DNA of 64,000 nucleotides from an uncultured Porticoccus sp. (GTDB lineage Bacteria; Pseudomonadota; Gammaproteobacteria; Pseudomonadales; Porticoccaceae), in assembly GCF_913061305.1 (NCBI RefSeq), contig NZ_CAJXST010000002.1, forward strand, positions 186,001 through 250,000, read 5' to 3'. Positions 1 through 64,000 of this stretch are shown piece by piece; the stretch's first letter is position 1; the number at the start of each line of letters is the position of its first letter. The notes under the pieces were generated by a model. The model searched no databases. It saw only the letters and a program-made list of their open reading frames with translations, and was not told the DNA's origin. A program made the translations under genes and the position numbers.

Positions 1-438
<438 letters not shown>

Positions 439-457
439 CGGACCCGTTTCCTCCGTG

Positions 458-485
458 AAAACCGCGCCCTGGCGCGGTTTTTTTG
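458..485 (+). terminator. Rho-independent terminator after ilvC
   Basis: The arms ACCGCGCC (461-468) and GGCGCGGT (471-478) form a GC-rich hairpin. It is extended by A:T pairs and followed by a run of seven T residues (478-484). It starts about 20 bp after the ilvC stop codon, so it separates ilvC from pssA. Confidence 0.85.
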
Positions 486-571
486 TTGTAGCCGTCAATT
501 TTTAATAAGATGGTTTTTTCTGTTAAAACAACACACCATACACCACTGACAGTCAATGCTGAGGCGAAAAG

Positions 572-1354
572 ATGACGGACAACGAAAAACAGGAAGCGGT
601 CCCTGAGAATACTGCCACCGGGCAGGAAGTGCCGGTCGGCGGCCCTGAGCCAGCACGCCATAGAGGCATCTATTTGCTGCCAAACCTGTTTACTACCGGC
701 GCGCTTTTCAGTGGCTTCTATGCGATTCTGGCGGGGATGGACGGCAAATTTCAGGCGGCCGCCATTGCCATTTTCGTGGCCATGATTTTTGATGGTCTGG
801 ACGGACTTATCGCCAGGATGACCAATACGTCCAGCGAATTTGGCGTTCAGTATGACAGTCTGTCCGATATGGTGTCATTTGGTGTGGCTCCCGCCATTGT
901 CGTGTTTAGTTGGATGCTCGATGAGGTGGGCAGAATCGGCTGGGCAGCCGCCTTTATTTATGCGTCCTGTGCGGCGTTTCGTCTGGCACGCTTCAATACC
1001 CAGGTAGATCTGGTGGACAAGCGTTATTTCATCGGTATTGCCAGTCCGACAGGGGCGGCCCTGGTGGCAGCCATGGTGTGGAGCGGCTTTGATGCCGAAC
1101 CATCCACCGAGTTGGCACTGTTGGCCGCGTTGGTCACCGCTGTGGCGGGCCTGCTGATGGTATCAAATCTTCGTTACCGCAGCCTCAAAGGCCTGGACCT
1201 GAAAGGCAAGGTACCCTTTGTGGTGATTTTTGGCATTGCCATGGCGCTGGTCATTATTCTGATTGATCCCCCTCGAATCCTGTTCCTGCTTGCTGTGGCG
1301 TATTCGCTGTCCGGACCCCTCGAGTGGCTGTGGCATAAAAAAAAGCGGGGATAA
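572..1354 (+). CDS. pssA: CDP-diacylglycerol--serine O-phosphatidyltransferase
   Basis: This inner-membrane enzyme makes phosphatidylserine from CDP-diacylglycerol and serine, the first step to phosphatidylethanolamine. The CDP-alcohol phosphatidyltransferase signature DG-x2-AR-x8-G-x3-D-x3-D is complete at residues 77-99 (D77, G78, A81, R82, G91, D95, D99). Several hydrophobic helices follow. At 260 residues it fits the multi-spanning PssA type rather than the soluble E. coli phospholipase-D-like enzyme. The first 30 residues are polar, acidic and poorly conserved in appearance. The ATG at 572 follows a GAGGCGAAAAG purine-rich stretch. A 312-bp gap separates it from leuA. Confidence 0.93.
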   Translation: MTDNEKQEAVPENTATGQEVPVGGPEPARHRGIYLLPNLFTTGALFSGFYAILAGMDGKFQAAAIAIFVAMIFDGLDGLIARMTNTSSEFGVQYDSLSDMVSFGVAPAIVVFSWMLDEVGRIGWAAAFIYASCAAFRLARFNTQVDLVDKRYFIGIASPTGAALVAAMVWSGFDAEPSTELALLAALVTAVAGLLMVSNLRYRSLKGLDLKGKVPFVVIFGIAMALVIILIDPPRILFLLAVAYSLSGPLEWLWHKKKRG

Positions 1355-1453
1355 ATTTGTCTGGTTGAGGAACTGGGGGGAAAGCAGTGGTTGGCAAAAA
1401 ACTGAAAACCTGATTGAATAAACACAGGGTTTCCAGTCAGTCTTTATGTGACC

Positions 1454-1540
1454 ATGAACATGTATCACACAAGAACAGCGCAGCCACAACGGGGCATTTT
1501 ACCCCGCTGCGCCGTTACGTCTGTGCTGCTCCTGCCCTGA
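1454..1540 (+). CDS. leuL: Candidate leucine attenuator leader peptide upstream of leuA
   Basis: This 28-codon open frame in the 312-bp pssA-leuA gap ends in Val-Leu-Leu-Leu-Pro-stop (codons CTG CTC CTG CCC TGA at 1526-1540). Three consecutive Leu codons near the end suggest a ribosome-stalling leader sensing charged tRNA-Leu. The ribosome binding site is weak. A GTG two codons upstream and an ATG at 1460 are alternative starts. Established background: leader-peptide attenuation of leuA operons is known in gammaproteobacteria. The assignment here is inference from position, Leu codons and the downstream alternative hairpins. No homology is claimed. Confidence 0.45.
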   Translation: MNMYHTRTAQPQRGILPRCAVTSVLLLP

Positions 1541-1620
1541 GGGGCAACGATTCTTTTTCCGGTTTTACTCATTCCTGTTTGCAAATATCTCCCTCCGTGC
1601 GGAGAATTCGCGTAATTATT
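1533..1620 (+). promoter_or_regulatory. Candidate leuA attenuator with alternative hairpins
   Basis: Three mutually exclusive pairings can be drawn. TGCCC (1533-1537) pairs with GGGCA (1542-1546). GAGGG (1539-1543) can instead pair with CCCTC (1591-1595). CTCCG (1593-1597) pairs with CGGAG (1600-1604) and is followed by the AT-rich run TAATTATTTT. This gives segments 1:2, 2:3 and 3:4 of a classical attenuator. A further hairpin inside the leader ORF (CGGGG at 1490-1494 with CCCCG at 1502-1506, flanked by GCGCAG and CTGCGC) could act as a pause hairpin. Stems are short, so the model is tentative. Confidence 0.4.
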
Positions 1621-1666
1621 TTGTCCTGTCCCGAAGGAGGGGGCGGACTCTCTGGAGCAGCAAGTC

Positions 1667-3214
1667 ATGGACAAACAACAGTTGATAATTTTCGATACGA
1701 CCTTGCGCGATGGCGAGCAAAGTCCTGGTGCTTCCATGACCAAGGAGGAAAAACTCCGAGTGGCCAAGGCGCTGGAGAAACTGCGTGTGGATGTTATCGA
1801 GGCGGGTTTTGCGGTATCGAGCCAGGGCGACTTTGAAGCCGTCAAATCCATAGCCGACACCATCAAGGATTCGACGGTGTGCAGTTTGGCGCGCACGACC
1901 CACGTGGACATTGAGCGTGCGGCAGAGGCGTTAAAAAATGCCCGCTCGGCACGCATTCACACCTTTATTGCGACGTCCCCAATCCATATGAAATATAAAT
2001 TGCAGATGACGCCTGATCAGGTGGTTGAGCAGGCGGTCTCTGCTGTGAAACTCGCTCGCAACAAGGTCGGTGATGTGGAGTTTTCACTGGAGGATGCCAG
2101 TCGTTCTGAATTTGATTTCATGTGTCGTATCATCGAACAGGTGATCAATGCTGGTGCCCGCACGATCAACCTCCCCGATACGGTGGGTTACGGTTTTCCT
2201 GCGGAGTACGCCGATACCATTGGCCGCCTGATTGCCACAGTGCCAAATGCAGACAAGGCAGTTTTTTCTGTGCATTGTCACAATGACCTCGGCCTGGCAG
2301 TTGCCAACTCCCTCGCCGCCGTTATGCAAGGTGCGAGACAGATCGAATGCACCATTAATGGCCTGGGTGAGCGAGCCGGCAATGCTGCGCTGGAAGAAAT
2401 TGTCATGGCAGTGCGCACCCGCAAGGATATCTTTCCGGTGGAGACTCGCATTGATACTACGCAGATTGTCACTACCTCTCGCCTGGTATCCAGTATCACC
2501 GGATTTCCTGTTCAGCCGAACAAGGCCATCGTCGGTGCGAATGCCTTTGCACACGAGTCGGGTATCCATCAGGACGGTGTGCTGAAGTACCGCGAAACCT
2601 ACGAAATCATGAAAGCACAGGATGTGGGCTGGAGCACCAACAAAATTGTATTGGGCAAGTTGTCCGGGCGGGCTGCATTTTCCTCAAGGCTGGAAGCGCT
2701 CGGTATTCAGTTCGACAGCAAGGCTGTGATGAATGAAGCCTTTCTGCGATTTAAGGAATTGGCGGACAAGAAGCGTGAAATTTACGACGAGGATCTGCAG
2801 GCACTGGTTTCCGAGATACAGGTCAAGGAAGATGGCATTGAGCATATTATTTTGGGTGATCTGGCGGTAACGACGAAGACCGGGCAGCTGCCCAACGCGG
2901 CGTTAAGTCTGACCTATAAGGGTGAGCATTACCGCACGTCAGCGGATGGCGATGGCCCGGTGGATGCGGTGTTCAAGGCGATCGAAAAGCTGATCAACAG
3001 CCAGGCCGAACTCAAATTGTATCTGGTGAACGCTGTTACCGAGGGAACCGACTCCCAGGGCGAAGTCACTGTGAGGCTGGAAAAAGGGGGGCGTATCGTC
3101 AATGGACAGGGGGCCGATACCGATATTCTGGTGGCCAGTGCCAGAGCTTACCTGAATGCACTCAGTGTGCTGGAGAATCCCGATCGACTGCACCCGCAGT
3201 TGGGTGGGGTATAG
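1667..3214 (+). CDS. leuA: 2-isopropylmalate synthase
   Basis: This enzyme condenses acetyl-CoA with 2-oxoisovalerate to 2-isopropylmalate, the committed step to leucine, in the cytoplasm. The N-terminal TIM barrel begins with the family signature [13 protein letters not shown] (residues 9-21). The metal-binding HCHND motif and the [13 protein letters not shown] loop are both present. The C-terminal 130 residues match the LeuA regulatory dimer domain that binds leucine for feedback inhibition. At 515 residues it is the normal length of the bacterial LeuA type 1 form. A candidate Leu attenuator precedes it. The downstream holD start lies within 5 bp of its stop, so the two are probably co-transcribed. 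Confidence 0.97.
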
Positions 3215-3219
3215 CGTTG

Positions 3220-3900
3220 ATGCCTGTATCCCGGGATCTTCGTGACTGGTATCTCAGCACCTTGGGTGTTGTGCAATATCGACCCAGGGATTCGGAGCCC
3301 GTTGCGCTGGATTTTCATCCGGACACTGTCGCAGAAGTGGCAAATACTGTCCCGTCTGAGGTTGTTGTTGCGCTGCCAGAGAACTCCGAATTGCCGGGGG
3401 CCGAAGACAAACCGGCTGATTTGCATGAGGAGCAGATCGGCAGTTTCCGGCTGGCTTGCTGGCAACCCAGCGATGACTTGCTGGTTATTAACGGGTTGGC
3501 GCCGGGCAGCGTACCTCTGCAGGAGGAATCCGGTCTGCTTGCCAATATAATGTGGGCAATTGGCCGTCTCGGCGACGGACTTTCATCTCCCCAGCTGATT
3601 GACTGGCCCCCTTCGGCGGCAGATCAAACCGACAGGTCGGGCGCAGAGGAGATGCTGTCAGTGTTCGTGGAAGCCCGTGTCAAAAAGCAGGGCGTGCTTT
3701 GGGTCTTGCTGATGGGTGAATTGCCTGCGGCGCTGTTGCTGCCCTCAAAGTCAGCCTACCCGTCATCCGTGGGCCGGATGGAGGAATTACCCGGCGGTGC
3801 CCGGGCTATCGTCACCCCGAGCCTGCAGGAGCTACTCAATGCTGCCGAGCTTAAAGGCGATACCTGGCGAGCCATTCGGGTGATGAGCCCGCAACCATGA
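3220..3900 (+). CDS. holD: DNA polymerase III psi subunit (HolD-like)
   Basis: HolD bridges the clamp loader to the chi subunit and single-strand-binding protein in the replisome. The N-terminus (RDLRDWYLSTLGVVQYRPR) resembles E. coli HolD (RRDWQLQQLGITQW). A C-terminal block with LLMGELP and TPSLQELLNAAELKGDTWRAI corresponds to the conserved HolD end. At 226 residues it is clearly longer than E. coli HolD (137), mainly through a variable acidic middle. The ATG at 3220 is preferred; a TTG sits one codon upstream. The stop overlaps the rimI start (ATGA), the same holD-rimI coupling seen in E. coli and Pseudomonas, which strongly supports the call. Confidence 0.8.
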   Translation: MPVSRDLRDWYLSTLGVVQYRPRDSEPVALDFHPDTVAEVANTVPSEVVVALPENSELPGAEDKPADLHEEQIGSFRLACWQPSDDLLVINGLAPGSVPLQEESGLLANIMWAIGRLGDGLSSPQLIDWPPSAADQTDRSGAEEMLSVFVEARVKKQGVLWVLLMGELPAALLLPSKSAYPSSVGRMEELPGGARAIVTPSLQELLNAAELKGDTWRAIRVMSPQP

Positions 3901-4346
3901 CCCCCCTGTTTCGCAATATGCTGGCCGCTGACCTGCCGTTGATCGCGGCCCTTGAGCAACAGGTGACGCCCCATCCCTGGCGTGAATCCCAGTTCAGGGA
4001 GAGCCTCGATAAACACCAGTGTCTGACCATGACCCTGCAGGACCAGTTGGTGGGTTATGCCGTTTATACGATTGTGCTCGGCGAAGCAGAGATTCTGAAT
4101 ATTGCGATAGGGCGGGATTACCAGGGCCGGGGTTACGGCCGACAATTGCTCAACCACCTGATTGACCTGATGACTGACCGGGCTGAACGATTGTTTCTCG
4201 AGGTTCGTGCTACGAATGAGCCGGCTGTGACGCTGTATCAGGACGTGGGTCTGGTGGAAATCTGCCTGCGCAGAAACTATTACCAGAACGATGCCGGTCA
4301 GGAAGATGCCATTGTCATGGCGATGGATTTCACCAGTTTTCAGTGA
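3897..4346 (+). CDS. rimI: Ribosomal protein S18-alanine N-acetyltransferase
   Basis: This GNAT-family acetyltransferase acetylates the N-terminal alanine of ribosomal protein S18 using acetyl-CoA. At 149 residues it has the usual RimI length. The acetyl-CoA pyrophosphate-binding loop reads QGRGYGRQLL (Q/R-x-x-G-x-G/A), followed by the typical segment RLFLEVRATNEPAVTLYQDVG with the family LEVR-xxN-xxA-xxLY motif. It overlaps the holD stop by four bases, so translation is probably coupled. No clear terminator follows. Confidence 0.93.
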   Translation: MTPLFRNMLAADLPLIAALEQQVTPHPWRESQFRESLDKHQCLTMTLQDQLVGYAVYTIVLGEAEILNIAIGRDYQGRGYGRQLLNHLIDLMTDRAERLFLEVRATNEPAVTLYQDVGLVEICLRRNYYQNDAGQEDAIVMAMDFTSFQ

Positions 4347-4396
4347 GTGTCAGTCCCCGTTAAATGTCTAATCTGTTACCTGGTTCCCTTTAAAAT

Positions 4397-4412
4397 TGTG
4401 AACTGGTTCACA
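4397..4412 (+). promoter_or_regulatory. CRP/Vfr-type binding site upstream of the GGDEF/EAL gene
   Basis: The sequence TGTGAACTGGTTCACA is TGTGA-N6-TCACA, a perfect match to the CRP half-site consensus, with A/T flanks on both sides (AAAT upstream, TAAT downstream). It sits about 120 bp upstream of the diguanylate cyclase/phosphodiesterase start and 50 bp after rimI. The inference is cAMP-CRP (or Vfr-like) control of the downstream gene. A cyclic-nucleotide-binding protein is encoded at 56404 but is probably not the CRP orthologue. Confidence 0.6.
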
Positions 4413-4531
4413 TAATCGGCATTATCAGTGCCGTTTTATGCCCGTTCGTCGCCAATTTTCTTACTTGCGATCCTCTCTCTGCTGCAGACTCCTTAAAATA
4501 ATCATGTCGATTGATAAGGAAGTGGTCTGTT

Positions 4532-6874
4532 ATGGAAACGATGGCAAATGAGGCGGTACAAGCTGCCAAATTTGAAGTGGCTAAGCTGCTGTTGGAGAGA
4601 CTCCCGTTCTTCCTGGTGGTCACCTCTGGATTTTGTCTGATACAGATTTTCGCCTGGGGTGGATTTTCAATCTATTGGCCGGCTGGACTGTGGGTCCTCT
4701 ACAGCCTGGGAGTCATTGTGCCCGGTTGGTTGCTCATCCGAAGATTGTCTGTGACGTATGCGGTGGTTGGGATCAACCAGAAACTGGTTGAAGACATCAA
4801 CAATCTGGCCATTGTCCTGGCTTTCATGACGGGGCTGATCTGGGCCTTTGACAGTTTTGTTCAGTTTTATCTCAGGGAAGCAAATCAATGGCTGTATGTG
4901 TCCACGTTAGCGGCTATCGCCGTGATCAGCGCAGGCCTGCTCAGCTATAACCTCAAAGCTGCCCTGCTCGGGGCGGTAGTTATATTGCTGCCCTTGCTGA
5001 TCGAGGTCTCAATCGCGGGCAGTGGGGCCAATCTGTACTTTATGTGTTTTGTAGCAGGTACCGTTGCCGTACTGTATTTTGGATTGCGCCATCAACAGCG
5101 GACTCTGGAAAAAAACATCGCGCTTCGAAGCGAGGCTGAGGCGGCGCTAAAACAGCAGGAAGCGGCCAGCTACCTGCTTGAGCAGCACTGGCAAAATGCC
5201 CCGCTACCGGCCATTCAGTGGGATCGGCAGCAGCGGATAACCGGCTGGAATCTCAGTGCTGAAAAGCTGTTCGGTTATCCCGTGGCAGAGGTGTTGGGTC
5301 GTCAGGGAGATTTTCTGGTGCCCCCGGGATTGCGGGATTCGTTTCGCGATATGTGGCAGGCCCTGATGCGAAAGGACGAGCAGGGTTATTACACGGTTCA
5401 CGATGTCCTCGACAGGAACGGACAGATAAAAATATGCGAGTGGCATAATACGCCGCTGACAAAAGACGGCAAGCTGATCGGTGTTGCCTCCTTCATCAAG
5501 GACGTGACCTCGCAGATTGAGGATCGGGAAACCATCAAACGGCAGGCGACCTACGATAACCTGACCGCACTGCCGAATCGCAGCTGCATGATGAGTGAAC
5601 TGGGCGCCGCAATCTCACGGTCCCAGCGAAACAATCAATTCGGCGCTGTTATTTTTCTCGATCTCGATAATTTCAAGGATATCAATGACACCCAGGGGCA
5701 TCATGTGGGTGACATGGTGTTGCAGTTTTTTGCCGAGTTATTGCGGCAGGCCGTTCGCAAGGAAGATGTGGTCGCCCGCTTTGGCGGTGATGAGTTTGTG
5801 GTGCTGGTACAGGATCTTGGCACAAAAGCGACCAAGGCAAGGGCCAGAGTGCTTTCCATTGCCGATAAAATCATGGAACTGGGTAAAACGGTCTGCAAGC
5901 AGCGGGGGCTGGAATACGAGATCGAAGTCAGTGGCGGTATCGTGCTGTTTCAGGGTGATCGCTACTCGCCAAATGATCTGTTGAAGCAGGCCGACCTGGC
6001 GATGTATCGGGTGAAAAACTTTGGGCGCAAAGGGTTCAGTTTCTATGACGATTCTCTCGCGGTCGAGGCGGAATACCGGGTTAGCCTGATTCGCGAGCTG
6101 CGTCAGGGTGTTGAAAACAAGGAATTTGATTTGCACTTTCAGCCCATCGTCAATGCCGGTGGCGACATTGTATTTGCTGAATCACTGCTTCGCTGGAACC
6201 GACCCTCACAGCGTATTGTGGCGGCCAGTGAATTTATTGAATTCATGGCGACGTTGCCGATGATGAACGAAGTGGGCCTGTGGATTTTTGAAAGTGCTTG
6301 CGCCAATCTCCGGCAATGGATTGATGAAGGGCTTTGGTCAAATGACGGGGTGTTATTCGTGAATATCAGTCCAAAGCAGTTGGAGAATGAGCACTTTTCT
6401 GCCGATATAAGGAAGCTGATCAGTCAATATGCTATTGATCCTCACCAGCTGGTACTGGAGATTACCGAGGAAAGCCTGATTCATAACCTTGATGAGGTCG
6501 AGGGTCAGCTCCAGGATTTACTGGACCTTGGTTTGCGGATTGCACTGGATGATTTTGGCACCGGCTATTCCTCGCTGGCGATGTTACAGAAGTTGCCAGT
6601 GCACTTTGTCAAACTGGACCGGAGCTTTATTAACGATCTGGCTTCCTCGGAGAACACCTATTCCATTGTTAAAGCGGTTATCAAACTCTGTCAGATCATG
6701 TCCCTCGATGTGATCGCCGAAGGGGTTGAGACAGAAGAACAATACCGTATTCTCGCCGATCTGGGCTGTGACTACTTCCAGGGTTACTATTTCAGCAAAC
6801 CTGTGGAGGCCGGGCAATTCAGGTCGCTGGTCCGGTCTGCATCAGAGGATGTCCTGTCGCGGCTGGTTAACTAG
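4532..6874 (+). CDS. Membrane-anchored PAS-GGDEF-EAL c-di-GMP enzyme
   Basis: Predicted order: N-terminal membrane region with about five to six hydrophobic segments (residues 20-190), a PAS domain (about 215-325), GGDEF (about 345-505) and EAL (about 515-770). GGDEF is intact at 418-422, so diguanylate cyclase activity is possible. The EAL signature reads ESL (550-552). Other EAL catalytic motifs are present, including NISPKQL, the LEITEES glutamate, DDFGTGYSS (from D673) and EGVE. Phosphodiesterase activity is therefore plausible but not certain. The ATG at 4532 is chosen because AAGGAAG precedes it; a TTG lies seven codons upstream. A CRP-type site lies upstream. PAS sensing suggests control by redox, oxygen or a ligand; the signal is unknown. 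Confidence 0.88.
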   Translation: METMANEAVQAAKFEVAKLLLERLPFFLVVTSGFCLIQIFAWGGFSIYWPAGLWVLYSLGVIVPGWLLIRRLSVTYAVVGINQKLVEDINNLAIVLAFMTGLIWAFDSFVQFYLREANQWLYVSTLAAIAVISAGLLSYNLKAALLGAVVILLPLLIEVSIAGSGANLYFMCFVAGTVAVLYFGLRHQQRTLEKNIALRSEAEAALKQQEAASYLLEQHWQNAPLPAIQWDRQQRITGWNLSAEKLFGYPVAEVLGRQGDFLVPPGLRDSFRDMWQALMRKDEQGYYTVHDVLDRNGQIKICEWHNTPLTKDGKLIGVASFIKDVTSQIEDRETIKRQATYDNLTALPNRSCMMSELGAAISRSQRNNQFGAVIFLDLDNFKDINDTQGHHVGDMVLQFFAELLRQAVRKEDVVARFGGDEFVVLVQDLGTKATKARARVLSIADKIMELGKTVCKQRGLEYEIEVSGGIVLFQGDRYSPNDLLKQADLAMYRVKNFGRKGFSFYDDSLAVEAEYRVSLIRELRQGVENKEFDLHFQPIVNAGGDIVFAESLLRWNRPSQRIVAASEFIEFMATLPMMNEVGLWIFESACANLRQWIDEGLWSNDGVLFVNISPKQLENEHFSADIRKLISQYAIDPHQLVLEITEESLIHNLDEVEGQLQDLLDLGLRIALDDFGTGYSSLAMLQKLPVHFVKLDRSFINDLASSENTYSIVKAVIKLCQIMSLDVIAEGVETEEQYRILADLGCDYFQGYYFSKPVEAGQFRSLVRSASEDVLSRLVN

Positions 6875-6963
6875 ATTGGCCAACACATCAACTGTAGCGG
6901 TAAAGCGTGCACTGAATGACCGGGAACCGGTATAGTCACAGAGCATTTTTTACGAGGTGAACT

Positions 6964-7905
6964 GTGGACAAAATTCCGGTGGGAATCAGTGCCTGCCTGA
7001 TGGGCGATGAGGTGCGCTATAACGGTGGCCATAAGCGGGATGCCTATATCAATGGGACTCTGGCGGGCCACTTCAGTTTTCATCGATTCTGTCCGGAAGT
7101 CGGTATTGGTCTCGGTGTGCCCAGGCCTACGCTAAGGCTGATTGCCACAGATAATGCCGTCAGGGCCGTGCGCACAGAGGACCAGGCGTTCGATGTCACC
7201 GAGCAGCTGGTGAGCTACAGTCGGGAACAGTTTGCCGAGATCAGTCAATTATCCGGACTGATTCTAAAGCGGGATTCGCCAAGCTGCGGTATGGCCAGAG
7301 TCAAAGTGTATGGCACAGCCGGGGCCAGGCCAGAGGGTCGCGGAGTGTTTGCCCGCACGGTGATGGACCAGTTTCCCTGTTTGCCGGTTGAGGAAGAGGG
7401 CCGGTTGGGGGACCCGGGGTTGCGGGAAAACTTTATTCAGCGGGTGTTTATCTATCATCGCTGGCGAGCTGACTATTTTCCGGTGCTCAGTGTGCAGAAA
7501 CTCACGGATTTCCATGCCCGACACAAGCTGATCTTCATGAGTCACGACCAGAATCAGTGCCGGGAACTGGGTCGTATCGCGGCGCTTGCCCGCCCTGATA
7601 CCCTGAACGCGGTTGCCGCAGAGTACCTGTCACTGGCCATGACCAATCTGAAAAAAATCGCCACGCGTAAAAATCATTTGAATGTCCTTCAGCATATTCA
7701 GGGATATTTAAAAAAACAGCTTGATGCCGCAGACAAACAGGAGCTGATTGAAATATTCGAACGCTTCGAACGAGGTGAGCTGCCATTGATCGTGCCTGTT
7801 ACACTCCTGCAGCACCATTTTCGAAAATCCCCGGACGACTATATCAACCGGTCCTGGTACCTGAACCCCTACCCGGCAGAATTGCGCCTGATGAATCTGC
7901 TATAA
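6964..7905 (+). CDS. DUF523/DUF1722 two-domain protein (TudS-like plus YbgA-like)
   Basis: The N-terminal DUF523 domain (about residues 1-150) contains three conserved cysteines: C11 in SACLMG, C43 in the FCPE motif with E45, and C108 in SPSCGM. In thiouracil desulfurase TudS the equivalent residues hold a [4Fe-4S] cluster and a catalytic glutamate. The C-terminal half (about 190-300) matches DUF1722, the YbgA domain often found next to photolyase genes. The fusion is common in gammaproteobacteria. No photolyase gene lies next to it here. The start is GTG at 6964 with GAGG six bases upstream. The activity of the fused protein is inferred; the real substrate is unknown. Confidence 0.8.
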   Translation: MDKIPVGISACLMGDEVRYNGGHKRDAYINGTLAGHFSFHRFCPEVGIGLGVPRPTLRLIATDNAVRAVRTEDQAFDVTEQLVSYSREQFAEISQLSGLILKRDSPSCGMARVKVYGTAGARPEGRGVFARTVMDQFPCLPVEEEGRLGDPGLRENFIQRVFIYHRWRADYFPVLSVQKLTDFHARHKLIFMSHDQNQCRELGRIAALARPDTLNAVAAEYLSLAMTNLKKIATRKNHLNVLQHIQGYLKKQLDAADKQELIEIFERFERGELPLIVPVTLLQHHFRKSPDDYINRSWYLNPYPAELRLMNLL

Positions 7906-7922
7906 AATCGGGAAGTATGATC

Positions 7923-8150
7923 ATGAGCGACAGCAAATCACCAAAAATTCCCTATCGCCTGATTCTGCTGGATCTGGTGGGTGCCGTGCTGGCGGCGATG
8001 GGGATCCTGCAGCTGATTGAGGGGGGCGGTGTTGCCGCCTGGATCATGACAGTTGTGGGTTTTCTGTTGATGATGCCTCTGGTACTGGCGATTTTTCGTT
8101 TGCTGGCATCCCCGGGATCCAAACAGAATCACCATCGAGGAGATCGTTAA
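7923..8150 (+). CDS. Small two-helix membrane protein upstream of NfeD
   Basis: This 75-residue protein has two hydrophobic segments (about residues 12-32 and 37-58) joined by a short EGGG turn. A basic, polar tail (GSKQNHHRGDR) follows. The ATG at 7923 fits the GGAAG ribosome site seven bases upstream better than the ATG at 7917. Its stop codon overlaps the nfeD start (TAATG), so it is translationally coupled to the NfeD-SPFH module. No family is recognised; function unknown. Confidence 0.7.
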   Translation: MSDSKSPKIPYRLILLDLVGAVLAAMGILQLIEGGGVAAWIMTVVGFLLMMPLVLAIFRLLASPGSKQNHHRGDR

Positions 8151-8599
8151 TGGAGATTGTCTACTGGCACTGGCTGGTGTTGGGTATTCTGCTGGTGATA
8201 CTGGAGATCGTCGTACCCAGTTTCACCATCCTCTGGTTTGGTCTCGGCGCGGTCGTGGTGGGTGTGCTGTTGTGGCTGGTGCCGCAGTTGCCGATTGTGG
8301 GTCAGCTGTTGGTCTGGATTCTAGCTTCGGGCGGTTTCGCGCTGTTCTGGTTTAAATACCTGAAACCGCGAATGGTGGATAAAACCCTGGCCGGACTCTC
8401 CAGAGAGGCCGCCATTGGCGAGTCGGGCCGGGTCATAAAACTGCCGGTTGAGCACGGCCGGGGGGTGGTACGTTTTACCACACCGCTGCTCGGTGCCGAT
8501 GAATGGGAGTTTATCTGCGACCAGACGTTATCCCTGGGTGACCGGGTGTTCGTCAAGGAGTTTTCCGGTAATACTCTGGTGGTGGTGAAGCTCGATTGA
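8150..8599 (+). CDS. NfeD family membrane protein
   Basis: This 149-residue protein has an N-terminal membrane region of two to three helices (about residues 1-75) and a C-terminal soluble region (about 85-149) expected to form the NfeD OB-fold. The GESGRVIKLPVEHGRGVVRF segment is typical. This is the short NfeD form without the ClpP-like protease domain. NfeD proteins work beside SPFH/stomatin proteins in membrane quality control or microdomains, and an SPFH gene follows 60 bp downstream. Confidence 0.85.
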   Translation: MEIVYWHWLVLGILLVILEIVVPSFTILWFGLGAVVVGVLLWLVPQLPIVGQLLVWILASGGFALFWFKYLKPRMVDKTLAGLSREAAIGESGRVIKLPVEHGRGVVRFTTPLLGADEWEFICDQTLSLGDRVFVKEFSGNTLVVVKLD

Positions 8600-8657
8600 A
8601 TAACTGACCGGAATCGACCGGTTTGTGGAACGTTAACTGTTTTCCGGAGTGAGTGGC

Positions 8658-9509
8658 ATGGGTGGCACAGTTGTTGTTTTGGCAGTTCTGGTACTGCTGG
8701 TTATTACCGTTGGGCTGGGTGTCCGGATTGTGCCCCAGGGGAGCAAGCATGTGGTTCAGCGGCTTGGCAAGTTTCACAAAATACTGCCACCGGGACTGAA
8801 TATCATTATTCCCTATATCGATACCGTGGCCCATCGGGTTTCCACCAAAGATATCGTACTGGACATCCCCTCGCAGGAAGTGATCACCAAGGATAACGTG
8901 GTGATCGTCGCCAATGCCGTGGCCTATATCAATATCGTGGCACCGGAAAAGGCCGTCTACGGGGTCGAGGACTATGAGTTGGCGATTCGCAACCTGGTTC
9001 AGACGTCCCTGCGTTCCATTATCGGTGAGATGGATCTGGATGATGCGCTTTCCTCCAGAGACCAGATCAAGGCCAAGTTGAAAACCTCCATATCCGACGA
9101 TATTTCCGACTGGGGTATTGTGATGAAAACGGTGGAAATTCAGGACATCAATCCCTCCGGAACCATGCAGCAGGCCATGGAAGAGCAGGCCGCTGCCGAG
9201 CGCCAGCGCCGTGCCACCGTGACCCGCGCCGACGGCGAGAAAACGGCGGCCATTCTCGAAGCCGAGGGTCGGCTGGAGGCGTCTCGACGGGATGCCGAGG
9301 CCAAGGTCGTACTGGCAACAGCTACCCAGGAAGCGATCGAAAAAGTGACCGCAGGTATTCAGGACAAAGAATTGCCAGCGGTTTATTTGCTGGGTGAAAA
9401 ATACGTTGAGGCGATGCGTGAGCTGGCCGTCTCAGAGAATGCCAAGCTGGTGCTGTTGCCGGGTGATATTCCCGCTGCGGTCAGGGGGTTGATGAGTACG
9501 ACCAAATAG
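8658..9509 (+). CDS. SPFH/band 7 (stomatin-like, QmcA-type) protein
   Basis: An N-terminal membrane anchor (about residues 3-22) is followed by the SPFH domain, opening with the typical RIVPQGSKHVVQRLGKF. A helical segment rich in Ala, Glu and Arg (about 165-230, EEQAAAERQRRA) then drives oligomerisation. At 283 residues it matches bacterial stomatin/slipin proteins. They form membrane rings and assist proteases or microdomain organisation. The ATG at 8658 is preferred over GTG 8649, which overlaps the CCGGAG ribosome site. Pairing with NfeD upstream is the classical arrangement. Confidence 0.9.
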   Translation: MGGTVVVLAVLVLLVITVGLGVRIVPQGSKHVVQRLGKFHKILPPGLNIIIPYIDTVAHRVSTKDIVLDIPSQEVITKDNVVIVANAVAYINIVAPEKAVYGVEDYELAIRNLVQTSLRSIIGEMDLDDALSSRDQIKAKLKTSISDDISDWGIVMKTVEIQDINPSGTMQQAMEEQAAAERQRRATVTRADGEKTAAILEAEGRLEASRRDAEAKVVLATATQEAIEKVTAGIQDKELPAVYLLGEKYVEAMRELAVSENAKLVLLPGDIPAAVRGLMSTTK

Positions 9510-9628
9510 CCCGTCTGTGTAAAGGATTTCTGTCAACCGATTCTGTGCAAAAACGTTTTGTATGAATAAGGTTCGAACCTCTGCCATAGGAGCTGACGGG
9601 AGAAATGACTTTGGAGAACAGGACATTG

Positions 9629-10012
9629 ATGTTGCGACTACCACTCATTTTACTGTTGTCCGTCATAGCAGCGGGCTGTAGCAGTCAGCGCCAATCCGGT
9701 TACGGCGCATCGGACGGTATTATTATCGATACCCAGGGCGTAGACATGTCCTATTACCGCGCGGACCTTGACAACTGCCAGCGCTATGCTGCCGAGGTGC
9801 CTGTGGCGGAGCGAACGGCAACCTCCGCAGCAGGTGGTGCGGTGGTCGGCGGTGTTGTCGGGGCCATCGTCGGTGATTCCGGCACAGCCAAGAAAGGGGC
9901 CGGTGTCGGAGCCGTCACCGGTGCTATCAAGGGTGTGTCCTCCGGTAGCGCCGAACGTAAACGCGTGGTCAAGAACTGTCTGCGGGGCCGCGGTTATAGG
10001 GTACTGAATTAG
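9629..10012 (+). CDS. Glycine-zipper outer-membrane-type lipoprotein
   Basis: A short signal peptide (LPLILLLSVIAAGC) ends in a lipobox with the lipidated cysteine at residue 17, so a 127-residue lipoprotein is predicted. The centre has glycine-zipper repeats (AAGGAVVGGVVGAIVGDSG, then GAGVGAVTGAIKG) of the kind that insert in or span membranes in Rick_17kDa/SlyB-like proteins. The end (VKNCLRGRGYRVLN) is a frequent signature of this family. The ATG at 9629 gives a compact signal peptide; an ATG at 9605 would add eight polar residues. Function unknown; envelope integrity is a plausible guess. Confidence 0.75.
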   Translation: MLRLPLILLLSVIAAGCSSQRQSGYGASDGIIIDTQGVDMSYYRADLDNCQRYAAEVPVAERTATSAAGGAVVGGVVGAIVGDSGTAKKGAGVGAVTGAIKGVSSGSAERKRVVKNCLRGRGYRVLN

Positions 10013-10042
10013 CTGCCAGGATTTATTGATGTGGCGGATCCG

Positions 10043-10801
10043 TCAGGCAATCAGCATCAAGGGGTAAGGCAGTAAATCGGGCAGGTCGGCCAACTCCGTG
10101 GCCGACAGCTTTTCGAAGTTCATTTTTGACATCATGATCAGTGATCCTGCCGGTAGCCGCAGGTAGGGTAAATGTCCCGGATGAATGGATTTAACCCGCT
10201 GAAAATGCACTCTCACACCATCAACCGGCAGTTGGTCAGCAATCTCTGTGGGCAGCGCTGTTTCGCTCAACAGGGTGACATCCGATACCATCCCATTGAC
10301 CGCTAGCCGTCTCACTACCTCCAGTGCCCGATGAAATTGTGGGGACGCATCGTAAATCAGCACCAGTGGTTGGCTGGCTCGCGAGGATAGTCTTCGCGGG
10401 CGAGGTCTGGCCGAAGTACGGATCCGCCCCGGAAAAAAAATATCGTACCCCTCGTGGGATAATGCGCACGGCGCCAGCATCCCGCTCTCAATATGGAAGG
10501 TACAGGTCACCTGCTGTTGTGAAGATAACTGCTCCAGTAGTCGCTGTGCTCTGGATGACGCCATTTTGCTGGACCTGATCATGGCGTCTCTACCCAGCAA
10601 CCGCTCCTCGCCCGAAAGTCTGGAAATTTCTCGGGCAAAGGGCAACCCCGCCGCGGCCAGCAATCGACTGTCCTCGATATACAGGCCGGCGAGCGATGCG
10701 TTGAGCCATCTCGCCATGGTCACCAGTGACAACAGGCCAGCTTCGGTGACACTCAGCGCGTCCAGTGCGATTAAAATTCTGCGCTCAGTCTGCACGGTCA
10801 T
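10043..10801 (-). CDS. Universal-stress-protein-like protein, degenerate
   Basis: The start RRILIALDAL and the alternating beta-alpha pattern suggest a tandem UspA fold of 252 residues. The nucleotide-binding motif G-x2-G-x9-G-S/T is not visible in either half, and the ends read SLIMMSKMNFEKLS and PYPLMLIA. It may therefore be a non-ATP-binding scaffold. The ATG at 10801 overlaps the 3' end of the upstream Lon-like protease gene by 17 bp, so the two are co-translated and may act together in stress response. The USP call is inferred from fold-level resemblance. Confidence 0.6.
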   Translation of the reverse strand: MTVQTERRILIALDALSVTEAGLLSLVTMARWLNASLAGLYIEDSRLLAAAGLPFAREISRLSGEERLLGRDAMIRSSKMASSRAQRLLEQLSSQQQVTCTFHIESGMLAPCALSHEGYDIFFPGRIRTSARPRPRRLSSRASQPLVLIYDASPQFHRALEVVRRLAVNGMVSDVTLLSETALPTEIADQLPVDGVRVHFQRVKSIHPGHLPYLRLPAGSLIMMSKMNFEKLSATELADLPDLLPYPLMLIA

Positions 10802-13205
10802 TACCCGGCGTATTATCGACTGAAAATTTTCGGGCGACTTGTATCCACGTTTCAATCTTTGCCGTCACCTTGCCGTTCACGGAGTCAGCCGGATACTCAT
10901 CCTGCTCATTGGGTTCACCCGCGGGCAGTCCCGTGAGTAGCGTGAGGGCCTCATCAATCGTGGAGATGGCATAGATATGAAAGGCGCCCCGTTTAACGGC
11001 ATCAATCACGCGTTGTTCCAGCATCAGGTGCTGGGTATTGGCAGCGGGCATCACCACCCCCTGATCGCCGGTCAGCCCGCGGGCGTTGCAGATATCGTAA
11101 AAGCCCTCGATTTTCTGATTGATGCCGCCAATCGCCTGAACCTGCCCATGTTGATTGATGGACCCGGTGACGGCGAGGGATTGCCTGATCGGGATGTCGG
11201 CTATTGCCGAGAGCAACACGGTGATTTCTGCCACAGAGGCGCTGTCGCCTTCAATCCCGCCATAGGATTGTTCAAAGACCAGGCTGGCGGTGACCGGTAG
11301 CGGTCGATCCCTGGCGTAGCGATTGGCGATAAAGGCAGAGAGAATTAACACGGCTTTTGAGTGAATATTGCCGCCCAGTTTTACCTCGCGCTCGATATCC
11401 AGTACTTTGCCGTGTCCGAGCCGTGCCTGGGCAGTAATGCGGGTGGGACGGCCAAATGCGTACTCACCGAGCTGGTAGACGGAGAGCCCGTTGATCTGGG
11501 CCACGTGTTCGCCGCAGGTGTCCACCAACTGTATTTCCCTGAGGATGCTCTCATGGACCCGCTCCCTGAATTGGTCCATCCGCCTCGAGGCCGCCTCGAT
11601 TGCGGCCTGGACATGCACGATACTAATCAGTTCTGCATTGGCCTGCCCGGCAAAATAGTCACTCTCACAGAGCAGGTCCGTCAGGAGGTTGAGATGCAGG
11701 GGTAGTTTCTGAGCGTCCTCAAGCAGACGGGAGCCCTGCTCAATCACACGCGCCACGGCGCTCTGGTCGAGTGGTCGAATTCCCTTGCGGTGTTGCAGTG
11801 AGGCGATCAGTCGGGCGTAACCCAGGGTATTGGCATCGGTGCGGGGCAATTCTTCAGACAGGTCGGCGGGGACCTTAAAGAGCAGGTTAAAATCCGGATC
11901 GTATGCCTGCAGCAGGTAGTAGACGGTTCTGTCGCCCAGCAGGATAACCTTGATGTCCAGTGGTACCGGTTCCGGTTCAAGGGATTTGGTGCTCACCAGA
12001 CTGAGTAACTGGTCGATCGACTCGATCCGTGCTTCCCGGGACTGTAGTGCGCGTTTGAGGGCATCCCAGGCAAAGGGGTTGGTGAGGACCTTAACGGCAT
12101 CCAGTAGCAGATAGCCCCCGTTGGCGCGGTGTAGCGCACCGCCTTTTATTAGTGTGAAATCGGTGGTCAGAGTACCGTATTGCGCTTCGTGCTCGACCCG
12201 GCCCAGCAGGTTGATCAGGGAGGGGTTGTTTTCATAGACAATAGGCGCCGTGCAGGCCCCGCTGTTATCCACCAACACATTGACCCGGTACATCGGGAAT
12301 TCGTGTACCCGGTTTTTCAGGTTTTCCGGGACACTGGAATGTTCTTCCTCTTCACGGAATGCATCCACATTTTCAATCACATCCTGTTTCACCAGAGCGA
12401 GGAACTCGACCACATCGGGGTAATCGGCGTAGCGGTTCTGTAGGTCCCTGAATATCTGGCCCACCGCATTCTGGACGATGGCCTGATTCAGTTTTTTGAA
12501 CTGCTCCCGGCTCTCCTTCACCCACATAGGCATTTTTTGAACAAGCTCTTTCAGTTCTTCCTTGAGCTCGTTAATTTTCTGTTCGATGGAAGTCTTTTTA
12601 TCGTCGCTCAAGCCTTCAAACTCTTCCGAAGTAATGATTTTGTCATTGATCAGCGGCGCGAGGGTATAGCCAGTAGGTGTCTCGAGCATGGAAATATTCC
12701 GTGCTTTCGCTTTTTCTTTTAACGCTGAAAAGGCCTGTTGTTCCTGGTCGTTGAAGGCATCGCTAATGTCGTTAAGCCTGGCTTTGTATTCCGCGCTTTG
12801 AAACACACCGGGAATGGTCACCAGCAAATCTTCAATGCACTGTTCCATATCCTTGCGCAACTGTTGCGCCAGACCACAGGGCAGCTTTAACACTTTGGGC
12901 TGATGGGGCGCGCTGAAGTTATTGACGTAGCACCAATCGCTCGGCTTTGGCCGGTCAAATGCCTGCTGGTGCAAAAAATCCTGCAACATCTCGTGTTTGC
13001 CCATGCCGGAAGAGCCCAGCACGTAGATGTTGTAACCTTCGTGGCGAATCCCCAGCCCGAAGCGCAGGGCATCGAGGGCGCGATCCTGACCGTAGTAATT
13101 GTCGAGATGCTCGAGTTCGGTGGTATCACCGAAGGGCAGGGTTGCCGGATCACAGTGCCGGTAGAGACGGTCGGCGGGTAAAGGCAATGGCTGTTTGTTA
13201 TTCAC
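10785..13205 (-). CDS. Lon-like ATP-dependent protease (LonB/YcbZ type)
   Basis: This 806-residue protein of the AAA_32/Lon-related family is expected to degrade unfolded or tagged proteins. It lacks the N-terminal LON substrate domain of classical Lon. The P-loop is degenerate (GSSGMGKH at 64-71, His in place of Ser/Thr). A coiled-coil-rich insert lies at about 150-270. The C-terminal S16 peptidase domain is intact, with Ser655 in EGDSAS and Lys698 in IGGINQKIEG; the 43-residue Ser-Lys spacing equals that of E. coli Lon. It is transcribed with the downstream USP-like gene. Confidence 0.88.
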   Translation of the reverse strand: MNNKQPLPLPADRLYRHCDPATLPFGDTTELEHLDNYYGQDRALDALRFGLGIRHEGYNIYVLGSSGMGKHEMLQDFLHQQAFDRPKPSDWCYVNNFSAPHQPKVLKLPCGLAQQLRKDMEQCIEDLLVTIPGVFQSAEYKARLNDISDAFNDQEQQAFSALKEKAKARNISMLETPTGYTLAPLINDKIITSEEFEGLSDDKKTSIEQKINELKEELKELVQKMPMWVKESREQFKKLNQAIVQNAVGQIFRDLQNRYADYPDVVEFLALVKQDVIENVDAFREEEEHSSVPENLKNRVHEFPMYRVNVLVDNSGACTAPIVYENNPSLINLLGRVEHEAQYGTLTTDFTLIKGGALHRANGGYLLLDAVKVLTNPFAWDALKRALQSREARIESIDQLLSLVSTKSLEPEPVPLDIKVILLGDRTVYYLLQAYDPDFNLLFKVPADLSEELPRTDANTLGYARLIASLQHRKGIRPLDQSAVARVIEQGSRLLEDAQKLPLHLNLLTDLLCESDYFAGQANAELISIVHVQAAIEAASRRMDQFRERVHESILREIQLVDTCGEHVAQINGLSVYQLGEYAFGRPTRITAQARLGHGKVLDIEREVKLGGNIHSKAVLILSAFIANRYARDRPLPVTASLVFEQSYGGIEGDSASVAEITVLLSAIADIPIRQSLAVTGSINQHGQVQAIGGINQKIEGFYDICNARGLTGDQGVVMPAANTQHLMLEQRVIDAVKRGAFHIYAISTIDEALTLLTGLPAGEPNEQDEYPADSVNGKVTAKIETWIQVARKFSVDNTPGNDRAD

Positions 13206-13362
13206 TGATCACTCTCTGATACGTCAAATCGGGTGGGAAAAAAGACGGCTTCACGCTGGATGAGCCGGTTTTACTATCAGTTTAGTGTCCGGATGCACCG
13301 TTGACCATATTGGCTCAGGACCGGGTTGTGCCGGGATAGCCAGAAACAGGTGATCGGGACAG

Positions 13363-13899
13363 CTATTGTTTTACTGGACGTTTTTGCAGTTTGCGCTGCA
13401 GGGTGCGGCGGTGCATGCCGAGACGGCGAGCCGTGGCGGAAATATTGCCGGCATTTTCTGCCAGAACCCGCTGGATATGTTCCCACTCAAGACGTTCCAC
13501 CGAGGGCGGATCTTCGCTGATCCCGGTTGCCTCGGGGATGGCATCGGTATCGAATGCCGCGAGAATATCCTCCACCGAGGCGGGTTTGCAGAGGTAGTTC
13601 AGGGCCCCCAGCTTGATGGCTTCCACCGCCGTGGAGATACTGGAATAGCCAGTGAGGATCAGCACCTCGAGCTGGGGGTTGATCCGAATCAGCTGCGGCA
13701 GCAGGTGAAGACCTGACTCAGACTCCAGCTTCAGGTCTACCACGGCCCGGCGGGGGTTGTATTGCCGGCACAGGTCAAGGGCCTCGGCGGCATTGCCGGC
13801 GGTGAGCACCTGATAGCTGCGGCGGGTCATGGCGCGCCCGAGAATACGGGTGAACGTGGCATCATCATCCACGATAAGCAGATAGTGATTATCGGGCAT
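13363..13899 (-). CDS. regA: Redox response regulator, RegA/PrrA/RoxR family
   Basis: A receiver domain (about residues 5-120, acidic pocket IVDDD, phospho-acceptor Asp in VVDLKL, lysine in LCKPA) is joined to a Fis-type helix-turn-helix at the C-terminus (NISATARRLGMHRRTLQRKL). The short 178-residue layout without an AAA+ domain is diagnostic of RegA/ActR/RoxR. These control respiration, redox and, in pseudomonads, cyanide-insensitive oxidase genes. The ATG at 13899 is chosen because AGGA precedes it; another ATG lies two codons upstream. It overlaps the 3' end of the cognate sensor gene. Confidence 0.88.
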   Translation of the reverse strand: MPDNHYLLIVDDDATFTRILGRAMTRRSYQVLTAGNAAEALDLCRQYNPRRAVVDLKLESESGLHLLPQLIRINPQLEVLILTGYSSISTAVEAIKLGALNYLCKPASVEDILAAFDTDAIPEATGISEDPPSVERLEWEHIQRVLAENAGNISATARRLGMHRRTLQRKLQKRPVKQ

Positions 13900-15157
13900 G
13901 AGCATCCTGTATCGGCAGAATCACTTTTGTCTCACTGCCGGATTCCCGGCCGGGTTTGATGTCGATGGTGCCGCCGTAGCGTTGCAGTGTGGCCTGGGTC
14001 AGAAACAGCCCAAGCCCCATTCCCTCTGGCTTGCTGGAGGTAAAGGCTGTGCCGAGTCTGCCCCGCAACTGTGGTGCAACACCATCACCATAATCCCTGA
14101 TACAGAGTTCAATTTGCTGCCGATCCCAGCGCACCTGTATAGCAATTCGATCCGGACTGGCATCGGCCGCATTGTTGAGCAGGCTGGTCAGGGACTGGGC
14201 GATGGTCGGGTGAAGGCGAGTGTGAATATCCGGCAGGTTATCCGGATAACGGATGTTGGCCTGTACGCCGGGACGCATCAGCTGCCAGCGTTCGAATAAC
14301 CTGTCAAAGTAATGTCGCAGGGCGATTTCTTCGCCGCCGTCTGCGGTGCCTTCCGCAGTGGCTACCAACTGCTTCAGGGTAAGTCGACACTGTTCAATCT
14401 GCTGCTGCAAGATGTTCAGGTCATCGTTTGAACCGGATTGGTCTGCCACCATTTCGTCCACCAGGATCTTCATGGTGTTGAGCGGAGTTCCCAGTTCATG
14501 GGCCGTGCCAGCGGCCAGTGAACCGATGGCCAGCAGCTGTTCATCGCGCAGCTGGTTTTCCCGCTGTGTGGTCAGTTGTTCCTCCTGCTGTTTCAGGGTG
14601 CGGGCCATACGGGTCACAAAATAGGTAATCAGCCCCGCGCTGACCGCGAAGTTAAGCCACATGCCAAGAATATGCAGATTGCTGACGCCGTCGTGATGAT
14701 GGCCCGGCGCCAGGGCTGGAATGGGCAGGTAAAAGTTCAGCAGCCAGCTGTAGGCCGCCAGTGACAGCAGCGTTATGGTCCAGGTATAACGCAGGGGCAA
14801 TGTGGTCGCCGCAATGCTGATGGGCACCAGATAGTAGGAAATGAACGGGTTTGAGGCGCCGCCACTGAAAAATAACAGTCCGGTAAAAAACAGGATGTCC
14901 ACCAGCAGGTGGCAGAAAAATTCCAGTTCGGTAATGACCGGGTAACGGAAGGTGCGCCACCAGGTGGTGGTAATGACAATGGCGTAGAGAGCAAGAATGG
15001 CTCCCAGGATCAGTATGGGTAAACCAATATCCCGGATCTGACTGAAAAAAAGCAGGGCCAGAATCTGGCCCCCAAGAGCGATGTTGCGAATGACGCTCAG
15101 CTGGCGCAGATTTTGCCGCGCTGCCGAGTGTATGAATGAATCAAGGGTAGTGACCAT
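13889..15157 (-). CDS. regB: Redox sensor histidine kinase, RegB/PrrB/RoxS family
   Basis: Six hydrophobic segments (about residues 25-190) precede a dimerisation/H-box (AAGTAHELGTPLN, His220) and an ATPase domain (NNAADAS, GDG, GLGLFL). Between helices 3 and 4 lies GGASNPFISYYLVP, the quinone-sensing GGxxNPF redox box of RegB. Cys257 in QCRLTL corresponds to the regulatory RegB cysteine just after the H-box. It probably autophosphorylates when the quinone pool is reduced and passes phosphate to RegA. It overlaps the RegA gene by 11 bp. Confidence 0.9.
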   Translation of the reverse strand: MVTTLDSFIHSAARQNLRQLSVIRNIALGGQILALLFFSQIRDIGLPILILGAILALYAIVITTTWWRTFRYPVITELEFFCHLLVDILFFTGLLFFSGGASNPFISYYLVPISIAATTLPLRYTWTITLLSLAAYSWLLNFYLPIPALAPGHHHDGVSNLHILGMWLNFAVSAGLITYFVTRMARTLKQQEEQLTTQRENQLRDEQLLAIGSLAAGTAHELGTPLNTMKILVDEMVADQSGSNDDLNILQQQIEQCRLTLKQLVATAEGTADGGEEIALRHYFDRLFERWQLMRPGVQANIRYPDNLPDIHTRLHPTIAQSLTSLLNNAADASPDRIAIQVRWDRQQIELCIRDYGDGVAPQLRGRLGTAFTSSKPEGMGLGLFLTQATLQRYGGTIDIKPGRESGSETKVILPIQDAHAR

Positions 15158-15424
15158 GACCGGATATTACCAGAATGGTCAGGTTACTAGTGCAGAGTTG
15201 CTGTCAGATGAATATTCCGGCCTGCCTTCCGGGAATTTTTTCAACAGTACAGGCAGGTTCCGCTTCATGAGCCAGTTCTCCAGAGATAGTCAGAGTGGCC
15301 AGTATGTTACTTTTTCCGGGCGCAAATGGGGATGTGGCAAATTGTCGCACTTGCTGGCTTGCGGCCATCAATGGCGGGAAGGTGTATGCCTGCAATTCAT
15401 CGCTGTTCATCCCTGTGAGGCGTG

Positions 15425-16735
15425 TTAGAGTTCGGTGTTGCGGCGGTGTTGGTGATGTGCCACCGTCACCGTGGCCCGGCGCATGCCTTTATGCCATTCA
15501 TTCACATAGGGCCAGCCCAGTTTTGCATTGAGTTTTCGGATCAATTGCAGGCCCAGCCCAAAGCCCAGATCATCCGTGAGCTGGGTTGCATCGGGTTGGC
15601 TGTTAGTGACGATGATCTCATTATCTGTCTGGGCAATGACGATCTCGCCTTCCCAGGTGTGTTGGAAGGCATTGCGGATCAGGTTGCCCAGTACGATCCG
15701 CACTGGTTGCTCCGGCAGGGGCTGGTGGCAGGGCATGGTTTCTACCCGCAGGTTGATCTTCTTATCCTGTAAGAGATAGCGGCTCTCTTCCACCAGCTCG
15801 TTAATCATTTGATCGAGGCACACCTCTCTGAGGGGTAAAGTGTCTGGCCTCTCCTCCCGGCTCAACCACAGCAAGGTCTCAGTGAGGTGTTGCATGGTTG
15901 CGCCAGCTCGATCAATACGCTCGAAAGCTTTCTGTTCAGCGGGAGATAGTGCCTGGCCGGGATGATTGCGGAGTTTATTGATGAGTTCCACGTTATTGCG
16001 GATGACCCCGATGGGGGTACGCAACTCATGGCTGGCGTGACGCAGGAAAGCGTGCTCCCGCTCCAGGCTCTGTTGTACGGAAGACAGGCTGGTACGAATC
16101 AGGCTCGCCATGTCATTGAGTTCCGGGTAGTGGAAATCCGGAAGCGGCTGATCGAGCTTTTCGGCATCCAGCGTACCAGTCCACTGGCTGAGTGCCTTCA
16201 CTGGCCTGGAAACGCGGCGCAGGGTCAGCCATACCACTAACCCCAGGGCGAACACACTGCCAAGACTGATTAGCATCAGGGTTGAGCGACTTTCCTGAAC
16301 ATTGCGTTTGACCAGTTCGGATACCATGGCTCTGGACAGTTGGCGGCTGACGAACAGCTGGTCTTCGCCCTCCCGGTACAACATGGCGAACGAGACGGTA
16401 TCAGGCGGTGCCGACCACCCCTCCTTCTCAAGCGCTTTGTAAAGTTTGCTCGGCTGCTGCGGCTCGGACTTGATGGTGTTGATAATGGTGGCCGGTTGTG
16501 CCTGCCACTGTCGACTTACGCTCATATCGCTGAGCCGGAGAATGACTGCCCGCTCCATATTGTTTGCGGCCTTTGTGTATTTAACGGCTACCTGCTCCAT
16601 CTGACTGGCGATAATATTGTCCATGCCTCTGATAAAGTAGTAGCCGGCCAGTTTCGAGTAGCCGATCACCAGCAACAGCCCGACGCTCAGGACAATGGTG
16701 GCGACAAACCATCGCAGGCTAGTGCGGCGTTTCAT
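15425..16735 (-). CDS. Sensor histidine kinase of the RND operon
   Basis: This 436-residue kinase has an N-terminal helix, a periplasmic sensor region (about residues 35-165), a second helix (about 170-190), a HAMP-like linker, an H-box (FLRHASHELRTPIGV) and a HATPase domain (GNLIRNAFQHT, LGFGLGLQLI). The G1-box glycines look reduced (NSQPDATQLTDDLG), so the ATP lid is unusual. The ATG at 16735 follows AGGGAG. It overlaps the 3' end of the cognate response regulator and is the last gene of the efflux operon. The signal is unknown; a pump substrate or membrane stress is plausible. Confidence 0.85.
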   Translation of the reverse strand: MKRRTSLRWFVATIVLSVGLLLVIGYSKLAGYYFIRGMDNIIASQMEQVAVKYTKAANNMERAVILRLSDMSVSRQWQAQPATIINTIKSEPQQPSKLYKALEKEGWSAPPDTVSFAMLYREGEDQLFVSRQLSRAMVSELVKRNVQESRSTLMLISLGSVFALGLVVWLTLRRVSRPVKALSQWTGTLDAEKLDQPLPDFHYPELNDMASLIRTSLSSVQQSLEREHAFLRHASHELRTPIGVIRNNVELINKLRNHPGQALSPAEQKAFERIDRAGATMQHLTETLLWLSREERPDTLPLREVCLDQMINELVEESRYLLQDKKINLRVETMPCHQPLPEQPVRIVLGNLIRNAFQHTWEGEIVIAQTDNEIIVTNSQPDATQLTDDLGFGLGLQLIRKLNAKLGWPYVNEWHKGMRRATVTVAHHQHRRNTEL

Positions 16736-17405
16736 GCTTTGTCTCCCTGAGGACAAAACCGAATCCGGGGACTGTGTGGATCAGGGGCGATCCGAAACCG
16801 GAGTTCACTGCTTTGCGTAAATTGAAGATGTGAACCTTGAGGCTGTTGCTGTCGGGTATGTTGTCTCCCCACAGGCTCTCTTCCAGCGCCCGGCGACTCA
16901 CCGCTTCCGGTGAGGCGCGCAGTAGTTTTTCCAGCAGGCGCCAGCTGGTGGGAGAGAGGTGCAGCAGGTGCCCGTCCCTCAAGGCGGTGCGATCGGTGAG
17001 GTTCATTTCGAGGTCCCCACAGGTCAACCTTTTTATCTGGCCGCTGCGCCGTCGCGCCAGAGCGTGGCAGCGCACTACCAGCTCGCTCAATTCAAACGGT
17101 TTGACCAAGTAGTCGTCGGTGCCGGCCCGGAAACCCTCCAGTTTGTCCTCCAGCTGGTCCCGGGCGGTGAGCATCAATACCGGTTTATCGATACCCTCGG
17201 TACGGATCTGCTGGCAGAGGCTCAGCCCGTCCAACTTTGGCAGATTGATGTCCAGGAGAATTACATCGTAGTGCTGTTGGTGGATGAAGTGCAGGCCGGA
17301 CATACCATTACTGGCGTGGTCACAGCGAAGGCCTTCGATGGCTAGGTACTCGACCAGGGTTTCCGCCAGATCCAGGTCGTCTTCAATCAACAGCAGGTTC
17401 AACAT
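16719..17405 (-). CDS. OmpR-family response regulator of the RND operon
   Basis: This 228-residue regulator has a receiver domain (LLLIEDD at the start, phospho-acceptor in DVILLDINLP, VKPF lysine) and an OmpR/PhoB winged helix at the C-terminus (about residues 125-225, ending IHTVPGFGFVLR). The ATG at 17405 begins directly at the conserved receiver and overlaps the pump gene stop by seven bases. It probably regulates the operon in which it sits, giving feedback control of the pump. Confidence 0.9.
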   Translation of the reverse strand: MLNLLLIEDDLDLAETLVEYLAIEGLRCDHASNGMSGLHFIHQQHYDVILLDINLPKLDGLSLCQQIRTEGIDKPVLMLTARDQLEDKLEGFRAGTDDYLVKPFELSELVVRCHALARRRSGQIKRLTCGDLEMNLTDRTALRDGHLLHLSPTSWRLLEKLLRASPEAVSRRALEESLWGDNIPDSNSLKVHIFNLRKAVNSGFGSPLIHTVPGFGFVLRETKHETPH

Positions 17406-20400
17406 GGTGTGGTCGCCTCTTCGCGGTCCTTTGATATGACTGCCCGCCGCAGTCGACTTAGCCATTCAGCCATGTCGTGCTGGATGTGCAAGAGGGTGGG
17501 AATGAGTACCAGTGTAATCACGGTAGCGAACATAATGCCATAGCCCAGTGACACTGCCGCCGGAATCAGAAACTGCGCCTGGCGGGAGGTTTCACCCAAC
17601 AGCGGCATCAGCCCGGCATAGGTGGTCAGGGAAGTCAGCAGCACCGCCCGCAGGCGACTTCGACAGGCGAGGCTGATCGCCTCGTGCAGGTGTTCACTGT
17701 CCGGTTTCAGATTGTTGAAACGGGATACCAGCAACAGGCTGTCGTTCACCACCACACCGCTCAGGGCGATGATGCCATTGAAGGACAGAATGCCCAGGGG
17801 TAGGTCATTGAGCCAGTGTCCCAGCACTGCGCCCACCACGCCGAAGGGGATGGCGGTCATGATCAGCACTGGCTGGATGTAGGAGCGCAACGGTACCGCC
17901 AGCAGCATGTAGATGATCAGCATCGCCAGCAGGAACATCTGTTTCATGGAGCTCTGGGTTTCCGCCTGCTCCTCCGCCTCGCCGGCGAAATGGATGTTCA
18001 GGGTGGGGAACTGCCGTTTCAGCTCCGGCACCAGTTGGCTGCGGAGACGAGTCACCAGTTCGGTGGAGGACAACAGATCCTTATCCACCTCGGCGGACAG
18101 GTACACCGCTCGCTTGCCATCGATTCGGGTGATGGCATCGCGGGTGAAACCGAAGCTGGTTTCCGCCACACTGGATAGAGGCACTACGGTGCCGTCCGGG
18201 GTGCGGACCCGGGCGTTAAGTACATCGCCGGGATTGCGGCGCTCGTTTTCCGGGTAGCGCACTTTTACTTCGATTTCATCGCGACTGCGCTGGTAGCGCT
18301 GCACCACCTGACCATTGAAGGCCTGCAATACCTGCATGGCGAGTTGATCGGTGCTCATGCCCAGCGCCCGCCCCTGTTCGGTGAGCACCAGGTTGAGCTG
18401 GGGCTGGCCGGGCTCCAGGTTGTCCTGAATACCACTCACCGCCGTGATTTCCGTCAGGTAGTCCTTCAGCCTGCCGCCGGCGGCGGTCAATACTTCGTCG
18501 TCACTGTCTCGCAGCTCGATACGCAGGGCATCCACCATACCTGGAGAGTTCTGGATACGCAGGGTGTTGGCGCCCTCCAGCTCACCCACCTGTTGCTGCC
18601 AGCGTCGGGTAAAGGTATCGATATCGTAGGGGGCATCGTCGCGCAGCTCGACGGTTACCTGGCCGGACTGGTCAGCCTCCGAGAGCACCTGGAGATTGGC
18701 GATGCCGTTGTCAGAACCACCGGACAATTCCCGATTCACCAGGTAGGCGGCGGCTTCCATCTGGTTCAGGTTGGCATGGGTCTGGCCAAAGCTGGCGTCA
18801 TTGCGCATGGTCAGCTGCGCTCGCACGGTATCACCGGGAATGTGCGGGAAAAAACTCAACCGCACCACGCCGGTGAACGGCATCGACATGACGCCGACAA
18901 ACAGTGCGATAAACAGCACCAGCACCCCGTAGCGGTAGTTCAGTGTCCACTCGATCAGCGGCCGGTAGCAGCGCTCGCTGAACCAGTTCATCCCGGCGTC
19001 GGCACCGTGTTGAATCCGCTGCCAGCCCCGCAGCAGGACGTTCTTTGGATTGCCGCGATGGGTATTGAGGTGTGCCAGATGTGCCGGCAGGATCAGTTTT
19101 GATTCCACTACCGACAACACCATGCAGATGGCTACGACCACTGCAAACTGGGCATACAGTTGTCCCAACCGCCCGCTGATATGGGATAGCGCGTAGAACG
19201 CCGCCACCGTGGTGAATACGCCGAACAGGGTGGGCACCGCGACCCGCATGGTGCCCTTGATGGTGTTGGCCAGGGTGTCGCCCTCACTGGCGCGCACCGT
19301 ATAGATACTCTCGCCGACTACCACCGCGTCGTCCACCACAATACCCAGGGCCATGATGAAGCCAAAGGTGGTGAATTCGTTGAGCGATAATCCGGCAAAA
19401 CTGTCGCCCATGAAATACAGGGTACCGAAAAAGATGAATGGCAGCCCCATAGCCACCCAGAATGCCACGGTGAGGTTGAGAAACACTGCTAGTAGCACAA
19501 AGACCAACAGGATGCCGGAGATGGCATTTTTCACCAGCAGTTGCAGGCGGTCGTTGATGGAGGTGCTGCGATCGTACCAGCTGGCCAGTTCCACCCCTTG
19601 CGGCAAACGATTGTTGTCCAGCCACTGTTGGATCACTGTCCTGGCGGCCACCACGGTATCGGAGATGTCATCCTGACCGGTGGTGATGACCTGCACGGCG
19701 ATACTGTTGTGACCCTGGAAGCGGGACAGTGAAGCGCTGTCGTCATCGTAGGTGTCGAGAATATCCGCCACATCGCCGAGGCGGATATTCCGGCCGTCAT
19801 TGGTGGTGAGCAGAGGAATGGCGGCGAAATCCTCCTTCATGTAGGCCTGCTTTGAGGCTTTCAGTTGCAGGTAACTGGACTCGTTGCTCATCACCGCGAT
19901 CAGCGGGCTGGAGGAGTTGAGGTTAACGGCACTTTCCACATCCGAAAGGGACAGCCCGTAGGCCTGCAATTTGCCCTCGCTGATCTCGATGAACATCATT
20001 GGATCCAGCCAACCTGAGATAGTGGCTCGACTTATGTCCGGGTGGGCCACCAGATCTGCCTTCAGGGCATCGGCCAATTGCTGGAGGCTGTGACGGTCCG
20101 TATCACCGTAAAGCTGCAGCCACAGCGAATGCTCCTCCCGCTCCGCCTTGCTGATTACCGGTTTCTTGGCGTCCGCCGGAAATGTGGAGATGCCGTCCAC
20201 CTTGGCTTTGACGTCCCGCAGCAGGGTGTCCAGATTGTAATCCGCCTGTTTTTCCACGGTGACTGTTACACCGCGACCGGTGGAGCTGCTGGTGATGGCC
20301 TTGATCCCGGTGACATTTTCCAGTTGCTCCTCGATCTTGATGGCCAACCCTTCTTCGGTGAGTCTGGCGGAGCCGCTGTCGTAGAATACGGAAATATTGA

Positions 20401-20554
20401 TGCTGTCCGGCTCCATGCTGGGGAAAGCTTCCTTGCGCAAGGAGCCCGCCTGGAGAATGCCCAGTGCAACGATCAACAGCATCAACAGGTTCGCCGCTAC
20501 CGGGTTGGCGGCGAACCAGGGGATGATGCCGCGGGGGCTGATGTGATCAGTCAT
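17399..20554 (-). CDS. RND efflux pump inner-membrane permease (AcrB-like)
   Basis: This 1051-residue permease of the ACR_tran/HAE superfamily has a first transmembrane helix (residues 12-32), two large periplasmic loops, and twelve predicted helices in two repeats. The proton-relay acids appear in helix 4 as MALGIVVDDAVVVGES. It is expected to export drugs or other small hydrophobic compounds using the proton gradient, together with the adaptor and outer membrane factor encoded upstream. Its start overlaps the adaptor stop by eight bases. Substrate is not predictable from sequence. Confidence 0.92.
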   Translation of the reverse strand: MTDHISPRGIIPWFAANPVAANLLMLLIVALGILQAGSLRKEAFPSMEPDSINISVFYDSGSARLTEEGLAIKIEEQLENVTGIKAITSSSTGRGVTVTVEKQADYNLDTLLRDVKAKVDGISTFPADAKKPVISKAEREEHSLWLQLYGDTDRHSLQQLADALKADLVAHPDISRATISGWLDPMMFIEISEGKLQAYGLSLSDVESAVNLNSSSPLIAVMSNESSYLQLKASKQAYMKEDFAAIPLLTTNDGRNIRLGDVADILDTYDDDSASLSRFQGHNSIAVQVITTGQDDISDTVVAARTVIQQWLDNNRLPQGVELASWYDRSTSINDRLQLLVKNAISGILLVFVLLAVFLNLTVAFWVAMGLPFIFFGTLYFMGDSFAGLSLNEFTTFGFIMALGIVVDDAVVVGESIYTVRASEGDTLANTIKGTMRVAVPTLFGVFTTVAAFYALSHISGRLGQLYAQFAVVVAICMVLSVVESKLILPAHLAHLNTHRGNPKNVLLRGWQRIQHGADAGMNWFSERCYRPLIEWTLNYRYGVLVLFIALFVGVMSMPFTGVVRLSFFPHIPGDTVRAQLTMRNDASFGQTHANLNQMEAAAYLVNRELSGGSDNGIANLQVLSEADQSGQVTVELRDDAPYDIDTFTRRWQQQVGELEGANTLRIQNSPGMVDALRIELRDSDDEVLTAAGGRLKDYLTEITAVSGIQDNLEPGQPQLNLVLTEQGRALGMSTDQLAMQVLQAFNGQVVQRYQRSRDEIEVKVRYPENERRNPGDVLNARVRTPDGTVVPLSSVAETSFGFTRDAITRIDGKRAVYLSAEVDKDLLSSTELVTRLRSQLVPELKRQFPTLNIHFAGEAEEQAETQSSMKQMFLLAMLIIYMLLAVPLRSYIQPVLIMTAIPFGVVGAVLGHWLNDLPLGILSFNGIIALSGVVVNDSLLLVSRFNNLKPDSEHLHEAISLACRSRLRAVLLTSLTTYAGLMPLLGETSRQAQFLIPAAVSLGYGIMFATVITLVLIPTLLHIQHDMAEWLSRLRRAVISKDREEATTPC

Positions 20555-21719
20555 TTCCGGTCGCCTCCACTGGATTGACCAGCATGCCCTTCAGGTAACT
20601 GTTGAGGGGATGACTGAGCACCTGAATTGGCGTACCCGCCAGGGTTTTGGGTGCGCGCACATAGATATGCTCGCCGTCGTTGAACAGTGGATCGGTGGCG
20701 AAATGGTCCAGCTGTTCGTCAGTGTCAACAAACCAGATTTCACCCCGTTGGCTGAGGGCGGAGCTGGGTAGTTGCCACAGGCCATCTACCTGATCACCGA
20801 CAAGGCGCGCTTTCAGAAAGGTGCCGGGCAGCAGCGGCTTTTCCAGCGTCAGCGGCTGGTCCACGGCCACTACCAGCGAGCGCTGGCGGGTCGTACTGTC
20901 AAGGTGTTGTTCGGTGCGCAGTACACGGCCTTGCCACTGCTGGCCGTTTTCAACGCCTGTCAGGGTTACCGGCCAGGCGCCGGACAATAATCGATCCCCG
21001 TCAGGCAGATTTTGCCAGTCCCGGGCGGGCAGAGACAGAGTGATTTCTACCCGGTCGCTGCTGTAAACCGTCGCCACCTGGGTTCCCGCCTGCAGGTAGC
21101 TGCCCGGGGCGATGTCGCGGCTTATCACCAGTGCGTCAAAGGGTAGGGTGATACGGGTTTGTGCCAGATCGTATCGAGCACTGTCCACCGCGGCCTGAGC
21201 ATTGTCCAGCGCGGTACGGGCCGCAGCCAGCTGTGGTTGCCGAAGTACCAGTGGGGAATCCGGCTCTCCTTCAAGCCCCGAGGCGCGCCACTCCGCTTCG
21301 GCCTGTAGTGCCTGACGCTCCTCTTCCAGCAGGGTCACTCTGGCTTGTTGTCGTTCGCTTTCTGCTGCGGCCAGTGCGGCCCGATAATTGCTCGCTTCAA
21401 TGCGCGCCAGTTCGGTGCCGACAGCCAGCCTGGAACCGACCTCGAAGCCCTCGGCCAGGTTCTCCACCCTGCCGGAAACCTCGGCGGTGAGTGTCAACTG
21501 GTAGTGAGTCTCGGCCGCGCCGTAAGCCATCATGGCGGCGGGGTAGCGAGCGGTGTTGACAGTGACCACCGAAACATCGGGGCGGGGTGTTTGGCGATGG
21601 ATCTCGGGCATGGTGCGCGTTGCCTGCTGGCGCATGCCATACAGGCTGTAGAGGGCCACAGCGACCAGTACGAACAGGGCGGCACAGAAAATCAGCCATT
21701 GCTGGCGGGTTTTACTCAT
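20547..21719 (-). CDS. RND periplasmic adaptor protein (HlyD/AcrA family)
   Basis: This 390-residue membrane fusion protein has an N-terminal anchor (about residues 9-28). Lipoyl half-motifs lie near residues 75-100 (AEVSGRVENLAEGFEVGSRLAVG) and 185-205, split by an alpha-hairpin region rich in Glu and Arg. A beta-barrel domain follows. It connects the permease to the outer membrane factor. Its start overlaps the stop of the OMF gene (ATGA) and its end overlaps the permease start, which indicates translational coupling. Confidence 0.88.
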   Translation of the reverse strand: MSKTRQQWLIFCAALFVLVAVALYSLYGMRQQATRTMPEIHRQTPRPDVSVVTVNTARYPAAMMAYGAAETHYQLTLTAEVSGRVENLAEGFEVGSRLAVGTELARIEASNYRAALAAAESERQQARVTLLEEERQALQAEAEWRASGLEGEPDSPLVLRQPQLAAARTALDNAQAAVDSARYDLAQTRITLPFDALVISRDIAPGSYLQAGTQVATVYSSDRVEITLSLPARDWQNLPDGDRLLSGAWPVTLTGVENGQQWQGRVLRTEQHLDSTTRQRSLVVAVDQPLTLEKPLLPGTFLKARLVGDQVDGLWQLPSSALSQRGEIWFVDTDEQLDHFATDPLFNDGEHIYVRAPKTLAGTPIQVLSHPLNSYLKGMLVNPVEATGND

Positions 21720-23107
21720 GGGGTAGCTTCCAGTCCGAGGGCCAGGCCGAGGTCGATGCGATTGGCCAGGCGGTTGTAAGTGAGGTCATCCAGGCGGGAC
21801 TCCAGGTCATAGGTCTGCTGCTGGACGTTGAGCAGGTCGAGAACGGTCACCAGACCGGCGCGATAGCTGTTCTGGTATTGGGTCAGGTTATTGCGGGCAC
21901 TGGCCAGTGCCTGTAAGACATGTTGTTGCTGACTTGCCAGCGATTGCTCAAGGCCCAGGGTATCGCCAACCTCTTTGATGGCGGTGAGCAAAGTCTGGCG
22001 ATAATCCTGGTAGGCATAGGCGCTGTTCAATTCGGCGATGTCTACGGCGGCGCGCAGCTCGCCACCGCGATAAAGGGGGGCGGTCAGCTGGGCCAGCAGG
22101 GACCACACCGGATCGCTGAGAAGTGCCGCACTGGGGGAATCGGCCACATCCTGCAGGGCCGCTTGCAGGTTGATGCTGGGCAGCAGCGTCTTGTAGGCCA
22201 CCCTGGTGCGCAACTGCGCGGATTCCAGGGCCAGATAGGCGGCCTGTAAATCCGGGCGCCGCTGCAGGGTCTGTTCCGGCAGGGCGGCCAGAGGTCTGAT
22301 GACGGATGGGTAGTGGTCGGGTACGTTCAAGGGTTCACTGCGGTTGCGCCCCAGGGTAGTTTGCAGGGAGCGTCGTAGGGCAGCCTGACTCTCCCGGTAG
22401 GCAGCTAAGGTGGCTCGGGTGCTGGCGGCGGAACTGCGGGCGCTATCCAGGTCTTCCAGGGTACCGAGGCCATTGCGGTAGCGCTGCAAAATAAACTGTT
22501 CATTTTTCTCCAGGGTGTCCAGGCGCCGCTGTTCGATGTCGATTGTGCGCTGCACGGCGATTAGCCCCAGCCAGTCCTTCATCACCTGGGTGGCCAGGGT
22601 ATCCCGGGCTGCCTGGTAGAGGGCCTGCTGTTGCGCTACATCCACAAGGGCGGCGTTATCGCTGTCCGCCAGCTTGCGCCACAGGTCGAGCTCCCAGCTA
22701 ATGGTGGTGGAACCACTGTATTGGCGTTCAGCGCCTTCCTCGCGGTTGGTGTTGAAGCCCCCGTCCACGTCCGGCAGGCGCGCTGCCCGGGTTTGGCGCT
22801 GTTCCGCCTGGCGGATTTGCAGGGTCAGCAGAATTTGTTGTAGCCCGGGGTTGGCGGACAGCGCCTCATCGATCAGTGCGGACAGTTCACTGTCGCCGAT
22901 CAGGGCATCCAGAGACGGATTTTGTAATATTCCCTTGTTCTCGGCCTGCCAGGCAGCCACCTGACGGGTTTCCTGTTCGGCCCGGGGCAGGTAGTCCAGG
23001 TCTGTCTGAGTGGCGCAACCCCCGAGGAGCAATAACAGCAGGCAGCACGGTACCCGGACAAGTCGGGTACTTCGTGACGGATTCCGGTGGTCCTGGTCTG
23101 CGATCAT
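21716..23107 (-). CDS. Outer membrane efflux lipoprotein (NodT/TolC family)
   Basis: A signal peptide with lipobox LLGGC places the lipidated cysteine at residue 31. Two outer membrane efflux repeats follow (about residues 80-265 and 285-455), forming the coiled-coil periplasmic channel and beta-barrel. At 463 residues it matches the OprM/NodT class. It is the first gene of the five-gene operon OMF-adaptor-pump-regulator-sensor, all overlapping. No clear promoter element was identified in the 94-bp gap upstream. Confidence 0.9.
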   Translation of the reverse strand: MIADQDHRNPSRSTRLVRVPCCLLLLLLGGCATQTDLDYLPRAEQETRQVAAWQAENKGILQNPSLDALIGDSELSALIDEALSANPGLQQILLTLQIRQAEQRQTRAARLPDVDGGFNTNREEGAERQYSGSTTISWELDLWRKLADSDNAALVDVAQQQALYQAARDTLATQVMKDWLGLIAVQRTIDIEQRRLDTLEKNEQFILQRYRNGLGTLEDLDSARSSAASTRATLAAYRESQAALRRSLQTTLGRNRSEPLNVPDHYPSVIRPLAALPEQTLQRRPDLQAAYLALESAQLRTRVAYKTLLPSINLQAALQDVADSPSAALLSDPVWSLLAQLTAPLYRGGELRAAVDIAELNSAYAYQDYRQTLLTAIKEVGDTLGLEQSLASQQQHVLQALASARNNLTQYQNSYRAGLVTVLDLLNVQQQTYDLESRLDDLTYNRLANRIDLGLALGLEATP

Positions 23108-23201
23108 CGCTGTACTCTCGATAGAGCCGCACCGATCGACGCGGCAGTTAGCAAGAGTGTATGGACGATGGGGTTAACGGGGGGTTAACGTGCCTCGGGG
23201 G

Positions 23202-23492
23202 TTATAAATGGCCGCTGCGTATTACTGATAATTGCCAGTAATGAATACCCTTGCCGACTTCTTCGGCGAGTCCGGCGATCAGATTATCCACCTGTGGCTC
23301 AGGCAACAGGATTTCAAACTGCACCCGCTTCCGGCGTCCGCTCACCTGTTCGGCAATGGAGAGACGGCCCTGCTCACCGTGACCGTGTACCGGGTAGGAG
23401 GTAAAGCCGCCTACCTCTTCCCGTGAAAGTAGGTAGTCCACCAGCTCCTCTTCCAGTTCGGGGGTGATGTTCAGTACCAGCAGGGTGTTCAT
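23202..23492 (-). CDS. DUF3240 PII-like protein of the heavy-metal RND operon
   Basis: This 96-residue cytoplasmic protein has the small alpha/beta layout of DUF3240, a PII-like family often encoded beside CzcA-type efflux genes. It begins NTLLVLNITPELEEELVDYLL, with a basic central stretch SGRRKRVQFEILLPEPQ. It overlaps the 3' end of the pump gene (ATGA). The function is not established; a metal- or nucleotide-responsive regulatory role toward the pump is inference. Confidence 0.8.
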   Translation of the reverse strand: MNTLLVLNITPELEEELVDYLLSREEVGGFTSYPVHGHGEQGRLSIAEQVSGRRKRVQFEILLPEPQVDNLIAGLAEEVGKGIHYWQLSVIRSGHL

Positions 23493-26400
23493 ACGGTTTC
23501 TCCTGACAAGTTGTTGTGGCCAGTGCTGTGAAAACGCCGATAGATGACCGGCAACAGGAACAGGGTCAGCAGAGTGGAGCTGATCAGCCCTCCAATCACC
23601 ACGATGGCCAGGGGCTTTTGTAATTCAGAACCGGGCCCGCTGGCTGCCAATAGAGGTAACAGGCCAAAAGCGCAGGTGCTGGCGGTCATCATCACCGGGC
23701 GCAAGCGCCGCAGTGCGCCCTGTTTCACCACATCGGCCATGGGCAGGCCCTTCGCTTGCAGGTAATTGAAGTGGGACATCATCACCACGCCATTCATCAC
23801 CGCGATACCGAGCAGGGCGATAAAACCCACCGAGGCGGGAACCGACAGGAACTGGCCGGTGAGCCACAGGGCCAACAGGCCGCCGGTGAGCGCGAAGGGA
23901 ATGTTGGAGAGAATGATGGCGGTCTGTTTCAGGGAACCGAAGGTGATGAATAGCAGCAGGGCGATCAGGCCCAGTGCGACTGGCACCACCAGTGCCAGTC
24001 GGGCGGCCGCCCGCTGCTGATTCTCGAACTGGCCACCCCAGGCCAGGGAATAGCTCTGGGGCAGATCGATATCTGCGGCGATGGCGGCCTTGGCCTCATC
24101 GACGAAGCCCACCAGATCGCGGCCCTCCACATTGGTGCGTATCACTGCAAAGCGCTGGCCGGACTCGCGGGAAATCCCAACCGGTCCTTCGATGCGGCGG
24201 ATATCTGCCAGCTCTGCGAGAGGAATGGTGCTGCCATTGGCCAGGTTAATACGGCTCTGTTGCAGTTGCATCACGCCGTCCCCCTGGGATTTGTGATAGC
24301 GCAGCATCAATGGCACCCGGGCGGTGTGTTCGATAATGTTGCCCAGGGGCAGCCCCTCGATCTCCGCCCGCAGGCGGTTCTGCAGGGCTTCCACGTCGAT
24401 GCCCAGCATGCCGGCCCGTTGGCGATTGACGGTCACCTGCAGGTACTGGGCACCCTCGTTAATGGTGGCGGTGGTATCCACGGCGCCGTCGATGGTCTCC
24501 ACCCGCGTGGAAATAGCCTGGGTCAGTTGGTTTAATGTGGCCAGATCCGGGCCGAACACCTTGATGGCGATGTCACCCCGCGAGCCGGTGAGCATCTCCG
24601 AGACGCGCATGTCGATGGGCTGGGTGAAGCCGTAGTTGATGCCGGGGAAGCGCTCCAGTACCGCGCGCAGTTTCTGCTCGATTTCCGCCTTGCTGTCGGC
24701 CTGCCATTCCGCCATCGGTTTCAGTTGCAGGAACACGTCGGTTTCGTTGAGGCCCATGGGGTCCATGCCAATTTCATCAGAGCCGCTGCGGGAGACGATG
24801 CGCTGAATTTCCGGCACATGACTCAGCAGTTCCTTTTCCACCTGTTTGACGATGCGGGTACTGTTTTCCAGGTTGATGGAGGGAATCGATTCCAACTGCA
24901 CGATGATGTCGCCCTCGTCCATGGTGGGCATGAAGGTTTTGCCCACCAGCGGGAACACCAAAACCGATACCACCAGCAGTGCGGCGGAACCGCCCACCAG
25001 CCAGCGGGGTTTGGCAAGTGCCTTGTCCAGCAGTGGTTCATAGGCTCGCAGCAACTGGCGGCTGAGCCAGGGCTCGCGTTCGCTGCCCTTGCGGATCATG
25101 AAGGATGCCAGCACCGGGATGGCGGTGAGAGACAGCGCCAGGGATCCCAGCAGAGCGAACACGATGGTCAGGGTCACCGGGCCGAACAGTTTGCCCTCCA
25201 GCCCCTGCAGGGTCAGCAGTGGCAGAAACACGATGACGATGATGGCGACACCGGAGGTGACCGGCACCGCCACATCCTTTACTGCCCGGTAAATGATGTG
25301 CAGGCGGGGTAGGGGCGTGCCGCCGTTTTTCTGTCGCGCCTGCTGTTGGCCCTCTTGTCGGGACAGTGCCGAGACAATGTTCTCGACAATAACGATGGCG
25401 GAGTCCACCAACATGCCGATGGCAATCACCAGGCCGCCGAGGCTCATCAGGTTGGCGGACATGCCCATGCGGCCCATCATGAAAAAGGTGAACAGCGCCG
25501 ACAGGGGCAAAATCATCGAGACAGTCACCGCGGCGCGCCAGTTGCCGAGGAATAGCACCAACAGGATCACCACCAGCACCACCGCTTCCAGCAGCGCCAG
25601 GCTCACTGTACCCACCGCCCGCTCGATCAGCACGCTGCGGTCGTAGAATACATTGATGGCAGTCCCCTCCGGCAGGCTGGTTTGCAGTTCTGCCAGTTTG
25701 TCCTGCACGCCGTCCACTACGTTTCTGGCGTTGGCCCCGCTCAGGCCGATCACCAGCCCCTGTACCACTTCTCCCTCGCCATTGGCGGTGACTGAGCCGT
25801 AGCGCTCCAGGCTGCCTAGGGAAATGTCGGCAATCTGGCTGAGGGGAATGGACTGGCCGAGGGCGTTGTCGAGGCGAATGGCCGCCAGATCCTCCAGGGA
25901 GGTGAGGGCACCGGCCACTCGTACCAGGATGGCTTCCTCGCCCTGATCCAGTCGGCCAGCCCCATCGTTACGGTTGTTGGCCTGCAGGGCGGCGACGATA
26001 TCGGCGTTGGTTACCTGCATCTGAGCCATTGCCTCCCGGCGCGGTGCCACCTCATAGGTTTTGACAAAACCACCCAGCGCGTTCACGTCGGCCACGCCGG
26101 GCACCGTGCGCAGAGCGGGGCGGATGGTCCAGTCCAGCAGGTAGCGCCGCTGTTGCAGGGAGAGATTGTCGTTGTCCACGGTGAACATGAACATGTCACT
26201 GAGCGGTGTGCTCATGGGGGCCAGTCCCCCGCTGATATTGCCGGGCAGATCGCTCCAGATATTGTTCAACCGCTCGGTGACCTGCTGGCGGGCCCAGTAG
26301 ATGTCTGTTCCCTCGGCGAAGTCCAGGGTGATGGCGCTGAGGGCGTATTTGGAAATGGAGCGCAGCACTGTCTGGTCGGGGATGCCGAGCAGTTCCACTT

Positions 26401-26608
26401 CGATGGGCTGGGTGATCAGTGATTCCACTTCTTCCGGTGTCATGCCCGGCGATTTGATAATCAGTTTTACCTGGGTGGGTGAGATATCCGGAAAAGCATC
26501 GATGGGCAGGTTCAGCATGGCACGGCTGCCGAAACCGATCAGCAGCAGAGTCAGTAAGCCGATCAACAATCGCTGGCTGAGGGAAAACTGAATCAGGCGA
26601 CTCAACAT
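23489..26608 (-). CDS. czcA: Heavy-metal RND efflux permease (CzcA/CusA family)
   Basis: This 1039-residue inner-membrane permease has the heavy-metal-efflux signature AIGMLVDSAIVIVEN in helix 4, with the conserved Asp and Glu of the proton path. It also has the FMPTMDEGDIIV motif that opens the second periplasmic loop. The DFG-type aspartate of zinc/cobalt CzcA and the clear CusA methionine triad are not both evident, so the metal is not assigned; a stretch SDEIGMDPMGLNETDVF lies in the substrate region. It overlaps both the adaptor and DUF3240 genes. The symbol indicates the family, not a proven substrate. Confidence 0.88.
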   Translation of the reverse strand: MLSRLIQFSLSQRLLIGLLTLLLIGFGSRAMLNLPIDAFPDISPTQVKLIIKSPGMTPEEVESLITQPIEVELLGIPDQTVLRSISKYALSAITLDFAEGTDIYWARQQVTERLNNIWSDLPGNISGGLAPMSTPLSDMFMFTVDNDNLSLQQRRYLLDWTIRPALRTVPGVADVNALGGFVKTYEVAPRREAMAQMQVTNADIVAALQANNRNDGAGRLDQGEEAILVRVAGALTSLEDLAAIRLDNALGQSIPLSQIADISLGSLERYGSVTANGEGEVVQGLVIGLSGANARNVVDGVQDKLAELQTSLPEGTAINVFYDRSVLIERAVGTVSLALLEAVVLVVILLVLFLGNWRAAVTVSMILPLSALFTFFMMGRMGMSANLMSLGGLVIAIGMLVDSAIVIVENIVSALSRQEGQQQARQKNGGTPLPRLHIIYRAVKDVAVPVTSGVAIIVIVFLPLLTLQGLEGKLFGPVTLTIVFALLGSLALSLTAIPVLASFMIRKGSEREPWLSRQLLRAYEPLLDKALAKPRWLVGGSAALLVVSVLVFPLVGKTFMPTMDEGDIIVQLESIPSINLENSTRIVKQVEKELLSHVPEIQRIVSRSGSDEIGMDPMGLNETDVFLQLKPMAEWQADSKAEIEQKLRAVLERFPGINYGFTQPIDMRVSEMLTGSRGDIAIKVFGPDLATLNQLTQAISTRVETIDGAVDTTATINEGAQYLQVTVNRQRAGMLGIDVEALQNRLRAEIEGLPLGNIIEHTARVPLMLRYHKSQGDGVMQLQQSRINLANGSTIPLAELADIRRIEGPVGISRESGQRFAVIRTNVEGRDLVGFVDEAKAAIAADIDLPQSYSLAWGGQFENQQRAAARLALVVPVALGLIALLLFITFGSLKQTAIILSNIPFALTGGLLALWLTGQFLSVPASVGFIALLGIAVMNGVVMMSHFNYLQAKGLPMADVVKQGALRRLRPVMMTASTCAFGLLPLLAASGPGSELQKPLAIVVIGGLISSTLLTLFLLPVIYRRFHSTGHNNLSGETV

Positions 26609-27741
26609 TATTCGCCGCCTCCGAGTCCCAACTGGATACCTTTCAGCAGGGCTGTGCCCTCCACCACCAGCTCTTCGCCGGGGAAAATGCCTCCAGTAGC
26701 CAGGTAGTGATTGCCCATGGGTAACAGAGCGACGGCTCGAGCTTCAACGCCATTTTCACTGCGCACATAGATTGTGGTGGCGTTGCCGGAATGGGTTACC
26801 GCTGCAGCGGGCACCAGCACACCCCGGGCCAGGGGCGGCAGGGTCAGCATCAGGGTCTGGCCCGGCAGAGAGGTCTGTGGTTGTTCCAGGGCCGCCATGA
26901 TATCCACCATCTGGGTGGTGGGGTTTACGGCGGCATTCTTGTATTTGAGGATCGCCGTTCTGTCTGTGTCAGTCAGTTGCAGACGGTCACCCACTTCCAG
27001 GCTTGCTGCCAGCACTGCGGGTACAGCGGCTTCGAGCCATAGCTCGGAGTCCGCCTGCAGGGTGGCGACCGGGGTGTTGGCGGGCACCGCCTGTCCGGCA
27101 TTGAACAGGCGTTCACTGAGTTTTCCTGCAGCCGGAGACTTGATCGGGTATTCACCGGGTTGCCGCTTGCCGCTGGGCAGCTGGGCCAGGTCTGTGTCAG
27201 TAAACCCGGCCCTGGTGAGTTGTTGCCGGTGGGATGCCAGGGTGAATTCCACCTGCTGTAGACGGCGTCGGGTCTGTTGTAGCCGCTGCCTGGCGATGAT
27301 GCCCTCCTTGAACAGTTCGTTATCACGGTCGAATTCATAGCGGGCCTGTTCCAGGTCGTGGTGGGCTTTCAGCCAGGATTCCTCCACGGCCATCAGGCCT
27401 GGACTACTCAGGGTGGCGATGGGTTGTCCGGCGCTGACAGCATCCCCCGGAACCCGGTGCCAGCGAGTCAGGGTGCCGCTGTAGAGAGCAATGGCCTGGG
27501 CGCTGTGTTCGGGGGAGTTGATGACCGTCGCGGGTATGCTGTTGCCGTCGCGTAAGTCGGCGCTGCGGGCGGGTTGGAAAACCAGCTTCATGCGGACCGC
27601 TTCATCCCGGCTCAGGGGGATGGCTTCTGCTTCCTCTGCGTTCACCTTGCCACCGGTCATCAGTGCCAGGGACAGGGCCAGTGGCAGGGCGAAAGAGAAC
27701 CGATTGGTGGTCAGTTCCGACGGTTCCTTGGGGGATTTCAT
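26608..27741 (-). CDS. czcB: Heavy-metal RND periplasmic adaptor (CzcB-like)
   Basis: This 377-residue adaptor has a signal peptide (LPLALSLALMTGGKVNA, cleavage before EEAEA), a lipoyl/hairpin region (about residues 80-220, GTLTRWHRVPGDAVSAGQPIATL) and a beta-barrel with a membrane-proximal domain. It lacks the His-rich N-terminal metal-binding segment of plasmid CzcB. Its stop touches the pump start and its start overlaps the OMF stop (ATGA). Confidence 0.85.
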   Translation of the reverse strand: MKSPKEPSELTTNRFSFALPLALSLALMTGGKVNAEEAEAIPLSRDEAVRMKLVFQPARSADLRDGNSIPATVINSPEHSAQAIALYSGTLTRWHRVPGDAVSAGQPIATLSSPGLMAVEESWLKAHHDLEQARYEFDRDNELFKEGIIARQRLQQTRRRLQQVEFTLASHRQQLTRAGFTDTDLAQLPSGKRQPGEYPIKSPAAGKLSERLFNAGQAVPANTPVATLQADSELWLEAAVPAVLAASLEVGDRLQLTDTDRTAILKYKNAAVNPTTQMVDIMAALEQPQTSLPGQTLMLTLPPLARGVLVPAAAVTHSGNATTIYVRSENGVEARAVALLPMGNHYLATGGIFPGEELVVEGTALLKGIQLGLGGGE

Positions 27742-29006
27742 GGCAGTACTCCAACGGTTTGGTTGAATTCGGAGACCAGTCGCTGCTGATCCAGCTCGGT
27801 CAGTTGGTATCGCAGGCGACTCTCCCGGTACCGCTGCAGGGCTTGAATGGCGGGCAAAATGTCGGTTTCGCCCAGGGAGAAGGCTTTTTTTGCCATCTGC
27901 CAGTGCTGGCGATGCAGTGCCTGCTGCTCCCTGCCCAGCTCAAGGGAACGGCGGGTGGATTCCAGCTGGTGCTCTACTTCGTGCAGTTGTTGTTGCAACT
28001 GTCGGTGGGCCTGTATGACACGGACTTCCGCTTCCGTGGCGGCGAGGCGCGCGGCACTGCTTTTTGCGGAAATATAGTTGCCACCGCCGAAAGGCATGGT
28101 GATGGCGATGCCGAGACTGTCGATATCCTCCTCGCCACTGCTCCCGCGCTCCCGGCGCATGCCCATGAACAGGGTGGGGTTGCCGGCGCTATCGTGTCGC
28201 GCCAGTTGCGCCTGCAGTTGTCGGCTTTCCGCCTGATCCTGCAGGAAGCCCAGCAGAGGGTGCCCGGAGTCGATGGCCTGTCGTTGGCTGCGTTCTTCCG
28301 AGAAGGCCGCTGACGGGCGCAGATGAAGACCGGTGACTATCTGGTAATTGCGTTGGGCGTCCACCAGCGCCGCCTCACTGTCCAGCAACCGCTGCTCAGC
28401 CTCCAGCACCAGTCCCCGGCTTTGCATCAGCGCGGATCTGGCGATGCTGCCGGTATTGTGGAGGGTTTCGCTGATCCTGAGCAGTTCTCGGGTGTCATCC
28501 AGTGCCCGGCGAGCCTGGGCGAAGGCGATGTCGGTGCGACTGAGTTCGTGCAGGCTCTGGCGCACCAGCCCGGCGGTTTTCAGGGTCAGGTATTCCTGCC
28601 AGCTGTCGCTGGCCTGCCGGTATTGGTCGCCCAGGTTGGCATTGTCCCGGCGCTGTCCCCAGCGCCACAGATCCATTTCCACACCGGCCTCCATTTCCCG
28701 CATGCCCTGGTTGTCCGTCTGCTGGTCATCCCAGTAACCGGCGGTTGCCCTGGGACGATTGGCCAGCCAGTCGCCGGCAAAATGTTGTTGGGCCGAGGCC
28801 TGATCGCGGTAGGCGTTGCCCAAAGACTGTTCCGGGGCCTGCTCCATGGCGGCTCGAAACACCTCGGCATAGTCGAGGGAGTCGCTGCTTTGCAGGATGG
28901 CGTGTTCCGGCGATTCTGCCATTGTCCCGGGGGCTAAGAGCAGCACCGCCAGGCCGAGACCCAGGGACAGTCTGTTGCGAAAGGGATGTCGTTGGGAGCG
29001 TTTCAC
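27738..29006 (-). CDS. czcC: Outer membrane factor, TolC/CzcC family
   Basis: A GTG start at 29006 leads directly into a signal peptide (NRLSLGLGLAVLLLAPGTMA), giving a 422-residue product. An upstream TTG would add 44 polar residues and is unlikely. The body has two outer membrane efflux repeats with long helices rich in Gln, Arg and Glu (about residues 60-240 and 260-420). It is the first gene of the OMF-adaptor-pump-DUF3240 operon and is divergent from a two-component system 173 bp away. Confidence 0.8.
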   Translation of the reverse strand: MKRSQRHPFRNRLSLGLGLAVLLLAPGTMAESPEHAILQSSDSLDYAEVFRAAMEQAPEQSLGNAYRDQASAQQHFAGDWLANRPRATAGYWDDQQTDNQGMREMEAGVEMDLWRWGQRRDNANLGDQYRQASDSWQEYLTLKTAGLVRQSLHELSRTDIAFAQARRALDDTRELLRISETLHNTGSIARSALMQSRGLVLEAEQRLLDSEAALVDAQRNYQIVTGLHLRPSAAFSEERSQRQAIDSGHPLLGFLQDQAESRQLQAQLARHDSAGNPTLFMGMRRERGSSGEEDIDSLGIAITMPFGGGNYISAKSSAARLAATEAEVRVIQAHRQLQQQLHEVEHQLESTRRSLELGREQQALHRQHWQMAKKAFSLGETDILPAIQALQRYRESRLRYQLTELDQQRLVSEFNQTVGVLP

Positions 29007-29055
29007 GGCCTTGTCATTCCTGTCAGTGAATCTGTCGGGAATGTTAGGGGGATGC

Positions 29056-29094
29056 TTGTCAAAATTATGTCTATATGAGCCCCGCTTTTGACAA
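29056..29094. promoter_or_regulatory. Inverted repeat between divergent metal-efflux operon and its two-component system
   Basis: Perfect 9-bp arms TTGTCAAAA (29056-29064) and TTTTGACAA (29086-29094) flank a 21-bp AT-rich centre. The pair lies in the 173-bp divergent gap, 50 bp from the OMF start and 86 bp from the response regulator start. A binding site for the neighbouring OmpR-family regulator, coordinating both directions, is inferred. TTGACA and TTGTCA within the arms could also serve as -35 elements. Confidence 0.5.
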
Positions 29095-29179
29095 CTTTTT
29101 GGCAAAGGGATGGGGATACTGACGGTATCGATAACCAAACCCGCTATGATGGCGGGAATCGGCCTGGGCGGGAGGAACG

Positions 29180-29851
29180 ATGAACATACTGGTGGTAGAA
29201 GACAACAGGGATATTGCAGAGAACATTGCCGATTACCTCGAACCCCGGGGGCACAGTCTGGACTTCGCCGCCGACGGTAGGCTCGGGCTGCAGCTGGCCC
29301 TCGACCACGACTTCGATGTGATCGTGCTGGACCTGATGCTACCGCGCATGGACGGAATGACCGTCTGCCAGAAATTGCGTGAGGCCCACCGGGCTACCCC
29401 GGTGCTGATGCTGACCGCCCGGGACCAACTCGATGACAAACTGGCCGGGTTTCAATCCGGTGCCGACGACTATCTGGTGAAACCCTTTTCCGTCAAGGAG
29501 TTGGAGGCGCGGCTCCACGCGCTGATCAAGCGTGTTCACCACTTCGGTGATGGAGCGGTTCTACAGGTGGCCGACCTGTCCTTCAACCAGCAGACCCTGC
29601 AGGCGAGCCGCGCCGGTATGTCGCTGGAGCTCAACCCCACCCAGCGCAAATTGCTGGAACTGCTGATGAAAAGCAGCCCGGCGGTGGTCAAGCGGGACCG
29701 GTTGGAGGAATTGATCTGGGGCGACCTGCCCCCCGACAATGACGTGTTGCGCACCCATATCTACAGTCTGCGCAACATCATCGACAAGCCGTTCGAAAGA
29801 AAGCTGCTGCACACGGTTCACGGGGTCGGCTACCGGCTGTCGGACACCTGA
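29180..29851 (+). CDS. OmpR-family response regulator next to the metal RND operon (CzcR-like)
   Basis: This 223-residue regulator has a receiver domain (ILVVEDN, phospho-acceptor in DVIVLDLMLPRMDG, VKPFSVKELEAR) followed by an OmpR/PhoB winged helix (about residues 125-220, ending LLHTVHGVGYRLSDT). The ATG at 29180 follows GGGAGGAACG, a strong ribosome site. It is divergent from the heavy-metal efflux operon and upstream of a sensor kinase, the usual layout of CzcRS/CopRS systems. Confidence 0.92.
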   Translation: MNILVVEDNRDIAENIADYLEPRGHSLDFAADGRLGLQLALDHDFDVIVLDLMLPRMDGMTVCQKLREAHRATPVLMLTARDQLDDKLAGFQSGADDYLVKPFSVKELEARLHALIKRVHHFGDGAVLQVADLSFNQQTLQASRAGMSLELNPTQRKLLELLMKSSPAVVKRDRLEELIWGDLPPDNDVLRTHIYSLRNIIDKPFERKLLHTVHGVGYRLSDT

Positions 29852-29896
29852 CCGCTTCGCTCTCACTTTCACTCTCGCCGAGCAGGGTATCGTCAC

Positions 29897-31177
29897 ATGT
29901 ACAGGAATAGCCTCAAGCGCCGCATTATTTTTACCACCGTCATTATCGTCACGGTGGTCAGTACCCTGTTTGCCGGATGCCTGCTGTTGATCAAGCAACG
30001 ACTTGAGGAAACCACCTTTGGGCGACTGGTGCACGAGCACCTGGACATTCTGATCAACGAACCGGCGTCGGCAGAAATATTGTCCCATGCACTGTTCAAT
30101 GAATGGCGTTTCTACCGGGGTGAGGGTGTGGCCAGGTTGCCGGAGTCCATACGGCAACTGCCCCCGGGTTCCTATCACAGCATTAATATTGATGACCGCT
30201 TCTACCATCTGCAAATTGAGCAGATTCCCGAGGGCAAGGTCTACCTGAGCTACGATGTCACTGAATGGGAGCAGCAGGAGCACGCGTTGCTGGCAACCCT
30301 GTTTTACGGCCTGGTGGTGGTGTTGATCGTAGCCGTGCTGATGGCCAATCGTTCCTCTCGGGTTATTCTGTCGCCGGTGAAGGCGCTGACCGCCCGCCTG
30401 ACCAATATCGAACCGGGGGACCGCGGGGTGCGTATTGCCGGGGAATTTCGGGGCAGTGAAATCGGCCAGATCGCCTCGGCATTTGACAACTATTCCGCAC
30501 GCCTGGATCAGTTTGTGGAGCGGGAGCGATCCTTTACCGCCTCGGCCAGCCACGAACTGCGCACGCCTCTGTCGGTGATGCTGGGGGCGGTGGACGTGCT
30601 CGACGCCAATGTGGATTCGCCGGTGGCGGAGCGCGCTCTGGGGCGTATCAGGCGCGCCTGCGGTGAGATGCAGGCCTTTATCGAGGCCACCCTGTTCCTG
30701 TCCCGGGAGGGGGGCAGCGGCATCAATCGGGGCGAGCCGGTCAACCTTCCAGACTTGCTGGAGGAGGTTGTAGATGACTACCGGGACAGAATCGCCGCAG
30801 CGGCTATTGAAGTGCTGGTTGAGGCATCTTCGCCAATGTTACTGGATGTGCCGGCAAGCATCGTCAAGATTACCCTCAACAACATCCTGCTCAATGCCAT
30901 TGAGCACAGTGAAGGAGGTCGCATCCGGGTCGCGCTGAAGGACAGCCGCCTGACCATCGCCGATACCGGAGCGGGAATCCCCGGCGATCAGTTGCCCCAC
31001 GTGTTTGATCGCAGCTACACCACCAAGCCCTCGGGCACCGGTATGGGGCTTAACCTGGTGAAGCGCATCTGCGATCGCTTTAACTGGCAGATCGAGATCG
31101 ACAGCGAGCCGGGAAGGGGGACCACCGTTGTCGTGATGTTTCCCGATAACGACGCTACCGACAGCAGCGTGGCCTGA
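29897..31177 (+). CDS. Sensor histidine kinase next to the metal RND operon (CzcS-like)
   Basis: This 426-residue kinase has helix one (about residues 11-32), a short periplasmic sensor (about 33-135), helix two (about 138-158), a HAMP domain, an H-box (FTASASHELRTPLSVM) and an ATPase domain (NNILLNAIEHS, DTGAGIP, GTGMGLNLVKRI). All catalytic boxes look intact. The periplasmic loop is only about 100 residues and shows no dense His/Cys metal cluster. It starts 45 bp after the response regulator. Its end nearly meets the convergent USP gene (8-bp gap). Confidence 0.9.
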   Translation: MYRNSLKRRIIFTTVIIVTVVSTLFAGCLLLIKQRLEETTFGRLVHEHLDILINEPASAEILSHALFNEWRFYRGEGVARLPESIRQLPPGSYHSINIDDRFYHLQIEQIPEGKVYLSYDVTEWEQQEHALLATLFYGLVVVLIVAVLMANRSSRVILSPVKALTARLTNIEPGDRGVRIAGEFRGSEIGQIASAFDNYSARLDQFVERERSFTASASHELRTPLSVMLGAVDVLDANVDSPVAERALGRIRRACGEMQAFIEATLFLSREGGSGINRGEPVNLPDLLEEVVDDYRDRIAAAAIEVLVEASSPMLLDVPASIVKITLNNILLNAIEHSEGGRIRVALKDSRLTIADTGAGIPGDQLPHVFDRSYTTKPSGTGMGLNLVKRICDRFNWQIEIDSEPGRGTTVVVMFPDNDATDSSVA

Positions 31178-31185
31178 TCAATGGC

Positions 31186-32058
31186 TCAACGCAGCAACAA
31201 CAGCGGAATTTTTGAATTGATCAGCATCCGTTGGGTCACACTGCCAAACAGCAGTTCACGTATACGGCTCTGGCCGAAGGCACCCATGACAATCAATTCG
31301 ATGTTGTTTTCCCGGCAATATTGCTCGAGTTGTGGCTGAACATTGCCTTGCAAGCCGGTGGAGACGACTTCCAGCCCGGCACCCTGCAATGTGGCAGCAG
31401 CTTCTTCCAATTGTGCGGAGGGAATATCCGCTGAATCGCTGACATGCACGATGTGGCAGGTCAGTCCCCGGTAAAGGGGGCTGAGGCTCACCATATCCAG
31501 TGCCTTGCGGGAGGCCTCGTTGCCGTCATAGGCAATCATGATGCGCTGTGGTGGCTGCTCGAACGGCCGGTTGACCACCAGTACGGGGCGGTGCATGGCG
31601 CGAATCAGGCTTTCCAGGTGAGCACCCAATTGTTTTTCCTGATGCTCGTGCTCCTCACCGCGAACGCCCACCACCAGTACCCGGATTTCTTCTTCCATTT
31701 CCATCAGGGTTTCTTCCAGGCTGCCGTGGCGCTGCAGGGTTTCCGGCGCGCTGCTGCCCATCGCTATTGCGCGCTGGTGGGCACTTTGCAACATCAGCTT
31801 GCCCTGCTCCAGTAGAATCTTGCTGCGGCGTTCTTCCATGCTGGTGAGTTCCTCCAGCAATTCCTCCCGGCTGCCGAGGCCGATACTGCCGCTGAGGTCC
31901 ATCAGTGGCGGGGTCTCACGGTGCTCGATATTGTGCAACAGCTTCAGTGGTGCGCCGAGTTTTTGAGCTACCCAGCTGGCGTAATCCGTGACGGATTCCC
32001 GATAAATGGAGCCGTCAATACAGGCCAGAATGGTACTTCTGTGATTATTGTTATTCAT
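31186..32058 (-). CDS. Two-domain universal stress protein (UspA family)
   Basis: Two tandem USP domains (about residues 1-150 and 155-290) make up this 290-residue protein. The second keeps the ATP-binding motif as GAFGQSRIRELLFGS (G-x2-G-x9-G-S). The first is less canonical (VGVRGEEHEHQEKQLGAHLES). Its start shares a base with the stop of the upstream SulP transporter gene, so the two form an operon. SulP-USP pairing is frequent, and the USP may modulate the transporter through its STAS domain (inference). Confidence 0.88.
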   Translation of the reverse strand: MNNNNHRSTILACIDGSIYRESVTDYASWVAQKLGAPLKLLHNIEHRETPPLMDLSGSIGLGSREELLEELTSMEERRSKILLEQGKLMLQSAHQRAIAMGSSAPETLQRHGSLEETLMEMEEEIRVLVVGVRGEEHEHQEKQLGAHLESLIRAMHRPVLVVNRPFEQPPQRIMIAYDGNEASRKALDMVSLSPLYRGLTCHIVHVSDSADIPSAQLEEAAATLQGAGLEVVSTGLQGNVQPQLEQYCRENNIELIVMGAFGQSRIRELLFGSVTQRMLINSKIPLLLLR

Positions 32059-33551
32059 TAATGTCCCCCGAGTACCTTGTCGATTTCTTCCGGCTTGTCA
32101 AACACACCAAAGCGGTCGACGATGGTGGTTGTGGCGTCATTGAGGCCAATCAGTTCCACTTCAGCACCATCGCGGCGGAATTTGATCACCACCTTGTCCA
32201 GTGCAGATACTGCCGAAATATCCCAGAAGTGGGCACGGCTCAGGTCGATGATGACCTTGTCCAGCGCTTCCCTGAAATCGAAACAGGCATTGAATTTATC
32301 GGCTGAGTTGAAAAATACCTGACCCACCACCCGATAGGTGCGAGTGCTGGTCTGGTCATCCAGTGCCGAGGTCACATACATGAAATGGCTGACCTTGTTG
32401 GCGAAAAACAGTGATGCCAGCAACACCCCGACCAGCACACCATAGGCGAGATTGTGGGTGGCCACAACTACCACGACAGTAGCCACCATCACGATATTGG
32501 TAGAGATCGGATGCTTCTTCAGGTCGGTAATTGACTGCCAACTAAAAGTGCCGATAGACACCATAATCATCACGGCTACCAGTGCCGCCATGGGAATAAG
32601 GGACAGCCAGGGGCCGAGAAACACCACCATGACAATCAGAAATGCCCCCGCAGTGAGTGTGGACAGGCGGCCGCGGCCACCGGATTTTATATTGATTACC
32701 GACTGGCCAATCATTGCACAGCCCGCCATGCCGCCCAGCAGACCCGCGCCGATATTGGCGATGCCCTGGCCCTTGCACTCGCGGTTTTTGTCACTCGGGG
32801 TATCAGTGAGGTCGTCCACAATGGTGGCGGTCATCATCGATTCCAGCAGGCCCACCACCGCCAGAGAAACAGCGTAGGGCAGCACAATTATCAGGGTGTC
32901 CAGATTGAGAGGGACATCCGGCCAGAGAAAGATCGGCAGCGTATCGGGTAATTGACCCATATCGCCCACCGTGCGGATATCCAGGCCAATCAACAGGGCG
33001 ACACCCGTCAGCACCACAATACAGATCAGGGGTGAGGGGATCGTTTTGCCGATCACCGGCAGCAGCGGGAACAGGTAGATAATACCCAGACCGGCAGCGG
33101 TCATCGCATAAACGTGCCAGGTGACGTTAGTCAGCTCCGGCAATTGCGCCATAAAAATCAAAATAGCCAGCGCATTCACAAATCCGGTCACCACCGAGCG
33201 CGAAACAAAACTCATCAGGTTGCCGAGTTTCAGGTAACCGGCGGCAATTTGCAGCACCCCGGTCAACAGCGTCGCCGCCAGCAGATACTCCAGGCCGTGT
33301 TCCTTTACCAGTGTCACCATCAACAGCGCCATGGCCCCGGTGGCGGCCGAGATCATGCCGGGTCGACCGCCGACAATGGAAATGATCATGGCGATACAGA
33401 ACGAGGCGTAGAGCCCCACCTTGGGATCAACCCCGGCAATAATGGAAAAGGCAATCGCTTCGGGAATCAGGGCCAGGGCAACCACAATCCCGGCCAACAG
33501 GTCAGCGCGGATGTTGCCCAGCCATTGTTGGCGGGTGGAGTGAAATAACAT
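32058..33551 (-). CDS. SulP (SLC26) family anion transporter with STAS domain
   Basis: This 497-residue inner-membrane transporter begins in helix one with the SulP signature ([22 protein letters not shown]), followed by about 11-14 transmembrane segments (residues 15-395). A cytoplasmic STAS domain (about 400-497, [21 protein letters not shown]) follows. Family members carry sulfate, bicarbonate or dicarboxylates; a bicarbonate carrier of the BicA/SbtA-like marine type is possible but not shown. The upstream intergenic region holds a consensus-like promoter with an overlapping palindrome. Confidence 0.9.
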
Positions 33552-33839
33552 AACAATAATTCCTGGTGTTTTTTCGGGATAGTTCTTTTTTGGGATAGCT
33601 CATTCCTGAGGGAGGCAAAATGGCTCTACCCACTATTCGGGATCAAAGTTTTCAAGAAACAGAGGGGCGGTGGTGGTTTGCCAGCCGCCTGAAAAGCGCA
33701 GTGCTCGGTATTTCTCTGAGTGAAATGGGCTAATATCGCCCCGGGTATAGCGTGTGCAGATGACTGATAAGCGTAATGTCAGGGTGGCGTGGGTATCTGA
33801 TTAAAACGCATTGGCTGGCCTGGTTCGAAGCGGGCGCGC

Positions 33840-33867
33840 ATTATAGCGTTCTGTCAGGCATTGGCAA
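33840..33867 (-). promoter_or_regulatory. Sigma-70 promoter for the SulP-USP operon
   Basis: On the minus strand, TTGCCA (-35, 33862-33867) and TATAAT (-10, 33840-33845) are separated by 16 bp. The -10 is a perfect consensus and is followed by a GC-rich discriminator (GCGCGCCC). It is oriented toward the SulP gene about 285 bp downstream. Confidence 0.65.
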
Positions 33868-33873
33868 TGCCTG
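33855..33873. promoter_or_regulatory. Palindromic operator overlapping the SulP promoter -35
   Basis: CAGGCATTGGCAATGCCTG is a perfect dyad with two 9-bp arms around one central base. It completely covers the -35 hexamer of the promoter, the expected position for a repressor site. The cognate regulator is not in the window and its family cannot be named from the site alone. Confidence 0.55.
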
Positions 33874-33954
33874 TGTTGCCTGCTTGCCGGACAGCAATGC
33901 GTCAGCGGTACCAACCCGGTTTCACCCGGAATCTTGTCAGACAGTCCCGGAAGC

Positions 33955-33988
33955 CCCTCCGGCCCAGCGGGTCCTCAGGGCCGGAGGG
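33955..33988. repeat. Perfect 11-bp inverted repeat (hairpin)
   Basis: Arms CCCTCCGGCCC (33955-33965) and GGGCCGGAGGG (33978-33988) flank a 12-base loop. The RNA hairpin would be very stable on either strand. No T-run follows on either side, so it is not a standard intrinsic terminator, although it could end or protect the NhaD transcript whose 3' end lies 97 bp away. Confidence 0.6.
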
Positions 33989-34085
33989 TATGGTAGATCC
34001 TTCCTCGTGTAAGTGAACCTCGCGAAAGCGAATCCATTCGCCATTTCAGGTAGGCGGTTGTCGACCATAGTCCTCGACAGGTGGG

Positions 34086-35537
34086 TTATCCCATCACGTG
34101 AAAGCTGCCTGCGTTCAACCACATATGGGCGGCAATGCTGGCCGCGTAGCCGAGCAGAATTACCGGTGCCCATTTCAGGTGACCCATGAACGTATAGTAG
34201 CCCCGGGCCTGTCCCATTAATGCCACTCCGGCCGCCGAACCAATCGACAGCACACTGCCCCCGACACCGGCGGTAAGCGTGATCAGCAGCCAGTGGCCGT
34301 GGCTCATTTCAGGTTCCATGGTCAGTACGGCAAACATCACTGGAATGTTGTCGATAACGGCAGAGGCGAGCCCGAGAGAGATGTTTGCGTAGGTTGCGCC
34401 CAGATCGGTATACAGCGTCGTAGACAGCATATGCAGGTAACCCATATAGCCCAGTCCGCCGACACAGACCACGACGCCATAGAAAAACAGCAGCGTGTCC
34501 CACTCTGCTCGAGCGACCCTGCTGAACACATCAAACGGCACGACCCCGCCGAGGCGATTGAGCGCTTCCTGGTCACCTTGCTGCAAGGCCACTGCTCTCT
34601 TGTTCTCCAGGGATCTGGGCAGTGTGCGGCGCAGAAAATAACCAAAAAACTGCAGATAGCCCAGGCCGGTCATCATGCCCAGCACCGGCGGCAAATGCAG
34701 CAGACTGTGGCAAGCCACGGCAGAGGCTATGGTGAGCAGGAACAGGGCGATAATGCGGCGTGCGCCACGCTTCATTTCCACTGCTTCATAGACGGTGTCG
34801 GGTTTGTGCTGTTGCACAAAAAAACTCATGATGATTGCGGGGATCAGGTAGTTCACCAAGGATGGGATTAGCAGGGTAAAGAATTCATTGAATTTGACAA
34901 TGCCCGCTTGCCAGACCATCAGGGTGGTAATGTCGCCAAAGGGACTGAAGGCCCCGCCGGCGTTGGCGGCAATCACAATATTGATACAGCATAAATTGAT
35001 GAAGCGGCCGTTACCCTCGGCGACCTTCATGACCACCGCGCACATCAGCAGGGCTGTTGTGAGGTTATCCGCAATCGGAGAAATAACAAATGCCAGGCCG
35101 CCGGTTATCCAGAACAGCGACCTGTAACTGAAGCCTTTGCGTACCAACCAGGCCCGCAGTGCATCAAAAACGCGGCGCTCCTCCAGAGCGTTGATATAGG
35201 TCATCGCCACCAGCAGGAACAGCATCAGTTCGCTGAACTCCAACAGGGTATGACGAAATGCATCCCCTGCCTCATCTGGCATGCCGTTGGCAACATAGCT
35301 GATACCGATCAATACCCAGATAATGCCTGCGGCAACCAGCACGGGTTTCGACTTGCGCAAATGCAGTTTTTCTTCACCCATCACCAGAATGTAAGCCAGT
35401 GTAAAAACCACCAGGGCCACCAGGCCGGTCGTTGTGCCGGTTAGGTCGATAGGGCCCGCGGCGGCAAAGGCAGCGTTGGGAAGGAAAAAGAGCAACAGGC
35501 TGAATAGCAGTGATTTGACGCAAGCGGTCCGTGTCAT
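34086..35537 (-). CDS. nhaD: Na+/H+ antiporter, NhaD family
   Basis: This 483-residue inner-membrane antiporter expels Na+ (or Li+) in exchange for protons and supports growth in salt or at alkaline pH. A cleavable-looking N-terminal hydrophobic segment (LLFSLLLFFLPNAAFAAAG) precedes about 12 transmembrane segments. NhaD-type motifs include FVISPIADNLTTALLMCAV and ANAGGAFSPFGDITTLMVW, and the region ending SAVIDNIPVMFAV. It is monocistronic, divergent from prfC across 470 bp. NhaD is common in marine and halophilic gammaproteobacteria, supporting the habitat inference. Confidence 0.92.
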   Translation of the reverse strand: MTRTACVKSLLFSLLLFFLPNAAFAAAGPIDLTGTTTGLVALVVFTLAYILVMGEEKLHLRKSKPVLVAAGIIWVLIGISYVANGMPDEAGDAFRHTLLEFSELMLFLLVAMTYINALEERRVFDALRAWLVRKGFSYRSLFWITGGLAFVISPIADNLTTALLMCAVVMKVAEGNGRFINLCCINIVIAANAGGAFSPFGDITTLMVWQAGIVKFNEFFTLLIPSLVNYLIPAIIMSFFVQQHKPDTVYEAVEMKRGARRIIALFLLTIASAVACHSLLHLPPVLGMMTGLGYLQFFGYFLRRTLPRSLENKRAVALQQGDQEALNRLGGVVPFDVFSRVARAEWDTLLFFYGVVVCVGGLGYMGYLHMLSTTLYTDLGATYANISLGLASAVIDNIPVMFAVLTMEPEMSHGHWLLITLTAGVGGSVLSIGSAAGVALMGQARGYYTFMGHLKWAPVILLGYAASIAAHMWLNAGSFHVMG

Positions 35538-36007
35538 GTTCAGGAATACCTCGGCATATGTGGCAATAGTGGTTGGGGTCTTGCGGGGTTCTTCCAGGGT
35601 GCGCCGCTGGCGCGTGCGATCCGGCGGGAAGGTGGGCGACTTTACCAGAAATGATCAATTGATTCATCGTCCGAAGGGGCGTTTTTTTGCCCGTAGACAG
35701 CCAGCAGGCTTATTGATTGTGGCTGTTTGACAAACTTTTGATGCAGATCAGCCTGGTGCCGGACCCCGTGGTAAAAAGTTGATGTCTCTGGATGATGTTT
35801 TGACTTGCCCCGGGAATGACCGGGTGCCAAGTGTGATGGTTATTGTCTGAAAACTGTAACGGCTGGCCAGTTTGAAAACCCTGTTATTCCGCTGCTCAAT
35901 TTATCACCCCTTTCGTTTATAGCGGAGGGGCATTCAGATACAATGGGGAGCTTTTTATTGTTTAGAAAACGCGTTTATTAACCGGTCACAGGCAGGAATC
36001 AAGCAGT
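35538..36007. other. NhaD-prfC divergent intergenic region (470 bp)
   Basis: No protein or RNA gene is recognised. A possible plus-strand -10 TACAAT lies at 35939-35944, about 60 bp before prfC, without a convincing -35. A small AT palindrome ATCAATTGAT (35654-35663) and a GGGC-T7-GCCC hairpin (35677-35692) lie on the NhaD side. Promoters for both genes must be here, but nothing decisive is visible. Confidence 0.5.
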
Positions 36008-37594
36008 ATGGGTGATAGCAGTTTATCCAATGAAATCAATAAGAGGCGCACGTTTGCTATCATCTCGCACCCCGACGCCGGCAAAACCACCATCACCGAG
36101 AAGCTGCTTTTATTCGGCAACCTGATTCAGGTGGCGGGTACCGTGAAAGGCAAAAAAGGCGATCGCCAGGCGACTTCCGACTGGATGCAGATGGAGAAGG
36201 AGCGCGGGATTTCCGTCACTTCGTCGGTGATGCAGTTTCCCTATCGGGACGCCATGGTCAATCTGCTGGATACCCCCGGCCACGAAGACTTTTCCGAGGA
36301 TACCTATCGCACGCTCACGGCGGTGGACTCGGCACTGATGGTGATTGACGGTGCCAAGGGTGTTGAAGCCCGGACCATCAAACTGATGGATGTCTGCCGA
36401 CTGCGGGACACGCCGATCATTTCTTTTGTCAACAAAATGGATCGCGACATTCGCGACCCTGTCGATTTGCTGGATGAAATTGAAGCGGTGTTGAAAATTA
36501 CCGGCGCACCGATCAACTGGCCGATTGGCATGGGGCCGGATTTCAAAGGCGTGTATAACCTTTATACCGATACGATCCACGTGTTTAGACCGGGGCAGGG
36601 GCATACCATTCCGGAGGACATTCAGATTGTGGGAATCGACTCCGATGAGGCCACGCAATTGTTGGGTTATTACGTGGATGATATCCGCGAGCAAATCGAG
36701 CTGGTGCGCGGTGCGACCCACCAGTTCGATCTCGAGATGTTTCTTGCCGGGCAAATGACGCCGGTGTTCTTCGGTACCGCCCTGTCCAATTTCGGTGTCC
36801 GGGAAATGCTGGACCATTTCGTGCAGTGGGCGCCACCGCCGCAACCCCGCGGTGCGGTGGAGCGGGTGGTAGAACCCGATGAGCAGCAGTTCTCCGGCTT
36901 CGTGTTCAAGATTCAGGCGAACATGGACCCGAGGCACCGGGATCGCATCGCTTTCATGCGGCTCTGTTCCGGTAAATATACCCAGGGCATGAAGATGCGC
37001 CACGTGCGGCTGGGCAAGGAAGTCCGCATTGCCGACGCGGTGGGCTTCAAGGCTGGCGAGCGAATTGCCGTGGAAGAGGCGGTGGCCGGGGATATTATCG
37101 GTCTGCACAATCACGGCACCATCCAGATCGGTGATACTTTCACCGCGGGCGAAGATCTTAAATTTACCGGCATCCCCCATTTTGCACCGGAACTGTTCCG
37201 GCGTATCCGTCTGCGCGATCCGATGAAGATGAAGCAGCTTCAGAAAGGCCTGCAACAGTTGTCGGAAGAGGGCAGCACCCAGGTATTCTTCCCGATCCAG
37301 AGTAACGATATCGTGGTTGGCGCGGTGGGCCAGTTACAGTTCGATGTGGTGACCTACCGTCTCAAGGACGAATACGGGGTGGAAGCGGTCTATGAACCGG
37401 TCAATGTATATACGGCGCGCTGGATTGAATCCGACGACAAGAAAAAAATTGACGAGCTGAAGCGCAAGGTGCCGGAGGGCATTGCAGTGGACGGCGGAGG
37501 CCATCTCACCTATCTGGCGTCTACCCGGGTCAATCTGTCACTGACCGTCGAGCGCTATCCAGAGATTGACTTCAGGGCCACCCGGGAGCTCTGA
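36008..37594 (+). CDS. prfC: Peptide chain release factor 3
   Basis: This 528-residue translational GTPase recycles RF1 and RF2 from the ribosome after peptide release. The G1 loop is HPDAGKTT near residue 22, G2/G3 give [12 protein letters not shown] and [14 protein letters not shown], and G4 is NKMDRD. Domains II and III follow, with conserved stretches such as [12 protein letters not shown] and [11 protein letters not shown]. Length and motifs are those of E. coli RF3. Confidence 0.97.
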
Positions 37595-37712
37595 TCGATT
37601 GCCGGATGGGGCTTTTTGAACGATCGGTCGTCATTTTTGAGCAACCCCTGGCCATTGCCCGTCATCACCGGTTGTAATAGTCTGAGTGCCATCGAACGGA
37701 TGGGGAAATGCC

Positions 37713-38207
37713 ATGGATAACCGCCGCAAAACGGTCGTCATCAACAGCCGGTTTCAGTACCAGTATGCACTGCTCGCAGCCGCAGTCGCCGTGCTGTTGG
37801 TCAATCTGACCATTATCGCCCATGCCCTGCTTGCCGGCCCGCCGGGCCTGCTGCTCGGGGGCTGGAATATTCTGCTGGTGGCGGCGTTGGAAGTACTGCT
37901 GATCGGCGGTGTCTGGTGGGGCAGCCTGGTGTCGAGTAATCGTATTGCCGGCCCGGTCTTTGTGCTGGTTCGCCAGGCAGAAGCGCTGGCAAGCGGCGAT
38001 TTTACGGCCAGAATTCGTTTGCGTAAGCGGGATGTTTTTCAGCCCGAGGCGGAGGAGATCAACCGGAGCTTTGATATCCTGCAATTGCGTTTGCAGCGAT
38101 TGAAACATCTGGTTGGTGAGTTGGAAAAGCTGCCTGCCAGTGAGCCGGTCGGTCCGGAAAAAATTGCCGAGCTGAGGGCCGAGCTCGATCAATTCAAGAC
38201 AACCTGA
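37713..38207 (+). CDS. Two-helix membrane protein with HAMP-like domain
   Basis: This 164-residue protein has two hydrophobic segments (about residues 15-37 and 45-65) followed by a HAMP-like linker (SNRIAGPVFVLVRQAEALASGDFTARIRLRKRD) and a C-terminal coiled coil (about 110-160). It has no kinase, methyl-accepting or cyclase output domain, so it may be a stand-alone signalling or scaffold protein. The ATG at 37713 follows GGGGAAA. It lies between prfC and a TSUP-type transporter. Function unknown. Confidence 0.75.
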   Translation: MDNRRKTVVINSRFQYQYALLAAAVAVLLVNLTIIAHALLAGPPGLLLGGWNILLVAALEVLLIGGVWWGSLVSSNRIAGPVFVLVRQAEALASGDFTARIRLRKRDVFQPEAEEINRSFDILQLRLQRLKHLVGELEKLPASEPVGPEKIAELRAELDQFKTT

Positions 38208-38282
38208 TGCCATTATCCGGACGAAAGCCGATATCAATAACCCGAGGGCCTGCCGATTCCGATCCGGCAGGTAACGCCAGCG

Positions 38283-39032
38283 TTGCCTGACCTGTCGGTT
38301 TTTCTATTGCTCACTGCCATCGCTTTTGTGGCCGGTTTTATTTCCTCCATGGCCGGTGCGGGTGGCATGCTGACTTTGCCGGCCCTGCTCTGGGCAGGGC
38401 TGCCGCCCATTACTGCCCTGGCAACCAACAAGGTGCAGAGCACGCTGGGTACACTCTCCTCGGCCTGGAATTTTTTTCGCAAGGGGCACCTGGAACTGAG
38501 ACCATTGTTGCCATCCTTTGTGACAGCGCTGCTGGGTGCCTGCCTGGGCACCTGGACAGCACTCAGTGTGGGCAACGAATTACTGGCACTGTTGCTGCCG
38601 GTCTTGTTGATTGCCATTGGCCTGTATTTCCTGCTGGCGCCGAAAATGACCGACGAAAACCGCCAGTCTCGTCTGTCCCCGGCACAGTTTGCCTGTACTG
38701 CCGCACCCTTAATGGGATTTTATGGCGGTTTTTTTGGCCCGGGGATGGGATCGATTTTCCCGTTTCTACTGGTTTGGCTGCTGGGCTATGGTTTGCGTAA
38801 AGCCACGGCTCAGACCAAAGCGATGGTCCTTTCGGTGAACGGCGTGTCGGCCGTGATATTTATAGTCGGTGGTCATGTGGTCTGGTCCTTGGCGATTGCC
38901 ATGTCCTTGGCACAGGTGGTTGGCGCGCGGCTGGGTTCCAATCTGGTTATCAGCCGCGGCTCAGCGCTGGTTCAGCCGGTAATTATCGCGGTAACTCTGC
39001 TGGTGGCATTCAAGCTGTTGGTGCTACCGTGA
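38283..39032 (+). CDS. TSUP (TauE/SafE) family membrane transporter
   Basis: This 249-residue protein has about eight hydrophobic segments. The first repeat contains FISSMAGAGGMLTLPALLWAGLPP followed by ATNKVQST, and the second GFYGGFFGPGMGS, the duplicated TauE/SafE hallmarks. Members export sulfite, sulfoacetate or other small organic anions; the substrate here is unknown. The start is a TTG at 38283 with an AGGTAA upstream. Its stop overlaps the next gene. Confidence 0.85.
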   Translation: MPDLSVFLLLTAIAFVAGFISSMAGAGGMLTLPALLWAGLPPITALATNKVQSTLGTLSSAWNFFRKGHLELRPLLPSFVTALLGACLGTWTALSVGNELLALLLPVLLIAIGLYFLLAPKMTDENRQSRLSPAQFACTAAPLMGFYGGFFGPGMGSIFPFLLVWLLGYGLRKATAQTKAMVLSVNGVSAVIFIVGGHVVWSLAIAMSLAQVVGARLGSNLVISRGSALVQPVIIAVTLLVAFKLLVLP

Positions 39033-39358
39033 CCCTGCTGCTAACGATATTGCTGACATTTGCCCTAGTGCTGGTAGCCCTGGTGGTTTTTGTGCGTTTT
39101 GGTACCCCTTACTATCTGCTGAAACAGGAGAACCTGGAAGCCTTGCTCACCCTGATGGTGGAAGGGCGTGCCACCGATTCCGACTGGCAGGTATTTCTGG
39201 GCGTGCCAATCCGACATAATGAGCGCCTTGAAATGATTCGTCAGCAATGTGTCGACATCGATCAGCGCGAGTATGTCGGCGGCACGGGGTTTCTGTTGAC
39301 CAGAAAGGGTATTGACGAAGTGAAGCAGTTGCTTGATGAACTCAAGAGGGATCAATGA
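39029..39358 (+). CDS. Small membrane-anchored protein of unknown function
   Basis: This 109-residue product has one N-terminal transmembrane helix (about residues 2-24) followed by a soluble region with mixed charge (GVPIRHNERLEMIRQQCVDIDQREYVGG). It starts with GTG overlapping the TSUP stop, and its end overlaps the AI-2E transporter start (ATGATG), so it is translated with both. No family is recognised. A helper of one of the flanking transporters is a guess. Confidence 0.7.
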   Translation: MTLLLTILLTFALVLVALVVFVRFGTPYYLLKQENLEALLTLMVEGRATDSDWQVFLGVPIRHNERLEMIRQQCVDIDQREYVGGTGFLLTRKGIDEVKQLLDELKRDQ

Positions 39359-40443
39359 TGAGCGGAGAATTATCACCCATGGCCAAGGGATTGCTGACTG
39401 CGGCTGCCTTCGTGGTGGTGGTCGCCGGTCTCAAGGCAGCGGAAACCGTGTTGGTGCCGTTTCTGTTATCGGTATTCATTGCGCTGATTTTTTCGCCGCT
39501 GCTGGCCTGGCTGAAAGATCACCGGGTGCCAAATGTGGTAGCGATCTGCCTGATCATTGCCCTGGTGGTATTGATTGGCTGGCTGATTGGTATTCTGGTG
39601 GGTTCGTCCATCAATGATTTCCGTAAAAACCTGCCAGCCTACCAGGCGGGGCTGCAACAGCTGAGCGGTGGACTGCTGACCTGGCTGGGGGAGCACGGGG
39701 TCAAGCTGGACATGGAACAGATGCGCAACAGCTTCGATCCCGGCAAGGTCATGCAGTTGGCTGGCAACACTCTGAGCTCATTGGGCAATGCCATGACCAA
39801 TGCCTTTCTGATTCTGCTGACCGTGATCTTTATCCTCGCGGAACAGGTGGGCTTTAGTGAAAAACTGCAGCTGGCCAGAAAGGACAACGGTGCCAGTCGT
39901 GACACCATGCAAAAGTTTACCGACAGCGTTAACAGCTATCTGGGCATCAAATCGCTGTTGAGCCTGCTCACCGGGATACTGGTGATGATCTGGTTGTGGA
40001 TTCTCGGGCTGGATTACCCGGTGATGTGGGGGTTGTTGGCGTTTCTGCTCAACTTTGTGCCGAATATCGGCTCCATTATCGCGGCGGTGCCACCGGTGCT
40101 GCTGGCTCTGGTCCAACTGAATCCGCTGTTTGCGGGACTCACCGCCCTCGGCTTTCTCGTGGTGAATGTGCTGGTGGGCAATTTTCTCGAGCCGAGAATC
40201 ATGGGCCGGGGGCTCAATCTGTCGCCCCTGGTGGTATTTCTTTCATTGGTGTTCTGGGGTTGGGTGCTTGGCCCGGTGGGCATGTTGCTGTCCATTCCGC
40301 TGACTATCATGGTCAAGATTGCCCTGGAAAATGACCCCGATACCTACTGGATGGGTGTGATGCTCGGTTCCGGTGACGGTGCCCCTGTATCGATAAAAGC
40401 GGATAACAGGGTATCGACGGACGCGGAAGAAAAGCAGCACTGA
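39355..40443 (+). CDS. AI-2E family (PerM-like) transporter
   Basis: This 362-residue protein has about seven to eight transmembrane segments. The first pair, KAAETVLVPFLLSVFIALIFSPLLAWL, and the C-terminal GNFLEPRIMGRGLNLSPLVVFLSLVFWGWVLGPVGM are the diagnostic AI-2E exporter blocks. Family members include TqsA (autoinducer-2 export) and Na+/H+ antiporters, so the substrate is open. It is co-translated with the small gene upstream. Confidence 0.9.
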   Translation: MMSGELSPMAKGLLTAAAFVVVVAGLKAAETVLVPFLLSVFIALIFSPLLAWLKDHRVPNVVAICLIIALVVLIGWLIGILVGSSINDFRKNLPAYQAGLQQLSGGLLTWLGEHGVKLDMEQMRNSFDPGKVMQLAGNTLSSLGNAMTNAFLILLTVIFILAEQVGFSEKLQLARKDNGASRDTMQKFTDSVNSYLGIKSLLSLLTGILVMIWLWILGLDYPVMWGLLAFLLNFVPNIGSIIAAVPPVLLALVQLNPLFAGLTALGFLVVNVLVGNFLEPRIMGRGLNLSPLVVFLSLVFWGWVLGPVGMLLSIPLTIMVKIALENDPDTYWMGVMLGSGDGAPVSIKADNRVSTDAEEKQH

Positions 40444-40494
40444 GCATCCCGCTCCGGAAAAAATATTTCTTGCAACGAAGGGGAGAGAGCGACG

Positions 40495-41157
40495 ATGTCC
40501 AATCAAACCATCAGTCTCACAGACGCACTTCATCAATACCTGCTGGATGCCTCCCTGCGGGAGCCAGACGTGCTGAAGGCATTGCGTGAGGAAACGGCGA
40601 CACTCTCCACCGCCAACATGCAGATTGCGCCGGAACAGGGACAGTTCATGGCTTTACTGGTGCATTTGTGCGGTGCCCGGCACATCATTGAAGTGGGGGT
40701 CTACACCGGTTACAGCTCCCTGGCAATGGCGCTGGCGCTGCCCGAGAATGGCCGTTTGCTGGCCTGTGATGTCAGTGAAGAATATACCAATATTGCCCAG
40801 CGCTACTGGAGCGAGGCCGGTGTGAGCAGCAAAATAGACCTGCATCTGGCCCCGGCAATCGAGACCCTGAAAACCCTGCGCAAGGACGGTGCCGCCGGGC
40901 GTTTTGACATGGCCTTTATCGATGCCGATAAAGCGGGTTACGACGCTTACTACGAACACTGCCTGGCGCTGTTGCGCCAGGGCGGTCTGATTGCTGTGGA
41001 CAACGTGCTGTGGGGCGGCTCGGTAATCGATCCCGACAAACAGGATGAAGACACCTGTGCCATTCGCGCCTTTAATCAAAAATTGTTGGCCGACCAGCGG
41101 GTGGACATCAGCCTGGTGCCGATTGGCGACGGACTGCTGCTGGCGAGAAAAAGATAG
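40495..41157 (+). CDS. O-methyltransferase (caffeoyl-CoA OMT family)
   Basis: This 220-residue class I SAM-dependent methyltransferase contains IIEVGVYTGYSSLAMA (SAM-binding motif I), DMAFIDADKAGYDAYYE with the metal-binding aspartates, and GGLIAVDNVLWGGSV. It probably methylates a catechol-like hydroxyl with Mg2+; the substrate is unknown. It is the last ordinary gene before the restriction-modification island, which begins 237 bp downstream in a more AT-rich stretch. Confidence 0.9.
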   Translation: MSNQTISLTDALHQYLLDASLREPDVLKALREETATLSTANMQIAPEQGQFMALLVHLCGARHIIEVGVYTGYSSLAMALALPENGRLLACDVSEEYTNIAQRYWSEAGVSSKIDLHLAPAIETLKTLRKDGAAGRFDMAFIDADKAGYDAYYEHCLALLRQGGLIAVDNVLWGGSVIDPDKQDEDTCAIRAFNQKLLADQRVDISLVPIGDGLLLARKR

Positions 41158-41394
41158 CTTTTGCCGATCGGTTTTTGCAGACTCGTCGATGGCATAAATA
41201 ATGACATAAACCATTGCAACCCATTGATTTTGAAGAATAGGGATCAAATAACAACAAAGGGAGTGACAAAGCTTGGCCCAGCCACAGGACAAAAATGCCA
41301 ATAATTCGTTTGCTGTCCCCAGGGCAGGTAAAACACACAAGCCGACCTCCTTACTGACACGCTGCGGGTACACGCAGTTGGCCGGGAGTTTTCC

Positions 41395-44193
41395 ATGTCT
41401 ACATTAAACCAAACTCCCGAGCAACGGGCCCGCGACCGGATCGACTGGCAGCTGAGCGCGGCCGGCTGGGTCGTTCAAGACAAAAAAGCCATCAACTTTA
41501 ACGCGGCACCAGGCGTCGCCGTGCGCGAGTACCAGACCGATGTCGGCCCCGCCGACTATGTACTGTTCGTCGACAAACAGGCCGTCGGCGTGATCGAAGC
41601 CAAGCCGGAAGACTGGGGCCACAAGATCACCACCGTGGAAGACCAGTCCCAGGGCTATGCCAACGCCACCCTCAAATGGGTCAATAACAACACCCCTCTG
41701 CGCTTTGTCTACGAAAGCACCGGGGTCATCACCCGCTTCACCGATGGTCGCGACCCCAAGCCCCGTTCCCGTGAGCTGTTCAACTTTCACCGCCCGGAAA
41801 CCCTGGCAGAATGGCTGGTCCAGGGGCAAAGTAATCTGGGCACCCTGCGTACTCGCCTGCAACAGCTGCCGCCACTCAATACAGCCGGCCTGCGGGACTG
41901 CCAGATCACCGCCATCACCAACCTGGAAAACTCCTTCAGGCAGGATAAACCCCGCGCCCTGGTGCAAATGGCCACTGGCTCCGGCAAAACCTTTACTGCC
42001 ATCACCGCTACCTATCGGCTACTGAAGCACGCGGGTGCCAAACGCATTCTGTTTCTGGTGGATACCAAAAACCTCGGCGAACAGGCCGAGCAGGAATTCA
42101 TGGCTTTTCTGCCCAATGACGACAACCGCAAATTTACCGAGCTGTACAGCGTGCAGCGGCTCAAATCGGCTTTTGTCGCCACCGACACCCAAGTCAGCAT
42201 CAGCACCATCCAGCGCATGTACTCCCTGCTCAAGGGCGAAGAACTGGACGAGGCTACCGAAGAGGAAAACCCCGCCGAGCACGCACCGCTGCGCCGGGAA
42301 CCGCTGCCGGTCATCTATAACGAAAAAATCCCGCCGGAATTCTTCGACGTTATCGTCATCGACGAATGCCACCGTTCCATCTACAACCTGTGGCGGCAGG
42401 TGATCGAATATTTCGACGCCTACTTGATCGGCCTTACCGCCACCCCGGACAACCGCACCTACGGCTTTTTCAATAAAAACGTGGTCAGCGAATACGATCA
42501 CGAAAAAGCAGTGGCCGACGGCGTTAACGTGGGTAACGAGATTTACGTGATTGAAACCGAAAAAACCCAACAGGGTGGCACCCTCACGGCCAAACAGCAG
42601 ATCGAAAAACGCGAGCGTCTGACCCGCAAAAAACGCTGGGAAATCCAGGACGAAGACGACACCTACACAGCCAAACAGCTGGACCGCGACATCGTCAATC
42701 CCGACCAGATTCGCACCGTGATCCGCACCTTCAAGGAAAAACTGCCGGACATCTTCCCCTGCCGCAAAGAAGTCCCCAAAACCCTGATCTTTGCCAAAAC
42801 CGACAGCCACGCCGATGACATTATCAATACCGTGCGTGAGGAATTTGGCGAGGGCAACCAGTTCTGCAAGAAGGTGACCTACAAAATCGAGGAAGACCCC
42901 AAATCCGTGCTCGCCCAGTTTCGCAACGACTACTACCCGCGCATCGCCGTGACCGTGGACATGATCGCCACCGGCACCGACGTCAAACCGCTGGAATGCC
43001 TGCTGTTTATGCGCGATGTCAAAAGCCGCAACTACTTCGAGCAGATGAAGGGCCGCGGCACCCGCACCCTGGATGCCGACAGCCTGAAAAAAGTCACCCC
43101 TTCAGCCACCAGTGCCAAAACCCACTACGTGATAGTGGATGCCATAGGCGTAACCAGATCTCTCAAAACTGCCAGCCAGCCGCTGATTACCAAACCCGGT
43201 GTCTCCCTGAAAAACCTGGCCATGGGTGTGATGATGGGGTCGGCCCGGGATGAGGACAGCGTCAGCTCGCTGGCGGGCCGCCTGGCCCGGCTGGACAAGC
43301 AACTGGACGACCAGGACCGCGCCCGCATCAGTGAAAAGTCCGGCGGCAAACCGCTGCTGCTGATTGTGGGCGAACTGCTCAACGCCATAAACCCGGATAC
43401 CGTCGAGCAAAAAGCGTTGCAAATCGCCCGGCAACCGGAAGGCCTCGACCCCGGTGACAGCGCCCGCGATCAGGCCCGCGAGCAACTGGTGGGCCAGGCC
43501 GCCAACGTATTTACCGGCGAGCTGGTAGAGCTGATCGACAGTATCCGCCGCGATAAGGAACAAACCATTGTCCACGACGACCTGGACAGCGTCACCCGCG
43601 CCGAGTGGGACGGAGACACCACCGAAAACGCCAGGGCACTAACCCAGGAATTTGCCGATTATTTGCGCGAACACCAGAACGACATCGACGCACTCACCAT
43701 CTACTTTCAAACCCCGGCCCGCCGCGCCGAAGTCAGCTACCAGATGATCAAATCCCTGCTCGACCAACTGCGCCAGGATCGACCCAAGCTCGCCCCCCAG
43801 CGTGTCTGGCAAGCCTATGCCCATCTGGATGGTTATTACGAAAAAGGAGGGCAGCGCGAAACCCCCATCAGCGACCTCACCGCACTGGTGGCGCTGATCC
43901 GCCGTGTCACCGGGCTGGACAGTACCCTCTCAACCTACAACAACACCGTGCGCCGCAACTTCCAACGCTGGATTCTGCAACACCACAGCGGCGCTGGCGA
44001 AAAATTCAACGAGGCACAAATGGCCTGGCTACACATGATTCGCGATCACATCACCAGTTCCTTCCATATGGAGCGCGACGACCTGGAAATGGCCCCCTTC
44101 GATGCCAAGGGCGGCATGGGGAAAATGTACCAATTGTTTGGTGAACGGATGGATGCGGTGATTGAGGAGCTTAATCGGGAGTTGGTGGCGTGA
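41395..44193 (+). CDS. hsdR: Type I restriction enzyme, R subunit
   Basis: This 932-residue motor-nuclease subunit has an N-terminal PD-(D/E)xK nuclease with Asp54, Glu68 and Lys70 (VIEAK). SF2 helicase domains have Walker A ATGSGKT (193-199), DECH (323-326) and the later helicase motifs (RGTRTLD). The C-terminal region matches the EcoEI_R_C type, suggesting a type IB-like enzyme. It translocates and cuts unmethylated DNA in complex with HsdM and HsdS. Its stop overlaps the hsdS start (GTGA). The hsdM gene is not adjacent but 5.3 kb downstream. Confidence 0.95.
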   Translation: MSTLNQTPEQRARDRIDWQLSAAGWVVQDKKAINFNAAPGVAVREYQTDVGPADYVLFVDKQAVGVIEAKPEDWGHKITTVEDQSQGYANATLKWVNNNTPLRFVYESTGVITRFTDGRDPKPRSRELFNFHRPETLAEWLVQGQSNLGTLRTRLQQLPPLNTAGLRDCQITAITNLENSFRQDKPRALVQMATGSGKTFTAITATYRLLKHAGAKRILFLVDTKNLGEQAEQEFMAFLPNDDNRKFTELYSVQRLKSAFVATDTQVSISTIQRMYSLLKGEELDEATEEENPAEHAPLRREPLPVIYNEKIPPEFFDVIVIDECHRSIYNLWRQVIEYFDAYLIGLTATPDNRTYGFFNKNVVSEYDHEKAVADGVNVGNEIYVIETEKTQQGGTLTAKQQIEKRERLTRKKRWEIQDEDDTYTAKQLDRDIVNPDQIRTVIRTFKEKLPDIFPCRKEVPKTLIFAKTDSHADDIINTVREEFGEGNQFCKKVTYKIEEDPKSVLAQFRNDYYPRIAVTVDMIATGTDVKPLECLLFMRDVKSRNYFEQMKGRGTRTLDADSLKKVTPSATSAKTHYVIVDAIGVTRSLKTASQPLITKPGVSLKNLAMGVMMGSARDEDSVSSLAGRLARLDKQLDDQDRARISEKSGGKPLLLIVGELLNAINPDTVEQKALQIARQPEGLDPGDSARDQAREQLVGQAANVFTGELVELIDSIRRDKEQTIVHDDLDSVTRAEWDGDTTENARALTQEFADYLREHQNDIDALTIYFQTPARRAEVSYQMIKSLLDQLRQDRPKLAPQRVWQAYAHLDGYYEKGGQRETPISDLTALVALIRRVTGLDSTLSTYNNTVRRNFQRWILQHHSGAGEKFNEAQMAWLHMIRDHITSSFHMERDDLEMAPFDAKGGMGKMYQLFGERMDAVIEELNRELVA

Positions 44194-45710
44194 ACGAAAA
44201 GGAAGAATTATGGAAAATTCCGAAATCATGGCGCTGGTGTGCCATAAAAGATCTTGGCGCTGTAATTGCTGGCGGCACACCAGCGAGCAAAGAACCCTCG
44301 TATTGGGGTGGGAGTATCAATTGGATTTCTCCGGCAGATCTGACTGGATACAGAAGTAAAACAATATCTAGAGGTGCGAAATTTCTCACTGAAAAGGGTC
44401 TGAAAAACAGCTCAGCCAAGGTCATGCCTGTGGGGAGCGTGCATTTTTCTTCAAGAGCACCAATTGGTTATGTGGCTATTAGCTCAGAACCCATGTCGAC
44501 GAATCAGGGGTTCAAAAGTCTAGTCCCGTCGGAGGACGTGTTTAATGAGTACGTATACTACTACTTAAAGGGTTCAAAACAACTAGCAGAAAAGCGAGCT
44601 AGTGGTACGACGTTTCTCGAGCTTTCTGGCAAGGCTTTTGGCGCACTTCCGATTCCATTGCCTCCGCTTGAAGATCAAAAGCGCATCGTCGCCAAAATAG
44701 AAACCCTATTCTCCGAACTGGACAAAGGTATTGAATCCCTAAAAACCGCCCGCGAACAGCTCAAAGTCTACCGCCAGGCCGTCCTCAAACATGCCTTTGA
44801 AGGCAAACTCACCGCCCAGTGGCGTGAGGAAAATGCCGATAAGCTAGAGTCACCGGAACAACTCCTCACCCGCATTCAGCAGGAACGCGAGGCTCACTAC
44901 CAGCGACAACTGCAAGACTGGCAAACCGCCGTCAAGGCGTGGGAGAAAAACGGCAAAGAAGGGAAGAAGCCGGGGAAGCCCAGGGAGCCAAGCGTACCAG
45001 ATGCTTTGAATGCTGAACATATTTCAAGAATGTGGGATATACCTCGAAATTGGTGTTGGCTTCAAATTGGTAAATTCAGTTTTGTGACAAAGTTGGCTGG
45101 TTTTGAATACACCAAGTTTGTCACATATGATGAGGACGGCGACCTCCCGGTCATCAAAGCCGAAAATGCTGCTTTACACGGCTTCAAAGTCACCGCCTAT
45201 TCGAAAGTAAAATCATCCTCGGTTGCGAGCCTGACTCGTTCATTCCTTACTGGCGGCGAGTTGCTTATGGTGTTCGTCGGCGCAGGTACAGGGAATGTAG
45301 CCATCGTTCCATCTAATCAAAAATACTTTTTAGGCCCTAACATAGGGATGATCAGGGTCGAAAGTGAAGCGATTGAGTCACGTTACGTTGAGTTATTCCT
45401 CCGATCACCCATTGGAAAAGACCTCACTTTGGCAGCGGTGAAGGCTGTCGCACAGCCTTCACTTTCAATGGGAACGATCAGACAGATACCGATTGCTATT
45501 CCGGATATAAATGAGCAGCACAAAATAGTCAGCGAGCTAGAGCACTATCTGTCAATAATTGAAAACTCTGAAACCGAAATTAGTGCCAACTTGGTGGCGT
45601 CCGAAACCCTCCGCCAATCCATCCTGAAAAAAGCCTTCTCCGGCCAGCTCGTCCTGCAAGACCCCAACGATGAACCTGCCAGCGCATTGTTCGAACGCAT
45701 CCGAAACTAA
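44190..45710 (+). CDS. hsdS: Type I restriction-modification specificity subunit
   Basis: This 506-residue protein has two target-recognition domains (about residues 1-165 and 265-430). Each is followed by a coiled-coil spacer (KRIVAKIETLFSELDKGIESLK, and the C-terminal EHYLSIIENSETEIS). The TRD coding parts (44220-44680 and 45020-45600) are visibly more AT-rich than the spacers, consistent with recombinational exchange of specificity. The start is GTG overlapping hsdR. The stop codon directly abuts the terminal repeat of the mobile element beginning at 45711. The recognised DNA sequence cannot be predicted. Confidence 0.93.
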   Translation: MNEKEELWKIPKSWRWCAIKDLGAVIAGGTPASKEPSYWGGSINWISPADLTGYRSKTISRGAKFLTEKGLKNSSAKVMPVGSVHFSSRAPIGYVAISSEPMSTNQGFKSLVPSEDVFNEYVYYYLKGSKQLAEKRASGTTFLELSGKAFGALPIPLPPLEDQKRIVAKIETLFSELDKGIESLKTAREQLKVYRQAVLKHAFEGKLTAQWREENADKLESPEQLLTRIQQEREAHYQRQLQDWQTAVKAWEKNGKEGKKPGKPREPSVPDALNAEHISRMWDIPRNWCWLQIGKFSFVTKLAGFEYTKFVTYDEDGDLPVIKAENAALHGFKVTAYSKVKSSSVASLTRSFLTGGELLMVFVGAGTGNVAIVPSNQKYFLGPNIGMIRVESEAIESRYVELFLRSPIGKDLTLAAVKAVAQPSLSMGTIRQIPIAIPDINEQHKIVSELEHYLSIIENSETEISANLVASETLRQSILKKAFSGQLVLQDPNDEPASALFERIRN

Positions 45711-46072
45711 AAAAGGTGTCGGAGGGATTAAACCCTGACCACTGACCAACCCGGTTGATTTGCTATTATTCTCTGAACATCAATATAAACTACTGCCAGG
45801 CATCGCAAGGGAGTTGCATATGCCGCGACGCACACGGATGTATCTACCGGGATTGCCGTACCATCTAACCCAGCGCGGCAATAATCGGGAGGCTTGTTTT
45901 ATTGAGCCGGACAACTATCAGTACTATCTCGAACTCTGGCAAGAGGTGGCCAGGCGCTATGGTGTGGCCGTCCATGCCTATTGACTCATGACCAACCATA
46001 TCCACTTTCTAGTCACCCCGCAGTCACCCACGGCCATTTCCAATACCATGAAAGTGGTAGGCAGCCGCTACA
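45711..46072 (+). mobile_element. Truncated IS200-like/RAYT element, copy A
   Basis: It begins with the left terminal repeat (45711-45732, core AGGTGTCGGAGGGATTAA) one base after the hsdS stop. It then matches copy C (47663 onward) closely through the first part of the transposase, up to GGCAGCCGCTA at 46060-46070. There it is cut off and joined directly to the left end of copy B. Relative to copy C it has a 7-bp insertion (ACTGACC) near 45750. No right terminal repeat remains. Confidence 0.85.
45820..46072 (+). pseudogene. RAYT-type transposase fragment (copy A)
   Basis: The frame opens MPRRTRMYLPGLPYHLTQRGN, typical of REP-associated tyrosine transposases (Y1, HUH superfamily). It is interrupted by TGA at codon 55 (45982-45984), continues in frame with LMTNHIHFLVTPQ (the HUH motif HIH), and ends at VVGSRY where the copy is truncated. 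The tyrosine-bearing half is missing, so it cannot encode an active enzyme. The same TGA occurs in copy C. Confidence 0.85.
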
Positions 46073-46264
46073 AAAAGGTGTCGGAGGGATTAAATTCTGA
46101 CCAGCCCGGTTGGTTTGTCTATTATTCTCTGAACATCAATACAAACTACTGCCGGGCATCGCAAGGGAGTTGCATATGCCACGACGCATACCGGATGTAT
46201 CTACCAGGATTGCCGTACCATCTACCATCTAACCCAGCGAGATTTAATCCCTTCGACACCTTTT
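46073..46264 (+). mobile_element. 192-bp MITE-like derivative of the RAYT element, copy B
   Basis: Left (46073-46094) and right (46243-46264) 22-bp terminal inverted repeats differ by one base. They enclose the element leader and about 65 bp of degraded transposase start, with a frameshift after ATGCCACGACGCAT and a duplicated TACCATC. It has both ends but no coding capacity, the structure of a non-autonomous element that could be mobilised in trans. It lies directly against the broken end of copy A. Confidence 0.8.
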
Positions 46265-46390
46265 CGCTATGTTCGAGTTCATTAAATCAAAATGCCCCCG
46301 TGCTGATGAAGCATCGTAAATTTTGATGTGTCTGGTGTAGAAGCAAGCCATGCAGGTACACTATTCAAGTCACCAAACTGAGATGATCCC

Positions 46391-46855
46391 ATGAACTTTG
46401 ATCAGTTAACCGATAAGGACATTGACGACCTGATCAAGCTGCCCAAGCGGATCAGTAATCCGTCTGCACGGTGGCAGGAAAAGCCGGGGCACAAGCAGCG
46501 GAATTTCAACATCGTTGCCGAAAATCATTCCTTTACGGTGTATCAGCGCCAGAACCTGTTCGATGACAAGGATTTTTCCTGTGGCCTCAAAGTGATAAAA
46601 CCGGACGGACAACCTCTGACGCTGCTACGATATAATGGCGGTGGTCATATACATGGCGATATCCAGTTCGCCTGCCATATTCACAGTGCTACAGAAAAGG
46701 CGATACTCGCGGGAAGGAAACCGGAATCCCATGCTGAGGCAACGGCTCTATATCGAACTTTGGAAGGCGCTTTGGCCTGTTTGTTGGAAGATGCCCGTAT
46801 TCGTGGGCTAAGTAATGTAAAGAAGGATGAGCCCGATCTCTTCGAGTCCGAGTAG
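46391..46855 (+). CDS. DUF6978 family protein of the RM-embedded cassette
   Basis: This 154-residue soluble protein resembles the DUF6978 family (my recognition is moderate). A helical start (TDKDIDDLIKLPKR) leads to a beta-rich core with FTVYQRQNLFDDKDFSCGLKV and RYNGGGHIHGD, then a helix-rich acidic tail ending DEPDLFESE. The conserved-looking His/Asp cluster HIHGD and later CHIHS could be catalytic or metal-binding, but no activity is known. It is 11 bp upstream of the DUF1828 gene and surely co-transcribed. The position inside a type I RM locus suggests a defence or toxin-antitoxin role (inference). Confidence 0.7.
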   Translation: MNFDQLTDKDIDDLIKLPKRISNPSARWQEKPGHKQRNFNIVAENHSFTVYQRQNLFDDKDFSCGLKVIKPDGQPLTLLRYNGGGHIHGDIQFACHIHSATEKAILAGRKPESHAEATALYRTLEGALACLLEDARIRGLSNVKKDEPDLFESE

Positions 46856-46866
46856 GGGGTGCCGAC

Positions 46867-47649
46867 ATGATCGAACAATTGAACGAACAGAGGTTATGCG
46901 AGCAGTTTTGCGCCCAGGTTCGGCTGCATCGCCGCTCCAATGGCATGGTGATGCTAGAGACCCCCTTTGCCTACCCTGATGGAGATCAGTATCCGCTGTA
47001 CCTCAGTGATACCACGACGGGTGGTCTGAGGGTTAGTGACGGCGGCCACACCCTGATGCACCTGAGCTATGAGAACGACGTTGACAAGTTTTTTGAAGGC
47101 TCAAGAGCGCAGCTTTGGAGCCAGGTCACGGCGGAACAAGGTGTGAGCTATGACGAGACTAATGGGCAGTTCTGGCTGGAGTGTGCACCGGCGGAACTGG
47201 CTATCAGTTCCTTTCGTCTCGGCCAGGCCATCACCCGCATTTATGATCTGACTTTCTTGAATCGTTCACGGGTGGCAAGCACCTTCTACGAAGATCTCCA
47301 GGAACAGCTTCTGTTGCTGGTCTCCGAAGACAGGGTTCACAAAGATTATTCAGTACCCGGCATTCCCAATGCGGAAAATTATCCTGTGGATTTCTGCCTG
47401 GATGGCCGTAACAACATGCCTGTTTTCCTGTTTGGCATTCCCAACCGGGACAAGGCACGATTGGCCACGATCTTCCTACAGTACTATCACCAGCATCAAA
47501 TAGATTTTGATTCGCTGCTGATATTTGCCGACCAAAAGGATATTCCCCGCGCTGATCTCGCTCGGTTGTCCAATGTGGGTGGCGAAATGATTGCTTCGCT
47601 GAATGCGGAGGATGACTTCCGGCGCAAATTGCTGCGCAAAGTGGCTTGA
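46867..47649 (+). CDS. DUF1828/DUF1829-type protein of the RM-embedded cassette
   Basis: This 260-residue soluble protein has an N-terminal part (about residues 20-110) matching DUF1828, with METPFAYPDGDQYPLYLSD followed by GGLRVSDGGHT as the diagnostic pattern. The rest (about 120-255) fits the DUF1829-like partner domain. No nuclease or ATPase motif is obvious, although a restriction-nuclease-like fold has been discussed for such small domains and cannot be excluded. It forms a two-gene unit with the DUF6978 gene, followed within 14 bp by the left end of element copy C. Confidence 0.7.
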   Translation: MIEQLNEQRLCEQFCAQVRLHRRSNGMVMLETPFAYPDGDQYPLYLSDTTTGGLRVSDGGHTLMHLSYENDVDKFFEGSRAQLWSQVTAEQGVSYDETNGQFWLECAPAELAISSFRLGQAITRIYDLTFLNRSRVASTFYEDLQEQLLLLVSEDRVHKDYSVPGIPNAENYPVDFCLDGRNNMPVFLFGIPNRDKARLATIFLQYYHQHQIDFDSLLIFADQKDIPRADLARLSNVGGEMIASLNAEDDFRRKLLRKVA

Positions 47650-47662
47650 TTCAGCAAAGGCG

Positions 47663-47684
47663 AAAAGGTGTCGGAGGGATTAAA
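47663..47684 (+). repeat. Left terminal inverted repeat of copy C
   Basis: A 22-bp terminal repeat (core AGGTGTCGGAGGGATTAA) identical to the left ends of copies A (45711-45732) and B (46073-46094), and inverted relative to 48467-48488 with one mismatch. Confidence 0.85.
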
Positions 47685-47765
47685 CCCTGACCAACCCGGT
47701 TGGTTTCTCTATTATTCTCTGAACATCAATACAAACTACTGCCAGGCATCGCAAAGGAGCTGCAT

Positions 47766-48464
47766 ATGCCACGACGCACACGGATGTATCTACCGGGATT
47801 GCCGTACCATCTAACCCAGCGCGGCAATAATCGGGAGGCTTGTTTTATTGAGCCGGACAACTATCAGTACTATCTCGAACTCTGGCAAGAGGTGGCCAGG
47901 CGCTATGGTGTGGCCGTCCATGCCTATTGACTCATGACCAACCATATCCACTTTCTAGTCACCCCGCAGTCACCCACGGCCATTTCCAATACCATGAAAG
48001 TGGTAGGCAGCCGCTATGCCCGATACATCAATCTGCGCTATAAACGCACAGGGACGGTGTGGGAGGGACGACACTACTCCAGTTTGATCCAGTCCGAAAA
48101 ATATCTGCTGATCTGCCATCGCTACATCGAGCTGAATCCTGTCAGGGCCGGCATGGTGGTTCGACCGGAAGAATATCGCTGGTCGGGCTATGGCGCGAAT
48201 GCCTGGGGGGATGAGAGTTTGCTCAAGCCGCATGAAGAATATTTGATGCTGGGTTTGGATATCGAGTCACGCTGCCATGCCTATCGAGAATTATTTCAAC
48301 ATCAGCTAGGCGAGGCCGATTTGCATCGTGTCCGTAAAGCGGCACACTATAGCCAGCCGGTAGGTGATGATCGGTTTCGGCAACAAATAGAACAGCAATA
48401 CGGAATCAAGCTGGGCCAGGCGAAACGGGGGCGACCAAAGAAAAGGAAAGATGGGGTTGGTTAA
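47766..48464 (+). pseudogene. RAYT-type transposase with in-frame TGA (copy C)
   Basis: The 233-codon frame has the full architecture of a REP-associated tyrosine transposase: MPRRTRMYLPGLPYHLTQRGN, then the HUH motif in LMTNHIHFLV, then SRYARYINLRYKRTGTVWEGR and ELNPVRAGMV. Codon 55 is TGA (47928-47930), exactly where relatives often have Cys or Val before LMTNH. An ATG two codons later (47934) could restart a 176-residue protein containing the HUH histidines but lacking the first strand. The same TGA in copy A shows it predates duplication. Inactive, readthrough, or reinitiation are all possible. Confidence 0.75.
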
Positions 48465-48466
48465 GA

Positions 48467-48488
48467 TTTAATCCCTCCGAGACCTTTT
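48467..48488 (+). repeat. Right terminal inverted repeat of copy C
   Basis: The 22-bp inverted complement of the left terminal repeat (TTTAATCCCTCCGAGACC then TTTT), with one mismatch. It begins two bases after the transposase stop codon. Confidence 0.8.
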
Positions 48489-48529
48489 AGAATCCGACAC
48501 CTTTTAGAATCCGACACCTTTTAGAATCC
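48482..48529 (+). repeat. Three tandem copies of a 17-bp unit at the element edge
   Basis: ACCTTTTAGAATCC occurs at 48482-48495, 48499-48512 and 48516-48529, giving a 17-bp period (ACCTTTTAGAATCCGAC). CCGACACCTTTT inside it is the reverse complement of the outer 12 bases of the element left end. It may be a slipped or repeated insertion scar. It sits just upstream of the RhuM-Fic start. Confidence 0.8.
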
Positions 48530-48555
48530 CAACGGGTTAGCCCTAAGGACGTGCT

Positions 48556-49524
48556 GTGAATGATATTGTGATTTTTGAGACTGAAAACCAGGCAGTGGAA
48601 GTGCGCCTGGAGAGTGAAACCTTGTGGTTAACACAAAAGCAAATGGGTGAGTTATTTGCCACGACTCCTGAAAACGTGCTGATGCACCTGAAAAACATAT
48701 ATAAAGACAATGAGTTAGATAGTGCGTCAACTGCTAAGGATTTCTTAGTAGTTCGACAGGAGGGCGCTCGTCAGGTTAAGCGCAACCTGATTCACTACAA
48801 CCTCGACGCCATCATTTCGGTTGGTTACCGGGTCAATTCCACCCAGGCCACACGTTTCCGCCAATGGGCCACCCGGGTGCTGCGCGAGCACCTGACACAG
48901 GGTTACAGCCTTAACGAACACCGGCTGGCGCAGCAGGGACTAGCCGAGTTGGAGCAGGCGGTGGATTTGTTGGGCAAGACACTCATGCGGCAGGAGTTGG
49001 TGACCGACATCGGGCGTGAGGTGGTGGGGCTCATTCTGCGCTACTCCAGGACCTGGCGTTTGTTGCTGGATTACGACGAGGGCAGGCTGAGCATTCCCGC
49101 TGGCGCACAACCGGCGCGTGGTGTATTGCGGCTGGAGGAGGCTCGCCGGGCGCTGGATGCGCTGGCCGGAGAATTGCGTCAGCGCGACGAGGCCAGTGAG
49201 CTGTTCGCCCGCGATCGGGGCGAGGGGCTGGCGGCGATTCTGGGTAATATCGAACAGACCATGTTTGGCGAACCGCTGTACAAAACCCGTGAAGAACGCG
49301 CCGCGCATCTGCTTTATTTTGTGATCAAAAACCACCCGTTCTCAGATGGCAATAAACGCTCCGGGGCATTTTTGTTTCTGCTCTACCTGCGTCAGGAGGG
49401 AATGCGCCTGACCCTGGATGAAAACGGTCTGACGGCACTGACGCTGCTGATCGCCGAGAGCGATCCCAAGGCCAAGGATCTGATGGTACGGCTGGTGATG
49501 AACCTGCTGGGCCCTAATACCTAA
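48556..49524 (+). CDS. RhuM-Fic/DOC fusion protein
   Basis: This 322-residue protein has an N-terminal RhuM-type domain (about residues 1-110, ETLWLTQKQMGELFATTPENV, then YNLDAIISVGYRVNS) and a C-terminal Fic/Doc domain (about 170-310). The Fic motif is complete, HPFSDGNKR (260-268), so AMP or other nucleotide transfer onto a target is plausible. Such RhuM-Fic proteins are often found inside type I RM operons. No obvious antitoxin-like inhibitory motif ([S/T]xxxE[G/N]) was identified. The start is GTG at 48556 with AAGGA upstream. It lies directly upstream of hsdM (14-bp gap), so the two are co-transcribed. Confidence 0.88.
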   Translation: MNDIVIFETENQAVEVRLESETLWLTQKQMGELFATTPENVLMHLKNIYKDNELDSASTAKDFLVVRQEGARQVKRNLIHYNLDAIISVGYRVNSTQATRFRQWATRVLREHLTQGYSLNEHRLAQQGLAELEQAVDLLGKTLMRQELVTDIGREVVGLILRYSRTWRLLLDYDEGRLSIPAGAQPARGVLRLEEARRALDALAGELRQRDEASELFARDRGEGLAAILGNIEQTMFGEPLYKTREERAAHLLYFVIKNHPFSDGNKRSGAFLFLLYLRQEGMRLTLDENGLTALTLLIAESDPKAKDLMVRLVMNLLGPNT

Positions 49525-49538
49525 CAAGAGAAGAAACC

Positions 49539-51029
49539 ATGAGCACTGCCCCTATCATCTCCAAAGTCTGGAGTTTCTGTACCACCTTGCGCGACGATGG
49601 GGTGGGCTATGGCGATTATCTGGAACAGCTCACCTATCTGATCTTCCTGAAAATGGCGGATGAGTATTCCAAACCTCCCTACAATCGCGATGTGGGCATT
49701 CCCGAGCAGTACCGCTGGCAAAGTTTGAAAAACAAGAAAGGTGCCGAGCTCGAAGTACTGTATGTGGAGCTGCTGCGTGCGCTGGGCACCCAGAAAGGTA
49801 TGCTCGGCCAGATATTCACCAAAGCGCAAAACAAAATCCAGGATCCGGCCAAGCTCTACCGGCTGATCGATATGGTGGACAGCACCCAGTGGGCCACCAT
49901 GGGTGCGGACGTGAAAGGGGATATCTACGAAGGCCTGCTGGAGAAGAATGCTGAGGATACCAAGTCCGGTGCCGGTCAGTACTTTACCCCGCGGGCGCTG
50001 ATCCGTGCCATGGTGGAGTGCGTGCGTCCGGAGCCAAAAAAAACCATTGCTGACCCGGCTTGTGGTACCGGTGGTTTTTTTCTGGCGGCCTATGATTTTC
50101 TGACTGATCCAAATCACTACAAGTTGGATAAGGCGCAAAAAACTTTTCTCAAACATGAAACTTTTTATGGCAACGAGATTGTCGCTAATACCCGTCGCAT
50201 GTGCCTGATGAATATGTTCCTGCATAACATCGGTGAGATTGACGGCGATTCGCTGGTGTCGCCCAACGATGCTCTGGTGGCCGTCAGCCCGCAGAGTTTC
50301 GATTATGTGTTGGCCAATCCGCCGTTCGGTAAAAAAAGCTCAATGAGTTTTACCAATGAAGAGGGCGAACAGGAAACCGACGATCTGACCTACAATCGGC
50401 AGGATTTTTGGGCCACGACCTCTAACAAACAGCTGAATTTTGTGCAGCATATCCGCAGCATGTTGAAGACCACTGGCAAGGCGGCGGTGGTTGTTCCCGA
50501 CAACGTATTGTTTGAGGGGGGTGCGGGTGAAACCATCCGTAAAAAGTTGCTGGAAAATACCGACCTTCATACCATTTTGCGTCTACCCACTGGCATTTTT
50601 TACGCCAACGGCGTGAAGGCCAATGTTTTGTTTTTCGATAACCAGCCAGCGAGCCCAAAATCCTGGACAAAAGAAGTCTGGTTTTACGATTACCGCACCA
50701 ATGTCCATCACACCCTCAAGAAAAAGCCGTTGCGCTTTGCTGATCTGGCCGAATTTATTCAGTGCTATAACCCGGAAAATCGACACCAGCGCAAAGCTAC
50801 ATGGCATGCCGAGAAAACCCCGGAAGGCCGCTGGCGCAAGTATAGCTATGAAGAGCTGGTGGCCCGCGACAAGACCAGTCTGGATCTGTTCTGGCTCAAA
50901 GATAAAAGTCTGACTGACCTCGACAACCTGCCCGAGCCGGACGAGCTGGCCGAAGAAATTATCGAGAACCTGGAGGCGGGTTTGAACAGTTTCCGTGAAG
51001 TGTTGACGGGGTTGAATCAAAAAGCATAA
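49539..51029 (+). CDS. hsdM: Type I restriction-modification methyltransferase subunit
   Basis: This 496-residue N6-adenine methyltransferase has an N-terminal helical HsdM domain (about residues 8-140), SAM-binding motif I DPACGTGGFF (from D172) and catalytic motif IV NPPF (260-263). It modifies host DNA and, with HsdR and HsdS, forms the restriction complex. The gene is last in the island, 3.8 kb after hsdS, separated by the mobile elements, the DUF6978-DUF1828 pair and the RhuM-Fic gene. It may depend on the RhuM-Fic transcript or its own promoter, which matters because M must be made to protect the genome. Confidence 0.95.
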   Translation: MSTAPIISKVWSFCTTLRDDGVGYGDYLEQLTYLIFLKMADEYSKPPYNRDVGIPEQYRWQSLKNKKGAELEVLYVELLRALGTQKGMLGQIFTKAQNKIQDPAKLYRLIDMVDSTQWATMGADVKGDIYEGLLEKNAEDTKSGAGQYFTPRALIRAMVECVRPEPKKTIADPACGTGGFFLAAYDFLTDPNHYKLDKAQKTFLKHETFYGNEIVANTRRMCLMNMFLHNIGEIDGDSLVSPNDALVAVSPQSFDYVLANPPFGKKSSMSFTNEEGEQETDDLTYNRQDFWATTSNKQLNFVQHIRSMLKTTGKAAVVVPDNVLFEGGAGETIRKKLLENTDLHTILRLPTGIFYANGVKANVLFFDNQPASPKSWTKEVWFYDYRTNVHHTLKKKPLRFADLAEFIQCYNPENRHQRKATWHAEKTPEGRWRKYSYEELVARDKTSLDLFWLKDKSLTDLDNLPEPDELAEEIIENLEAGLNSFREVLTGLNQKA

Positions 51030-51067
51030 ATAGCAGTAACCGGTCATTTTTGTACTTGATGCAATAG

Positions 51068-51083
51068 CTGTTTGGCCAAACAG
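51068..51083. promoter_or_regulatory. Perfect 16-bp palindrome upstream of purT
   Basis: CTGTTTGGCCAAACAG is a perfect palindrome ending 21 bp before the purT start codon. It does not match the E. coli PurR box (central CG with flanking GCAA/TTGC). It could be an operator overlapping the leader, or a hairpin that weakens translation. No regulator can be named. Confidence 0.4.
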
Positions 51084-51104
51084 GCTCACCACCAGGAGTG
51101 ATTC

Positions 51105-52286
51105 ATGACAACCATTGGTACACCGCTCGCACCCCATGCCACCCGGGTGATGTTTCTCGGCAGTGGTGAGCTCGGCAAAGAGGTGGCCATAGAGTTGATG
51201 CGCTACGGTTGCGAGGTGATTGCCGTGGATCGCTATGCCAATGCGCCGGCCATGCAGGTGGCCCATCGCAGTCATGTGATCAATATGCTGGACGGGGAGG
51301 CTTTGCGCTGGCTGGTGGAGAACGAAAAGCCGCATCTGATCGTGCCGGAAATCGAGGCGATTGCCACTGCCGAGCTGGTGGCGCTCGAGCAGGAGGGCTG
51401 GCAGGTGGTGCCCTCGGCGAGAGCGGTCCACCTCACCATGAACCGCGAAGGCATTCGCCGACTTGCCGCCGAGGAACTGAAACTGGCGACTTCGCCCTAC
51501 CGTTTTGCTGAAAGCAGGGCTGAATATGAGGCGGCCATCAGGGCGGTCGGGCTGCCCTGCGTGGTCAAGCCGATTATGTCTTCTTCAGGCAAAGGCCAGA
51601 GTACCGTCAAATCCGAAAACCAGATCGATGCCGCCTGGGAGTATGCCCAATCCGGTGGTCGCAGTGGTCAGGGCAAGGTGATTGTCGAGGGGTTTGTGGA
51701 CTTTGATGATGAGATCACGTTGCTCACTGTGCGTCATCGGGATGGCACCAGTTTCTGTGCCCCCATCGGCCACCGTCAGGAAAAAGGCGATTACCGCGAG
51801 TCCTGGCAGCCCCAGTTTATGGATGCCGCTGTCCTTGAGGAAGCGCAGCGGGTTGCCGCCGCCGTCACCGGCGCGCTGGGTGGCTATGGCCTGTTTGGGG
51901 TAGAACTGTTTATCAAGGGCAATGCCGTCTATTTCAGTGAGGTATCACCAAGGCCCCATGACACCGGTCTGGTGACACTGATGTCCCAGAATCTGTCCGA
52001 ATTCGCCCTGCATGCCAGGGCCATTCTCGGCTTGCCGATTCCTGTGATCCACCAGCTTGGGCCCTGTGCTTCCGCCGTATTATTGGTGACGGGCGAGTCC
52101 AGCGACATGCGTTACGGCAACCTGTCTGCAGCGCTGGCCGAGCCGGACACGGAACTGCGCCTGTTCGGTAAACCGGCGGTTCGTGGTGAACGTCGCCTGG
52201 GGGTTGCATTGGCCCGGGATAGCAGCACCGAGGCGGCTGTCGCCAAAGCGCTGCGGGCGATTGAGCAGATCGAGGTAACCCTGTAG
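51105..52286 (+). CDS. purT: Formate-dependent phosphoribosylglycinamide formyltransferase
   Basis: This 393-residue ATP-grasp enzyme uses formate and ATP to make formyl-GAR in purine synthesis, an alternative to the folate-dependent PurN. Recognised elements are the N-terminal [13 protein letters not shown] nucleotide fold, the [18 protein letters not shown] phosphate loop, and the C-terminal [14 protein letters not shown] with metal ligands. Length agrees with E. coli PurT. It marks the right edge of the restriction island. Confidence 0.96.
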
Positions 52287-52380
52287 TGAGTATTGCACAG
52301 GTCAGCGGTTGGGGTTGTCTCTGGGAAACCCGGTTTGTTGTGTTTCTTCAGTCCATCAACTGTCGATCCGGAGCATCCCT

Positions 52381-54282
52381 GTGAGTGACATAAACAGTGA
52401 TCAGTTAATCGTCTTTGCGGTGTTGGCCGCTACGCTGGGCATGTTTGTGTGGAATCGCTGGCGCTACGATATTGTGGCACTGATGGCCCTGCTGGTGGTG
52501 GCACTGGTGGGCATTGTGCCGCCGGATCAGGTCTTTATGGGGCTCGGCCATCCTGCAGTGATTACGGTGGCGGCGGTGCTGGTGTTGAGTCGTGGACTGC
52601 TCAATGCCGGGGTGGTAGATACCCTGTCCCGGCATCTGATGCGAGCGGGCGATGCCCCCTGGATCCAGGTGGCGGTGCTGACCGGTATCGTGGCCATCTG
52701 CTCCGGCTTTATGAACAACGTCGGTGCGCTGGCGCTGTTTATGCCAGTGGCGGTGTGGATGTCCCGCCAGAGCGGCTTTTCACCCTCCCTGCTGCTGATG
52801 CCGTTGGCGTTTGGATCGCTGCTGGGCGGCATGCTGACCATGATCGGCACCCCGCCCAATATTATCATTGCGTCCTATCGGGCAGAGGTCGGTGGCACAC
52901 CTTTTGGCATGTTTGATTTCATGCCCGTGGGGGCGTTGCTGACTCTGGTTGGGGTGGCCTTTATCGCACTGATCGGCTGGCGATTGACGCCCCGGCGTGA
53001 AGATCAGGATGACTCGGAGTCGCTGTTTGAAATCAGCGCCTATCTGACGGAACTGCGTATTCCGGAGGGCTGCAAATACGCAGGGCAAACCCTTCATGAC
53101 CTGTTGTCCGTCGTACAGGACGATTCGGATGTGATGGTGGTGGGCTTGTTCCGCGATGAGCAACGCCAGGAGATGCCGTCCATTTACAAGGTGCTGCGGG
53201 AGCAGGATGTTTTGCTGGTGGAGGCGGACTCGGAAAGCCTCAAGTCACTGATTGACGAGACCGGTCTTGAATTGGCAGAGGGGAGCAGCAAAGAGGAGAA
53301 TCTGGCCGATTCCTCCAAAGATGATCAGGATGAATTACAGGTTGCTTCAGAACAAACACAGGTCGACAGAAACGGCGATACCGCTGCCGAAGAGGACACC
53401 GGTGAGAAATCAAAGGCCAAACCGGGCAAGCTGACGCTGGTGGAGGCCATTGTCACGCCCGGTTCAGTACTGCTGGGAACAACCGCCACCGGGGTTGATT
53501 TACGCAAGCGCTTTAGCGTGAATGTGCTCGCTGTGGCCCGGCAGGGCCATCGGCTGCGGCAACGGATTGGCAAAATTCGCTTTGTGGCGGGTGACATACT
53601 GCTGCTGCAGGTTCAGGAAGAAAATATGTCGGCGGCCCTTTCAAGTCTGGGTTGTCTGCCGCTGGCTTCCCGGGGTCTGGAGATAGGCCGGCCTCGCAAG
53701 GTGTTTCTGGCCATTGCGATTTTTGCCCTGTCGTTGGTGGTGATCGCCCTGAATCTGGTATCCGCCGCCACTGCGCTGGTGGGCGGTGCATTGGTGATGG
53801 TGCTGGTGAATCTGGTGCCGCCGGGTGAAATTTACAAAAGTATCGATATGCCGGTGATTGTGTTGCTGGCAGCCATGCTGCCGGTTGGCAATGCCCTGGA
53901 AACCACCGGTGGCTCCCAGTTGATTGCCGACGGTTTATTGAACATTGCCAGCGCTGTGCCGCCGATGGCGACCCTGGCGATACTGATGACGGCGGTCATG
54001 CTGCTGTCCAATGTGGTCAACAATGCCGCCGCCGCGATTCTGGCTGCACCGGTAGCGATCAACCTTGCTCAGGGTATGCAGGTCTCGGCGGATCCCTTGC
54101 TGATGGCAGTGGCGATTGGTGCCTCCAGCGCCTTCCTGACACCCATCGGACATCAATCCAATACCCTGGTGATGGAGCCGGGTGGTTATCAGTTCAGTGA
54201 CTACTGGCGAATGGGTCTGCCTTTATCCATACTGATTGTTGCCTGTGCCACGCCCATGATCCTCTGGGTCTGGCCACTGTAA
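52381..54282 (+). CDS. SLC13 family permease with two RCK_C (TrkA_C) domains
   Basis: This 633-residue transporter has an N-terminal half (helices to about residue 205) and a C-terminal half (about 440-633) like divalent anion:Na+ symporters of the SLC13/ArsB superfamily. They are split by a cytoplasmic insert holding two TrkA_C-type domains (about 215-295 and 355-435). Between the domains lies an acidic, low-complexity linker of about 50 residues (300-350, rich in Glu, Asp, Ser). The GTG at 52381 fits a GGAG upstream; a start 24 codons earlier would add a non-hydrophobic, Cys-containing extension. Substrate may be sulfate, dicarboxylate or another anion. Confidence 0.85.
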   Translation: MSDINSDQLIVFAVLAATLGMFVWNRWRYDIVALMALLVVALVGIVPPDQVFMGLGHPAVITVAAVLVLSRGLLNAGVVDTLSRHLMRAGDAPWIQVAVLTGIVAICSGFMNNVGALALFMPVAVWMSRQSGFSPSLLLMPLAFGSLLGGMLTMIGTPPNIIIASYRAEVGGTPFGMFDFMPVGALLTLVGVAFIALIGWRLTPRREDQDDSESLFEISAYLTELRIPEGCKYAGQTLHDLLSVVQDDSDVMVVGLFRDEQRQEMPSIYKVLREQDVLLVEADSESLKSLIDETGLELAEGSSKEENLADSSKDDQDELQVASEQTQVDRNGDTAAEEDTGEKSKAKPGKLTLVEAIVTPGSVLLGTTATGVDLRKRFSVNVLAVARQGHRLRQRIGKIRFVAGDILLLQVQEENMSAALSSLGCLPLASRGLEIGRPRKVFLAIAIFALSLVVIALNLVSAATALVGGALVMVLVNLVPPGEIYKSIDMPVIVLLAAMLPVGNALETTGGSQLIADGLLNIASAVPPMATLAILMTAVMLLSNVVNNAAAAILAAPVAINLAQGMQVSADPLLMAVAIGASSAFLTPIGHQSNTLVMEPGGYQFSDYWRMGLPLSILIVACATPMILWVWPL

Positions 54283-54300
54283 AACAAGGACAGGAATATC

Positions 54301-54657
54301 ATGGCGCTTACCGAGATTATTTCCCTGGCGGGATACGCCATCGAAGCTGCCGGTGTGTTGGTGGTGATGATCGGCTCTGTACTCTCCACCGTCAATTTCC
54401 TGCGGGGCTATCGCCATCAGTCGGAGGGTGTTGCATACCGGGTGTATCGCAGGCAGTTGGGACGCTCGATAATCCTGGGGTTGGAGTTCCTGATCGCCGG
54501 GGACATCATTCGCACCGTGATTGTAGAAACGTCACTGGAGAATGTCGCCGTACTCGGCCTGATTATTCTGATCCGAACCTTCCTCAGCCTGACACTTCAC
54601 CTTGAAATCGAGGGCCGGTGGCCCTGGCAGCCGGAGGACAAGGGACCCGTGCAATAG
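54301..54657 (+). CDS. DUF1622 family membrane protein
   Basis: This 118-residue protein has three hydrophobic segments (about residues 8-30, 54-75 and 80-97) and the typical block RRQLGRSIILGLEFLIAGDIIRTV. It follows the SLC13 gene by 18 bp and is probably in its operon. Family function is unknown. Confidence 0.8.
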   Translation: MALTEIISLAGYAIEAAGVLVVMIGSVLSTVNFLRGYRHQSEGVAYRVYRRQLGRSIILGLEFLIAGDIIRTVIVETSLENVAVLGLIILIRTFLSLTLHLEIEGRWPWQPEDKGPVQ

Positions 54658-54718
54658 GCCAGTTAAACAGAACCCTGTTGAGTCATTGGACGTTCGGATG
54701 CCTGGTTGGCAAATCCTG

Positions 54719-56191
54719 TCAGGAGGAGCAGCTCACGCTGAGCTGTTGGCTCCAGGCCGGTGGATGCCGGGCGTATTCCTCGCAGTCAGGGTGTTCATCA
54801 AAAGGTGTTTTCAGCAGCTTGAGCAATCGCTCAATTTCACGGTAATCCCCGTCATCCTCGGCCTTGCGAATGGCGATTTCTGCCATGTAGTTGCGCAGCA
54901 CATACTTCGGATTGGTTTTCAGCATGGCTTGACGGCGCTCCACTGCTGAGTGCTGTTCAGATTCTCTGGCGAGTCGCTGGCGATAGCGTTCTGCCCAGCC
55001 ATCAAAAGCTGCGGGATCCAGAAACAGATCGCGCAGCGGGTCATTGGTCCCTTTCTCCTGAAAGTCGCAGAGTTTGCGAAAGAAAATAGTGTAGTCGACA
55101 TTGCTGGTTGTCATGGCCGCCAGCAGATCGTCGATGAGTGACTGATCGTCCCTCTCTGTCGTGAGCAGACCGAGCTTTTGTCGGTGCAGTTGCAGCAGAC
55201 TGTCAAAAAACAGCGGCTCGTATTCCTCCAGTACTCTGGTCAGTGTTTCCACGCTGAGCAGGCTGGTCAGTGCATTGGCCAGGGCATTGCAGTTCCACAG
55301 GCCGATAATGGGCTGGCGCTTGAAGGCATAGCGCCCGCCGTGATCGGAATGGTTGCAGATAAACTCCGGGTTGTAGCTGTCGAGAAAGCCGAACGGGCCG
55401 TAATCGAGGGTGTCGCCAATAATCGACATGTTATCGGTATTCATCACGCCGTGGGCAAAGCCCACTGCCTGCCATTGGGCAATCAGCCGTGCCGTACTGT
55501 GAACAGCATGCCGGAACATACCCAGATAGCAGTCATCACAGCCAGCCAGTTCAGGCAGATGTTGTTCGATCACATGGTCAGCCAGGATCTGGACTTGTTC
55601 GGTTTCACCCCGGTGATGAAAATATTCAAAGGAGCCGAAGCGGACATGACTGCGGGCCAGTCGGATCAGCATGGCGGCCTGCTCGGTGGTTTCGCGGTAG
55701 ACCGGTTCGTCGCTGGCGGCGATGCTCAGTGCCCGGGTGGTGGCAATGCCCAGCCCGTGCAGGTTCTCACTGCACAGGTATTCACGGATGGAAGAGCGCA
55801 GTACAGCACGACCATCGCCGAAGCGGGAATAGGGTGTCTGTCCGGCCCCTTTGAGGTGGATGTCCCATTTGCCCTGTGGTCCATCCACTTCACCCAGTAG
55901 CAGTCCGCGTCCGTCGCCCAATCGGGGCACGTAGGAACCAAACTGGTGACCGCTGTAGACCATCGCCCGGGGGTCGCTGCCCGGCAGGGTGAGGTTGCCG
56001 CTGCACCACTGCAAAAACCAGTCCTGTTGCAATTCTTCGATATCGATACCGAGCAGTTCGGCGGCATCCTCGTTGACGCTGACCAGCCAGGGGTTTTCAA
56101 TGCCACTGGGTGTGACCGGAGTGGAGAAGTCCTCACCCAATGCGGCAAAACTGTTCTTGAAGTGCAGTGTGCTGATAATGTGGTCATCCAT
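54719..56191 (-). CDS. selO: Protein adenylyltransferase SelO (YdiU family)
   Basis: This 490-residue pseudokinase-fold enzyme transfers AMP from ATP to Ser, Thr or Tyr of proteins and is linked to redox stress. Recognised SelO blocks include MVYSGHQFGSYVPRLGDGRG, LKGAGQTPYSRFGDGRAVLRSS, GVMNTDNMSIIGDTLDYGPFGF and FKRQPIIGLWNCNALA. The protein ends SVSCSS then TGA; a C-terminal CSS end is also known in E. coli YdiU. It is divergent from a cyclic-nucleotide-binding protein gene. Confidence 0.94.
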   Translation of the reverse strand: MDDHIISTLHFKNSFAALGEDFSTPVTPSGIENPWLVSVNEDAAELLGIDIEELQQDWFLQWCSGNLTLPGSDPRAMVYSGHQFGSYVPRLGDGRGLLLGEVDGPQGKWDIHLKGAGQTPYSRFGDGRAVLRSSIREYLCSENLHGLGIATTRALSIAASDEPVYRETTEQAAMLIRLARSHVRFGSFEYFHHRGETEQVQILADHVIEQHLPELAGCDDCYLGMFRHAVHSTARLIAQWQAVGFAHGVMNTDNMSIIGDTLDYGPFGFLDSYNPEFICNHSDHGGRYAFKRQPIIGLWNCNALANALTSLLSVETLTRVLEEYEPLFFDSLLQLHRQKLGLLTTERDDQSLIDDLLAAMTTSNVDYTIFFRKLCDFQEKGTNDPLRDLFLDPAAFDGWAERYRQRLARESEQHSAVERRQAMLKTNPKYVLRNYMAEIAIRKAEDDGDYREIERLLKLLKTPFDEHPDCEEYARHPPAWSQQLSVSCSS

Positions 56192-56403
56192 TGAGGGTTA
56201 AAAAGTGTCTTGGCAAATGGCAGGGCAGGTTTTGCGACCGCTACTTTACGGTGTTTTCGTTGCCGGTTTGTTCCGGTTACTGTAACAGCTGTCTGCCGGT
56301 TGTATCATCCCGCTGCCCTGTCCTTGCGTTAAATACGCTTAAAAACTGGCTATCCGCCGCAAGGGGTATGATAATTTGCCCAGCAACCAGGGGAGCTCTA
56401 TTG

Positions 56404-57066
56404 ATGCCTATGAACCCGGCATTGCAACTGACAGCAGAAGAGCTGGAAAAAAAGGTCGCCTCACTGCATTTTTTCAAGGAAGTCGGCCGTCACGACCCAC
56501 AGCAGCTGCGCATACTGATTCAGCAGTCCCATCTCTATTCTGTCGCACCCGGTGAGACCTTCCTCAAGGCCGGCGAACAGGGCAGCTGGATGTACTTCCT
56601 GATGCGAGGCAAATTGCTGGTATGCGACCCGCTCGATCACAGCAAAGTGATTGGGGTTTTGATTCCGGGGGACGTGTTTGGCGAAATTGCCGTGATTACC
56701 GGCAATAAAAGAACACAGGATATTGTCGCTCCGGGGCTGATTCGTGAAGCTGTTGTGTTCGCCACGGACTTTGCCTGCCTGCATGTCAAACCTGAGCACA
56801 ACCCATTGACGCTGCCGACCAAACTGATTGTCTATCGGCAGATTGTACATATCCTCCGCTGGCGCATTGAGCTCTATCGCACCCGGTTTCCCGATCACCC
56901 AATGGTACGGGTACCGTTCAACCTGATTCACCGTTCTCCCGCAGGCGATACAGAAGAGGAGTTGCAGGAACAGCGTGACTACGCCCTGTTTCTGGCTGAC
57001 CGTCTGCAGCAGCTCAATACAAAACTCGGGCCGATCAACAATGATGTCGGGGATGTTGTGAGTTGA
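56404..57066 (+). CDS. Cyclic nucleotide-binding domain protein (Crp-like, no visible HTH)
   Basis: This 220-residue protein has a cNMP-binding domain (about residues 25-130, GETFLKAGEQGSWMYFLMRGKLLV then PGDVFGEIAVITGNKRTQDI) with the phosphate-cassette-like FGEIAVITGN. The C-terminal part (about 135-220) is helical but shows no convincing winged helix-turn-helix, so it may be a stand-alone sensor. The ATG at 56404 follows GGGGAG; an open frame continues to 56191 but lacks a good start. The classical cAMP contacts are not fully evident. Confidence 0.75.
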   Translation: MPMNPALQLTAEELEKKVASLHFFKEVGRHDPQQLRILIQQSHLYSVAPGETFLKAGEQGSWMYFLMRGKLLVCDPLDHSKVIGVLIPGDVFGEIAVITGNKRTQDIVAPGLIREAVVFATDFACLHVKPEHNPLTLPTKLIVYRQIVHILRWRIELYRTRFPDHPMVRVPFNLIHRSPAGDTEEELQEQRDYALFLADRLQQLNTKLGPINNDVGDVVS

Positions 57067-57172
57067 AGGTCTTCGCGATTCGCGTTTCATCCTTTTATTG
57101 GCTCGGCTACCATGGCCGCTGCGGTGCAGAATGGTCTGCGTGCGAGCTGTGGTGCTCTGTGGGAGAACATAA

Positions 57173-58267
57173 TTGAATGCCAATGTGAAAATCGCACTGG
57201 TGATCCTGGTGTTAATCATCATCTGGTTTGTCAGTGGATTGGTGACGGGTAACAGCGAGATCACACCAGCAGACGACCCGGCGGTTGCGGACGAGCTGAC
57301 CAAGGTCAGGGTTCGCTGGGTGGAGGCAGAAGATTATTCCCGCCAGATTTCCGCCCGGGGCAGGACGGCGCCGAATCGCCATGTGACTTTACGGGCTGAA
57401 GTCAGTGGCCGGGTGATAGCGGTGCCCGCCGACAAGGGGCAGGCGGTCGATGAAGGCGATACCATTTGCGAACTTGCCGAGGAAGACCGCGAGCAGCGGG
57501 TGCTGGAAGCCCAGGCAGCGGTCGCTCAGGCGGAAATCGACTATCGCGGAGCCCTGAAGCTGAAGGAGAAGGGTTATCAGTCTGATTCGGCCATTGCCCA
57601 GGCCAATGCACGTCTGGAAAGTACCAGGGCAGCACTTCGCCTCACGGAAATCAATTTGGCCAATACCCGTATTGCGGCCCCCTTTGCCGGTTTTGTCGAC
57701 GATCGGCCCGTGGAGGTGGGCGATTACATGGACCGCAATCATATCTGTGCCGAGATCGTGGAAATGAACCCGCTGAAAGTGGTTGCGCGCCTTTCGGAAC
57801 GCGAAGTGGTTCGCGCCGAGGTTGGTGGTAATGCATCGGTACGGCTGGCCACGGGGCAGTTGGTGACCGGTGAGGTGACCTATCTCAGTCACCTGGCCGA
57901 ACCGCAAACCCGCACCTATGAAATGGAGATCACCCTGCCGAATCCTTCTTTCCAGCTTCGCGCCGGTGTGGCCAGTCAGGTGATGGTGGCCACCAATGTA
58001 CTTCGGGCCCACCGTGTACCGGCATCGCTGTTGGCGCTGGGTGATGGTGGCGAGCTTGGCCTGAAAATCGTCAACCGGGATGATCGGGTGGACTTCGTGC
58101 TGATCGATCTGGTCGGCGATGACGGTGAGGGTGTCTGGATTGCCGGGCTACCGGAGCGCACCCGCGTTATCACCGTCGGCCAGGAATATGTTTCCGCAGG
58201 TGAGCAGGTGGCGGCAGAAGAGGAAGAAGCGGCCCCTGTTTTGCCGGAGGGTCAGTCTGCCCAATGA
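57173..58267 (+). CDS. RND periplasmic adaptor protein
   Basis: This 364-residue adaptor has an N-terminal anchor (KIALVILVLIIIWFVSGLV) and a lipoyl domain (EVSGRVIAVPADKGQAVDEGD). A helical hairpin about 110-170 precedes a beta-barrel domain with PAQTRTYEMEITL-like features, here EPQTRTYEMEI. The C-terminus is acidic (EEEEAAPVLPE). The TTG at 57173 with GGGAGA six bases upstream is chosen; a GTG at 57185 is an alternative. Its stop overlaps the permease start (ATGA). No outer membrane factor gene is adjacent. Confidence 0.88.
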   Translation: MNANVKIALVILVLIIIWFVSGLVTGNSEITPADDPAVADELTKVRVRWVEAEDYSRQISARGRTAPNRHVTLRAEVSGRVIAVPADKGQAVDEGDTICELAEEDREQRVLEAQAAVAQAEIDYRGALKLKEKGYQSDSAIAQANARLESTRAALRLTEINLANTRIAAPFAGFVDDRPVEVGDYMDRNHICAEIVEMNPLKVVARLSEREVVRAEVGGNASVRLATGQLVTGEVTYLSHLAEPQTRTYEMEITLPNPSFQLRAGVASQVMVATNVLRAHRVPASLLALGDGGELGLKIVNRDDRVDFVLIDLVGDDGEGVWIAGLPERTRVITVGQEYVSAGEQVAAEEEEAAPVLPEGQSAQ

Positions 58268-61200
58268 AACTCCTCGAGCAGGCGATCAGTCGCGCCAGGG
58301 CTACCGTATCGATTCTGCTGTTTGTATTGATAGCCGGCGTGGTCGCCCGTTACCTGATCAGCGTTGACCTGAATCCCGATGTGACCGTGCCGGTGGTGAT
58401 GGTGACGGTGACGCATCAGGGTATTTCCCCGGAGGACGCCAACCGCCTGCTGGTCAAGCCGCTGGAAATCGAATTGAAATCACTCGACGGGGTGGAAGAA
58501 CTCACCACCCGTGCCCAGGAAGGCTCGGCTTTTGCGGTTGTGGAATTTGAGATCGATATCGACATCAGCGCCGCACTGGCGGATGTGCGTGAGGCGGTGA
58601 ACCGGGCCAAGGCGGAATTCCCCAATGATACGGATGAGCCGATCGTCAACGAGCTGTCGGCATCCCCTGAGCCGACCCTGGTGATTGCCTTTTCCGGCGA
58701 ACAGCTTACCGAGCGCGAGTTGTTTCACATTGTCCGCAATTTGCGGCTGGAGATAGAATCCCTGCCGGAAATTCTGCAGGCGAATCTGTCGGGTGATCGT
58801 GAGGAGGTGGTTGAAGTGCTGCTGAACCCCTCTGCACTTGAACACTACAACATCACGGCTGATGAACTGTTGAAAACCGTGGCGGCCAATAACCTGCTGG
58901 TTCCGAGTGGTGAGTACGACACGGCCAGCGGCCGTTTCGGGGTCAAGGTGCCGGGTCTTATCGAGGGGCGCGAAGACCTGATGGGTCTGCCGGTGAAGTC
59001 CAACTCAGAGGGGGTCGTCACGCTGGCGGATGTGGCAGATGTTCGCCGTACCTTTAAGGATCCCACCACCTTTAGTCATATCAATGGTCGGCAGGCCATG
59101 GCCATTGAGGTGTTCAAGCGCAACCAGGCCAATGCCATCAAGTCTGTCGCCTCGGTCAAGGCCCTGGTTGAGGGTTCGGCGGGCACCCTGCCTCGGGGCG
59201 TCCAGATCGACTATATTTTTGACGCGTCTGATTTCGCCCTGCAAATGGTCAATGAGTTGCAGGGCAACATTCTCACCGCTGTTGCTCTGGTGATGGTGGT
59301 GGTGGTGGCCGCACTGGGTTTGCGCTCCGGGTTGCTGGTGAGTCTCGGTATTCCCTTTTCGCTGTTTGGTGCAACGATTGTTGTCTACCTGCTCGGCTAC
59401 AGTTTTAACTTTATGGTGATTTTCGGACTGTTGCTGGCACTGGGGATGCTGATTGATGGGGCCATTGTGGTGGTGGAATACGCCGACCAGAAAACCCTCT
59501 CGGGTATGTCGCTGCGCGATGCCTATCTGACAGCAGTGCGCCGTATGTTTATGCCGGTGGTTGCCTCGACGGCAACGACACTGGCCGTTTTTTTACCGCT
59601 CATGCTCTGGCCGGGAGTGGTGGGAGAATTCATGTCCTACCTGCCAGTGACAGTTTTTGCGGTGCTCAGCTGGTCGCTGTTGTATGCCCTGTTGTTTGTG
59701 CCGGTACTGGGTGTGCTGTTTGGCCGAAAAAAATATCAGCTGGCACCGGCAACCGATATCCCGGTCAGGGGGAAGGCTTACCTCGGCAAGCTTGGCAATG
59801 GCTACGGCAAGTTTATTGGCTGGGCCCTGACGCAGCCAGTATTGACGATAGCTTCGGTGCTGCTGCTACTGGTGACGATTTTTGTACTCTACGGCACGTT
59901 TGGTCGTGGGGTGGATTTTTTTGTGGAGACCGAAGACCGCTACGGGATTGTGTCTGTGCAAGCCCAGGGCAATTTGACCATAGCCGACATGGCGCGACTG
60001 TCCCGGGAGGTCGAACTCCGGGTAATGGCCGTACCCCATGTAAAAACCGTGTACGCGGCGAGCCGGGGCAGCAGCATTGGTGGCAACCTCGAGCGGGCCA
60101 AAGATCAGATCAGTAATATCCTGGTTGAGTTGGGGCGGGCCAGTGATCGCGACCGCACCAGCCGCGAAGTCTATGCCGATGTTCGTCGCGCCGTGGCCGG
60201 TATGGCGGGTATTGATGTGACGGTTAATCCGGTTCAGGGTGGTCCGCCGGTGGGTAAGGATATCCAGCTGCAGCTTTCTTCTTCCAATCGGGGAATTATG
60301 CGGGAGGAAGCCCGCCGGATTCGCTATTACCTGGAGAATCAGATGACCGGCTTGCGGGATATCGAGGATACCCTGCCTTTGCCCGGCATTGAGTGGGAGC
60401 TGGTGGTCGACCGCGCCGAAGCCGCGATGCTGGGCGTCGATACCCTGCAGGTGGGCAATATGGTGCAGTTGGTGACCAATGGTATCAAAATCGGTGAATT
60501 CCGGCCCGATGATGCAGAGGAGGAAGTGGAAATCAGGGTGCGGTATCCAGCGGCAGACCGCGGTCTGTTTGCTCTGGATGAACTGCGGGTTACAACGCCT
60601 TCCGGAGCCGTGCCGGTCAGCACCTTTGTTGAACGTAAACCCCGGCCCAGGCTGGACAGCATCCAGCGGATCGACCGGAGTGATGTGCTGTTTGTCAGAG
60701 CCAATGCCGAAGATGGTGTATTGCCGGATGACAAGGTGAAGGAAATCGCCGCCTGGCTGGAAACCGCCGACATCAATCCTGCTGTGAAAATCGCTTTTCG
60801 GGGTGCCAATGAGGAGCAGGAGGATTCCATTGCGTTTCTCGGTGTGGCCTTCCTGATGGCGCTGTTCCTGATGCTGATTCTGATGGTCATGCAGTTCAAC
60901 AGTTTCTACCAGGCGTTCCTGATTCTGTCGGCCGTGGTGATGTCCACGGCCGGTGTCTTGCTGGGTTTGCTGGTGATGCAACAGCCGCTGAGTGTCTTGA
61001 TGTCGGGCATCGGCATCGTGGCGCTCGCCGGTATTGTGGTGAACAACAATATTGTGCTGATTGATACTTACAATCATCTGCGGCGGGAGGATAGTCATTT
61101 GAGCGCGCTGGATGCCGCTGTTTCGGCCGCCATCACCCGGCTGCGCCCGGTATTGTTGACCACGGTCACAACAGCGGTGGGATTGCTGCCATTGGCCTGT

Positions 61201-61413
61201 AGTGTCAGTCTGGACTTTATTCACCGACAGATTGAGGTGAACGGTGAGCTCGCTTCATGGTGGCAGCAATTGGCCGCCGCGATCGTCAATGGCCTGCTGT
61301 TCTCGACGATTTTGACACTGGTGTTCACCCCGGCCATGCTGGTACTGCCCGAGTTTTTGCGGGCGCGTGTTCTGCCTCGGCTGTCTGGCGTGCCAGCTCA
61401 GCAGTCTGATTGA
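58264..61413 (+). CDS. RND efflux pump inner-membrane permease
   Basis: This 1049-residue AcrB-superfamily permease has helix one at about residues 12-30, two periplasmic loops, and about twelve helices. The relay region reads LALGMLIDGAIVVVEYADQ, with one acidic relay residue and a later Glu, more like the MdtBC/heavy-metal-like branch than AcrB, which has DD. It shares a four-base overlap with the adaptor gene. Without an outer membrane factor in the cluster it would have to use one encoded elsewhere. Substrate unknown. Confidence 0.9.
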   Translation: MKLLEQAISRARATVSILLFVLIAGVVARYLISVDLNPDVTVPVVMVTVTHQGISPEDANRLLVKPLEIELKSLDGVEELTTRAQEGSAFAVVEFEIDIDISAALADVREAVNRAKAEFPNDTDEPIVNELSASPEPTLVIAFSGEQLTERELFHIVRNLRLEIESLPEILQANLSGDREEVVEVLLNPSALEHYNITADELLKTVAANNLLVPSGEYDTASGRFGVKVPGLIEGREDLMGLPVKSNSEGVVTLADVADVRRTFKDPTTFSHINGRQAMAIEVFKRNQANAIKSVASVKALVEGSAGTLPRGVQIDYIFDASDFALQMVNELQGNILTAVALVMVVVVAALGLRSGLLVSLGIPFSLFGATIVVYLLGYSFNFMVIFGLLLALGMLIDGAIVVVEYADQKTLSGMSLRDAYLTAVRRMFMPVVASTATTLAVFLPLMLWPGVVGEFMSYLPVTVFAVLSWSLLYALLFVPVLGVLFGRKKYQLAPATDIPVRGKAYLGKLGNGYGKFIGWALTQPVLTIASVLLLLVTIFVLYGTFGRGVDFFVETEDRYGIVSVQAQGNLTIADMARLSREVELRVMAVPHVKTVYAASRGSSIGGNLERAKDQISNILVELGRASDRDRTSREVYADVRRAVAGMAGIDVTVNPVQGGPPVGKDIQLQLSSSNRGIMREEARRIRYYLENQMTGLRDIEDTLPLPGIEWELVVDRAEAAMLGVDTLQVGNMVQLVTNGIKIGEFRPDDAEEEVEIRVRYPAADRGLFALDELRVTTPSGAVPVSTFVERKPRPRLDSIQRIDRSDVLFVRANAEDGVLPDDKVKEIAAWLETADINPAVKIAFRGANEEQEDSIAFLGVAFLMALFLMLILMVMQFNSFYQAFLILSAVVMSTAGVLLGLLVMQQPLSVLMSGIGIVALAGIVVNNNIVLIDTYNHLRREDSHLSALDAAVSAAITRLRPVLLTTVTTAVGLLPLACSVSLDFIHRQIEVNGELASWWQQLAAAIVNGLLFSTILTLVFTPAMLVLPEFLRARVLPRLSGVPAQQSD

Positions 61414-61427
61414 TGGTGGTTGGTCCT

Positions 61428-61769
61428 ATGAAAAAGCTTTTTTCCCTGTTTTTTTACAGTTGGAGCACGGTGGCCTTTTTGGTCTCTCTGGTGGCATTGC
61501 TTGTCCACCGGGACTTCGTCTGGCTGGGGGTTTTGCTGTCATCCGGTGCACCCCTTCTGAATGGTATCCGCCCCTACGATAACGGCTATTCGATCAACCG
61601 AAAATTGCGCCAGCCTCTGGTGTCCCTGTTCGTCATGTCGGGGGTGGCCTGGGTGTTGTTGACTGTTGCCGGGGGGGCATGGCCACTGTGGCTGGTGCTG
61701 GGTGTTCTGGGCGGTTTTCTGCTCAATACCTACTGGGCCAGTGTCGACGACAATGAGCTTCGGGGTTGA
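61428..61769 (+). CDS. Small membrane protein of unknown function
   Basis: This 113-residue product has three to four hydrophobic segments (about residues 5-25, 30-45, 65-83 and 85-103). The ATG at 61428 gives a clean lysine-led hydrophobic start (MKKLFSLFFYSW); in-frame starts at 61410/61413 overlap the pump stop. No family is recognised. Its position suggests co-transcription with the RND pair, possibly as a helper. Confidence 0.7.
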   Translation: MKKLFSLFFYSWSTVAFLVSLVALLVHRDFVWLGVLLSSGAPLLNGIRPYDNGYSINRKLRQPLVSLFVMSGVAWVLLTVAGGAWPLWLVLGVLGGFLLNTYWASVDDNELRG

Positions 61770-61772
61770 TTC

Positions 61773-62402
61773 GTGAGTCATCCCGTGGCGGAGGGCGGTG
61801 CCTTGGTGCTTCGGGATCTGCTGACCGAGGTGCGAGCCTGTACCCTGTGCAGGGATTTGCCGCTGGGGCCTAGGCCGGTATTGCGCGCGGAATCGACGGC
61901 CCAGATCCTGGTGATTGGCCAGGCGCCGGGGACCCGGGTGCACGCCAGTGGTATTCCCTGGGATGATCCCAGTGGCGATCGGTTGCGCCAGTGGCTTGGG
62001 GTCAGCAAAGCACAGTTTTACGACGCGGGATTTTTTGCGATTGTGCCGATGGGTTTTTGCTATCCGGGGCGGGGAAAATCCGGTGATTTGCCACCCAGGG
62101 CAGAATGTGCGCCCACCTGGCATGAGGCGATACTGAAGCGGTTGCCACAGATATCCCTGACCCTGTTGATCGGCCAATATGCCCAGCGCTATTATCTTGA
62201 GGATACACAACACCGGACGCTCACTGAGCGGGTCCGCCACTGGCGGGCTTGCCTGCCGGGTACCCTGCCTCTGGTTCATCCCTCGCCTCGCAATCGATAT
62301 TGGCTGGCTCAAAACCCATGGTTTGAAGCTGAACTGGTACCCTATTTAAAACAGGAGGTTGCAGTGAGACTCAACGCACGTGAAAGGATGTTTGCCGATT
62401 GA
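61773..62402 (+). CDS. Uracil-DNA glycosylase family protein
   Basis: This 209-residue protein of the UDG fold has motif A LVIGQAPGTRVHASGIPWDD and motif B LVHPSPRNRYWLAQNPWF. A CxxC pair (ACTLCRD, C24 and C27) resembles half of the iron-sulphur site of family 4 and 5 enzymes. Motif A lacks the classical GxxPG tail catalytic Asp/Glu pattern of UNG. It could repair uracil or another damaged base; several such DUF-like members have no proven activity. The start is GTG at 61773, four bases after the previous gene. Confidence 0.75.
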   Translation: MSHPVAEGGALVLRDLLTEVRACTLCRDLPLGPRPVLRAESTAQILVIGQAPGTRVHASGIPWDDPSGDRLRQWLGVSKAQFYDAGFFAIVPMGFCYPGRGKSGDLPPRAECAPTWHEAILKRLPQISLTLLIGQYAQRYYLEDTQHRTLTERVRHWRACLPGTLPLVHPSPRNRYWLAQNPWFEAELVPYLKQEVAVRLNARERMFAD

Positions 62403-62450
62403 GCTTTTTTTCAGTGGTCTGTTGCATCACACCGATATCAGGGATTAGAC

Positions 62451-63821
62451 ATGAGTAACCAGTTTCTCGATCGATCAAATTTTATTCGTGTGCCGGTCAG
62501 CGGTTTGAAGCTGGGCATGCTGGTGACTGAGTTGGATCGCCCCTGGCTGGAAACACCGTTTTTGTTGCAGGGTTTTGTGATACGTCATCCCTCTGAAATT
62601 CGCAAATTGCAGGAGTACTGTGATTACGTGTTTGTGGAAAAGGAAGGCCGCCTTTGGGGTGAAAAGAAAGATCCGTTCAGAGCCAGTTTTGGCCGTTCAA
62701 AGCGCAGTGTAGCCGCCAGCTCCGGTGGTAATACCCTGCACAAAAGAGCGCGCGTTGATAATGACAGCTCTTCGCTTATTCAGGCAATGAATTCCCGGCC
62801 GGAGTACCCAGCGCAGAACACGGTGGAAAAGGAACATCCCGTGGCGCGCAGGGCCTACCAGGCCGCCCATAGCCAGGTGGAAAACCTGCTGGAGCAGGCC
62901 AGGCTCGGCAATGTCCTGGATACTCAGGGGGCTAAAGATGTCGTAGGCAATTGCATTGACAGTATCTTGCGCAATCCCAGCGCGCTGTTATGGATGGTGA
63001 AAATCAAGCACATGGATTACTACACCATGGAGCATTGCCTGAACGTCTGTATCCTCGCCATCGCGTTTGGCCGTCATCTCCGGCTACCCGAGAATGAGCT
63101 GATCAATCTCGGAGTTGGTGGTCTATTGCACGATGTGGGCAAGATGCAGATACCGGACAAGATTCTCAATAAGCCAGGCAAGCTGACTGAAGAAGAGTTT
63201 GTCTTAATGAAGACTCACCCTGAGGAAGGACGCAAACTGCTGATGAAGTCTCAGGGTAGCCTCAGTTCTGCTATCGATGTAGCCATCAATCATCATGAGC
63301 GAATGGACGGCAAGGGCTACCCTCGCGGATTGTTTGCTCACGAGTTGTCCAGTTATGCCCGCATCATTGCCATCGTGGATGCTTTTGATGCCATGACAAG
63401 TGAGCGCTGTTATGACGAAGCCCGATCTACTCTGGAATCACTGAAAGAGATTTACCGGCATCGCGGTACCCACTTTGATGAGGGCCTGGCACTGGAGTTT
63501 ATTCAGCTGATGGGCCCCTACCCGCCAGGGACAATCGTCGAGTTAGGGAATGGTTATGTCGGTATTGTGCTTTCCTCACAAACCAAAAAACGCCACTTGC
63601 CCAACGTCAAGTTGGTGCTCGACAGTGATAAACAGCCTATTCCTGAGGAATTTATAGATCTGCTGGATGTGGAGCGTGACACGGTGCCCCGTGAGTGGCT
63701 GATTCATCGGGTGTTGAAAGATGGTGAACACGGCGTGTTCCTGAAAGACTATCCGGTGAAAACGGCTGAAGCCAGCAGTCACGTTTCCGAAAATCCTGGG
63801 CTCCAGGGCGATCAGGATTGA
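62451..63821 (+). CDS. HD-GYP domain c-di-GMP phosphodiesterase
   Basis: This 456-residue protein begins with a DUF3391-like N-terminal domain (about residues 8-130, IRVPVSGLKLGMLVTELDRPW). The HD-GYP domain follows (about 150-330) with H227-D228 in LLHDVGKMQIP, and the signature HHERMDGKGYP beginning at H281. It therefore keeps the metal ligands and GYP motif expected of an active c-di-GMP hydrolase. A C-terminal DUF-like tail (about 340-456) has no recognised function. With the PAS-GGDEF-EAL protein at 4532, it forms the c-di-GMP set of this window. Confidence 0.92.
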   Translation: MSNQFLDRSNFIRVPVSGLKLGMLVTELDRPWLETPFLLQGFVIRHPSEIRKLQEYCDYVFVEKEGRLWGEKKDPFRASFGRSKRSVAASSGGNTLHKRARVDNDSSSLIQAMNSRPEYPAQNTVEKEHPVARRAYQAAHSQVENLLEQARLGNVLDTQGAKDVVGNCIDSILRNPSALLWMVKIKHMDYYTMEHCLNVCILAIAFGRHLRLPENELINLGVGGLLHDVGKMQIPDKILNKPGKLTEEEFVLMKTHPEEGRKLLMKSQGSLSSAIDVAINHHERMDGKGYPRGLFAHELSSYARIIAIVDAFDAMTSERCYDEARSTLESLKEIYRHRGTHFDEGLALEFIQLMGPYPPGTIVELGNGYVGIVLSSQTKKRHLPNVKLVLDSDKQPIPEEFIDLLDVERDTVPREWLIHRVLKDGEHGVFLKDYPVKTAEASSHVSENPGLQGDQD

Positions 63822-63874
63822 TCGCAACAGTTGGCAGAACAGGGAAATATTTCCAGAGGCACGGTCTGTACCAA

Positions 63875-64000
63875 TCAATCCACAGCCGGTTTTTCCCGGT
63901 TGCCAGCGCGGGGTGTGTAACAGATTTCACTGATCAGCCACAGCGCCGCGGTGCCCTTGATGGCCAGAGATATCTCATCATTGAGGCACTTGCCCAGGAG
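63875..64000 (-). CDS. C-terminal end of an unidentified minus-strand gene (partial)
   Basis: From the right edge an open frame runs leftward 41 codons to a TGA at 63877-63875, reading LLGKCLNDEISLAIKG, then TAALWLISEICYT and a polar end. It starts beyond the window, and its 3' end is convergent with the HD-GYP gene 53 bp away. The hydrophobic-polar pattern looks like a helical C-terminus. No family is recognised. Confidence 0.45.
   Translation of the reverse strand, partial: LLGKCLNDEISLAIKGTAALWLISEICYTPRAGNREKPAVD

Follow-up and report, generated by a model that had tools for sequence, protein, structure and literature searches.

A DUF6978-DUF1828 gene pair placed beside restriction-modification genes and phage repressors as a candidate phage-defence module of the PDC-M24 kind

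The adjacent genes A (DUF6978-like) and B (DUF1828) probably constitute a module of the PDC-M24 kind that provides phage defence by abortive infection and is carried as cargo of restriction-modification (RM) operons and of the repressor side of prophages; we put the probability of this reading at roughly 0.55. The two genes are tightly paired in a common order, diverge in a correlated manner, and occur beside RM genes and on the repressor side of prophages, and the model of B has two domains. The pair was analysed in a 64,000-nt stretch of DNA (the window), and coordinates are window positions unless a locus is named. An earlier note on this DNA had taken the pair for an undescribed module. 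PADLOC-DB v2.0.0 already lists it as PDC-M24A/PDC-M24B, 'phage defence candidate (PDC)' being the term for such entries (PMC11514479), and this listing as a defence candidate is one reason for our reading. We found no paper on PDC-M24 or the A-B pair in a search that covered few subscription papers and no bioRxiv preprints, and mentions of DUF1828 and DUF6978 in the accessible literature text are table entries. New here are the partner rule, the placement beside RM genes and repressors with a control, the architecture of B, and the B relatives that have other neighbours.

In the window, A and B lie on a common strand with an intergenic gap of 11 bp (ORF list of the window), between hsdS and hsdM of a type I RM operon whose hsd genes share their strand (Table 1). 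Here open reading frames and Pfam agree, and the description of a two-gene unit inside a type I RM operon stands. A RhuM-Fic gene, absent from the earlier note, occupies the hsdS-hsdM slot as well, between the pair and hsdM. The G+C content is 49.7% for A and 52.2% for B versus 56.2% for the window. The DNA of the pair was not found in 57 other relatives searched, including 16 genus mates, which marks the locus as accessory. Two operons with an hsdM 73-76% identical carry a Fic-like or an AlbA/Schlafen-like gene in the hsdS-hsdM slot (names by eye). The slot therefore appears to be a site of variable cargo, which supports the reading of A-B as cargo of RM operons.

Table 1 Features of the A-B locus in the window and slot genes of two related operons
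Feature	Position	Strand	Basis and assignment
hsdR, host type I RM operon	41395..44193	+	Pfam EcoEI_R_C, ResIII
hsdS	44190..45710	+	Pfam Methylase_S
Partial RAYT copy (about 45711-46070) and further RAYT fragment (46073-46224)	45711..46224	+	Repeats D1, D2, inverted ends; genome search
Gene A	46391..46855	+	ORF, 154 aa; DUF6978-like; candidate effector
Gene B	46867..47649	+	ORF, 260 aa; DUF1828; candidate control or sensor subunit
Full-length RAYT element	47663..48488	+	Inverted ends; Pfam Y1_Tnp on 47934-48464
RhuM-Fic gene	48556..49524	+	Pfam RhuM and Fic; PADLOC PDC-S23
hsdM	49539..51029	+	Pfam N6_Mtase, HsdM_N
Slot genes in related type I operons	L156 11676-12782; L157 3834-5489		Fic-like or AlbA/Schlafen-like

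RAYT sequence is present on both sides of the pair, as the earlier note had seen, but its two copies of one transposable element are unequal: a partial copy and a further fragment precede A-B, and a full-length element follows. A 300-nt direct repeat within them is 97% identical, and a genome search found RAYT matches within this genome only at the A-B locus. The transposase frames of both main copies (45820-46330 and 47766-48464) share an in-frame TGA at an identical point, between HAY and LMTNHIHF, so that both copies appear broken alike. Among the compared loci, L075 alone had a RAYT match. A composite transposon is doubtful, as the copies are unequal, broken and matched only at this locus in the genome; of the proposed exchangeable cassette, what remains supported is a mobile defence-type module. 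Immediately past the full-length element, three head-to-tail TCCGAGACCTTTTAGAATCC-like copies are spaced by 17 bp (48476-48529).

A single scan with the B profile and fixed peptide patterns yielded 68 genome loci from several phyla. A was located directly upstream of B in 59 of these, which makes the pairing more than chance, and 55 of 58 measured A-B gaps ranged from -20 to +20 bp. The fairer test of pairing is a search through A alone. It found B directly downstream in 40/40 viral contigs, a set that includes near-copies, and adjoining A in 11/11 genomes with a strong A, among 398 genomes searched at phylum level and 369 at class level; this constancy is one reason for treating A-B as one module. 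The weak A match of G261 (E 9e-4) was left out of this count, and four A-first genomes (G013, G112, G475 and G771) are probably the same genomes as loci L031, L033, L036 and L092. All four phage records matching A also match B, and in G137 both genes have decayed. Among the 398 phylum genomes, B was matched in 12 and A in seven (one A weakly). The distances within A and within B correlate, with a Mantel r of 0.87 (63 loci) or 0.78 (53 genome loci) and 0/2000 permutations as high. This correlation shows joint descent, not contact, and the test does not distinguish a shared history of the two genes from the history of their hosts. From 96 distinct-locus rows, six A and four B sequences were left out of the fold alignments (length, stops, contig ends), which include identical A or B sequences once.

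RM genes occurred in 25 of the 68 genome loci, within 3 kb in 24 of them, and in 0/40 control stretches; both counts were made with nine RM-subunit models derived from the same loci and the window, and the 25/68 leans on these. For the controls, positions were picked by hand in 17 genomes that consist of a single contig and belong to the window's phylum; the loci come from several phyla, and many end at contig ends. Pfam scans of the flanking genes, which are independent of the RM models, agree: N6_N4_Mtase was matched in 9 of 55 upstream genes and ResIII in 8 of 44 downstream genes, one of 45 (2560 aa) having been dropped. This excess over the controls, together with the Pfam scans, argues for our reading. 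In eight loci, A-B is placed between mod and res genes of a type III-like system (L032, L037, L041, L043, L045, L046, L047 and L050), with one more gene between A-B and res in L037 and an interrupted A in L046; L073 has B alone between mod and res. Type I loci are L027, L028, L030, L035, L090 (A and B both broken) and the window, and MmeI-like loci are L031, L033, L054, L062, L064 and L066. The fetched region also contained RM genes in 7/11 A-first genomes (G000, G013, G068, G112, G254, G542 and G663), with mod 4.2 kb away in G542 and G663 called from a single HsdR match (82 bits). A tree of 82 B proteins requires no fewer than 14 changes of the state 'in an RM locus', given 24 RM-labelled rows, with L044 and L048 (mod gene seen) kept as 'other', viral-contig rows labelled prophage by origin, and SH-aLRT as the sole support measure. 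The most distant B rows in this tree come from viral contigs.

A cI-type gene was present in 10/68 genome loci versus 1/40 controls. In at least 34/40 viral contigs, a cI-type gene on the same strand lies upstream of the pair and ends no more than about 1.6 kb from it; this is the slot of RexAB and BstA, which again favours the defence reading. Pseudomonas phage 5399 has the order cI, an 84-aa gene, A and B, and in Lactobacillus prophage Lj965 the pair is flanked by the repressor side and the integrase and lies close to a gene with the annotation superinfection exclusion. By the models used, 33/68 loci had neither RM nor cI genes, and this counts against our reading. The 135 neighbour genes scanned (of 146), from 30 of these 33 loci, were mostly ordinary and gave few defence matches, such as AriA, AbiLi, type IIG and EcoO109I. 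The pairing and the recurrent placement by RM genes and repressors favour a mobile two-gene module of defence type, in partial support of what the earlier note had proposed, and these 33 loci weaken it. A distribution mostly over core loci was not seen in the genome survey, though many neighbours in the 33 loci are ordinary.

The match of A to Pfam DUF6978 (PF22398), its only Pfam match, is weak (24.9 bits, under the curated cut-off of 29.6); a HipA-like kinase was not found in A. The protein matches phrog_27326 at 1.5e-39. Residues K19, S63, H96, H98 and A115 are invariant in the 67 aligned rows, while H86 is kept in 65 and H88 in 63, and the histidine clusters may have a catalytic or metal role. 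The predicted structure of A (pLDDT 93.9, pTM 0.87) consists of a helix followed by a series of mostly antiparallel-looking strands. Searches of PDB and BFVD with this fold gave no weighty match (Foldseek best E 0.095 and 0.03), a VIA fold search reached a best Z of 5.9 with no confident relative, and sequence searches of the PDB with A and B returned nothing convincing. Taken together, structure and sequence searches gave no match of A to a known effector, which, with the lack of a match to TumE, speaks against our reading. The TumE-like toxins (PF20126) look like A by eye, both having an R-Y-N/D stretch followed by HxH; hhalign gave a probability under 1% with small profiles, and the comparison thus does not support this candidate. 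The locus L128 contains a TumE-family gene followed by an HTH-like gene (1477-1857, minus strand), and its stretch YSLH...LVRYDN...HRH resembles A by eye, with no statistical support. A BECR-type toxin fold was also considered for A. Genes of 164-173 aa with an H...HxH motif as in A precede distant DUF1828 proteins in L115 (2270-2764), L116 (1950-2471) and L119 (951-1448), where the A profile found no match; the effector family may extend beyond DUF6978.

B matches DUF1828 (PF08861) at 6.1e-15 and phrog_5059. Firmicute B relatives match DUF1829 as their C-terminal domain; no DUF1829 match at E up to 0.1 was found in window B. The predicted structure (pLDDT 90.5, pTM 0.52) resolves two domains, whose relative arrangement is unsure given the pTM. 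The C domain (residues 133-260) is modelled as a PD-(D/E)XK core fold, with PspGI (Z 10.0, 3.0 A over 122 residues), Can2 (Z 9.6) and BsoBI (Z 9.0) as matches. The stretch aligned to residues 181-200 is missing [DEQ]xK in 76/80 B rows, while D143 is kept in 75/80 and D175 in 78/80, and the domain is modelled as having this fold without its usual catalytic motif. For the N domain (residues 11-133), the uncharacterised protein 3cxj gave Z 9.1 and seven secretion-chaperone entries gave weak matches at Z 6.9-7.7, in a range (Z under 8) that can reflect a common arrangement; a secretion-chaperone-like domain is tentatively suggested. Foldseek with B gave no match at E 0.001 or better, and this blank and the weak N-domain match both count against our reading. 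The fold search of both proteins, which had been proposed as a check, has in sum provided a PD-(D/E)XK fold for the C domain of B and no PDB match for A.

B occurs without an adjacent A in 9/68 loci. L061 and L093 end at contig ends, L089, L094 and L075 are partial B matches, and full-length B without adjacent A is found in four loci, L035, L029, L052 and L073. In L035, B (89% identical) follows an AAA-type ATPase and an S8 protease (S8 also by Pfam) and precedes a GIY-YIG-like gene, a macro-domain gene and hsdM; in L029 (73%) it follows a HigB-HigA-like pair and in L052 (53%) a PIN-like gene, these names being read from translations. The B of L073 is 44% identical. The L035 genes form part of a dense defence-like run (1278-10424) before the same hsdM type, comprising a large ATPase, AAA, S8 protease, B, GIY-YIG-like and macro-domain genes (names by eye). 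A genome search found no A anywhere in the genomes of L035, L029, L073, L089 and L094; that of L052 carries, on another contig, an A interrupted by one in-frame stop. Four genomes first read as lacking A have a divergent A-like gene before B, recognised by profile in G147 (1.4e-6) and by an HxH motif (by eye) in G167, G051 and G074. Window B and L035 B are under purifying selection (omega 0.044 and 0.062), the only pair for which dN/dS was obtained, the others being saturated. Since the L035 genome is without A, B appears to be of use on its own, whereas no A lacking B was seen.

How might the pair work? In the preferred reading, A would be the effector, a small enzyme that uses its conserved His/Arg/Lys residues and whose target might be RNA or nucleotides. 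The N domain of B would hold A inactive, and its catalytically degenerate nuclease-fold domain would sense infection. Infection, or inhibition of the adjoining RM enzyme as for PrrC, could then free A, which would stop the cell before phage release. An effector role for A and a control or sensor role for B are what we infer from the coupling to a possibly chaperone-bearing partner, the small conserved effector candidate and the placement by RM genes and repressors, all of which would fit a gated abortive infection. With A preceding B, a toxic A would mean that the toxin gene comes first, which counts against this reading.

Part of this evidence would also suit a plain toxin-antitoxin addiction module, with A as toxin and B as antitoxin; such a module would stabilise RM islands and prophages and play no antiviral part of its own. 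A was never seen without B in 51/51 finds through A, B occurs without A in the nine loci above (four of them full-length), and the occurrence is mobile and patchy; however, the purifying selection on B shared with the A-less L035 genome and a repressor-side placement typical of exclusion genes make this explanation unlikely. Alternatively, B might be an active or cofactor-dependent nuclease that attacks phage nucleic acid directly, with A as its targeting or licensing partner. The matches of its C domain to PD-(D/E)XK enzymes and the retention of D143 and D175 would fit, but the [DEQ]xK motif is missing in nearly all rows, and we consider this distinctly unlikely.

Two further explanations, both highly improbable in our view, each start from one of the two genomic settings. 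The tight insertion of the pair between mod and res genes, or within hsd operons, could point to an accessory or regulator of RM enzymes, involved in expression timing or subunit assembly; yet the pair is also common in prophages and where no RM genes were detected, and it accompanies three different RM classes. Conversely, the strong phage association and the origin of the most distant B rows from viral contigs could indicate a superinfection-exclusion or lysogeny-control pair that hosts took up by chance and that has no defence role outside prophages, but copies embedded in RM loci, only short gaps away from the RM genes, occur in several phyla. A housekeeping or metabolic pair is unsupported, given the absence from the 57 relatives, the patchy occurrence in 398 genomes and the varying neighbours.

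Beyond the PDC-M24-kind module that we favour, a broader and doubtful possibility is that B-type proteins are a general control subunit, in which a chaperone-like domain and a dead nuclease-fold sensor would arm exchangeable effectors. Coupled to RM, such a unit would be a PrrC-like second line that fires upon restriction block and is common to type I, type III-like and MmeI-like systems. Its effectors, just as speculatively, might include A, HigBA-like and PIN-like proteins, the S8 protease and, for DUF1829 relatives, a HipA-like kinase. If true, three RM classes would have one common embedded backup module, the way in which bacteria guard restriction against anti-restriction proteins could be examined in a system of just two small genes, and a function would be assigned to DUF6978 and DUF1828. 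Read more modestly, the results turn an entry in a candidate list into a module for which a partner rule, structural models and a favoured genomic location are available.

Among known systems, PDC-M24 has the same adjacency, with A before B. Window B matches the M24B models (3.7e-14 and 1e-13), whereas window A matched no M24A model at E up to 1 and B lacks DUF1829; this counts against our reading and suggests a diverged branch of PDC-M24. Phage relatives of A do match M24A (1.2e-8 to 3.7e-21; the nearest is 42% identical to window A), and phage relatives of B match M24B. HipAD/DS-6, a validated two-gene system that protects, combines a HipA-like kinase with a DUF3037-DUF1829 protein (PMC13092281). 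It is likewise a two-gene unit, and its partner's DUF1829 is found also in Firmicute B relatives, which supports the defence reading; its effector, however, is a kinase and not DUF6978, and window B matches neither DUF3037 nor DUF1829. RexAB and BstA, located downstream of cI in prophages (PMC8585504, PMC12894663), resemble A-B in being downstream of cI on the same strand, a comparison by place only. In toxin-antitoxin-chaperone modules, which have a SecB-like chaperone (PMC5105189, PMC6377645, PMC11618068), a chaperone-like part would gate a toxic effector, as may hold for A-B, whereas B would fuse a tentative secretion-chaperone-like fold to a nuclease fold. Finally, PrrC (EcoprrI) is embedded in a type I hsd operon and acts when the RM enzyme is challenged (PMC3874165); A-B is also embedded in a type I RM operon, but Pfam (E up to 0.1) shows no PrrC-type domain in either protein.
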